A stretch of DNA of 34,957 nucleotides from contig CANCJE010000015.1 in NCBI GenBank assembly GCA_947378235.1, positions 1-34,957 of the forward strand. Direction: 5' to 3'. This DNA comes from Caulobacteraceae bacterium (GTDB lineage: Bacteria; Pseudomonadota; Alphaproteobacteria; Caulobacterales; Caulobacteraceae). Both the position numbers and the translations under genes were made by a program. The notes under the pieces are model-generated. The model was not told the origin of the DNA, did not search any database, and saw only the letters and a program-made list of their open reading frames with translations. Within the stretch, counting starts at the first letter, position 1; every line of letters starts with the position of its first letter. Positions 1 through 34,957 of the stretch are shown in pieces.

Positions 1-624
1 TGGGTGCCCGAGGGCAGCCAGATCTGGACCGGCCCCAGCTTCGCGCTCGTGCGCCCTGAATTTGCCGCTGCGCGCCGCAAGGTGTTGGAGCGGCGCGACC
101 GCGACGGCGATGTCCGATCCATTCTTGTCTCGCTCGGCCTGACCGATGTCGGCGGGGTCACGGCTGACGTGGTTGAGGCCCTGCTCGCAACCGGGACCGA
201 AGCCCGCATTCTGGCGGTGGTCGGTTCGGCCGCGCCGTCCTTGCCAAGATTGCGCGAGTTAAGCGCCATCCACGCCAACCTGCGCGTCGAGGTCGATGTT
301 AAGGCCATGGCCCCGGTCGTCGGCGAGGCCGATCTGGCCATTGGTGCGGGCGGGTCCAGCACGTGGGAGCGGTGCTGCCTCGGACTTCCCGGCATCACGT
401 TGGTTCTGGCCGATAATCAGGCCGACATGGCGGCGCGGTTGGATGCTCACGGCGTGACCAAGACCCTTGATGTGCGCCTGCCTGGCTTTGCGGACCGACT
501 GGGCGAAGTCCTAACCAGCCTCGTGAACGACAGTGCAGCAAGGCGCTCAATGTCGGCTAAGGCGAGCCTGCTCTGTGATGGTCTGGGCGCAGAGCGAACT
601 GCCCGCAAAATTCTCGCGCTCTAG
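1..624 (+). CDS. pseG: PseG, UDP-2,4-diacetamido-2,4,6-trideoxy-L-altropyranose hydrolase (5' truncated)
   Basis: The reading frame is open from the first base, so the start lies upstream of the window and only about 207 C-terminal residues are present. The family hydrolyses the UDP-sugar intermediate of pseudaminic acid synthesis, releasing the free hexose in the cytoplasm; pseudaminic acid commonly decorates flagellins. Diagnostic stretches are GPSFALVRPEF near the beginning and GAGGSSTWERCCLGLPG followed by DNQ, typical of the GT-B-like C-terminal domain of PseG. The stop TAG (622-624) overlaps the stop of the convergent DUF599 gene through a shared CTAG. The rest of a pse/flagellin glycosylation cluster probably lies upstream (inference). 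The identification is confident; the N-terminal domain cannot be judged. Confidence 0.88.
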   Translation, partial: WVPEGSQIWTGPSFALVRPEFAAARRKVLERRDRDGDVRSILVSLGLTDVGGVTADVVEALLATGTEARILAVVGSAAPSLPRLRELSAIHANLRVEVDVKAMAPVVGEADLAIGAGGSSTWERCCLGLPGITLVLADNQADMAARLDAHGVTKTLDVRLPGFADRLGEVLTSLVNDSAARRSMSAKASLLCDGLGAERTARKILAL

Positions 625-1316
625 TGAGGTCCGCGCTCATCTAGAATTTCGCGCAGTTTGCGAACGCCCCGGGCAGCGCTGGCGCTAGATTGGCGCCAGA
701 CCAACAGGCCTGTGGCCCCAATCGTTGCCAGACAGAACGGGATCGGTCCTGCCAGCCAAGCCGTGCAGGCGAGTGCGAAATAGTAGCCCCTGACACCGGC
801 ATTGAACGCACCGAGGGCGGGATTGATCAGCAAGGACACCGCCTCGCCATAGGCCTTGGCGACAGAGGCTTCAGGCTTGTCCGGAGCCGCACCAATAGCC
901 GCAAGCGTATAGTTCATCTGACGAATGGCCCAGATGAAGTCGAGCAGCCCTCTGGCCAGAATGATCATCATTAGGGTCAGCTTGATCTGAAACATCAACC
1001 GCGATCCAGGATCGAGCATCACGACCCCCTCAAGGCTGCGATAGCTACGCTCGCCGCCGAACAGAACGCCAGCGGCCCCCGCTATGACGATCAGGTTCGT
1101 CGAGGCAAAGAACGAAGCGGAATTAAGGGCATGGCCCATCAGTTGGGCATCGATGAACTTACTCTCGCGCGCGGCCATGTTCGCCATCCAGGCGCTGCGC
1201 ACGATGGTCATATTGCTGTTCAGATGACGGCCAATCGACAGCCGCTTGAGCATCGGCTCGTAAAATAGCCAACAGAGGACGAACACTGTCAGGGCGATAA
1301 TATCAAGTAGGGGCAT
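621..1316 (-). CDS. DUF599 family integral membrane protein
   Basis: A 231-residue protein of unknown function, recognised as DUF599 by its overall pattern: an N-terminal hydrophobic segment (PLLDIIALTVFVLCWLFYE), a polar block with SAWMANMAARESKFIDAQLMGH, and then about three further hydrophobic segments (ASTNLIVIAGAAG; IKLTLMMIILARGLLDFIWAI; the last around FALACTAWLAGPIPFCLATIG). The frame is open for 34 codons further upstream, but the ATG at 1314-1316 is preferred. It has AAGGA six bases upstream, and translation from it begins directly with the first membrane helix as in other family members. It is convergent with pseG and shares the CTAG stop overlap. It is probably an inner membrane protein; no reaction is known. 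Confidence 0.8.
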   Translation of the reverse strand: MPLLDIIALTVFVLCWLFYEPMLKRLSIGRHLNSNMTIVRSAWMANMAARESKFIDAQLMGHALNSASFFASTNLIVIAGAAGVLFGGERSYRSLEGVVMLDPGSRLMFQIKLTLMMIILARGLLDFIWAIRQMNYTLAAIGAAPDKPEASVAKAYGEAVSLLINPALGAFNAGVRGYYFALACTAWLAGPIPFCLATIGATGLLVWRQSSASAARGVRKLREILDERGPH

Positions 1317-1454
1317 GAAAGGTCCTTGGTTCAGTCCAAAGAGGCTATCCTTGATCCCGCCTGTGCCCAAGGGCCTTGATGAATTAGCCGGAACCCTTTC
1401 CTTGATACGGCCGCGCACCTACCTCACAATGGGTGAGATAAGGATCGCGCGACC

Positions 1455-2036
1455 ATGACCACGACACGAACAGGCAATTTGGCAGGCGGGTTGGACGGCG
1501 TCATCGCAGCGGCGAAGACGGGCCAGCGCGGTTTGCCGCCGGTCCATCTGTGGAACCCACCCCACTGCGGCGAAATCGACATTGTCATCAAGCGCGACGG
1601 ACTTTGGTTTCATGAGGGTACACCCATTGGCCGTGAGGCCTTGGTTCGGCTCTTTTCCACCGTGCTGCGGCTTGATCCGGACGGCTATCATCTGGTGACG
1701 CCCGCCGAAAAGATGAAGATCAAGGTCGAGGACGCCCCCTTTATCGCCGTGCGGGTCGATCAAGTCGGTGACGCTCTACGCTTCTTGACCAATGTCGGGG
1801 ATGAGGTTGAGGCCGGGCCGGACAATGCCATTCGCGTCCAGTCCGATCCAGAGACCGGCGAGCCTCGCCCCTATCTGCATGTCCGCCGAGGCCTAGAGGC
1901 CCGCATCGCCCGCCCGGTCTTTTATGAACTGGTCGAGATGGCCAAGGAACGCCAGACGCCAGAGGGTCTGCGCTATGGCGTGACCTCCAACGGGGCGTGG
2001 TTTGATCTGGGTCCCGCAGAGGGCTTTGGCGCGTGA
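1455..2036 (+). CDS. DUF1285 family protein
   Basis: A 193-residue soluble protein matching DUF1285. Recognisable features are LPPVHLWNPPHCGEIDIVI near residue 30, the DGLWFHEGTPIGREALVRLFSTVL block, and a conserved VTPAEKMKIKVEDAPF segment. The molecular function of the family is not established. The start ATG has AAGGA (1440-1444) ten bases upstream. It is the first gene of a compact operon: its TGA stop overlaps the GTG start of the Nudix hydrolase (GTGA), indicating translational coupling. The same order (DUF1285, CoA-pyrophosphatase Nudix, small DUF6111-like protein, CCA-adding enzyme) is, from general knowledge, common in alphaproteobacteria. Confidence 0.85.
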   Translation: MTTTRTGNLAGGLDGVIAAAKTGQRGLPPVHLWNPPHCGEIDIVIKRDGLWFHEGTPIGREALVRLFSTVLRLDPDGYHLVTPAEKMKIKVEDAPFIAVRVDQVGDALRFLTNVGDEVEAGPDNAIRVQSDPETGEPRPYLHVRRGLEARIARPVFYELVEMAKERQTPEGLRYGVTSNGAWFDLGPAEGFGA

Positions 2037-2704
2037 ACCCAGCCCTCGCCCCCCATCTGCTTCGCGATTGGATCACCAGTCGGCTCGATCCCTTGGATGC
2101 CCACGGCGAAAACCGGCCAGAGCGGAAGATGGGCTCGGACTTTGACCTGAACCCAGAAACCCATCCGGGCGACCATGGCGTGGCTGGTTTAGCTCATGCC
2201 GCCGTCCTGACGCCTCTGATCGAACATGAGGGCGGCATTAGCGTGCTGCTGACCCGGCGCTCTGACAGTTTGCGCAAACATACCGGCCAAGTCGCCTTTC
2301 CCGGCGGGCGCTGTGATCCGGGCGAGACCCCGGCTCAGACAGCGCTCAGAGAGGCACAGGAGGAGATCGGTCTTGATCCGTCCTTTGTGACCTTGGCGGG
2401 GCTGTCGACGCCCTATCGCACGGGCACGGGCTTTCATGTCACGCCCGTGGTTGGCTTTGTGAAGCCCGGTTTCGTCCTGACACCCAATCCAGCCGAGGTG
2501 GCCGATGTGTTCGAGACGCCCTTCTCGTTCCTGATGGATCCGCAAAACCACCAGCGCCAACATCGCGACCTGCCCAATGGCGACCGGCGTCATTTCTACG
2601 CCATCCCCTATGAGCAGTGGTTCATCTGGGGAGCCACGGCAGGCATGCTACGTCAGCTCTATATCCGCCTCTATGGCGAGTCCGAAGGGGCCCTATCCGC
2701 ATGA
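2033..2704 (+). CDS. CoA pyrophosphatase, Nudix family
   Basis: A 223-residue Nudix hydrolase of the CoA-diphosphatase (NudL/YeaB) subgroup, which cleaves CoA and derivatives to 3',5'-ADP and 4'-phosphopantetheine. The Nudix box spans about residues 92-114 and has the full G-x5-E-x7-REUxEExGU pattern (REAQEEIGL at its end). The preceding LLTRRSDSLRKHTGQVAFPG (72-91) is the UPF0035 signature that marks the CoA-specific subgroup. The start is GTG at 2033, overlapping the upstream stop by four bases. The downstream gene starts in an ATGA overlap with this gene's stop. No key residue appears missing. Confidence 0.9.
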   Translation: MNPALAPHLLRDWITSRLDPLDAHGENRPERKMGSDFDLNPETHPGDHGVAGLAHAAVLTPLIEHEGGISVLLTRRSDSLRKHTGQVAFPGGRCDPGETPAQTALREAQEEIGLDPSFVTLAGLSTPYRTGTGFHVTPVVGFVKPGFVLTPNPAEVADVFETPFSFLMDPQNHQRQHRDLPNGDRRHFYAIPYEQWFIWGATAGMLRQLYIRLYGESEGALSA

Positions 2705-2976
2705 TCCGCGTGGTTCTGTTCCGGCTGCTGCTCGCCGCCATGCCCCTGATTTTTTATAGTCTCTGGCGTCAGGTCGCCCTGCGTAGCGGCAAGCCCATGG
2801 GCTCGACTCCATGGGGCTGGTTGATTGGTCTAGGCGCGGTGCTGTCCGCCCTATCGCTGATGGCTACGGTTGCCTTCCATCCTGACAATCGCGGTCAGAC
2901 CTATGTCCCCGCCGAACCGCGCGCCGACGGCGGCGTGGGTGCGGCCCATTTTGATGACAAGAAGACCAATCCATGA
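2701..2976 (+). CDS. Small membrane protein, DUF6111-like
   Basis: A 91-residue protein with two predicted membrane segments: MIRVVLFRLLLAAMPLIFYS at the N-terminus and WLIGLGAVLSALSLMATVAF around residues 40-60. A polar tail rich in Pro/Asp/Gly follows. A longer frame runs upstream, but the ATG at 2701, embedded in the ATGA overlap with the Nudix stop, fits the coupling seen through this operon. Its own stop overlaps the CCA-transferase start, again ATGA. Length, N-terminal motif and position agree with the DUF6111 family of alphaproteobacteria. Function unknown; the assignment rests on pattern memory and context. Confidence 0.72.
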   Translation: MIRVVLFRLLLAAMPLIFYSLWRQVALRSGKPMGSTPWGWLIGLGAVLSALSLMATVAFHPDNRGQTYVPAEPRADGGVGAAHFDDKKTNP

Positions 2977-4223
2977 GCTTTGCGCTAAGCCTAAAGCCTT
3001 GGATGACCAAGCCCGCGACCAAGGCGGTGCTGGAAGCCTTGATCGCCGAGGGCGGGGCCGATTGTGTGCGCTTTGTCGGCGGCTGCGTGCGCAACGCCAT
3101 CTTGAACCGCAAGATCGACGATATTGACCTGGCCACCACCTTGACCCCGCCCTCGGTGGTCAAGGCTCTGGAAGCAGCCGGGCTCAAGGCCATTCCGACA
3201 GGGATAGAGCATGGCACAGTCACAGCCCTGTCGAACGGCCAGCCCTTCGAGATCACCACCCTGCGCAAGGATGTCCAGACCGATGGTCGCCATGCTGTCG
3301 TGGTCTTTACCGACGACTGGGCTGAGGATGCAGCACGTCGCGATTTTACGATGAACGCGCTCTATGCCGATGCATCGGGCGCGGTCTTTGATCCGTCGGG
3401 GACCGGTGTTGAGGATGCCCGCGCAGGCCGTCTAGTCTTTGTTGGCGATCCCAAGACCCGCATCGACGAGGACTATCTGCGGATCCTGCGATATTTTCGG
3501 TTCCTTGCCTGGTACGGCAAGGGCGAGCCGGATCGAGACGCACTTGCGGCCTGTGAGACCGGGCGACCGCGGCTTGCGGACTGTTCAGCCGAACGGGTCG
3601 CCAAAGAAATGCTCAAGCTGTTGGCCGCCGACGATCCACGCCCAGCGCTGAGGCTGATGGCCTCGACGGGCGTGCTGGCGCAGGTCTTGCCACAGGCCGA
3701 AGGGCTGGCGGTGCTAGACCGACTGGTGGCCATCGAGGACGAGCAACTGTTCGAGAATGAGCCCCTTCTGCGACTGGCCGCCCTCTTACCGGCTCATCCC
3801 GCGGCGGGAGAGGCCGTGGGCCGGGCCTTGCGCCTGTCCAATGCTGAGCGCGAGCGGTTGGCGCAGGCTCTGGGCACAGAGCCCCGACTGGTCTCATGGA
3901 TGAGCCCCAAGGCGGCGCGCCAAGCCGTCTATCGACTGGGCAACCCGGCATTCCGCGATCGGGTCAAGCTGCACTGGGCCAGAAGCCTGCGTCCTGCGAC
4001 CACCCCGCAATGGCGCGGTTTGCTGGCTCTGGGCGAAAGCTGGCACGCGCCAGTCATGCCCATCTCGGGCAAGGATGTCGTCGGTTCGGGCGTTCCGGCT
4101 GGTCCCTTGGTCGGTGAGGTCCTGCGCGAGGTTGAGGACTGGTGGGTCGATAGCGACTTTATTGACGACAAACTGTCTCTGGTCGAGCGCTTGAAATCGG
4201 TGGCTCAAGGGCTGGCCTTTTAG
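2973..4223 (+). CDS. cca: CCA tRNA nucleotidyltransferase (class II)
   Basis: A 416-residue enzyme that adds or repairs the 3'-CCA end of tRNAs using CTP and ATP. Class II landmarks are in order. RFVGGCVRN (33-41) is the nucleotidyltransferase motif with the metal-binding DIDLAT (50-55). RRDFTMNALYAD (122-133) and RIDEDYLRILRYFRF (163-177) follow. The C-terminal half is the helical neck and body region. The usual VRD of motif A reads VRN here, a variant I believe is frequent in alphaproteobacterial members. It is the last gene of the operon starting at 1455, with an ATGA start overlap. In species whose tRNA genes encode CCA the enzyme mainly repairs tRNA; which case applies cannot be judged here. 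Confidence 0.93.
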   Translation: MSFALSLKPWMTKPATKAVLEALIAEGGADCVRFVGGCVRNAILNRKIDDIDLATTLTPPSVVKALEAAGLKAIPTGIEHGTVTALSNGQPFEITTLRKDVQTDGRHAVVVFTDDWAEDAARRDFTMNALYADASGAVFDPSGTGVEDARAGRLVFVGDPKTRIDEDYLRILRYFRFLAWYGKGEPDRDALAACETGRPRLADCSAERVAKEMLKLLAADDPRPALRLMASTGVLAQVLPQAEGLAVLDRLVAIEDEQLFENEPLLRLAALLPAHPAAGEAVGRALRLSNAERERLAQALGTEPRLVSWMSPKAARQAVYRLGNPAFRDRVKLHWARSLRPATTPQWRGLLALGESWHAPVMPISGKDVVGSGVPAGPLVGEVLREVEDWWVDSDFIDDKLSLVERLKSVAQGLAF

Positions 4224-4309
4224 GGTCTGAGCCCTTTGGCCAATCGCAAGGCTTGACCTGACCCAGCGTCAACCCTCACCCTATGTCAAAACATAAGGGA
4301 GACGCCGCC

Positions 4310-6127
<1,818 letters not shown>

Positions 6128-6180
6128 CTTTCCTAATGCGCAGGCAAGCTCAGCATGAGGACGCGCCAAAATCTATATCC

Positions 6181-6279
6181 GCGTCATTGCGAGGCGCATC
6201 GCGCCGAAGCAACCCAGGGGAACATCTACGTAAGATCGTGTCAGACCCCTGGGTTGCTTCGCTACGCTCGCAATGACGC
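6181..6279. repeat. Palindromic intergenic repeat, type A (GCGTCATTGCGAG family)
   Basis: A large imperfect inverted repeat. The left arm begins GCGTCATTGCGAG and runs through GAAGCAACCCAGGGG. The right arm starts CCCCTGGGTTGCTTCG and ends CTCGCAATGACGC. About 25 bases separate the arms. This is a widespread class of dispersed intergenic palindrome in proteobacteria. Placed between convergent genes, it may end transcription or stabilise 3' ends, but no function is shown by the sequence. Confidence 0.88.
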
Positions 6280-6290
6280 TGTTATAGAAA

Positions 6291-6413
6291 GCCCTTTCCC
6301 CCCTTGTGGAGGAGAGGGTTGGGAGAGGGGGTGAGATCCACTTACCCTCATCCTGCGTCGGTCGAAGGGTCGAGGATGATCTCCTTCCCTCACCACCGCG
6401 TTCCCCGCGAAGG
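6291..6413. repeat. Degenerate fragments of repeat types B, C and D
   Basis: Three decayed half-elements lie in a row. A GAGAGGGTTGGGAGAGGG stretch (about 6291-6334) resembles type B at 7668-7755. A CCTCATCCTG...GGTCGAAGG...GAGGATGA stretch (about 6344-6380) resembles type C at 7457-7547. GCGTTCCCCGCGAAGGC (about 6397-6413) is half of type D at 7565-7651. They are recognisable only by comparison with the intact copies elsewhere in the window. Confidence 0.6.
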
Positions 6414-6420
6414 CAAAACA

Positions 6421-6524
6421 AGACCCTCTACGTCGCTACGCTCCACTTCCCCCAGAGGGGGAAGATTTGAGAACCGAGATCTTCCCCCTCTGGGGGAAGT
6501 ACCCGCGAAGCGGGGGTAGGGGAC
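6421..6524. repeat. Palindromic intergenic repeat, type E (inverted pair)
   Basis: Two inverted copies of the type E unit. The left copy holds CTACGTCGCTACGCTCCAC followed by TTCCCCCAGAGGGGGAA. The right copy holds TTCCCCCTCTGGGGGAA followed by ACCCGCGAAGCGGGGGTAG. Each copy has its own internal hairpin (CTTCCCCC/GGGGGAAG) and the copies can pair with each other. It ends three bases before the TauD stop codon. Related copies are at 7776-7885 and 16350-16416. Confidence 0.85.
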
Positions 6525-6526
6525 TC

Positions 6527-7375
6527 TTAGAACGCCGCGATGGTCGTTCTGTGCAGCAAACGGTCATAGCCGTCATAGCCGCCGGTCGCGGCATGAAGCA
6601 CCGAGCGGTTGTCCCACATCAGCAGCGTGCCCTTTTCCCAGCGATGGCGGTACTGGAACGCCTCACTGCCCTGCCAGCGATAGAGTTCCATCAACAGCGG
6701 CAAGGACTCCTCGTCCGCCACGCCCTCGATCCCGACAATATAGCCAAAACAGCTAAAGAGCCCGAGACGTCCGGTCTCTGGGTGGGCGCGGATCAGGGGG
6801 TGAATTTGGCTGGCCTCGGCGGCGCGGGAGGGACGGATATCCATTGAGCGTCGGGCAATGTCGCCTTCGCCATAGGAGCCTTCGGGCGCATAGGCTTTCT
6901 TGGCCGAATGGATGGCCATCTTGCCCTCGAGCTTGGCGCGCATGGCGTCAGGCATGGCGTCCAGGGCTGCATGCTGATTGGAAAAGAGCGTATCCCCGCC
7001 CATCGGCGGGATGGTGATGCCATAGAGGCAGGTCCCTGCGGGAGGGCGGGCCTGAAAGCTCCAGTCACTGTGCCAGTTTTCGGCAAACAGGGGCGAGGTC
7101 TCATCGGCCATCCGCTTGACCGCGATCACATGCTTGCGGCCCTCGATCGGCGCGATGAAGGGATCATCACCAAATCCGCCAAAGGCGATGGTGAACCGTT
7201 CTTGATCATCGTCGCTAATGTCCTGACCGGTAAAGGCCAGCACATGGTGCTCAAGCCATGCGGCGCGGATGTCCGCGACCTGTTCGGCGCTCAGCGGCTT
7301 GGTCAGATCAACACCCGTAACCGTGGCCCCGCAGGCCTGCCCTGACGGTGTCACCGTGATGGTGGATTGGCCCAT
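6527..7375 (-). CDS. TauD/TfdA-family Fe(II)/2-oxoglutarate dioxygenase
   Basis: A 282-residue non-haem iron dioxygenase. The family hydroxylates a substrate while decarboxylating 2-oxoglutarate to succinate; known members act on taurine, alkyl sulfates, 2,4-D and other small acids. The metal triad is visible as H102-x-D104 in ENWHSDWSF and a distal His261 in RSVLHAATGG; Arg276 in LLHRTTIAAF is placed to bind the 2-oxoglutarate carboxylate. The N-terminal GATVTGVDLTKPLSAEQVADIRAAW is the usual family opening. An upstream ATG is in frame, but 7375 has GAGGGA seven bases before it and matches the family N-terminus. It is tandem with the downstream-numbered monooxygenase gene but separated from it by 512 bp of repeats, so it probably has its own promoter. 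Substrate not predictable. Confidence 0.88.
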   Translation of the reverse strand: MGQSTITVTPSGQACGATVTGVDLTKPLSAEQVADIRAAWLEHHVLAFTGQDISDDDQERFTIAFGGFGDDPFIAPIEGRKHVIAVKRMADETSPLFAENWHSDWSFQARPPAGTCLYGITIPPMGGDTLFSNQHAALDAMPDAMRAKLEGKMAIHSAKKAYAPEGSYGEGDIARRSMDIRPSRAAEASQIHPLIRAHPETGRLGLFSCFGYIVGIEGVADEESLPLLMELYRWQGSEAFQYRHRWEKGTLLMWDNRSVLHAATGGYDGYDRLLHRTTIAAF

Positions 7376-7397
7376 GGTCGTTCCCTCGGCTGTCGTT

Positions 7398-7423
7398 CTT
7401 TTGCGGCCATAGTCCTGCAAAAG
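7398..7423. promoter_or_regulatory. Inverted repeat upstream of the TauD-type gene
   Basis: A perfect 7-bp dyad CTTTTGC / GCAAAAG with a 12-base spacer, ending 22 bases upstream of the TauD ATG. It lies in the only repeat-free stretch (7376-7456) between that gene and the palindrome array, so it could be an operator for the gene. The regulator is unknown. Confidence 0.4.
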
Positions 7424-7456
7424 TCGGATTGGGGAAAGGGTTTCCTTTCGGGGCCA

Positions 7457-7547
7457 TCCTCGTCCTTCGACAGGCTCAGGATGAGGATGAATAGGCGGTG
7501 AGTGATCTATCAGTCTTCCTCATGCTGAGCCTGTCGAAGCACGAGGA
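7457..7547. repeat. Palindromic intergenic repeat, type C (inverted pair)
   Basis: Two inverted 31-base units. The left one contains CCTTCGACAGGCTCAGGATG and the right one CATGCTGAGCCTGTCGAAGC, separated by about 29 bases. They can form a long cruciform or hairpin. The same type is at 16135-16219, with a degraded copy near 6344-6380. The unit resembles common dispersed intergenic repeats of Caulobacterales and Sphingomonadales. Confidence 0.88.
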
Positions 7548-7564
7548 ATCCCCCCACCCTATAT

Positions 7565-7651
7565 CCGTGTTCCCCGCGAAGGCGGGGACCCAGAACCTTT
7601 CACTCAGGCGGTCATCGACCCGCTGGATCCCCGCCTTCGCGGGCAACGCGG
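7565..7651. repeat. Palindromic intergenic repeat, type D (inverted pair)
   Basis: The left unit contains GTTCCCCGCGAAGGCGGGGA, itself hairpin-forming. The right unit contains TCCCCGCCTTCGCGGGCAAC, about 30 bases away in inverted orientation. The same type is at 16244-16338, with half a unit at about 6397-6413. Confidence 0.88.
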
Positions 7652-7667
7652 TTGAGAGTGAGTGGAT

Positions 7668-7755
7668 GCCCCCTCACCCAACCCTGTCCCCCTGAAGGGG
7701 GCGAGGGCTAGAACAGATAAGCCCTCTCCCTGAGGGAGAGGGTTGGGTGAGGGCC
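7668..7755. repeat. Palindromic intergenic repeat, type B (inverted pair)
   Basis: The left unit is CCCTCACCCAACCCTGTCC followed by a CCCCTGAAGGGGG hairpin. The right unit is CTCTCCCTGAGGGAGAG followed by GGTTGGGTGAGGG. The outer arms (CCCTCACCCAACC / GGTTGGGTGAGGG) are perfectly complementary. Confidence 0.87.
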
Positions 7756-7775
7756 TTGTTTGTTTTCTTAAAATA

Positions 7776-7885
7776 CAAGGCCCCCTACCCCGGCTTCGCC
7801 GGTACTTCCCCCATGGGGGAAGATCAAGGATGCGTAACTCTTCCCCCTCTGGGGGAAGTGGCGCGAAGCGACGTGGGGGGCCTTG
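7776..7885. repeat. Palindromic intergenic repeat, type E (inverted pair)
   Basis: The outer arms CAAGGCCCCC and GGGGGCCTTG enclose two inverted E units: TACCCCGGCTTCGCCGGTAC next to TTCCCCCATGGGGGAA, and TTCCCCCTCTGGGGGAA next to GTGGCGCGAAGCGACGTG. The element ends two bases before the stop codon of the monooxygenase gene on the minus strand, so it is the first thing transcribed after that gene. Confidence 0.87.
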
Positions 7886-7887
7886 TT

Positions 7888-9393
7888 TTACTTGCTATAT
7901 TGGAACGTCGCGTCGTCGAGATCGATCTGGGGGAATAGATCCTTCTCGGCCCAATAATCTTGGGTGTGCTGCCATTCGGGCTTGTCGCCGCGACGGGGCA
8001 GAAGGTGCATGCCGCGCATCAGATAGCCGGGATTGAAGTTTTCGGGGTCCATCCAAGGCAAGAGCGGCATGTCCTTGTCCTCGGGGCGCAACGTTGGCGT
8101 GACCGCCTTGACGCCCTTCTTGTCCATATGGTTGAGCAAACGCGCGACAAAGTCTCCGATCAGATCGGCCCGCAGGGTCCAACTGGCGCGGAAATAGCCG
8201 AACACCCAGATCATGTTAGGTACGCCGGTAAACATCATGCCGCGATAGGTGACGGTCTTTGAAAAATCCAAAGCCTCGCCATTGATCGAGAAATTGATGT
8301 CGCCCAGCACGTTTAGGTTAAAGCCGGTCGCGGTGATGATGATATCGGCCTCAAGCTCGGTGCCCGATTTCAGCAATATGCCCTTTTCGGTAAAGCGCTC
8401 GATCTCGTCGGTAACAACACTGGCCTTGCCCGAGGCGATGCCTTGGAAAATGTCGCCGTCCGGCACGAAGGCGATGCGCTGGCGCCAAGGGCGATAGGTC
8501 GGGCTAAAGTGCTTTTGCACGGTCTCTTCGGGCAGAAAGGCGCGAACGCCGGAGAGCAGCTCTTCGCGCACCACATCCGGTTCCTCGATGGACCGGCGGG
8601 TAAATTCACCCTGATCGAACAGGATCTGACGGCGAGCAATCTCGTGAATCCACTCCTCCTTGACCTCAAGCTTGCGCAGATTGTCGACCAGGTCATTGCC
8701 ATTGCGGCCGGGGATGAAATAGGTCGGTGAACGCTGGAGCAGGGTCACATGCTCGCATTCGGCCGCAATGGCCGGCACCACGGTCGCTGCCGTCGCGCCA
8801 GACCCGATGACCAACACCTTCTTGCCCTTATAGGCTAGATCTTTAGGCCAGGTCTGGGGATGGACGATCTTGCCCTTGAACTGGTCCATGCCCGGCCATT
8901 CAGGCGTGTAGCCCTCATCGTGGCGGTAATAGCCTTGGCACATCCACAGGAAGTTGGTCGTGAAGACGCAGCTCTCGCCCGTGGTCTTATTGACGGCGGT
9001 GATGGTCCAGAGATTGTCCTTGCCTGACCAACTGGCCGACAGGATCTTGTGGCCATAACGGATGTGGCGATCCAGATCATTCTCTTCAATCACCTCGCCC
9101 ATATATTTGAGGATCTCTTCGGCCGACGCGATTGGCGCACCGACCCAAGGCTTAAAGCGATAGCCGAACGTATAGAGGTCACTGTCCGAACGAACGCCGG
9201 GATAGGTGTGGGTCAGCCAAGTGCCGCCAAAACTCTCCTGCGTCTCCAGCACGACGAAGCTCTTGCCCGGGCACTGATCTTTGAGGTGATATGCACCGCC
9301 CACGCCAGAAATGCCGGCTCCGACGATCAGGACGTCGAAATGCTCGGTTGCGGTCGTGTCGTTGGACTTTGCCAGTGTTGCGGTGTCGGCCAT
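7888..9393 (-). CDS. Flavin-containing monooxygenase, Baeyer-Villiger/EthA-like
   Basis: A 501-residue FAD/NADPH monooxygenase of the EthA-like (ethionamide-activating) Baeyer-Villiger group. FAD motif GAGISG (25-30) is followed by GGTWLTHTYPGVRSDSD. The fingerprint FKGKIVHPQTW (172-182) fits F-x-G-x3-H-x3-W, and the NADPH Rossmann motif is GSGATA (197-202). ATGFN near residue 356 is the conserved C-terminal ATG motif. A typical Shine-Dalgarno sequence (AGGAGAGG) precedes the ATG at 9393. Such enzymes oxidise linear, aryl or cyclic ketones, or sulfur compounds. The gene is divergent from the lactonase-like amidohydrolase at 9659, and its 3' end abuts a type E repeat. It is only distantly similar to the long monooxygenase at 4310, so the two probably act on different substrates. 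Confidence 0.9.
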   Translation of the reverse strand: MADTATLAKSNDTTATEHFDVLIVGAGISGVGGAYHLKDQCPGKSFVVLETQESFGGTWLTHTYPGVRSDSDLYTFGYRFKPWVGAPIASAEEILKYMGEVIEENDLDRHIRYGHKILSASWSGKDNLWTITAVNKTTGESCVFTTNFLWMCQGYYRHDEGYTPEWPGMDQFKGKIVHPQTWPKDLAYKGKKVLVIGSGATAATVVPAIAAECEHVTLLQRSPTYFIPGRNGNDLVDNLRKLEVKEEWIHEIARRQILFDQGEFTRRSIEEPDVVREELLSGVRAFLPEETVQKHFSPTYRPWRQRIAFVPDGDIFQGIASGKASVVTDEIERFTEKGILLKSGTELEADIIITATGFNLNVLGDINFSINGEALDFSKTVTYRGMMFTGVPNMIWVFGYFRASWTLRADLIGDFVARLLNHMDKKGVKAVTPTLRPEDKDMPLLPWMDPENFNPGYLMRGMHLLPRRGDKPEWQHTQDYWAEKDLFPQIDLDDATFQYSK

Positions 9394-9658
9394 GGGTCAC
9401 CTCTCCTATGAAGATTGCTGACATTCTGATTGCTGAGGGCGATCCCCCAGGTTCAGGCGCTTTCGCCGCGCGAGCCAACAACTAACCGACGATCATATGC
9501 ACAATCCTCGCCACGAAAAGCCCCCTTGTGCTTAAGCGTCCAACCGCCGCAGCCTCTTCATCTGCCCCCTTGGCGCGCATGGCTTTCACGTCTTAAGGTA
9601 TGGATTGGCCCATGGACCCAAGCATCAAGACTTGAGGGGGCATACGGGAGACGACCTC
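9394..9658. other. Divergent intergenic region between monooxygenase and amidohydrolase
   Basis: A gene-free stretch of 265 bases that must hold both divergent promoters. The only clear structure is a 9-bp direct repeat GATTGCTGA at 9413-9421 and 9428-9436, close to the monooxygenase start. No convincing -35/-10 pair or palindromic operator was found, and no ORF with a believable start. Confidence 0.45.
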
Positions 9659-10693
9659 ATGGGCGAGACCATTTTAGATCCCACATTGCCGATCATCGAT
9701 CCGCACCACCATCTATGGGATCGCACCGCCCTGTTCGCCACCCAGCCACCACCCAAACATGAGTTTGAAAGGCTGCTGCGTCTGTCGCCGCGCTATCTGC
9801 TCGATGAGTTGCTGGCGGATATGAACCGTGGCCATAATGTCATCGCCACCGTCTATATGGAATGCGGGGCCATGTACCGCGCGGGCGGGCCATCAGAAAT
9901 GCGGCCGGTCGGTGAGACCGAGTTCGTCAACGGCTTTGCCGCCATCAGCGCCAGCGGTGTCTATGGTCCGGCGAGGGCCTGCGCGGGCATTGTCGGCCAT
10001 GCCGACCTGATGCGCGGCGATGGGGCGGCGGCCGTTCTGGAAGCCCATATTGCCGCAGGCGGCGGACGGTTCCGGGGCATTCGCCACAGCGCCTCATTCG
10101 ATGCCGACAGCAATGTCCTTGGCCCCCTCGCCCATCGCCCGGATGGCGTCTATCGCTCGGCAGAGTTTCGCCAAGGGTTCAAACATCTGGCGCGTCTGGG
10201 CCTGTCGTTCGATGCTTGGCTCTTGGAACCCCAGCTTGGCGATGTGCTTGATCTGGCCAGAGCCTTCCCGGACACGGCCATGGTTCTGGACCATGTGGGA
10301 ACCCCTTTGGGCATAGCCAGCTATCAGGGGCGACGAGAGGAGCGGTTCGACATCTGGAAACAGTCGATCCAAGCCTTAGCCAAATGCGAGAACCTGTCGG
10401 TCAAGGTCGGCGGGTTGGCCATGCCCTTCCCCGGCTTCCCGACCTTCATGGCCCAGCCTCAGGCCCCATCTGAGACCCTCGCCAACGAATGGCGGCCCTA
10501 TGTCGAGACCTGTATCGAAGCCTTTGGCGTTGAGCGCTGCATGTTTGAAAGCAACTTCCCGGTCGATCTGGGCACCTGCACCTATGATGTCCTGTGGAAC
10601 GCCTTCAAACATCTGGCCAAGGGCTATTCGGCAGACGAAAGGACCGCCCTGTTTAGCGGCACCGCGCAACGGGTCTATCGATTGGACCTCTAG
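9659..10693 (+). CDS. Amidohydrolase family protein (COG3618, lactonase-like TIM barrel)
   Basis: A 344-residue metal-dependent hydrolase of the Amidohydro_2/COG3618 type, a group that includes lactonases such as LigI and L-fuconolactonase. The opening IIDPHHHLWD (12-21) supplies the HxH metal motif. RFRGIRHS and VLDHVGTPLG are typical strand-end motifs, and the last metal or catalytic region reads CMFESNFPVD, with Asn where many relatives have Asp-Trp-Pro. The frame is open from a TTG at 9605, but the ATG at 9659 is chosen: GGGAG lies eight bases upstream and the protein then begins just before the first strand. It is divergent from the EthA-like monooxygenase; a role opening the lactone made by a Baeyer-Villiger enzyme is an inference. 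Confidence 0.82.
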   Translation: MGETILDPTLPIIDPHHHLWDRTALFATQPPPKHEFERLLRLSPRYLLDELLADMNRGHNVIATVYMECGAMYRAGGPSEMRPVGETEFVNGFAAISASGVYGPARACAGIVGHADLMRGDGAAAVLEAHIAAGGGRFRGIRHSASFDADSNVLGPLAHRPDGVYRSAEFRQGFKHLARLGLSFDAWLLEPQLGDVLDLARAFPDTAMVLDHVGTPLGIASYQGRREERFDIWKQSIQALAKCENLSVKVGGLAMPFPGFPTFMAQPQAPSETLANEWRPYVETCIEAFGVERCMFESNFPVDLGTCTYDVLWNAFKHLAKGYSADERTALFSGTAQRVYRLDL

Positions 10694-10714
10694 CCACGCT
10701 CTCAGCTTCCCCAA

Positions 10715-10740
10715 AAAATTTGCACTGCTGTACAAATTTT
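10715..10740. promoter_or_regulatory. Long AT-rich dyad upstream of amt
   Basis: Arms AAAATTTGCAC and GTACAAATTTT around a TGCT centre match at 10 of 11 positions. The dyad lies 77 bases upstream of the amt start and 21 bases after the amidohydrolase stop. Symmetry and position suggest an operator for amt, perhaps of a nitrogen regulator, though it is not a textbook NtrC site. It lacks the GC-rich stem of an intrinsic terminator. Confidence 0.5.
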
Positions 10741-10793
10741 CTCTCCCCGAACGGTAGTCAGCCTGATAGCCATGGCGACGGGCTCGGGGAGAG
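10741..10793 (+). promoter_or_regulatory. Leader inverted repeat before amt
   Basis: A perfect 10-bp inverted repeat: CTCTCCCCGA (10741-10750) and TCGGGGAGAG (10784-10793), with a 33-base loop containing an ATG and a GCCATGGC palindrome. It ends 23 bases before the amt start codon, so if transcribed it could fold in the 5' leader. A cis-regulatory role is inferred from position only. Confidence 0.4.
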
Positions 10794-10816
10794 TCCCAAC
10801 GCATAAGAGGTTTGGG

Positions 10817-12118
10817 ATGAAGCGGTTTGGATGGGTCGGCCTGGGGTCGGCTATTGCGGCATGGACGATTGCTCCAGCCGTGCAGGCTCAAGATGTGCTT
10901 GCAGCCTCTTCAGGCGATACAGCCTGGATCTTGGCCTCCACCGCCCTTGTCCTTCTTATGACCCTGCCCGGTCTGGCCCTGTTCTATGGCGGGCTTGTCC
11001 GATCAAAGAATGTCCTATCGGTCATGGCCCAGTGCGTTGGCATTGCCTGCCTTGCGTCAGTGCTCTGGCTGCTTGGCGGCTATAGCCTGTCCTTTTCCGG
11101 GACCCAGCCCCTGATTGGCGATCTGGCCAAGTTTGCCTTGAACACCATGCCGCGTGACGCTTTGATCGGCACCATTCCCGAGAACGTCTTCTTCTCATTC
11201 CAGATGGCCTTTGCGGTCATTACCCCGGCCTTGATCATCGGCGCGACGGTCGAACGGATGAAGTTCAGCGCCGTGATGGTCTTTTCCGGCCTTTGGCTGT
11301 TGGTCGTCTATGCCCCGGTCTGTCACTGGGTCTGGGGCGGTGGTTGGCTGATGGGTCGGTTTGTGATGGACTATGCCGGAGGCTTGGTCGTCCATGCCAC
11401 GGCGGGGGTTTCAGCCCTGTTGCTGGCTTGGCAGCTTGGCCCGCGCGATGGCTATCCGCGCGATCTTCACCCCCCACACAATCCCGGCATGACCATGATG
11501 GGCGCAGGCCTTCTGTGGGTCGGCTGGTACGGCTTTAACGGCGGCAGCGCGCTAGCCGCCAATGCCGATGCGGGCGCAGCCTTGCTGGCCACCCATATGT
11601 CCGCCTCGGCCGCAGGTCTGGTCTGGGCCCTGATCGAGTGGAAGCGCTTTGGCCGGGTCAGCATGGTTGGCCTCGTCACCGGCGTGGTCGCGGGCCTTGC
11701 CACCGTCACCCCGGCCTCTGGATTTATCAGCCCGCTCGGGGGTGTGGTCATAGGCGCGGTTGGCAGCTTTGTTTGCTACCATTGCGTCGAATTGGTCCGC
11801 CATGGCCTCAAGATCGACGACAGCTTGGATGTGTTCGCTGTCCACGGCATAGGCGGCATTGTCGGCACCCTGTTGGTTGCGGTCCTGGCCAGCCCGGCCC
11901 TCGGTGGTAAGGGCTATGCCGAAGGGATCGCCATGTCCGATCAGGCCATCACCCAGACCCTCGGCGTTCTGGTCGTCTGCGGCTGGTCCGCCATCGCAAC
12001 GCTGGTTCTGGTCTGGATTGTGCGCAAAACCGTCGGGCTTCGGGTTAGCCCTGAGACCATCGATGACGGCCTCGACATGGCGGTCCACGGCGAGAAGGCC
12101 TATCGTTCAATAAACTAG
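10817..12118 (+). CDS. amt: Ammonium transporter, Amt family
   Basis: A 433-residue Amt/MEP/Rh ammonium channel. A cleavable signal peptide (MKRFGWVGLGSAIAAWTIAPAVQA) is followed by about eleven membrane segments, the normal topology. Conserved parts are ALFYGGLVRSKNVLSVMAQ, DYAGGLVVHATAG (the Asp and first pore His), FNGGSALAANADAGAALLATH, and DVFAVHGIGGIVGTLL (the second pore His of the twin-His pair). The start at 10817 is chosen over an in-frame ATG at 10772 because AAGAGG lies six bases upstream and it begins the signal peptide. There is no adjacent glnK/glnB gene, although amt genes are usually paired with one. It is unrelated in function to the surrounding catabolic genes. Confidence 0.95.
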   Translation: MKRFGWVGLGSAIAAWTIAPAVQAQDVLAASSGDTAWILASTALVLLMTLPGLALFYGGLVRSKNVLSVMAQCVGIACLASVLWLLGGYSLSFSGTQPLIGDLAKFALNTMPRDALIGTIPENVFFSFQMAFAVITPALIIGATVERMKFSAVMVFSGLWLLVVYAPVCHWVWGGGWLMGRFVMDYAGGLVVHATAGVSALLLAWQLGPRDGYPRDLHPPHNPGMTMMGAGLLWVGWYGFNGGSALAANADAGAALLATHMSASAAGLVWALIEWKRFGRVSMVGLVTGVVAGLATVTPASGFISPLGGVVIGAVGSFVCYHCVELVRHGLKIDDSLDVFAVHGIGGIVGTLLVAVLASPALGGKGYAEGIAMSDQAITQTLGVLVVCGWSAIATLVLVWIVRKTVGLRVSPETIDDGLDMAVHGEKAYRSIN

Positions 12119-12125
12119 GGCCAAG

Positions 12126-12151
12126 AGGCCAGCGCGACTATGCGCTGGCCT
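12126..12151. terminator. Hairpin between convergent genes (possible bidirectional terminator)
   Basis: A perfect 10-bp stem AGGCCAGCGC / GCGCTGGCCT with loop GACTAT lies between amt and the convergent amidohydrolase. It includes the latter's stop codon (12138-12140). The stem is strong, but neither strand has a long U tract after it, so termination efficiency is uncertain. Confidence 0.65.
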
Positions 12152-13340
12152 TAAGGGTTGATGCGACCCGCGCCGCCGGGAAGATGCGCAGGAAGTTCTC
12201 GGCATAGAACTTGGCCCGCACGGCTTCATCCCGAACACCCAAAGAGGCCTCAAAGCGCGCGATAGGATCACGTCCCCCTTCGATGTGGGGATAGTCGCTG
12301 GAAAACAGATAGAGGTCCGGATTGGACTGATCGATGAAGTTGCCGACCTCTTCGAAGACGAAGGGCGTGAAGGCCATCTGGTCAGTCAGCTGCTGCGACG
12401 GGATGCGGCTGAGGCCTTGCAGGTTGGCGTCATTGCGGCTCCAGTGTTTGACCACCCAGTCCAGACGCCGCAGCAGTTCCGGCACCCAACCCGCGCCCAG
12501 TTCAACACTGGCTCCGCGAAGGTTCGGATGGCGCTGAAAGACTCCATCCAACACCATCATGGTCAAGAAGGCCTCGGGTCCCTCATGCAGCAAGGCAATA
12601 TCTTTGGTGCGCAGGTTCTCACCGCCGCCCAGCCAATCCTTGGTCGGAGGACGGCCATTGTTCATCCAAGCCTTGGCGAGTTGCAAAGGTGCGCCGCCGA
12701 CATGGAGGAGGAAGGGAATGCCGCTCTCAGCCAACTTGGCCCAGAACGGGTCGAGATCGACGTGGCCAGGTGAGCGATCACCGCAAGGACGATGGGGAAT
12801 CCAGACCGCCTCAAGGCCGCTGCGCAGGACATAGTCGAGCTCGGCCATGGCCATCTCGGGATCATCGAGCGGGATCACCGCCACGCCCATCAGCCTTGCG
12901 TCAGAACTGCAGAAATCGGCCATGTGGCGGTTATGGGCCCGGGTCGCGCCGTAGCGCAGGCGAGACTCCAACCGCGAGCTGGCCGAAAAGGGCATGGCGA
13001 CACTGTGGGTAGCGAACACCAACTGCTTCTTAAAGCCAAGCAGGTCCATGGCCCGGGTCCGGTCGGCACTGTCAAAGGCACCGAGGGCCTGAATTTCCTT
13101 TGAGGATTGGATCAGCCGATCACCCAGATCGATCTGGGCCTGCACGTGCTCTGCACTATGGCGTCCGCCTTGCGCCATGATCACCGCGACCTCGTCATCG
13201 GTGACGATCGAGGCCGAATAGCTCACCTCTGGGATCTCTTCTCGCAGGAGCGGGTCGGCGTATTTTTTCAAGAAATCAGGTAGTTCCATGATGTGGCTAT
13301 CCGCATCATAGATATCCCGCGTCGCCGGAGCATAGGCCAT
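12138..13340 (-). CDS. Amidohydrolase family protein (Amidohydro_2, decarboxylase-like)
   Basis: A 400-residue TIM-barrel protein of the PF04909 type, which includes metal-dependent decarboxylases and hydrolases. The N-terminus reads IYDADSHIME, so the usual DxHxH is replaced by D-A-D-S-H; this variant is frequent in a branch found near acyl-CoA and aromatic or terpenoid degradation genes. Later motifs are IPFLLHVGG, the LRGASVELGAGWVPELLRRLD block, and SSDYPHIEGGRDPI, which carries the barrel-end Asp. The start has GGAGG about six bases upstream. It lies 97 bp downstream of the old-yellow-enzyme gene on the same strand and may be cotranscribed with it. Substrate unknown. Confidence 0.82.
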   Translation of the reverse strand: MAYAPATRDIYDADSHIMELPDFLKKYADPLLREEIPEVSYSASIVTDDEVAVIMAQGGRHSAEHVQAQIDLGDRLIQSSKEIQALGAFDSADRTRAMDLLGFKKQLVFATHSVAMPFSASSRLESRLRYGATRAHNRHMADFCSSDARLMGVAVIPLDDPEMAMAELDYVLRSGLEAVWIPHRPCGDRSPGHVDLDPFWAKLAESGIPFLLHVGGAPLQLAKAWMNNGRPPTKDWLGGGENLRTKDIALLHEGPEAFLTMMVLDGVFQRHPNLRGASVELGAGWVPELLRRLDWVVKHWSRNDANLQGLSRIPSQQLTDQMAFTPFVFEEVGNFIDQSNPDLYLFSSDYPHIEGGRDPIARFEASLGVRDEAVRAKFYAENFLRIFPAARVASTLKASA

Positions 13341-13437
13341 GTCATCCTCCCTTTGGTCCGCTCAGGGTCGTCGTCCTAAGACGCCCCGCGCTGGTGATTA
13401 TGCCGACTATGCCGCCCCCTAGAGAGGCTGTCACCCT

Positions 13438-14520
13438 CTAGAGGCTGACGAAGCCCTTCCAGTTGCCCATATATTTGATGAAGCTTGGGCTGAGGCCTTC
13501 CTTGGCCAAGTGCTCTGGGCTGACCGGCAAGGCGATGGGATGGAAGTCTGGATCGGCTTGGACAAGCTTGGGATAGTCGTGATGCAAGATTGCGCCGCGT
13601 CCGATCAGCACAAAATCCATGCCGGCCTCGAGACAGGCCCGCGCATTTTCCGCCGTAAGAACCTTGCCTGCGACGCCCAAACGCACTGATCCGCGGTCAA
13701 GATCTGCGAACCAGGCCATCAGGCTGCGGTCCTTATAGTCTTCCTCGACCGGCAGCTTGAACACGTCCCACAAGGACATGTCGAGATAGTCAATATCGCC
13801 GGCCGTCATGAGGCTTTGGGCAAAGGACAGGATTTCCGACAGCTTCAAGCCGAACCGCTCTGGCGATAGGCGGATGCCGAGATTGAAGTCTGGACGGCAA
13901 CGGGCGCGGATACCGGCGATGATCTCGCGGATCACCGAGGTGCGATTATCCAGTGAGCCCCCAAAGCGGTCGGTGCGTTGATTGACCTCGGGGCTAAGGA
14001 ATTGGCAGAGAACATAGCCGTGGGCGCCGTGAAGTTCGACCCCGTCAAAGCCTGCCTTCTCGGCCCGCTCAGCACCGACGATAAAGGCCTCGATCATCTC
14101 TTCGACTTCCGCCGTGGTCATGGGCCGTGCGCCGAACTCCTCATTGGCGGATGGGCAGACTGGGGCCTCGCCGATCAGTTCCTTCGGCGAGCGCATACCG
14201 GCATGGTGTAGTTGCACCACCGCTAGGCTGTCATTGGCCTTGATCCCCGCCGCCAGCCGCGTCAGGCCGGGCAGATGATCGTCGGAAAAGATACCCAGTT
14301 GCCCCTCAAAGCCTTGGCCGATCTTTTGAATATGGGCGGCGCAGGTCATGGTCAGGCCAAAGCCGCCCTCGGCCCGCTTGACCAGCCAATGATATTCATC
14401 CTGAGACAGGACACCGTCTGCGCCGCTCTGCTGATTGGTCAAGGGCGCGAGCATGAAGCGGTTCTTCATGGCTGGGCCACGCTTGAAGGTCATGGGAGCG
14501 AGTAGGTCGGTGGCAGACAT
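13438..14520 (-). CDS. NADH:flavin oxidoreductase / old yellow enzyme family
   Basis: A 360-residue FMN-dependent TIM-barrel oxidoreductase. The family reduces activated C=C bonds of enones or, in larger members, dienoyl-CoAs. Landmarks are KNRFMLAPLTNQQ at the N-terminus, VQLHHAGMRS, and the signature GVELHGAHGYVLCQFLSPE followed by NQRTDRFGGSLDNR. A phosphate-binding segment FVLIGRGAILH lies near the end. There is no C-terminal FAD/Fe-S extension, so it is the single-domain type. The ATG at 14520 has GGAG six bases upstream and is preferred over an in-frame start 11 codons earlier. A PsrA-like dyad lies about 30 bp upstream. Confidence 0.9.
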   Translation of the reverse strand: MSATDLLAPMTFKRGPAMKNRFMLAPLTNQQSGADGVLSQDEYHWLVKRAEGGFGLTMTCAAHIQKIGQGFEGQLGIFSDDHLPGLTRLAAGIKANDSLAVVQLHHAGMRSPKELIGEAPVCPSANEEFGARPMTTAEVEEMIEAFIVGAERAEKAGFDGVELHGAHGYVLCQFLSPEVNQRTDRFGGSLDNRTSVIREIIAGIRARCRPDFNLGIRLSPERFGLKLSEILSFAQSLMTAGDIDYLDMSLWDVFKLPVEEDYKDRSLMAWFADLDRGSVRLGVAGKVLTAENARACLEAGMDFVLIGRGAILHHDYPKLVQADPDFHPIALPVSPEHLAKEGLSPSFIKYMGNWKGFVSL

Positions 14521-14548
14521 GGGTATCTCCGGCGGCGGTGGGCGATCA

Positions 14549-14566
14549 ATCAAACAATCGTTTGAT
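14549..14566. promoter_or_regulatory. TetR/PsrA-type operator candidate
   Basis: The perfect dyad ATCAAAC / GTTTGAT with a 4-base AATC centre lies in the divergent region between the old-yellow-enzyme gene and the hotdog thioesterase. It contains CAAAC-N4-GTTTG, which fits the motif reported for the TetR-family fatty-acid regulator PsrA. It is 28 bp upstream of one start and 74 bp from the other, so one regulator could control both. Confidence 0.55.
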
Positions 14567-14639
14567 CCTAATGGCGGCTAGGCTCTAAAACCAGTCCTTA
14601 AGTCATGATGATCCGATCTGTTCAGAGTGTAGCCTATCT

Positions 14640-15074
14640 ATGAAGCCTGATCCTTGGCGCCTTGACCGTGCCGCCTATCCCTTCGCGTTCCAAATCCAGA
14701 CCCGATATCGGGATGAAGACAGCCTGCGCCACATCAACAATATGGCCATTGCGGGCTTCTATGATGAGGCGCGTGGCCGGTTCATGAAGCAGATTTTCGA
14801 AGATCTGGGGCCTGCGCCTTGGGTGCGGATCGTCACCGCCGATAGCCGCGTCAGCTTCCTCGGCGAGGTCTTTCACCCCGACATGCTCGATATTGGCAGC
14901 GGCATTACCCGCATTGGCAATGCCTCGATGGAAATCAGCCAAGCCATGTTCCAAAAAGGCAAGTGCGTCGGCATCTGCACGACGACCTTTGTCCAAGCCG
15001 ACGAGAAGGGCTCCAGCCCCCTATCCGAAGGCCTGAGGGCCATCTTGCAGACCTATCTCATCACTCAGCCTTAG
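14640..15074 (+). CDS. Acyl-CoA thioesterase, hotdog fold (4HBT type)
   Basis: A 144-residue single-domain hotdog protein. RYRDEDSLRHINNMAIAGFYDEARGRF (residues about 22-48) is the 4-hydroxybenzoyl-CoA-thioesterase-type pattern of an acidic residue before H-x-N-N and then a Tyr/Glu helix; SRVSFLGEVFHPDMLDIG follows. The family hydrolyses acyl-CoA thioesters in the cytoplasm. No strong Shine-Dalgarno sequence is visible before the ATG. The aldo/keto reductase gene begins 34 bp downstream on the same strand, probably in one transcript. Acyl specificity unknown. Confidence 0.8.
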   Translation: MKPDPWRLDRAAYPFAFQIQTRYRDEDSLRHINNMAIAGFYDEARGRFMKQIFEDLGPAPWVRIVTADSRVSFLGEVFHPDMLDIGSGITRIGNASMEISQAMFQKGKCVGICTTTFVQADEKGSSPLSEGLRAILQTYLITQP

Positions 15075-15108
15075 CCTTCAAACACCAATCCAACCTTCAG
15101 GACCGAAA

Positions 15109-16125
15109 ATGCAAACCCACCGCCTTGGCAAAAGCCCCATCGTTGTTTCGAAGATCTGTATGGGCACCATGACCTTTGGTGCTCAGGCCGACGAGAAAAT
15201 GTCCCACCGTATCCTCGACATGTCGCTCGATGCTGGCATCAACTTCTTCGACACGGCTGAAAACTATCCCGTCCCGCCCAAGGAAGAGTGGGCCGGAACC
15301 ACCGAAGAGATCGTCGGCCGTTGGATGAAGACCAAGCGCCGCGACGAGGTGCTGATCGCGACCAAGGTCTGCGGTCCAAGCCACGGTTGGCTCAAGGGCT
15401 CGCAACGCGCCGGTATGACCGCGCTCGACCGTCACAATATTGTCAGCGCCGTCGAGGCCAGCCTGCGCCGTCTAGGTACAGACTATATCGACCTCTATCA
15501 GACCCATTGGCCCGACCATGGCGCCCGATATGAAGACGCCCTTCGCGCGCTGGATGATCTGGTCGAAAGCGGCAAGGTGCGGATCATCGGCTGTAGCAAC
15601 GAGACCAGTTGGGGCCTGATGAAGAGCCTGTCCGTGTCCGAGCGCGAGGGTCTTGCCCGCTATGAAACCATCCAGAACAATTTCAGCCTGAATAACCGCC
15701 GCTTCGAAGACGAACTGGCGCAGGTCTGTCGTCAGGAGGGCGTCAGCCTGATCCCCTACTCCCCCCTCGCGGGCGGCGTTCTGTCGGGCAAGTATAACAA
15801 TGGCGGCCGGCCCGACGGGGCGCGGTTCTCGAACTATCTCAATATGGGTGGACGTCAGGCCACGATGGTCAAGCGCTTCGTCAATGACAAGTCCTTGCTG
15901 GCAACCGAGCGTTTCGGGGCCATCGCCCAAGAGGCCGGCATGTCGCTCGTGACCATGGCCACCGCCTGGAGCATGCAGCACGACTTTGTGGCCTCGACCA
16001 TCGTTGGTGCCACCCACGAAAACCAACTGGCCGAAATCTTCGCTGCCTCCGACCTGATCCTCCCCGACGAGGTGATGAAGAAGATCAACGTCGTGTCGAA
16101 AGAGATCCTCTATCCGATGGGGTAG
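15109..16125 (+). CDS. Aldo/keto reductase
   Basis: A 338-residue NADPH-dependent aldo/keto reductase of the Tas/YajO-like group. The catalytic tetrad is complete: D48 and Y53 in FFDTAENY, K86 in IATKV, H133 in QTHWPD. Barrel-end motifs include IGCSNETSWGL, IQNNFSLNNRR and YSPLAGGVLSGKY. CAGGA lies nine bases before the ATG. It follows the hotdog thioesterase and is convergent with the quinone-reductase-like gene across a repeat array. The first repeat begins only ten bases after its stop. Likely role: reduction of a carbonyl or reversible alcohol oxidation within the surrounding catabolic set (inference). Confidence 0.9.
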   Translation: MQTHRLGKSPIVVSKICMGTMTFGAQADEKMSHRILDMSLDAGINFFDTAENYPVPPKEEWAGTTEEIVGRWMKTKRRDEVLIATKVCGPSHGWLKGSQRAGMTALDRHNIVSAVEASLRRLGTDYIDLYQTHWPDHGARYEDALRALDDLVESGKVRIIGCSNETSWGLMKSLSVSEREGLARYETIQNNFSLNNRRFEDELAQVCRQEGVSLIPYSPLAGGVLSGKYNNGGRPDGARFSNYLNMGGRQATMVKRFVNDKSLLATERFGAIAQEAGMSLVTMATAWSMQHDFVASTIVGATHENQLAEIFAASDLILPDEVMKKINVVSKEILYPMG

Positions 16126-16134
16126 GGGCTGCCC

Positions 16135-16219
16135 TTCCTCGTGCTTCGACAGGCTCAGCATGAGGAAGGTTATAGATAATAGACTGCCCCTTCATCCTGA
16201 GCCTGTCGAAGGACGAGGA
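16135..16219. repeat. Palindromic intergenic repeat, type C (inverted pair)
   Basis: The left unit contains GCTTCGACAGGCTCAGCATG and the right unit ATCCTGAGCCTGTCGAAGGA, the same family as 7457-7547. It begins ten bases after the aldo/keto reductase stop. Confidence 0.88.
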
Positions 16220-16243
16220 TATTGCATCCAAGCCCACACCCTA

Positions 16244-16338
16244 CCCGTGTTCCCCGCGAAGGCGGGGATCCAGAACAGGGCCAATCGGCGGCCGGTCTTC
16301 CACAGGTCGGGGTCCCCGCCTTCGCGGGGAACACGGGG
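16244..16338. repeat. Palindromic intergenic repeat, type D (inverted pair)
   Basis: The left unit contains GTTCCCCGCGAAGGCGGGGA and the right unit TCCCCGCCTTCGCGGGGAAC, near-perfect inverted copies about 33 bases apart. It is the same family as 7565-7651. Confidence 0.88.
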
Positions 16339-16349
16339 TAGAAAACAAG

Positions 16350-16416
16350 ACCCCCTTCGGCCCTTCGAGCCACTTCCCCCAGAGGGGGAAGTACCGGCGA
16401 AGCCGGGGTAGGGGGT
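16350..16416. repeat. Palindromic intergenic repeat, type E
   Basis: An E-type element with central CTTCCCCCAGAGGGGGAAG flanked by CCCCCTTCGGCCCTTCGAG on one side and ACCGGCGAAGCCGGGGTAG on the other. It ends just before the stop codon of the quinone-reductase-like gene (16427-16429), as the other E copies end beside minus-strand stop codons. Confidence 0.84.
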
Positions 16417-16426
16417 TAGCCCACCC

Positions 16427-17389
16427 TCAAGGAATAAGCAGAACCCGCCCCACAGCTTGGCGGCTCTCAATATAGGCGTGAGCCGCGGCGGCGTCGGAGA
16501 GTTTAAACTCTCGGTCGATGACCACTTGGAATGCACCCTTGGCCGCATCATCGATCAGGCCTTGGATCATGTCGTGGGCCCGGTCGGTCATGATTTCAGC
16601 ACCGAGGAACACACCGCTGAGCGAGCGGTTACCGCCCATCAGACTGCCGACATCGACCACCATCGGCTCGCGCCCAGCCTGACCGACCATCGACACCCGG
16701 CCGCGATAGGCCAGTGATTGGATGGAGCCTTGCAAGGTGGGGCCGCCGACGCTGTCGACCACCAGGTTGACGCCCTTCTTATCGGTGAATTTCATCACCG
16801 CTTCGGGCACGGACTGAGCCGAATAGTTGATGCCGTGATCGAGACCGTAAGCCTTTAGCCGCTCCAAGCGCTCGTCGCTCGAGGCGGTGGCCAGAACCGT
16901 CGCACCGGCCCGCTTGGCCAGTTGGATGGCTGCAAGGCCAACGCCGCTGGCACCGGCTTGAACCAGAACCGTCTCGCCCGCCTTCAGACGTCCGAACTCG
17001 AACAGGCAGTCATGTGCGGTGCCGAAGGCCACGGGAATGACCGCCGCCAAGCGCGGATCAAAGCCCTCCGGCACCGGCCAGCAGTTGCGTGCCGGAACCG
17101 GACGCAGTTCAGCATGGCTGCCAAAGCCGTCGCAGGTGGCGACGATCTGACCGAGTTTGAGATGGGTGACCTCCGAGCCGATGGCCACGATCTCGCCCGA
17201 GGCCTGATAGCCGACAATGTGGGGATGGGTGACGAGCGGGCCGCGCCAGCGATTGAGCGTGTCACCGCCTTCGATACTGACCGCCAAGACCCGAATGACC
17301 ACGCCCTTGGGATGGCAGACCGGATCGGGCACATCCTCATATTTCAAGACGTCGGGTGAACCATTTTCGTAATAGACGGCGGCTTTCAT
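16427..17389 (-). CDS. Zinc-free MDR / NADPH:quinone oxidoreductase-like
   Basis: A 320-residue medium-chain dehydrogenase/reductase of the quinone-oxidoreductase branch, an NADPH-dependent class acting on quinones, enones or enoyl groups. The start MKAAVYYENGSPDVLKYEDVP is typical, VLVQAGASGVGLAAIQLAKRAGATVLAT (about 142-169) is the Rossmann nucleotide motif, and DSVGG follows. Structural-zinc cysteines are not apparent. AGGAG lies six bases before the ATG. The sensor kinase gene ends 72 bp upstream on the same strand, so readthrough is possible, but a functional link is not evident. Confidence 0.87.
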   Translation of the reverse strand: MKAAVYYENGSPDVLKYEDVPDPVCHPKGVVIRVLAVSIEGGDTLNRWRGPLVTHPHIVGYQASGEIVAIGSEVTHLKLGQIVATCDGFGSHAELRPVPARNCWPVPEGFDPRLAAVIPVAFGTAHDCLFEFGRLKAGETVLVQAGASGVGLAAIQLAKRAGATVLATASSDERLERLKAYGLDHGINYSAQSVPEAVMKFTDKKGVNLVVDSVGGPTLQGSIQSLAYRGRVSMVGQAGREPMVVDVGSLMGGNRSLSGVFLGAEIMTDRAHDMIQGLIDDAAKGAFQVVIDREFKLSDAAAAHAYIESRQAVGRVLLIP

Positions 17390-17461
17390 AGCGCACTCCT
17401 GGATCGATTTACGCCACGGATGGGCGTTCCAGAGGCAATGTTAAACGGTTCGCCGCGCTTG

Positions 17462-19609
17462 TCAGGCCGAAATCAGGGGCGGTGTCGTAAGGGTCGGCTC
17501 TTTGTTCACGACACTGGCCAAGGCCCCGAGAAGTCCCTTGGCAGTGATCGGCTTGGCCAAATGCAGGTCCGCCCCGCAGGCGCGGCTCTGTTCGATATGC
17601 TCGGTGAGGGCATTGGCACTGAACATGATGACCGGCGTACGTTGCTGCCCGGCCTTTTGCTCAATGTCACGAATGGCACGGGTTGCTTGCAAGCCGTCCA
17701 TCACCGGCATCTGCATATCCATCAGAACCGCATCAAAAGGCTGCTTATAGAAGGCTTGGACAGCCTCTTCGCCGTTCTCGGCCATGACCAGTTGGATGTT
17801 CAATTGATTAAGGATCAAGCCGACAACCTTGCGGTTCACAGGATGGTCGTCGACCACCAGAATAACCAAGGGCGCAGTCTCGTTATAGTCTTCAAGACTG
17901 GGCTCCACCTGTGTAGGCGGCGCTTCGGTAACGACGAGGGGCAAGAGAATGTGAAAATCAGAACCGCGCTCCGGCACGCTGTTACATTTGATGTTACCGC
18001 CCATCATGAGGATCAGTTGTTTAACGATGGCCAAGCCCAATCCTGTGCCGCCAAAGCGGCGCGATACGGTGTCGTCGGCCTGTTCAAACGGATTAAACAG
18101 GCGCTCAATCTGACTGGGGTCAAATCCGATACCAGTGTCGGCGACCGAAATCTCGAAAGCGCCCGTTTCATTGCGACTTGCTGAGACCGTGACACTGCCC
18201 TTGTCCGTAAACTTCACCGCGTTCGAAATAAGGTTCGTCGCCACCTGCTTGAAGCGGGTCAAATCACCCATGACCCAGACTTCAATCGTCGGGTCGAGGT
18301 GACTGTTGAGTGCTAGGTTCTTTTCACTGGCAATGATGTTGCTCAGGGCGATGACGGATCGCAAAGCTTCGCCCAAATGGAATGGAGCCTGCTCTAGGCT
18401 CACCCGCCCAGCTTCGATCCGCGCCACGTCGAGCATATCGACCAGCAGCCCAGAGAGGGTGTCAGCAGAGGATGAAATCGTATCGATCAGGTCTCGATCG
18501 GACTCGCCAAGCGTAGAGCGCGACAGCACGTCTGCGATCGCCACAATGCCGTTGAGCGGGGTGCGGATTTCGTGCCCCATCGTCGCCAAGAAACGAGACT
18601 TGGCGCGATTGGCCATATCCGCCTCCAATCGCGCGCGACGAAGCACGCGATTGGTCTGCCTCAGTTTGGACTCGGAGGCTTTGATCTCGGTGACATTGTC
18701 CTGAACGACGAGCACCTTGGCCTGACCTGCATCCTTCAAAGCATAGGCGCGCAGACTGAACCACTGGCTCTGTCCCTCGACATTGGCCCTATAGAGTGTG
18801 GAAAAACTATCGACACGTCCTTCCAACATGGCCTGCAATTGGCGTTCGACCAGTTGCCCCTTTCGCCCTGGAATCCGCCCAGCATGTTCTGTTAGATGGT
18901 TGCCGAGGCGTGTGTTTGTGCGGGTCTCAATGGCCTGAATCCGATCGCGCCAGACGCGGTTGGTATGGATGAAGTCGCCGCTCGCATCGATGATCCCGAT
19001 CCGGGAATCCAGGGCCTCGATGATGCCTTGGGCAAAACGGCGTTGCTCTTCAAGGGCTGATTGCGCGGCATAACTCGCGCTGGCGGACACGAACGCATAA
19101 TAAACGACCCCCATTGTCGCCACGAAAACCATGATCTGATCGGATCCATGCAGACCGCCCAAAAAGGTCGTCATGCCAATCAGTGTCAGACCAGGCGGAA
19201 CGCCACAAACCAAGGATGCTACCCTTGATCGGGAAGCAAAGGTGACGGAATGAAGCAATTGCCCGGCTAAAATACAAACCGAGGCAAGACAGAAGGTCAA
19301 GCTCGAGGGCTGCCAATAGAGATAGGCCAAATAGGACCACACAAAGGTCTCAAACAACATCGCCAAGGCCGTAGCCAGACGATATTGACGTACGTGTTTC
19401 TCGTTGGCGCGAATGGAAACAGAAATACGGTAGGTCATAAACTGAGCGAGTAAGGCCACAGCGAACCAAACCAGCGACGACTTTAAACCCAAATTCGAAA
19501 TCGAGAATATACAAGCCAAAAAGGTTACGACTAAGCGCGCAAACTGTTGCCGGACATCATGATCTATCCAATCAAGCCCAGGGTCATCCGATATCCGGTC
19601 CCAAATCAT
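17462..19609 (-). CDS. Hybrid sensor histidine kinase/response regulator
   Basis: A 715-residue membrane-bound hybrid kinase. Residues about 25-180 hold roughly six hydrophobic segments with no large periplasmic loop. A PAS-like domain spans about 190-310. HisKA carries H346 in FLATMGHEIRTPLNGI. HATPase_c carries N463 (NLISNAVKFT), G1 DTGIGF (491-496) and G2 GGTGLGLAI (520-528). A C-terminal receiver domain (about 582-700) has D587/D588, phospho-acceptor D631 (LMDMQMPVMDG) and K686. All catalytic residues are present. There is no separate response regulator or Hpt protein nearby, so it is an orphan that would need a phosphorelay partner elsewhere. AAGAGG lies eight bases before the ATG. The signal sensed is unknown. 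Confidence 0.93.
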   Translation of the reverse strand: MIWDRISDDPGLDWIDHDVRQQFARLVVTFLACIFSISNLGLKSSLVWFAVALLAQFMTYRISVSIRANEKHVRQYRLATALAMLFETFVWSYLAYLYWQPSSLTFCLASVCILAGQLLHSVTFASRSRVASLVCGVPPGLTLIGMTTFLGGLHGSDQIMVFVATMGVVYYAFVSASASYAAQSALEEQRRFAQGIIEALDSRIGIIDASGDFIHTNRVWRDRIQAIETRTNTRLGNHLTEHAGRIPGRKGQLVERQLQAMLEGRVDSFSTLYRANVEGQSQWFSLRAYALKDAGQAKVLVVQDNVTEIKASESKLRQTNRVLRRARLEADMANRAKSRFLATMGHEIRTPLNGIVAIADVLSRSTLGESDRDLIDTISSSADTLSGLLVDMLDVARIEAGRVSLEQAPFHLGEALRSVIALSNIIASEKNLALNSHLDPTIEVWVMGDLTRFKQVATNLISNAVKFTDKGSVTVSASRNETGAFEISVADTGIGFDPSQIERLFNPFEQADDTVSRRFGGTGLGLAIVKQLILMMGGNIKCNSVPERGSDFHILLPLVVTEAPPTQVEPSLEDYNETAPLVILVVDDHPVNRKVVGLILNQLNIQLVMAENGEEAVQAFYKQPFDAVLMDMQMPVMDGLQATRAIRDIEQKAGQQRTPVIMFSANALTEHIEQSRACGADLHLAKPITAKGLLGALASVVNKEPTLTTPPLISA

Positions 19610-19802
19610 TCGAAAAACCTCTTACACAGCGAGACACACTCTCGCGCCGTGCATGGTCAAGTTTAACAGTGTCTGCAGTTCTTCATTAGTAAATTTAAGT
19701 ACTGAATGCTAACAAATATCACAACCAATGGGTGCCGCCCGCGCAATTCCCATACATCTTTGAAATAATAGGATTTTGTTATAAAATCTCGTTCAGCATA
19801 CG

Positions 19803-19832
19803 GAAATGGCGGCCCAACCTCTTGGACCGCCA
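19803..19832 (-). terminator. Terminator downstream of the OmpW-type gene
   Basis: Read on the minus strand, TGGCGGTCCAA - GAGG - TTGGGCCGCCA forms an 11-bp stem (one G-U pair) followed by a short TTT. It begins 22 bases after the OmpW stop. The stem is strong and the U tract weak. Confidence 0.65.
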
Positions 19833-19853
19833 CCAGGTCATTCAACGCTAGGA

Positions 19854-20501
19854 TTAAAACCGCCGCGCAATGCCGAGGGACAGGACCCAAGGATCAAGCG
19901 TGACCTTTGACTTTAGCGCCCCACCATTGATGCTGGCATCGGTCTTGAAAAACACCTTCTTGACGTCGGCATTCAGGCTCCAAGGACCAGACAGGGCCAC
20001 ATCGGTCCCAGCCTGCAAGGCATAGCCAATGCCGTTATCCACCTTGACCGAGAACCCGTTGCGATCCTTACCCCTATAGAAAACCATCGCATTGAGCCCC
20101 GCGCCGACATAGGGACTGACCCGGGCCTTCGGTTGGAAATGATATTGCAGCGTCACGACGGGAGGCAGCACCCACGTGTCATGGACCGCTGTGGCACCGC
20201 CGGGGCCAACGGCACTGATCACGTGCTTGGTGGTTCCGAGGATGGCTTCGACCGCCACATGCTCGTTCAAGAAATAGGTAAAGCCTAAGGTCGGCATCAC
20301 ATCGGCTTTCACATCGACGTGCAACCCGGTCGCGGCGCCGGAGGCGGTATAGATGCCGCCGGATGCATCGGGCGCTACATCCGTCACCCGACCTGCAAGG
20401 ATGAAGGTCCCGGTGGTCTTGGGTGTGAAGTCCTGTGCGACAGATTGCCCTGCGACACAAATCATAGTGGCCATGACGGCAGATGAAACAGCATACTTCA
20501 T
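19854..20501 (-). CDS. OmpW family outer membrane beta-barrel protein
   Basis: A 215-residue OmpW-type protein: signal peptide MKYAVSSAVMATMICVAGQSVAQ, then the small eight-stranded barrel pattern. The family hallmarks are present: FILAGRVTDVAPD (first strand), VMPTLGFTYFLNEHVAVEAILG, a PPVVTLQYHFQPKARVSPYVGAGLN block, and the C-terminal SLGIARRF ending in Phe for barrel assembly. OmpW proteins form narrow hydrophobic channels in the outer membrane, consistent with uptake of lipophilic compounds. The start ATG has AGGGG eight bases upstream. It is preceded by a regulatory region with a perfect FNR/FixK-type box and followed by a terminator, so it is probably a single-gene transcript. Confidence 0.9.
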   Translation of the reverse strand: MKYAVSSAVMATMICVAGQSVAQDFTPKTTGTFILAGRVTDVAPDASGGIYTASGAATGLHVDVKADVMPTLGFTYFLNEHVAVEAILGTTKHVISAVGPGGATAVHDTWVLPPVVTLQYHFQPKARVSPYVGAGLNAMVFYRGKDRNGFSVKVDNGIGYALQAGTDVALSGPWSLNADVKKVFFKTDASINGGALKSKVTLDPWVLSLGIARRF

Positions 20502-20581
20502 TCATTAATCCCCTATTTTTTCCCTGAACATACAATCATCAAGTAAAATCAAAATAATTGATCTCTCTTAATGCTTCAGGA

Positions 20582-20606
20582 TGACGCAATTTCGTCACCG
20601 TAACGG
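20582..20606. promoter_or_regulatory. Two abutting palindromes upstream of the OmpW-type gene
   Basis: TGACGCAATTTCGTCA (20582-20597, 7 of 8 pairs) is directly followed by the perfect palindrome CCGTAACGG (20598-20606). They lie about 80-105 bp upstream of the OmpW start, just downstream of a -10-like CATAAT (minus strand, 20622-20627). Position and symmetry suggest a repressor site; the regulator is unknown. Confidence 0.4.
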
Positions 20607-20677
20607 AATAAGGTCAATGATATTATGCTAGGTGCGCCACTATCGCGCATCCCCATTGATTGGGGAGATATTTTTAT

Positions 20678-20691
20678 TTGATTTAAATCAA
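20678..20691. promoter_or_regulatory. FNR/FixK-type box (TTGAT-N4-ATCAA)
   Basis: TTGATTTAAATCAA is a perfect match to the anaerobox bound by FNR and FixK regulators. Its centre is about 60 bp upstream of a -10-like CATAAT on the minus strand, which would place it near -70, a class I activator position for the OmpW-type gene. It lies 24 bp beyond the stop of the GMC oxidoreductase gene and no plus-strand gene follows it, so OmpW is the likely target. Confidence 0.6.
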
Positions 20692-20715
20692 CATTCGGAG
20701 AGAAAAATGGAATGT

Positions 20716-22317
20716 TTAGATGCCGGACAGGATCATCCGAGCGGCCTTTTCGGCGATCATCAGGGTCGGGGAGTTGGTATTGCCCGAGGTGATGGTCGGC
20801 ATGATCGAGGCATCGGCAATGCGAAGCCCTTCGATGCCATGGACCCGAAGTTGGTCATCCACCACCGCCATAGGGTCGCCCCTCAGGCCCATCTTGGCGG
20901 TCCCGACCGGATGGAAGATGGTTGTGCCCAGCGACCGAGCGGCGGCCAAGAGGTCGGCGTCTGACTGGGCCTCAGGGCCGGGCCTGTGTTCCTGCGGGGC
21001 AAAGCGCTGCAAGGGAGACTGAGCCACAATCTTGCGCACCAGACGCAAGGAGTCGATGGCAACCTGCTCATCTTCGGGCGTCGACAGATAGTTGGGCTGG
21101 ATCAGGGGCGCGTCCTGCGCCCTCGCGCTGGCCAGATGGATCGATCCACGACTGGTCGGACGCAGATTGCAGACGCTGATGGTGATGGCCCCGAAGGAAT
21201 GGAGCGGCTCGCCGAACCGGTCGAGCGACAGGGGCTGGACGTGGAACTGAACATTGGCCCGTTCCTGATCGGGTGACGAGCGGGCAAAGGCCCCCATCTG
21301 AGACGGAGCCATCGACATGGGCCCGCGCCGAAACAGGGCATATTCCAGCGCCATCAGGGGCCTGCGCCACAGGGAGCCATAAAGGACGTTCATGGTCGGC
21401 ACACCGCTGACCTTATAATAGGGCCGGATCTGCAGATGGTCTTGCAAGCCCTCCCCCACCCCCGGCAAATGGGCCTTGGTCTCGATACCCAAAGCCTGAA
21501 GACGCGCCCCGTCGCCGAGACCCGACAGTTCTAGAAGTTGCGGCGTCCCCACGGCACCGGCGGTCAAAACCACCTCAGCCGATGCACGAGCCTCGAATTC
21601 CTGTCCGCCTCGGCTGTAGGCAACGCCCACCGCACGGCCCTGCTCAATCAGGATCCGCGTGACCCGCACGCCGGTTTCAAGCTTGAGATTTTGGCGGTGC
21701 AGGACCGGCTTTAGAAAGCCCCGCGCCGCACTCCAACGCCGACCGGTCTTCTGGTTGACCTGAAAATAGCCCGCGCCCTCATTATCGCCGCCATTGAAAT
21801 CTGCCACAGGCGCAATGCCTTCCTCAGCCGCAGCCTCGGCGAAAGCATCCAGAACCTTCCAGCGCATCCGTGGATGCTCGACGCGCCACTCCCCGCCGCT
21901 GCTATGGAGCGCGCTTGGCGGGTTGATATGGTCCTCTTGGGCCATAAAGAGCGGCAGGACATCATCCCAGCCCCAGCCGTTCAGGCCCATCGCCTTCCAG
22001 CCGTCATAGTCCGCCGCCTGTCCGCGCATATAGATCATGGCATTGATCGCCGAGCTGCCGCCAATGACCTTGCCGCGCGGATAGCTCAGCTTGCGGCCAT
22101 CTAGCCCGTCAATGGGCTGGGTCTGGAACATCCAGTCGGCGCGTGGATTGCCGATCGAGAACAGATAACCGACCGGGATATGGAACCAGATCCAGTCATC
22201 CTTGCCCCCGGCCTCCAGCACCAGCACCCGCTTGGACGGGTCCGCCGATAGCCGGTTGGCCAGCACGCAGCCGGCTGAGCCTGCACCGACAACAATGTAA
22301 TCAAAGCTGCCGGTCAT
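20716..22317 (-). CDS. GMC family oxidoreductase (choline dehydrogenase-like)
   Basis: A 533-residue FAD-dependent glucose-methanol-choline oxidoreductase, which oxidises alcohols to aldehydes or ketones. The FAD motif is VVGAGSAGCVLANRLS (about 9-24), the PROSITE-type GMC signature is GKVIGGSSAINAMIYMRG, and the C-terminal catalytic pair is H469 (HPVGTAKMG) and N513 (SGNTNSPT), spaced as in choline oxidase. No signal peptide is seen, so it is probably cytoplasmic. It begins ten bases after the APH-like kinase stop, so the two are cotranscribed. Choline itself is not a safe guess; closely related enzymes oxidise medium-chain and terpenoid alcohols. Confidence 0.92.
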   Translation of the reverse strand: MTGSFDYIVVGAGSAGCVLANRLSADPSKRVLVLEAGGKDDWIWFHIPVGYLFSIGNPRADWMFQTQPIDGLDGRKLSYPRGKVIGGSSAINAMIYMRGQAADYDGWKAMGLNGWGWDDVLPLFMAQEDHINPPSALHSSGGEWRVEHPRMRWKVLDAFAEAAAEEGIAPVADFNGGDNEGAGYFQVNQKTGRRWSAARGFLKPVLHRQNLKLETGVRVTRILIEQGRAVGVAYSRGGQEFEARASAEVVLTAGAVGTPQLLELSGLGDGARLQALGIETKAHLPGVGEGLQDHLQIRPYYKVSGVPTMNVLYGSLWRRPLMALEYALFRRGPMSMAPSQMGAFARSSPDQERANVQFHVQPLSLDRFGEPLHSFGAITISVCNLRPTSRGSIHLASARAQDAPLIQPNYLSTPEDEQVAIDSLRLVRKIVAQSPLQRFAPQEHRPGPEAQSDADLLAAARSLGTTIFHPVGTAKMGLRGDPMAVVDDQLRVHGIEGLRIADASIMPTITSGNTNSPTLMIAEKAARMILSGI

Positions 22318-22327
22318 GGGCCCCCGA

Positions 22328-23377
22328 CTAGCGGTTCAGGACGGCCAATGCCGTATCGGCCAAGATCTTCACGCCACTATTGTCGCCATGGGCGTCAGAG
22401 GTGCCGATGCCATCCAGATTGCGCTTGAAGACGCCTTGCGAGATCGAGGCCAGACGAAACAGCGAAAAGGCCAGATAGAAGTTAAACTCTGGGATCGCGC
22501 CTCGCCCCGTGCGGCGGCAATAGGCGGCGACATAGTCCTCTTCTGACGGAATGCCCGAGGTGGCCAGATCAATGCCGTCAAAGGTGCCCCAGCTCTCAGA
22601 CCGCGAATGCCACAGGATGCAGTTATAGGCCAGATCGGCCAGCGGGTGACCCAGCGTCGATAGCTCCCAGTCCAGAACCGCAATGATGCGTGGCTCGGTC
22701 GGATGGAACATCACATTCTCAAGCCGATAGTCGCCATGCGCGATGGTCACCGTATCATCGGCTGGCACCAGCCCTGGCAGGGCCTCGATCAGGGCCTCCA
22801 TAGCCCCGATCCGCTCGGTCTCGGCACCGCGATATTGCTTGATCCAGCGACCGATCTGACGCTCGAAATAGTTGCCGGGGCGGCCATAGTCGGCCAGACC
22901 GATGGTGTTGGGATCGATGGCGTGCAGTTGCACCATCACCGCGCCCAACTCGTCATAGATGGCCGTGCGCTCAGTGGGGGTCATGCCGGGCAGACGGGCA
23001 TCACGGAAGATGCGGCCCTCTAGGAAGTCCATCACATAAAAGGTTGCCCCTGCGACGCTGTCATCTTCGCATAGGGCCCGCATGGTCGGGACAGGAAAGC
23101 CGACCTTGCCCAGCGCCGACATAACCCGAAACTCACGATCGACCTGATGGGCGCTGGCCAGCAACTGCCCCGGCGGCTTCTTGCGCATCACATAGCGCTT
23201 GCCGCCCGCCGTCAGCATATAGGTCGGGTTAGAGGCACCGCCCTGAAACTGTCGCACCGACAGAGGGCCGTGATAGCCCTCGACATTGGCCGCAAGCCAT
23301 CGATCCAACGCCGCTTCGTCCAGCCTGTGGGCGGGGCGCACATCACCGATAGTCGGTTGTCCTGGATCAGCACTCAT
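22328..23377 (-). CDS. APH-fold phosphotransferase, ACAD10/11- and LvaA-like
   Basis: A 349-residue aminoglycoside-phosphotransferase-fold kinase. The Brenner motif [13 protein letters not shown] (H214, D216, N221) supplies the catalytic Asp, and [18 protein letters not shown] (D236) the metal-binding Asp. [10 protein letters not shown] holds the ATP-binding Lys, and the front end has [10 protein letters not shown]. This wording, especially [15 protein letters not shown], is that of the kinase domain of ACAD10/ACAD11 and of bacterial LvaA-type kinases, not of antibiotic-resistance enzymes. LvaA phosphorylates a 4-hydroxyacyl-CoA so that an ACAD-like partner can eliminate phosphate. The ATG at 23377 (GGAG eight bases upstream) is preferred over an in-frame start five codons earlier. 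It is followed ten bases later by the GMC gene. A role on a hydroxyacyl-CoA is inferred. Confidence 0.86.
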
Positions 23378-23457
23378 GGTTCGGTCTCCCAATAGGTCTT
23401 TTCATGGTCTCTACGCCCTTTCCCCAAAGGCGCCCAAAGCGGAATTTTGGCGGTGGA

Positions 23458-23886
23458 CTACCTCGCCTTGGCCATACTGGTTTCATACTGATCGGGGTGG
23501 ATCACATAATAGTCCAGATCCGCGAGCAGCTTGACCCAGGCCTGATCCATATCGGCCGTCCAGTCCTTGGCCAGCAACGCCTTTAAGGTCGCTGCAACGG
23601 TGGCAAAGAACATGCGAAAGACGTCGGGCGGCACGTCATAGCCCTCATGGGTCACGACCTCGCACTGGATCATGGTGCTGGCATATTTGCGCTCGCCGAC
23701 GAAATCGAGAATAGCCTCAAAGACCCGCGACAACATCTCGCCCTTCACCGCGTGGTTGGTATCGCGCCAAAACAGGGCCTCCATCTCAGGATGCTCTCGA
23801 AAAAGTCGCTCATAGACCAGCGGCGTAAGATCCTCACAGCGTTCAGCAGCAAGTTCCAGACTGGCTTCGATCAGGCTTGCGCTCAT
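23458..23886 (-). CDS. Globin family protein
   Basis: A 142-residue single-domain globin-like protein. The pattern LTPLVYERLFREHPEMEALF is the B-C helix region of bacterial haemoglobins, and CEVVTHEGYDVPPDVFRMFF carries the likely proximal haem His in the H-x4-V arrangement. Oxygen or NO binding, or haem-based sensing, is the family role. The frame is open further upstream, but the ATG at 23886 matches the family start and lies five bases after the GFA stop, with AGGG upstream. It sits in an operon with a GFA protein before it and kinase and GMC genes after it. Its purpose there is not known. Confidence 0.76.
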   Translation of the reverse strand: MSASLIEASLELAAERCEDLTPLVYERLFREHPEMEALFWRDTNHAVKGEMLSRVFEAILDFVGERKYASTMIQCEVVTHEGYDVPPDVFRMFFATVAATLKALLAKDWTADMDQAWVKLLADLDYYVIHPDQYETSMAKAR

Positions 23887-23891
23887 CAGCC

Positions 23892-24299
23892 CTAACCTGC
23901 GGCCTGTCCAAAGCGGCGAACCCCAGCAATGGGGGCGACCCAATCAGGGGCATGGTCGGCATAGACCTCGACGCCCGGCGTGACGGTGCTCAAATCATCC
24001 AGTGTTCCGGCCTTGACCATGACCACACCCGGCATCAGGTCGATCTTGGAGAGAATGGGCGAGCCGCAGTTGGCGCAGAAGTGACGATAGACTCCCTTGC
24101 CGCTGTCGCCCTTGTCCTGAAAGACCTTGGTCTCACCCTGCTGGACATAGTCCGCTTCCATGACCACCATATTGGTCGAGAAGACACTGCCGCTTTGGCG
24201 CTGGCAGTGGGTGCAGTGGCAAATAGCCGTGACGGTTGGCTCGGCCTTCAGTTCATAGCGCACTGCGCCGCACAGGCATCCGCCCTTTCGTTCCGACAT
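23892..24299 (-). CDS. GFA family zinc protein (glutathione-dependent formaldehyde-activating-like)
   Basis: A 135-residue GFA-domain protein. Zinc-binding cysteines are visible in GGCLCGAVRY near the N-terminus, ICHCTHCQRQSGS in the middle, and FCANCGSPI. Members bind zinc; the glutathione-dependent formaldehyde activity of the founder is not general. The frame runs 75 codons further upstream, but the ATG at 24299 (GGGAG eight bases before it) gives the standard family start MSERKGGCLCG. It is the first gene of the operon continuing with the globin (five-base gap), and is divergent from the GST gene across 139 bp. Confidence 0.85.
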   Translation of the reverse strand: MSERKGGCLCGAVRYELKAEPTVTAICHCTHCQRQSGSVFSTNMVVMEADYVQQGETKVFQDKGDSGKGVYRHFCANCGSPILSKIDLMPGVVMVKAGTLDDLSTVTPGVEVYADHAPDWVAPIAGVRRFGQAAG

Positions 24300-24438
24300 C
24301 CTAATCGCTCCCAGATTCTGTTTTGCTCTTGGGCCAAACTCTAGGTCCGATTGGCGCAAAGTCATAGGGGCTCGATCAAACTCTTGACGCGCCCTGCCCC
24401 AGACCCGACTAATCGGGGAACCATAAGAGGAAACGTCA

Positions 24439-25056
24439 ATGAAGTTGCATAATTCCGTAGGCCCAAACCCGCATGTGGTGCGGATGTTCATGGCCGAAAA
24501 GGGCATCACCTTGCCCATCGTCACGGTCGACCTGATGGGCGGTGAAAACCGTCGCCCGCCCTATAACACAGAGGTCAATCCCGCCGGCCAAACGCCTGCG
24601 CTGGAACTGGACGATGGCAGCTTTGTCTGCGAAATCACCACCATCTGCGAATATCTCGAAGAGGTTCAGCCCTCCCCGGCCCTGATCGGCACGACGCCTG
24701 AAGAGCGTGCTGAGACCCGCATGTGGACGCGCCGCATCGACCTGAACATCTGCGAACCCATGACCAACGCCTTCCGGGCGGCCGAGGGTCGTCCAATCTT
24801 TGAAAAGCGGATCATGCTGGTCGGCCCCAGCGGTGCCGAAGAGCTGAAGGCCATCGCCAAGGATCGCCTCAAATGGTTTGGCGACCAGATGGGGGATCGT
24901 CAGTTCGTCTGCGGCGATCGCCTGACGCTGGCCGACATTTTGCTCTACTGTTTCTTGACCTTCGGCGCCGCCGTCGGCCAGCCGCTCGCGGCGGAACATG
25001 CTTGGACGGCCGCTTGGATCAAGCGCATGGACGCGCGCCCAAGCGCTAAGGCCTAG
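24439..25056 (+). CDS. Glutathione S-transferase family protein
   Basis: A 205-residue cytosolic GST. The N-terminal thioredoxin-like domain includes SVGPNPHVVRMFMAEKGI, GENRRPPYNTEVNPAGQTPAL and the glutathione-gamma-glutamyl site region FVCEITTICEYLEE. The C-terminal helical domain contains CGDRLTLADILLYCFL with the N-capping box Asp. AAGAGGAA lies shortly before the ATG. The TAG stop overlaps the stop of the convergent PaaI-like gene through CTAG. It stands alone on the plus strand between two minus-strand operons; a detoxification role for reactive pathway intermediates is a guess. Confidence 0.88.
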   Translation: MKLHNSVGPNPHVVRMFMAEKGITLPIVTVDLMGGENRRPPYNTEVNPAGQTPALELDDGSFVCEITTICEYLEEVQPSPALIGTTPEERAETRMWTRRIDLNICEPMTNAFRAAEGRPIFEKRIMLVGPSGAEELKAIAKDRLKWFGDQMGDRQFVCGDRLTLADILLYCFLTFGAAVGQPLAAEHAWTAAWIKRMDARPSAKA

Positions 25057-25559
25057 CCTTCGGTTGAGGGTAAGGGGTTGGCGGCCTTGATCTTCTCGAT
25101 CACGCCCGATAGCCCCGCCCCGCCGATCTCCTTACCCAGCTTAAAGACCCCGCTGGCCCGGCCACAGAGCTCGCCATCGGCGGTGATCAGACATTGGGCA
25201 AAGGCCATATTGCGGGTGAGTTTCAGCACCTGCGCGGTGCCTTCGACCCAACTGCCGAGCGGAGCCGGGGCCAGAAACTCTTGGCTGAGTTGAATGGTCG
25301 GCATGAAACGTCCGCGCATCTTGCTCTGATGGGCAATCGACATGGGCATCAGCATGTCGATGAAGGTGGCCAGCATGCCGCCGTGGCAGATCTGCATGGG
25401 GTTACAGTGGCGCATCTCGACCCGAAAGCCGAGCTTTAACACCTCACCGTGGGGGTTTAGCCAAAGGGGGCCATTGGCACCGATAAAGCCGATCTCGATG
25501 GGAAAGGCGGCAAAGCCGACGGGCGCGTTAATCTCTTCAATGGACAGTGTCTGGGTCAT
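25053..25559 (-). CDS. PaaI-type hotdog thioesterase
   Basis: A 168-residue hotdog protein of the PaaI-like acyl-CoA thioesterase branch. PMQICHGGMLATFIDMLMPMSI (about 55-76) is the H-G-G catalytic helix region, and TIQLSQEFLAPAPLGSWVEGTAQVLKLTRNMAFAQCLI is the usual following strand set. It starts 34 bp after the EcKL-like kinase stop on the same strand, making it the last gene of the P450 - rubredoxin - kinase - thioesterase block. It releases free acid from an acyl-CoA; the acyl group is unknown. Confidence 0.83.
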   Translation of the reverse strand: MTQTLSIEEINAPVGFAAFPIEIGFIGANGPLWLNPHGEVLKLGFRVEMRHCNPMQICHGGMLATFIDMLMPMSIAHQSKMRGRFMPTIQLSQEFLAPAPLGSWVEGTAQVLKLTRNMAFAQCLITADGELCGRASGVFKLGKEIGGAGLSGVIEKIKAANPLPSTEG

Positions 25560-25593
25560 GGGGGCAGCGCTATCAGCACTGCCCTTGCGGCGC

Positions 25594-26685
25594 CTAGTCC
25601 AAAAGTTTCATGGCACCAAGATCGAGCACCTGGGCGGCACCGCTTTCCAGCATCGAAAAGAACATGTCATCGCCCCGCTCGGTACGTCCCACGATCATCG
25701 AGGCCGAATAGGCCATGTTGAACAGCGAGAAACTATAGTGGGCATAGTCACGCATGAGCTTTTCAAAGGGATAGTCTCGCACCCCCAATGAGATCAGACG
25801 TGCATGATAGGCCTTGAGCAATTCCTGCTCATTGGCCTTGCGGTCCTGCGGCGACAGGGCACCGGCGAGGAAGTAGGACACATCGGCCATACAGCAGCCA
25901 TAGCCGATGGACTGCCAGTCGACGATGGCGATGGGATAGCCGCCTTCAGCCGTACCATACATCATATTGTCGGGGCGAAAGTCGTTATGGGTCAGGCAGC
26001 GCGGCCCCTCATAGCCGAACTTGAACCGGTCGAAATTGGTGGTCAATTTCTCACCGATCGTCACACATTCCGGCAAGATCCGGTCGCCATAGCGCTCGCG
26101 AAAGCCAAGCCACAGGGTGCGCATCAGGTCCGCCCCGGCACTTTCAGGCCCCGCCGCCGAGCCGAAGATCCACGGCACCTGATCCCATCGGTCTTGCCCC
26201 CAATGGGACGCGGCCAGATGGGCGGCCTGATCGACCGATAGGGCCGCCTGGTCCAAGGTCACTCCGGCCACCTGATCGCCCTGAACCGCCGGGGCGAGGT
26301 CTTCCATCAGCAGCACGAAATCGCAGGTCTCTTCGTCGACATCCGTGAACAGCACCTTGGGCGTCGTCACCAGAGCCGTTGCGGCCAGTTGGCGATAGAA
26401 GTTCACCTCGCGCACATAGTTACCGAAATTCACACCCGTGGCGCGGCTTTCAGGATCTTGCGACGGGAACTTGCCGACCACCGTCTTGGGCGCGCCCTTG
26501 GCGTCACCGTCAAAATCGAGGGTAAAGCGCACGCTTTCACCCACCTGCCCGGTGCCGAACTTCTTAGCCGTGAAGGACGAGACCTTGGCCTCGATCCCGG
26601 CCTTGCCCAAGGCGGCGGTCAGCCAATCGTTCGTGATCTCAGCCGCCGGTAGGATCGGCGTCTTATTGGCCTGACGAGTGGGCAT
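25594..26685 (-). CDS. Ecdysteroid-kinase-like (EcKL/CHK) phosphotransferase
   Basis: A 363-residue kinase of the APH superfamily, closest in pattern to the EcKL/CHK branch rather than the APH-like kinase at 22328. Catalytic loop CLTHNDFRPDNMMY (H233, D235, N240) and metal-binding IVDWQSIGYG (D256) are intact; KTVVGKFPSQDP holds the probable ATP-binding Lys72, and FVLLMEDLAP is the hinge. Insect members phosphorylate steroid hydroxyl groups, and bacterial members are mostly uncharacterised. The gene is 83 bp after rubredoxin and 34 bp before the PaaI-like gene, all on one strand with the P450. Phosphorylation of the P450 product is inferred from this order. Confidence 0.82.
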   Translation of the reverse strand: MPTRQANKTPILPAAEITNDWLTAALGKAGIEAKVSSFTAKKFGTGQVGESVRFTLDFDGDAKGAPKTVVGKFPSQDPESRATGVNFGNYVREVNFYRQLAATALVTTPKVLFTDVDEETCDFVLLMEDLAPAVQGDQVAGVTLDQAALSVDQAAHLAASHWGQDRWDQVPWIFGSAAGPESAGADLMRTLWLGFRERYGDRILPECVTIGEKLTTNFDRFKFGYEGPRCLTHNDFRPDNMMYGTAEGGYPIAIVDWQSIGYGCCMADVSYFLAGALSPQDRKANEQELLKAYHARLISLGVRDYPFEKLMRDYAHYSFSLFNMAYSASMIVGRTERGDDMFFSMLESGAAQVLDLGAMKLLD

Positions 26686-26716
26686 GGATAGTCTGCGGCT
26701 CCCTGATATTATCGGT

Positions 26717-26781
26717 CACGGATTTTTCATCCGTGTTCGCGCCTATCATGCACCCAATTGGGTCCAGCCTAAAGCTGGATC
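26717..26781. other. Cluster of stem-loops between rubredoxin and kinase genes
   Basis: Three perfect or near-perfect dyads lie in 65 bases. They are CACGGAT-TTTTC-ATCCGTG (26717-26735), the palindrome ACCCAATTGGGT (26752-26763), and TCCAGC-CTAAA-GCTGGA (26763-26779), which contains the rubredoxin stop codon. On the minus strand none is followed by a U tract, so an RNA-processing or partial-attenuation role between the operon's second and third genes is as likely as termination. Confidence 0.5.
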
Positions 26782-26948
26782 ATGTCAAAATCAGCCTTTG
26801 CGGTGCCGCAGAGCGGACAGACCCAATCCGCGGGAATATCCGCCCACCGGGTGCCCGCCGGCAGACCCTCTGAGGGGTCGCCGAACTCTTCTTCATAGAG
26901 ATAGCCACAGGTGCGGCACTGCCAGACCTTCCAGACCTCGAGCGTCAT
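26769..26948 (-). CDS. Rubredoxin
   Basis: A 59-residue rubredoxin, a one-iron electron carrier. The four iron ligands are C11 and C14 (CRTCGY) and C44 and C47 (CPLCGT), with the conserved core FGDPSEGLPAGTRWADIPADWVCP between them. The start at 26948 is eight bases after the P450 stop, so the genes are almost certainly cotranscribed; the frame upstream of this ATG overlaps the P450 and is not used. Rubredoxins usually serve AlkB-type alkane hydroxylases, while bacterial P450s usually use a [2Fe-2S] or [3Fe-4S] ferredoxin. No ferredoxin or reductase gene is in the window. Confidence 0.93.
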   Translation of the reverse strand: MTLEVWKVWQCRTCGYLYEEEFGDPSEGLPAGTRWADIPADWVCPLCGTAKADFDMIQL

Positions 26949-26956
26949 GATCACCC

Positions 26957-28231
26957 TCAGCTGGCTTTGAAGCGAATGGGCACGGCCTTGGGACCGCAGA
27001 CGAAGTTGGCCGCCATCCGGCGCGGCTCGCCATCCATCTCGACACTGTCGATACGGGCAAATAGCTCTTCCCAAAGGATGCGCATCTCCATCCGGGCCAG
27101 ATGCTGACCCAGACAGACATGGGCCCCATAGCCGAACGCAACATGCTTGTTGGGCGTGCGGTCAACCTTGAAGCTGAAGGGATCCTCAAACACCGCCTCG
27201 TCGCGATTTCCGGAGGGATAGGACAGGAACATCCAATCGCCCTTGGCGATCTTCTGACCAGCCAGTTCAGCATCCGCTGTCGCTGTCCGCATGAAGTGCT
27301 TGACCGGCGTGACCCAGCGGATGGATTCCTCGACCAAGCCATTGATCAGGGCGGGATTGGCCTTGACCTTGGCCCACTGGTCCGGGTTCTCCGCCAAGGC
27401 CCACATGGCCCCTGCCGTGGTCGAAGAAGTGGTATCATGGCCCGCTGTGGCCGCGATGATATAGTAGCTCATGGCCTCCAGATGACCCATGGGCTGACCA
27501 TTGACCTGGCCGTTGGCGATCACGCTGGCCAGATCTTGCCGGGGATTGGCGCGGCGATCTTCGGTGATGGCCATGAAATAGGTCATGAAGTCCATGACCA
27601 CCGACTGGATCGTATCGACCCCCGTATTGGTATCGCCGACGGCCGAACCAGAGCGGTTAAGCTCAGGATCGGCGCTGCCGAACAGTTCTTGAGTGAGTTT
27701 GAGCATGCGCGGCTCGTCCGTTTCCGGCACGCCGATCACCTCCATGATCACATGCAGTGGATAGAGGAAGGCCACGTCACGGGCGAAATCACACTGATCG
27801 CCCTTGGCCAACATGCCATCGACAAAGCCCTTCGCGATCTGGCGGATACGCGCTTCGAGAACGCGAAGGTTCTGGGGCAGGAACGAGCCTTGCGTCACCC
27901 GCCGATAGGCCATGTGATCGGGATTATCCATCTGGACCAAGGACCGCACCAGATGGGGCGAGCCGCCCATCATCTCGCGCACCTTCTTGTCCGCCGCGAT
28001 GGTCGTCACCACCGCCGAGCGGTCGCCATTGTGGAACAGGTCGTTCTGGCGTTCGACCTCGAGAATGTCGGCATGGCGCGTCACCACCCAAAAGGGATCA
28101 AACCCGTCCGGCTGAGCCACCGCCAGAGGTGACTCGCGGCGCAACTGGGCAAAGGCCTGATCGACGCGGTCGCCATCCGCATAGGCAAAGGGATCAACGA
28201 TGGTGTTGGCCAACGGGGTCGAAATGGTCAC
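26957..28231 (-). CDS. Cytochrome P450
   Basis: A 424-residue soluble bacterial P450 monooxygenase. I-helix oxygen-activation motif AGHDTT is at 263-268, ExxR at E302-R305 (EESIR), and the haem loop FGYGAHVCLG at 366-375 with ligand Cys373. The sequence resembles the CYP108/CYP125-like range of terpenoid- and steroid-hydroxylating bacterial P450s, but I cannot fix the family. The start is GTG at 28231 with AGGAGG nine bases upstream. It is the first gene of the block continuing with rubredoxin, and is divergent from a TetR regulator with dyads in the shared 118-bp gap, the usual arrangement for an inducible catabolic P450. Confidence 0.93.
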   Translation of the reverse strand: MTISTPLANTIVDPFAYADGDRVDQAFAQLRRESPLAVAQPDGFDPFWVVTRHADILEVERQNDLFHNGDRSAVVTTIAADKKVREMMGGSPHLVRSLVQMDNPDHMAYRRVTQGSFLPQNLRVLEARIRQIAKGFVDGMLAKGDQCDFARDVAFLYPLHVIMEVIGVPETDEPRMLKLTQELFGSADPELNRSGSAVGDTNTGVDTIQSVVMDFMTYFMAITEDRRANPRQDLASVIANGQVNGQPMGHLEAMSYYIIAATAGHDTTSSTTAGAMWALAENPDQWAKVKANPALINGLVEESIRWVTPVKHFMRTATADAELAGQKIAKGDWMFLSYPSGNRDEAVFEDPFSFKVDRTPNKHVAFGYGAHVCLGQHLARMEMRILWEELFARIDSVEMDGEPRRMAANFVCGPKAVPIRFKAS

Positions 28232-28320
28232 GGTGACAGTCCTCCTACACGCCTATGGTTCTGGCCCTACAGGCCCGATGCAGGCCGCTAGGATCGAGGG
28301 GTGGCGTTTCTATTTGATAG

Positions 28321-28344
28321 TTGTCCAACAAGTAAGTTACCTTG
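28321..28344. promoter_or_regulatory. Candidate TetR operator between P450 and tetR genes
   Basis: TTGTCCAACAA (28321-28331, TTGT/ACAA arms) overlaps a second dyad, CAAG-N8-CTTG (28329-28344), whose centre includes GTAAGTTAC. Both end just before the regulator's ATG at 28350. Position in the divergent promoter region next to a TetR gene makes an autoregulatory operator likely. Confidence 0.5.
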
Positions 28345-28349
28345 GCAAG

Positions 28350-28976
28350 ATGACTCAAGATGCCGCCGCCACGACAAACCGACGCAGCCAGAGCGACCGT
28401 CGCCAACAGTCCGAGCAGGGCCTGCTCAAGGCTGCTGCGGAACTGATTGTCGAGCAGGGTATGGCCTCCGCCACCTTTGAAAATATCGGTGCGCGGGCGG
28501 GCTATAGTCGGGGCCTGGCCACCCAGAAATTCGGGTCAAAACAGGGGCTGATCGAAGCCCTGATTGCCAGATTGCAAAGCCGGTTAGAAATCCAACTGGC
28601 CGCCCGCGATCTTGAGGCCGCCAGCGGTCTGGGAGCCATCCTCGCCTTCATCGACATCTATCTGCGGACCTTGGCCGAGGACGGTGAGCTTCGGGCCTAT
28701 TTCGTCCTCATGGCGGGGGCCGTCGCCGAACGGTCCGACATTCGAGACCCCTTCGCCGCCGCGCACCAAGACGTTAAGCACAGGCTGAGCCAGCTCTTCC
28801 TGCGCGGCCACGCCGACGGATCGGTGCGCACCGGCTTTGATCCCGACGCCGCCGCCCTGATGATCGGCGCGCAGCTTTTTGGCCTGAGCATGCAACTACT
28901 CCTCGACCCCGACCTCGATCTCGCCCCCATCCGCGAGACCTGCCTTGAGGCGGTGCGGTTGAGTTTTCAGGCCTAA
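28350..28976 (+). CDS. TetR family transcriptional regulator
   Basis: A 208-residue regulator. The N-terminal helix-turn-helix region is LLKAAAELIVEQGMASATFENIGARAGYSRGLATQKFGSKQGLIEALI (about 26-73), with the typical TetR recognition helix and the F/Y-G-S-K-Q-G-L end. The C-terminal ligand domain is mostly helical. The frame extends 50 codons upstream, but the ATG at 28350 gives the normal family length. No good Shine-Dalgarno sequence precedes it, so it may be leaderless or weakly translated. It is divergent from the P450 and probably represses that operon until a ligand binds (inference from arrangement). It is convergent with the S9 peptidase gene, with a five-base gap between stops. Confidence 0.88.
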   Translation: MTQDAAATTNRRSQSDRRQQSEQGLLKAAAELIVEQGMASATFENIGARAGYSRGLATQKFGSKQGLIEALIARLQSRLEIQLAARDLEAASGLGAILAFIDIYLRTLAEDGELRAYFVLMAGAVAERSDIRDPFAAAHQDVKHRLSQLFLRGHADGSVRTGFDPDAAALMIGAQLFGLSMQLLLDPDLDLAPIRETCLEAVRLSFQA

Positions 28977-28981
28977 ACTCC

Positions 28982-30928
28982 TTAGTTCGGGGGATTACAC
29001 CGCTCCAAAAAGGCGGTTGAAGCGGTTAGCATCTCAAGTCGGGTCTCGCTGGTGGAGAGCCAATGGTCCTCGCCTTTGAGAACGACCATCTCGACCGGCT
29101 TTCCTGCCCTTTTGAGCGCCGCTTCCATCCGCTTGCTCTGATCAATTGGCACGACCGTGTCATCGACGCCGTGAATAAGCAGGATAGGTGCTGAGGCCTT
29201 CGCCGCCTGAAGCTCGGGGGAAATAGCATCTAAGGTGGGGTCCCTGTCATTCTTGACCCCCAGATATTCGTGCCAATAGCGCGAGAACGCATTTCGACTG
29301 GTTCCATAGTTCGCGGACTGAAAGAGCAGTTGCTTACTCATGTTAGACGGCCCCGCCAGCGAGACCGCGCAGCGATAGATACCCGTCTGAAGCGTCACCC
29401 CTGCTAGGGCTGCATAGCCCCCATAAGACCCGCCAACAACGGCGACCCGCTTGGGGTCGACCAATCCCTTTTTGACGAGATCCGTAATACCGTCGGACAG
29501 ATCCGTCTGCATCTTGCGGCCATATTCGCCGTAGCCCGCACGCAAATGGTCAAGGCCAAATCCATCTGACCCTCGAAACTGCGGTTGAAGGACGGCATAG
29601 CCGCGTGACGCATAGGCCTGGGACCACCAGTCAAAGCCAATATCATCTCTGGCGAACGGGCCACCGTGCGGCAGTACGATCAGAGGCAAATCCTTGGCGG
29701 GCCGATCTCTCGGCACAGTCAGGTAGGCCGGAATATCCATCCCGTCTGCGGCGGCATAATGAATATATTGGCGCTCGCTGATCTCTTTGGGACCAACATT
29801 TTTATAGACATCACCGAACCATTTGGCACCGCCCGTCTTGCGATCAACGATGTAATATCCAAAGCCAAAATCCCCTCCAAACACCTGAACGATTAGACGG
29901 GTTCGATCATGGGATAGGGATATCAAGTCGACTTGCGCACCGGAAAAGGCCTTCAATACGGCTTGCCAGAGGGTTTGGTCTGACGCGGCTTCAAACTCGT
30001 AATCATTGGCGTTGTAAGCCAGCTTGCTGGATCCAATGACCACGTGGGTACCCTGCTCTTTGACGGTGCTTCGCCCTCGAAGATCGGTCAATTCATCACC
30101 CCAAGTTCCGGCTTGAACGGCCACTGTGTGGATGTGGTCATTCTCTTCATCTGGAATCGAGACGAAGACCTTTGCCTCGTCAGCGGACACACCGACAAAC
30201 CGGGGACGGTTGATCAGGTCTGTGCCCGATTGAACCAGCTTCAACTCGGACTTACCCGGCCCGACCAACACTTTCCAACGCCCGTCCTTCTTTGAATAGC
30301 GCACCTCACCCAGCACCGAGCCCGTCGGCCCAATCGCCCAGTCCGTCGTATCCAGCGTCCCCTCGGTTAGGAGCGACTCCAGGCCTGAATCCGTGTGCCT
30401 GATCAAGGAGATCACGGATTGATTGCCGGGGAAGGTCAGGCCGGGCACGATCAGGATGGTTTCACCGGATTTGTCCGTCGCGCGGACAGGCTGGCCGCCC
30501 AATACATTTACGGACCGGTCAAGACCGGTCAACAGGGCCTTGGCCTTATGAGTTTTGAAGTTCAATTCAGAACCCATGAAATATTCACGGGTCTTACCGT
30601 CTAGCGTCGAGAACTCACCCGTTCGGGAATAGACTAGCACCAGACGATCATCATCCGCCCAGAACACATTTCGAACCTTGGCCTTGGGCAGAGGAACATT
30701 GCCTGTGAGACTTAGGCTTTGGGCGTCGAACACCCGAACTGCGGCCCCGCCTTCATCGCGCACGATCACAGCGAAGGCTTTGCCGCTCGGGGTCATGCTT
30801 AAGGAGTCTATCAGCGGCAACCGCCCATAGGCCGACAGATCCGACCGGTCGGCAGCATGCCCTCTTCCCCAGACCAAAACCGAGGCAACGAGCCCCAACA
30901 GAATGGTCCGCAATCCGATCTTCAACAC
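28982..30928 (-). CDS. S9 family (prolyl oligopeptidase) peptidase, secreted
   Basis: A 648-residue serine peptidase or esterase. A signal peptide (about 26 residues ending near GRGHA) is followed by a beta-propeller-like N-terminal domain of about 370 residues and a C-terminal alpha/beta-hydrolase. The catalytic triad is S501 in GGSYGGYA, D590 in HGVDDTVVP and H622 in GEDHWLS. LIVLPHGGPFARDD carries the oxyanion region. The frame opens five codons earlier at another GTG, but the GTG at 30928 is chosen because AGGGAG lies six bases before it. Probably periplasmic or cell-envelope; it cleaves peptides or esters. A 19-bp perfect palindrome sits directly upstream. No evident link to the catabolic genes. 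Confidence 0.88.
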   Translation of the reverse strand: MLKIGLRTILLGLVASVLVWGRGHAADRSDLSAYGRLPLIDSLSMTPSGKAFAVIVRDEGGAAVRVFDAQSLSLTGNVPLPKAKVRNVFWADDDRLVLVYSRTGEFSTLDGKTREYFMGSELNFKTHKAKALLTGLDRSVNVLGGQPVRATDKSGETILIVPGLTFPGNQSVISLIRHTDSGLESLLTEGTLDTTDWAIGPTGSVLGEVRYSKKDGRWKVLVGPGKSELKLVQSGTDLINRPRFVGVSADEAKVFVSIPDEENDHIHTVAVQAGTWGDELTDLRGRSTVKEQGTHVVIGSSKLAYNANDYEFEAASDQTLWQAVLKAFSGAQVDLISLSHDRTRLIVQVFGGDFGFGYYIVDRKTGGAKWFGDVYKNVGPKEISERQYIHYAAADGMDIPAYLTVPRDRPAKDLPLIVLPHGGPFARDDIGFDWWSQAYASRGYAVLQPQFRGSDGFGLDHLRAGYGEYGRKMQTDLSDGITDLVKKGLVDPKRVAVVGGSYGGYAALAGVTLQTGIYRCAVSLAGPSNMSKQLLFQSANYGTSRNAFSRYWHEYLGVKNDRDPTLDAISPELQAAKASAPILLIHGVDDTVVPIDQSKRMEAALKRAGKPVEMVVLKGEDHWLSTSETRLEMLTASTAFLERCNPPN

Positions 30929-30938
30929 GAAAGACTCC

Positions 30939-30957
30939 CTCACTCAGCCTGAGTGAG
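30939..30957. promoter_or_regulatory. Perfect 19-bp palindrome at the S9 peptidase ribosome-binding region
   Basis: CTCACTCAG-C-CTGAGTGAG has perfect 9-bp arms. On the minus strand it runs straight into the GGGAG Shine-Dalgarno sequence of the peptidase gene. It can be an operator, or in RNA a hairpin with a 7-bp stem next to the ribosome-binding site. No U tract follows, so it is not a terminator. Confidence 0.55.
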
Positions 30958-31019
30958 AGAAGACCCTGATCACAAACCCGTCAAGATAGCTAAAGATAAA
31001 ATTATCGATTAAGGCGCAA

Positions 31020-31835
31020 TCAGCTATCCGAATAGTTCGGCGCACGCTTTTGCAAGAAGGCCGTCATGCCTTCGCGCACGTCGGCGGTCTGGGAACAGAG
31101 GATCTGGTTGCGGTCTTCCATGGCGATGGCCGCTTCAAGGCTCTGGGAATCGACGCTCATATTCAGACATTCCTTGGTCAGGCGAAGGCCCAGCGGCGAG
31201 GTTGTGACCATGTCGTCCAGATAGGCGCGCGCCGCCTTGGTCAGGTCGGCATCGGGAACCACTTCGCTGACCAGACCGACACTCAAGGATCGCTCGGCAT
31301 TGATGAAGCGCCCGGTCAGCATCAGCTCGGACGCCACCGACACGCCCACGAGGCGCGGCAGGAAATAGGATACACCAATATCGCAGGCCGACAGGCCGAT
31401 GCGGATAAAGGCGGCATTCATGCGCGCGCTTTCACCCGCAATCCGGATGTCGGATGCCAGCGCCAGCGCAAAGCCACCGCCGCAGGCTGGACCTTGAACC
31501 AGCGAGATGATCGGCTGCTGACAGCGGCGCATGCGCATGACGATCTCGGAGATGCGGCGCTGACTGAGCAGCCCCGCCGCCGGACCACGCGGCGCATTAT
31601 CGTCGGGCCGAGCCTCCATGCTCTCCTTGATGTCGAGCCCGGCGCAAAAGGCCCTGCCCGCCCCCCGAAGCACCACAATGCGGGTCTTACGATCAAAATA
31701 GAGACCGCCGAAATAGTCGAGCAGATCATCGACCATCTGACCGTTCAGCGTGTTGAGCGCCTCGGGCCGGTTCAGCGTCACCCAATCAATTGGGCCTTCT
31801 TTTTCAATCAACAATGTGGCGTAGGGCGCGGGCAT
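31020..31835 (-). CDS. Enoyl-CoA hydratase/isomerase family protein
   Basis: A 271-residue crotonase-fold enzyme. NRPEALNTLN near residue 22 and GAGRAFCAGLDIKES (about 58-72) are the opening signatures; QGPACGGGFALALASDIRIA (about 114-133) supplies the oxyanion hole. The segment IRIGLSACDIGVSYFLPRLVG has Asp near the position of one of the two catalytic Glu residues of classical hydratases, as in many EchA-like paralogues. It hydrates or isomerises 2-enoyl-CoAs in beta-oxidation-like steps. It is the last gene of a three-gene operon, 17 bp after the acyl-CoA dehydrogenase stop. Confidence 0.9.
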   Translation of the reverse strand: MPAPYATLLIEKEGPIDWVTLNRPEALNTLNGQMVDDLLDYFGGLYFDRKTRIVVLRGAGRAFCAGLDIKESMEARPDDNAPRGPAAGLLSQRRISEIVMRMRRCQQPIISLVQGPACGGGFALALASDIRIAGESARMNAAFIRIGLSACDIGVSYFLPRLVGVSVASELMLTGRFINAERSLSVGLVSEVVPDADLTKAARAYLDDMVTTSPLGLRLTKECLNMSVDSQSLEAAIAMEDRNQILCSQTADVREGMTAFLQKRAPNYSDS

Positions 31836-31852
31836 GGTGGGGTCCTTTGGCT

Positions 31853-33094
31853 CTAGGCCGTTGGGATCTTGTTGAAGGCTATGCCCTTGTCGGCACGCAT
31901 ATCGTCGGGCAGGCCAAGGACCCGCTCGCCGATGATGTTGCGCAAGATCTCGTCCGTACCGCCTTCGACGCGGGTGGCGGGCGAGCGCAGCAGTTGGGCT
32001 TGGAACTTCGCCGCCATGGCCGCCAGCTTCGGATCGGACACGGCCCCGGCCTGACCCTGAAGGTCGAGCGCGAACATGGCGATCTCTTGCAGGCTGGAAC
32101 CGGCCACCAGCTTGCCGATGGAGTTTTCTGGCCCCGGATTTTCACCGCGCGACAGGGCCGAGATGGCCCTCATGCCGGTATATTTCAGGCCGCTCTGACG
32201 GCAGGCCCACTCGGCTAGCTTGGAACGAACGCCCCGGTCGTTGATGGCCAGCGTGCCATCGGCCAGTTCCAGTTCCTTGCAGAACTCGAAAATGTCTGGG
32301 AAGCCCGCGCTCATGCCCGAGCCGATGGACAGGCGCTCGTTCATCAAGGTGGTCAGTGACACCTTCCAGCCCTCGCCCACGCCGCCGAGGCGCTGGCTGT
32401 CTGGCAGGCGGACATTGTCGAAATAGACCTCATTGAAGCCTGACTGACCGTTGGCCTGCTTGATCGGCACGATGCGCACGCCGGGTGTGTCCATGCGCAG
32501 GAAGAACATGGTCAGGCCCTTGTGCTTGGGCACGTCAGGGTCGGTGCGGGTGATCAGGATGCCCCACTGTGAGTAGTGCGCGCCGCTGGTCCAGATCTTC
32601 TGGCCATTGATGACCCAGTCGTCGCCATCGCGCTCAGCCTTGGTGCGCAAACCGGCCAGATCGGAGCCACCTGCGGGTTCGGAGAACAGTTGGCACCAGA
32701 TATCTTCACCCGCCGCCAAACGCGGCAAGAGCTCGCGCTTGGCCTCTTCTGGACCCCAGTCCATGACCGTTGGGCCGCACATACCGTGACCGATAATGAA
32801 GGAGCCAGACAGGGCCGCATATGGCCCCTCTTCTTGGTTCCAGATCACGCGCTCGATGGGGCTGGCACCGCGTCCGCCATATTCCTTAGGCCAGTGCAGA
32901 CAGGCCCATCCGGCGTCATACTTCTTCTTCTGCCAAGCCTTGGCCTCCTTCATGGGGTCAAGACCGCCCAGCTCAATCCCACCGAAACCGGCCTTTTCGA
33001 GGTGGGGCAGCAGGTGCTTAGGGGCGTTGGCGTCGATCCAGGCGCGGGCTTCGGCGCGGAAGGCGGCTTCGTGCGGTGTGTCGTCGAAATTCAT
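31853..33094 (-). CDS. Acyl-CoA dehydrogenase family protein (large partner)
   Basis: A 413-residue FAD-dependent acyl-CoA dehydrogenase, introducing a 2,3 double bond into an acyl-CoA. FSEPAGGSDLAGLRTKAERDGDDWVINGQKIWTSGAHY (about 137-174) is the flavin and substrate-binding middle domain; RVEGGTDEILRNIIGERVLGLP near the C-terminus is the segment that in relatives holds substrate and flavin contacts. The N-terminal WPKEYGGRGAS is typical. It lies 30 bp downstream of a second, shorter dehydrogenase and 17 bp upstream of the hydratase. Paired adjacent genes of this type in actinobacterial cholesterol catabolism form alpha2-beta2 heterotetramers; the same is inferred here. AGGGA precedes the start. 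Confidence 0.91.
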   Translation of the reverse strand: MNFDDTPHEAAFRAEARAWIDANAPKHLLPHLEKAGFGGIELGGLDPMKEAKAWQKKKYDAGWACLHWPKEYGGRGASPIERVIWNQEEGPYAALSGSFIIGHGMCGPTVMDWGPEEAKRELLPRLAAGEDIWCQLFSEPAGGSDLAGLRTKAERDGDDWVINGQKIWTSGAHYSQWGILITRTDPDVPKHKGLTMFFLRMDTPGVRIVPIKQANGQSGFNEVYFDNVRLPDSQRLGGVGEGWKVSLTTLMNERLSIGSGMSAGFPDIFEFCKELELADGTLAINDRGVRSKLAEWACRQSGLKYTGMRAISALSRGENPGPENSIGKLVAGSSLQEIAMFALDLQGQAGAVSDPKLAAMAAKFQAQLLRSPATRVEGGTDEILRNIIGERVLGLPDDMRADKGIAFNKIPTA

Positions 33095-33124
33095 GGCTTA
33101 AGGTCCCTTAAATGGTGATCTGGC

Positions 33125-34252
33125 TTAGGCAGCGTTCTTGGCGCGCAGCCGGTCGATCAGTTTGTCTTCCCATTCATTCAAGCCCCCGAGGCTGACAGCC
33201 AAGAGGTTGGAGCGGCGATAATAGAGGTGGCAGTCCATGGCCCAGGTAAAGCCCATACCGCCGTGCACTTGGATATTGTTCTTGGCGCAATGTTGGAAAG
33301 CCTTGGTCGAGCTGACCCGCATGGTCGCGGCGGCTTCAGCAAGGTCTGCCGAGCCAGTCGACAGGGCATAGGCCCCGAAATAGCCGTTCGAGCGGGCCAA
33401 GGTGGCCGAGACATACATATCGGCCAGCATATGCTTGATGGCTTGGAACGAGCCGATGGCGCGGCCAAAGGCAAATCGTTGCAGGGCATAGTCGCGGCCC
33501 ATCTCCAGCGCCTTATCGGCCCCGCCGATCTGTTCAAAGCCGGTCAGGATCGCGGCGCGGTCCAGCGCCTCTTCGTAAAGACGCCAGCCATCGCCCGCTG
33601 CACCGACCAGTTCGGCCGCTGCGTCCTTAAAGGCGATCTTGGCTTGGCTGCGCGATGGATCGATCGTGTCCAGCACGGTGCGCTCGATGCCGGACTGGTT
33701 CAGATCCACCAGATAGAGCGACAGACCCTGCGCATCCTTACCCGGCGCATGGCGGGCCAAGACGATGGCAATGTCAGCAATATCGCCGTCCAGTACGGGC
33801 GACTTGGCTCCCGTCAGGGTTCCAGCCTTGGCCGACAGGGCGACGTTTGAAGGCCGCACAGACCCGGTTGCCTCAACCGAGGCCAGGGTGCCGATCACTT
33901 CGCCCGAAGCGAGCTTAGGCAACCATCTTTGCTTTTGCTCTTCGCTACCCGCCGCCTTGAGGATTTCAGCGACCAGGAAGATTGAGGAGGAGACGGGCAC
34001 GGGTGCCAAGGCGCGGCCAAGCTCTTCGGCTATGACGCAAAGCTCCAGATAGCCTAGGCCGAGCCCGCCATATTCCTCCGGGATCGCTGCGCCCAAAAAG
34101 CCCATCTCGCCCAGACCCTGCCACAGGGCCCGATCAAAGGGGTCAGAGCCTTCCAAAATGGCGCGCACGGCCGTGGTCGGGCACTTGTCCGCCAGATAAC
34201 GGCGCGCCTGTTCCTTGAGTTGCTGTTGTTCAGCCGAAAATTCGAAATCCAT
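33125..34252 (-). CDS. Acyl-CoA dehydrogenase family protein (small partner)
   Basis: A 375-residue acyl-CoA dehydrogenase-fold protein, first gene of the operon. The start MDFEFSAEQQQLKEQARRYL, AAIPEEYGGLGLGYLEL and the C-terminal QVHGGMGFTWAMDCHLYYRR place it in the family. The middle domain is less canonical than in its neighbour: the flavin-contact segment reads SVEATGSVRPSNV instead of the T-E-P-x-x-G-S-D type. The FTWAMD segment has Ala-Met where I recall Glu-His in relatives. It is probably the partner subunit of the 31853-33094 gene rather than an independent enzyme (inference). GAGGAA lies six bases before the ATG. Confidence 0.88.
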   Translation of the reverse strand: MDFEFSAEQQQLKEQARRYLADKCPTTAVRAILEGSDPFDRALWQGLGEMGFLGAAIPEEYGGLGLGYLELCVIAEELGRALAPVPVSSSIFLVAEILKAAGSEEQKQRWLPKLASGEVIGTLASVEATGSVRPSNVALSAKAGTLTGAKSPVLDGDIADIAIVLARHAPGKDAQGLSLYLVDLNQSGIERTVLDTIDPSRSQAKIAFKDAAAELVGAAGDGWRLYEEALDRAAILTGFEQIGGADKALEMGRDYALQRFAFGRAIGSFQAIKHMLADMYVSATLARSNGYFGAYALSTGSADLAEAAATMRVSSTKAFQHCAKNNIQVHGGMGFTWAMDCHLYYRRSNLLAVSLGGLNEWEDKLIDRLRAKNAA

Positions 34253-34476
34253 CTGTGCTTCCTCGTCACGCCCAGTCTTACCGCTGGCCTGATGCTGGAG
34301 CTCAGATTATCCCTTCGCGGGCCAGAGGGAAGTCAAACTTTACGCCGATCAGGTACACGTGATGGCACAGGCGGCCAGCCGGTTCGAAGCGGCTGGTTAG
34401 GATGGCCAAGGTGCCGTAGCGGATTCAAGGGATTGGCCCCACACCTCAAGTCCCATAAGGGTTTGCAGCGCTTAGC
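34253..34476. other. Gene-free region upstream of the dehydrogenase operon
   Basis: A stretch of 224 bases without a believable ORF. It must contain the promoter of the dehydrogenase operon on the minus strand. The clearest structure is CCAGCCG-GTTCGAAG-CGGCTGG (34375-34396), a 7-bp perfect dyad about 125 bp upstream of the first gene. No tRNA, repeat of types A-E, or clear -35/-10 pair was found. Confidence 0.5.
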
Positions 34477-34501
34477 AAAAAAAATTAGCGCGCCATGCGC
34501 T
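34477..34501 (-). terminator. Intrinsic terminator overlapping the UPF0178 stop
   Basis: On the minus strand AGCGC-ATGGC-GCGCT is followed by AA and eight T residues. The 5-bp stem lies at the very end of the UPF0178 coding region and includes part of its TAA stop. The stem is short but GC-rich and the U tract is ideal. Confidence 0.68.
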
Positions 34502-34957
34502 TGGCGCGATTTACCGCCTCATCTAGCGCCGACAGGAACCGAGAGCGGTCCGCCGGACCAAAGGGAGCCGGCCCCTTGGTCACCTCACCGGTGGACCTCA
34601 GATGCTCGGCTAGCCCGCGTGCGGCCAAGGCCATGCCGATAGAATCAGGCGTAAAGGCCCGCCCTGTCGCGCCAATGGCCAGAGCGCCCTTCTCGAGGCA
34701 GCGACTGGCCAAAGGAATATCGTTGGTGATGACAATGTCACGCCGACGCACCTGATCGGCGATCCAGTCATCGGCAATATCGGGGCCTGCATCGACGATC
34801 ACCCGCTCAATCCACGGCTCGCGCGGTGTCATGATGAAGCTGTTCGAAACGACGAACACCTTCAAGCCATAGCGGATCGCGACCCTGTAGGTCTCGTCCT
34901 TCACCGGGCAGGCGTCGGCATCGATAAAGATTCGGGACTTGCCGTCATCGGCGGGGG
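34485..34957 (-). CDS. UPF0178 (YaiI/YqxD, DUF188) family protein, 5' truncated
   Basis: About 156 residues are present and the frame is open to the window edge, so the start lies outside. The conserved opening is visible as [14 protein letters not shown] close to the edge. It is followed by [44 protein letters not shown] and [11 protein letters not shown], all hallmarks of the family. UPF0178 proteins have a PIN-like fold, but their function is not established. An internal GTG (34904) is not the start, since the invariant DADACP motif lies upstream of it. It is downstream-facing toward the dehydrogenase operon, with its own terminator. Confidence 0.9.

Follow-up and report, generated by a model that had tools for sequence, protein, structure and literature searches.

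Two separable APH-superfamily kinases in a freshwater Caulobacteraceae genome and the oxygenase-kinase modules that recur around one of them

The window analysed here is a stretch of 34,957 nucleotides from G000, the 89%-complete genome of a freshwater bacterium of the Caulobacteraceae. It encodes two intact kinases, K1 and K2. K1 is, from its sequence, most likely a 4-hydroxyacyl-CoA kinase and thus of a known kind. K2 lies beside an oxygenase gene here and in conserved gene orders of its relatives, and these oxygenase-kinase modules are a more interesting part of the locus than the kinase pair. We give an even chance to a combined reading in which K1 acts as a 4-hydroxyacyl-CoA kinase, K2 phosphorylates an oxygenase-derived hydroxyl on a lipophile, and the phosphate then leaves.

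Two intact kinases and their gene neighbourhood

K1 (22328-23377, minus strand, 349 aa) is an LvaA/ACAD10-11-type kinase (PF01636), 54% identical to a 3dxp fragment and 41% to an ACAD11 fragment. Its start is the ATG at 23377; the listed ORF begins earlier, at a TTG at 23392. K2 (25594-26685, minus strand, 363 aa, ATG at 26685) is an EcKL/DUF1679-like bacterial kinase, characterized by Pfam, a 56-row alignment and an AF2 model. The original prediction had placed two kinases at these positions, and both ORFs were confirmed to be intact. It had also assigned them to different branches of the APH superfamily. Indeed, blastp aligned just 42 residues of the two proteins (33%, E 4e-4), at the catalytic loop. 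The loops are complete, as had been proposed: K1 carries its 12-residue loop motif and DWE, and K72, E93, H233, D235, N240 and D256 of K2 are invariant in the alignment.

A GMC oxidoreductase gene (20716-22317, minus) follows K1 directly, only 10 bases away; its best NCBIfam model is choline dehydrogenase (558 bits vs a cut-off of 605). Upstream of K1 lies a gene for a globin-like protein (23458-23886, minus), next to one for a GFA-domain protein (23892-24299, minus), both profile matches with starts as called. K2 is directly followed by a 4HBT thioesterase gene (25053-25559, minus; profile match). A plus-strand gene for a GST-like protein (24439-25056; profile match) lies between the two kinases, and K1 and K2 are therefore probably in separate transcription units. 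Promoter and terminator scans gave no more matches than in shuffled sequence. On its other side K2 is separated by 83 bases from a rubredoxin gene (26769-26948, minus, 59 aa) that the original prediction did not mention, and 8 bases further lies a cytochrome P450 gene (26957-28231, minus). Each kinase had been described as next to an oxygenase or oxidase, which holds in part. For K1, the adjoining GMC protein belongs to a dehydrogenase/oxidase family and there is no oxygenase; for K2, the nearest upstream gene encodes the rubredoxin, with the P450 just beyond.

Divergent to the P450 gene is a TetR-type regulator (28200-28976, plus; TetR_N at residues 75-121), whose true start is probably later than the listed ORF start, which overlaps the P450 start. 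Beyond it are an S9-type peptidase (28982-30943, minus; profile match), an enoyl-CoA hydratase (31020-31835, minus) and two acyl-CoA dehydrogenases (ACADs). Remnants of the peptidase persist at the same junction in related genomes. The first ACAD (31853-33094, minus) has a probable catalytic Glu (RVEGGTDEIL), at what we take to be its position in other ACADs, and its best NCBIfam model is the pimC large subunit (203 bits vs a cut-off of 624). The second (33125-34252, minus) apparently lacks the catalytic acid; its best NCBIfam models, IpdE2 and the pimD small subunit, were below cut-off. From this we infer an ACAD pair of the two-subunit type. The window also encodes a BVMO of the PtlE (pentalenolactone D synthase) type (4283-6127, plus; 845 bits, below the NCBIfam cut-off of 1100) and a BVMO-like flavin monooxygenase (7888-9393, minus) whose family is found among K2 neighbours. 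The catabolic setting that had been claimed for both kinases is supported by the P450, the PtlE-like BVMO and the ACAD pair, but it does not require one shared pathway.

K1 and the LvaC-type dehydrogenases

K1 matched PF01636 (APH) at 180 bits (E 8.7e-53), ACAD11 (8v3v) at 275 bits and 3dxp at 388 bits. It is 40.8% identical to the ACAD11 kinase domain over 348 columns, a full-length kinship that supports its LvaA/ACAD10-11 class. Retained in K1 are the HGDYRLEN Asp and Asn, both catalytic, an Arg next to the alpha-C Glu, and the YFERQ Arg. In PMC12440821, the equivalent residues of ACAD11 are tied to catalysis and CoA binding, with D220 and N225 as the catalytic Asp and Asn and R86 as the alpha-C Arg; the latter was placed by its description, as R86 is not found at that number in the printed ACAD11 chain. 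As a resistance phosphotransferase K1 was rejected (best 29.6 bits vs an NCBIfam cut-off of 205), and likewise as an ortholog of 25-HSK (25.7% to the 25-HSK fragment). K1 forms a subgroup of its own, with orthologs outside the genus at 62-77% identity.

PMC11342911 and PMC12440821 describe LvaA/LvaC of Pseudomonas putida and mammalian ACAD10/ACAD11 in 4-hydroxy acid catabolism. The present case resembles these systems in the match of K1 along the length of the ACAD11 kinase domain and in the presence of LvaC-type dehydrogenases in G000. It differs in that kinase and dehydrogenase are separate genes at separate loci, with K1 lying beside the GMC gene. Two of the 29 ACAD loci in G000 (28 of which gave an ORF) are LvaC-type, with R-x7-HCMR and the Asp of DGPDEVH (contig C14, 19419-20669; contig C88, 1420-2694). 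Two further ACADs have the catalytic Asp, with HCMR absent. Both LvaC-type genes are unlinked to K1, and no such ACAD was found near K1 in the window or in 20 stretches around K1 orthologs (4.8-19.9 kb each). Such linkage is common in this kinase type but does not define it. Elsewhere in the family, eight genomes have an LvaC-type ACAD and, no more than ~100 bases away, a kinase with 52% identity to K1. HCMR and the Asp are present in all eight of these ACADs. The catalytic motif of the linked kinase reads HGDFSIRN in four of the eight. Judged by these motifs, the LvaC-type dehydrogenases of G000 could act after K1.

That K1 acts on some other alcohol, for instance one consumed or produced by the neighbouring GMC enzyme, would fit the 10-base spacing and the missing linkage of its subgroup to HCMR ACADs in the stretches examined. 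However, every ACAD11 residue compared is retained in K1, and GMC beside K1 was seen only within the genus. We consider this unlikely.

K2 and its oxygenase modules

K2 matched PF02958 (EcKL) and PF01636 at 51 bits each and PF07914 at 46 bits, all above their own thresholds. The cut-off of PF02958, the family of the insect EcKL proteins, is exceeded (51 vs 22 bits), but the match is partial (residues 229-298 only) and equalled by PF01636; unlike the insect proteins, K2 is bacterial and found in oxygenase operons. No NCBIfam resistance or other family matched, and no close relative was found among solved structures. A fold search with the AF2 model (pLDDT 94.5) gave choline, N-acetylhexosamine and methylthioribose kinases as best matches, along with aminoglycoside kinases. 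These matches are generic and therefore uninformative on the substrate. A literature search, with most subscription journals outside it, returned no assigned substrate for the K2 family and no paper on the K2 module. In the plasmid records examined, K2-family proteins are named 'phosphotransferase', 'ecdysteroid 22-kinase family protein' or 'oxidoreductase family protein'.

The P450 is 46% identical to P450terp (CYP108A1; 1cpt) and 47% to 3tkt, which we take to be CYP108D1, over the full length. By convention, P450s with >40% identity to its members belong to a family, and the window P450 thus belongs, by identity, to CYP108. The adjacent rubredoxin has two CxxC pairs and is above the PF00301 cut-off (73 bits), but misses a stricter NCBIfam rubredoxin model (67 vs 90 bits). 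P450terp is served by the 2Fe-2S protein terpredoxin, whereas the window P450 has an adjacent rubredoxin, followed by a kinase. CYP108J1 is reported in polycyclic aromatic degradation in PMC12472514, where the rubredoxin is an AlkB fusion; CYP108 membership therefore leaves a terpenoid substrate unfixed.

Neighbours of K2 were counted over 79 relatives with a called gene, four of them at contig edges. A SnoaL-like gene was directly upstream of K2 in 48, and the order FMO-SnoaL-K2 (FMO, FAD monooxygenase) was found in 45; the full triple was missing in 34. Phenylobacterium kunshanense BUT-10, an environmental strain, is among the carriers of the triple. The family of the BVMO-like protein was within six genes of K2 in 9/79, and the GST family in 6/79, the sister genome among these. 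The order K2-P450-TetR-ligase-ACAD-ACAD was found in three further loci, with the P450 assigned by Pfam, the ACADs by kinship and the other names by eye. A Sphingobium plasmid has the order P450-rubredoxin-kinase (kinase 35%, rubredoxin 50%, P450 fragment 64% over 188 residues). In Sphingopyxis terrae, a gene annotated as ester cyclase, presumably a SnoaL-type name, precedes a K2-like gene (26%), and in a Sphingobium record ester cyclase and K2-like protein are annotated as a single fused ORF.

An FMO-SnoaL pair is also present in G000 itself (contig C1), with 67% and 58% identity to the pair of locus L067. Each is 73% identical to its counterpart in the triple locus L182, the best among the eight matches listed. 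In the tree, no row from outside the genus lies nearer to K2 than L182, although by identity a Parvibaculum K2 is closer (65%). The SnoaL-like partner from the K2 operons of relatives matched the MonBI/MonBII epoxide hydrolases at E 1e-6 over 42 residues, and limonene-1,2-epoxide hydrolase (NTF2 fold) at no better than E 0.15. The FMO model aligned to p-hydroxybenzoate hydroxylase at Z 38 and to squalene epoxidase at Z 36, and would thus be an epoxidase or an aromatic hydroxylase, about equally near both.

Proposed roles and co-occurrence of the kinases

In the reading we prefer, K1 would phosphorylate the 4-hydroxyl of an acyl-CoA, and an LvaC-type dehydrogenase encoded elsewhere would remove the phosphate, giving an enoyl-CoA for beta-oxidation. 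K2 would phosphorylate a hydroxyl, derived from an oxygenase or from epoxide opening, on a lipophilic and perhaps terpenoid-like molecule. The oxygenase here would be the neighbouring P450, with electrons perhaps from the adjoining rubredoxin; in relatives it would most often be the FMO of the triple operon. Once phosphorylated, the hydroxyl would become a leaving group, a principle known from the lva pathway and anaerobic sterol degradation. A phosphate lyase candidate for K2 was not identified. More tentatively, and on balance somewhat improbably, the genes may represent a modular bacterial pathway in which lipophilic carbon sources are first oxygenated and then phosphorylated. An interchangeable oxygenase, either an FMO whose SnoaL-type partner opens epoxides or a CYP108 P450 with rubredoxin as electron donor, would act before an EcKL-type kinase that makes the new hydroxyl a leaving group, in this window feeding a second, LvaA-type phosphorylation after CoA activation; this would be an aerobic counterpart, on another kinase branch, of 25-HSK chemistry. 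Only recently has it been recognised, from the lva operon, ACAD10/11 and 25-HSK, that phosphorylation can serve to eliminate hydroxyls which stand in the way of beta-oxidation. If our reading is true, the K2 family takes part in breaking down terpenoids or other lipophiles, and the P450-rubredoxin pair would point to an unusual P450 redox partner. The conserved FMO-SnoaL-kinase operon is a compact, testable target.

Insect EcKL enzymes phosphorylate lipophilic alcohols in detoxification, and K2 might likewise hold or inactivate oxygenase-made lipophilic alcohols with no elimination. Its resemblance to EcKL, the frequent adjoining oxygenases, which suit a phase I/phase II logic, and the GST genes nearby speak for such a role. 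However, ACADs, a ligase or enoyl-CoA hydratase surround K2 in the window and in no fewer than three other loci, which suggests use as a carbon source, and detoxification appears doubtful to us. Equally doubtful is that K2 makes a tertiary-alcohol phosphoester for dehydration, as the aerobe's counterpart of 25-HSK on a different kinase branch. Alpha-terpineol, the substrate of P450terp, is a tertiary alcohol, and counts in favour. So does 25-HSK, an APH-fold kinase of isoprenoid catabolism with phosphate as the leaving group, which performs such chemistry in sterol breakdown (PMC8449060). The 25-HSK system differs in being anaerobic, linked to a Mo-hydroxylase and without an oxygenase. Against this reading, K2 was rejected as a 25-HSK ortholog on sequence, with 22.5% identity over 244 columns of the 25-HSK fragment printed by HMMER (22-26% for K2 or K1). 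By comparison, the identities given in PMC8449060 are 51-55% in Denitratisoma and at most 46% in Actinobacteria. 25-HSK (PDB 9fsg and 9ft5, identified by title) appears in the K2 fold list at Z 17.0, the level of the whole superfamily. Also against it, KshA_C (PF19298) had no match in G000, in a search that had no positive control because none of 14 control genomes passed the cut-off. A steroid substrate is mildly disfavoured. We disfavour most strongly, as very unlikely, a kinase of primary metabolism (choline, methylthioribose, homoserine) or a resistance phosphotransferase whose location in this region is accidental. The top fold matches of K2 and the 18-30 bits of K1 to resistance families would agree with it, but those fold matches are common to the whole superfamily, the NCBIfam cut-offs were missed by a wide margin, and K2 is patchy (40/149 family genomes) and repeatedly linked to oxygenases.

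FMO and K2 occurred together in 27 of the 149 genomes (8.3 expected). The control pair GMC and K2 was likewise enriched (25/149 vs 14 expected), and relatedness among the genomes, together with a catabolic guild effect, confounds such counts. Two phosphorylated intermediates, as originally predicted, are plausible, because pairs of different APH kinases recur in other genomes: in 5/79 K2 loci, all Parvibaculaceae/Rhodobiaceae, and on Rhodococcus ruber and R. aetherivorans plasmids. K1 and K2 are nevertheless separable and need not share one pathway. Among seven genomes of the genus, several incomplete, K2 was found only in G000 and G001; G036 and G048 retain the K1, GMC, globin, GFA, GST and thioesterase genes with no K2 match. 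Of the genomic stretches retrieved around relatives of either kinase, only that of G001 contains both.

K1 and its candidate dehydrogenase partners

The original prediction had placed two phosphotransferase-fold (APH) kinases in one catabolic region, K1 (22328-23377, minus strand, 349 aa) and K2 (25594-26685, minus strand, 363 aa). Both kinase genes are intact and these coordinates are correct. The genome, G000 (Caulobacteraceae), comprises 2.8 Mb on 211 contigs, of which the window is contig C15, and is 89% complete. On the minus strand the genes for acyl-CoA dehydrogenases ACAD2 (33125-34252) and ACAD1 (31853-33094) are followed by enoyl-CoA hydratase, S9 peptidase, P450 (26957-28231), rubredoxin (26769-26948), K2 and a thioesterase and, beyond a plus-strand GST gene, by a GFA-domain protein, globin, K1 and a GMC oxidoreductase. 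Two PF04909 amidohydrolases are encoded in the same region (9659-10693 and 12138-13340).

K1 scored 180 bits against the APH family, 388 bits against Ralstonia 3dxp and 275 bits against ACAD11, the last two matches extending over nearly the full length of K1. By blastp, identity was 54% to the 3dxp fragment and 41% to the ACAD11 fragment. Alignment to ACAD11 revealed that the catalytic Asp and Asn as well as both CoA-site Arg are retained. According to two reports, ACAD10/11 kinase domains phosphorylate 4-hydroxyacyl-CoAs, and the ACAD domain that comes next, in which an HCMR motif and catalytic Asp are found, removes the phosphate (PMC12440821; PMC11342911). On sequence grounds, K1 is a predicted further member of this already known kinase type (LvaA/ACAD10-11).

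Within G000, 29 loci matched the acyl-CoA dehydrogenase C-terminal domain, and an ORF was obtained for 28 of them in the comparison. Both R-x7-HCMR and DGPDEVH were present in two of these 28 ORFs, and two more ACADs carried the catalytic Asp without HCMR. The two HCMR and Asp proteins (contig C14, 19419-20669; contig C88, 1420-2694) are of the LvaC/ACAD10-11 type and share 83% identity; both genes are distant from K1. In at least eight other family genomes, such an ACAD and a kinase with 52% identity to K1 are encoded no more than about 100 bases apart, and the HCMR motif and Asp were found in all eight of these kinase-linked ACADs (8/8). The K1 subgroup (≥62% identity) is represented in 36 or more of the 149 family genomes, and an HCMR ACAD was absent from 20 of 20 stretches fetched around its genes. 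From the presence of HCMR ACADs in G000, yet unlinked to K1, we infer that K1 would act LvaA-like with a dehydrogenase partner in trans. In four genomes (loci L283-L286), HCMR-ACAD-linked kinases have the catalytic loop HGDFSIRN, not HGDYRL(D/E)N.

K2 and its oxygenase modules

K2 scored 51 bits each against EcKL and APH and 46 bits against DUF1679, and its catalytic residues were invariant in a 56-row alignment. A close solved-structure relative was not found; the AlphaFold model was of high confidence (pLDDT 94.5) and matched the superfamily as a whole. Homologs (E 1e-10) are present in 40 of 149 family genomes, and K2 of the sister genome G001, a Caulobacteraceae MAG, is 98% identical to that of the window. 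The closest mechanistic precedent is 25-HSK, an APH-fold steroid kinase which phosphorylates a tertiary steroid alcohol before phosphate elimination (PMC8449060). Sequence comparison ruled out K2 as a 25-HSK ortholog.

Scanning named genomes yielded 341 K2 relatives, of which the 80 best were taken; a K2 gene was called in 79. Among these loci, a SnoaL-like gene lies directly upstream of K2 in 48/79, preceded by an FAD monooxygenase (FMO) in 45/79. This FMO-SnoaL-K2 triple was found across Parvibaculaceae, Rhodobiaceae, Caulobacteraceae, Hyphomonadaceae and one Sphingosinicellaceae strain, and its genes may overlap by 1-4 bases (e.g. L062, L071). On the 79-row K2 tree the SnoaL label required 14 changes (shuffled mean 24.6), so that gain or loss of the arrangement has occurred more than once. 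Window K2 grouped with the triple locus L182 at a weak fork (82/54). An FMO-SnoaL pair persists in G000 on a contig other than the window's, each protein being 73% identical to its L182 counterpart, the highest value among the eight matches listed. In genomes of genus g22 (L262, L264, L265), FMO-SnoaL pairs without K2 adjoin a same-strand gene of ~700 aa.

The 59-aa ORF between window K2 and the P450 encodes a rubredoxin, a possible unusual redox partner of the CYP108-type P450, which shows 46-47% identity to P450terp and CYP108D1. This gene pair is seen in the window (26769-28231) and on two sphingomonad plasmids (L257, L273). On the Sphingobium YC-XJ3 plasmid the order P450, rubredoxin, K2-like kinase (35%) and acyl-CoA dehydrogenase-like protein is found between IS21 copies; there, a 200-aa P450 fragment adjoins one IS21 element, and the dehydrogenase-like protein had no match to the window ACADs at E 1e-3. 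Novosphingobium EMRT-2 has a divergent TetR, P450 and rubredoxin, a kinase not being among the genes listed, and neither rubredoxin nor kinase was listed alongside two further relatives of the P450, from Qipengyuania and Croceibacterium, although the gene tables of the plasmids have gaps. A different P450, TetR, a ligase and two ACADs come after K2 in three Caulobacter-type MAGs.

Phosphorylation as a catabolic step is already known. No description of FMO-SnoaL-kinase or P450-rubredoxin-kinase modules was found in the literature searched, within which both the EcKL branch coupled to oxygenases and the operons of this branch appear undescribed.

Possible substrates

The BVMO at 4283-6127 scored 845 bits (cut-off 1100) against the sesquiterpenoid enzyme PtlE (pentalenolactone D synthase), and the best models for the window ACADs were pimC, pimD and the steroid enzyme IpdE2, every score being below cut-off. 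The combination of PtlE-like BVMO, CYP108 P450 and paired ACADs suggests an alicyclic or terpenoid substrate. Aromatic substrates are possible as well, because CYP108J1 is reported for polycyclic aromatic degradation (PMC12472514). KshA_C (PF19298) had no match in G000, at 89% completeness and with none of 14 control genomes above the model cut-off, which argues weakly against steroid-ring degradation.

Two kinases together or apart

The idea that two kinases serve one catabolic region held in part. It is supported by a second APH kinase near FMO-SnoaL-K2 in 5/79 loci (the one compared was 32% identical to K1) and by plasmids of Rhodococcus ruber and R. aetherivorans, where a single gene separates a 389-aa (388-aa) APH kinase from the K2-like one. 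Against it, genomes G036 and G048 have the K1 side without K2. K1 and K2 co-occurred in 27 genomes (9.7 expected), and the control, co-occurrence of the GMC gene with K2, was enriched too (25 versus 14 expected); both counts ignore kinship.

Compared with window 28970-31005, loci L061, L081 and L082 retain short S9 peptidase gene remnants and have lost P450, rubredoxin, TetR and peptidase; in G036 and G048, K2 is missing besides. In L081 (~700-2250), AT-rich small ORFs occupy the gap left by K2 and the peptidase and follow two similar copies of the leader located at window 30922-31005. On Rhodococcus and Mycobacterium plasmids (L272, L255, L258), K2-like kinases are accompanied by PEP-utilizing enzymes, joined on pROB02 by a tyrosine-protein phosphatase and another gene with an EcKL name. 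Several phosphoryl-transfer enzymes are thus clustered on these plasmids.
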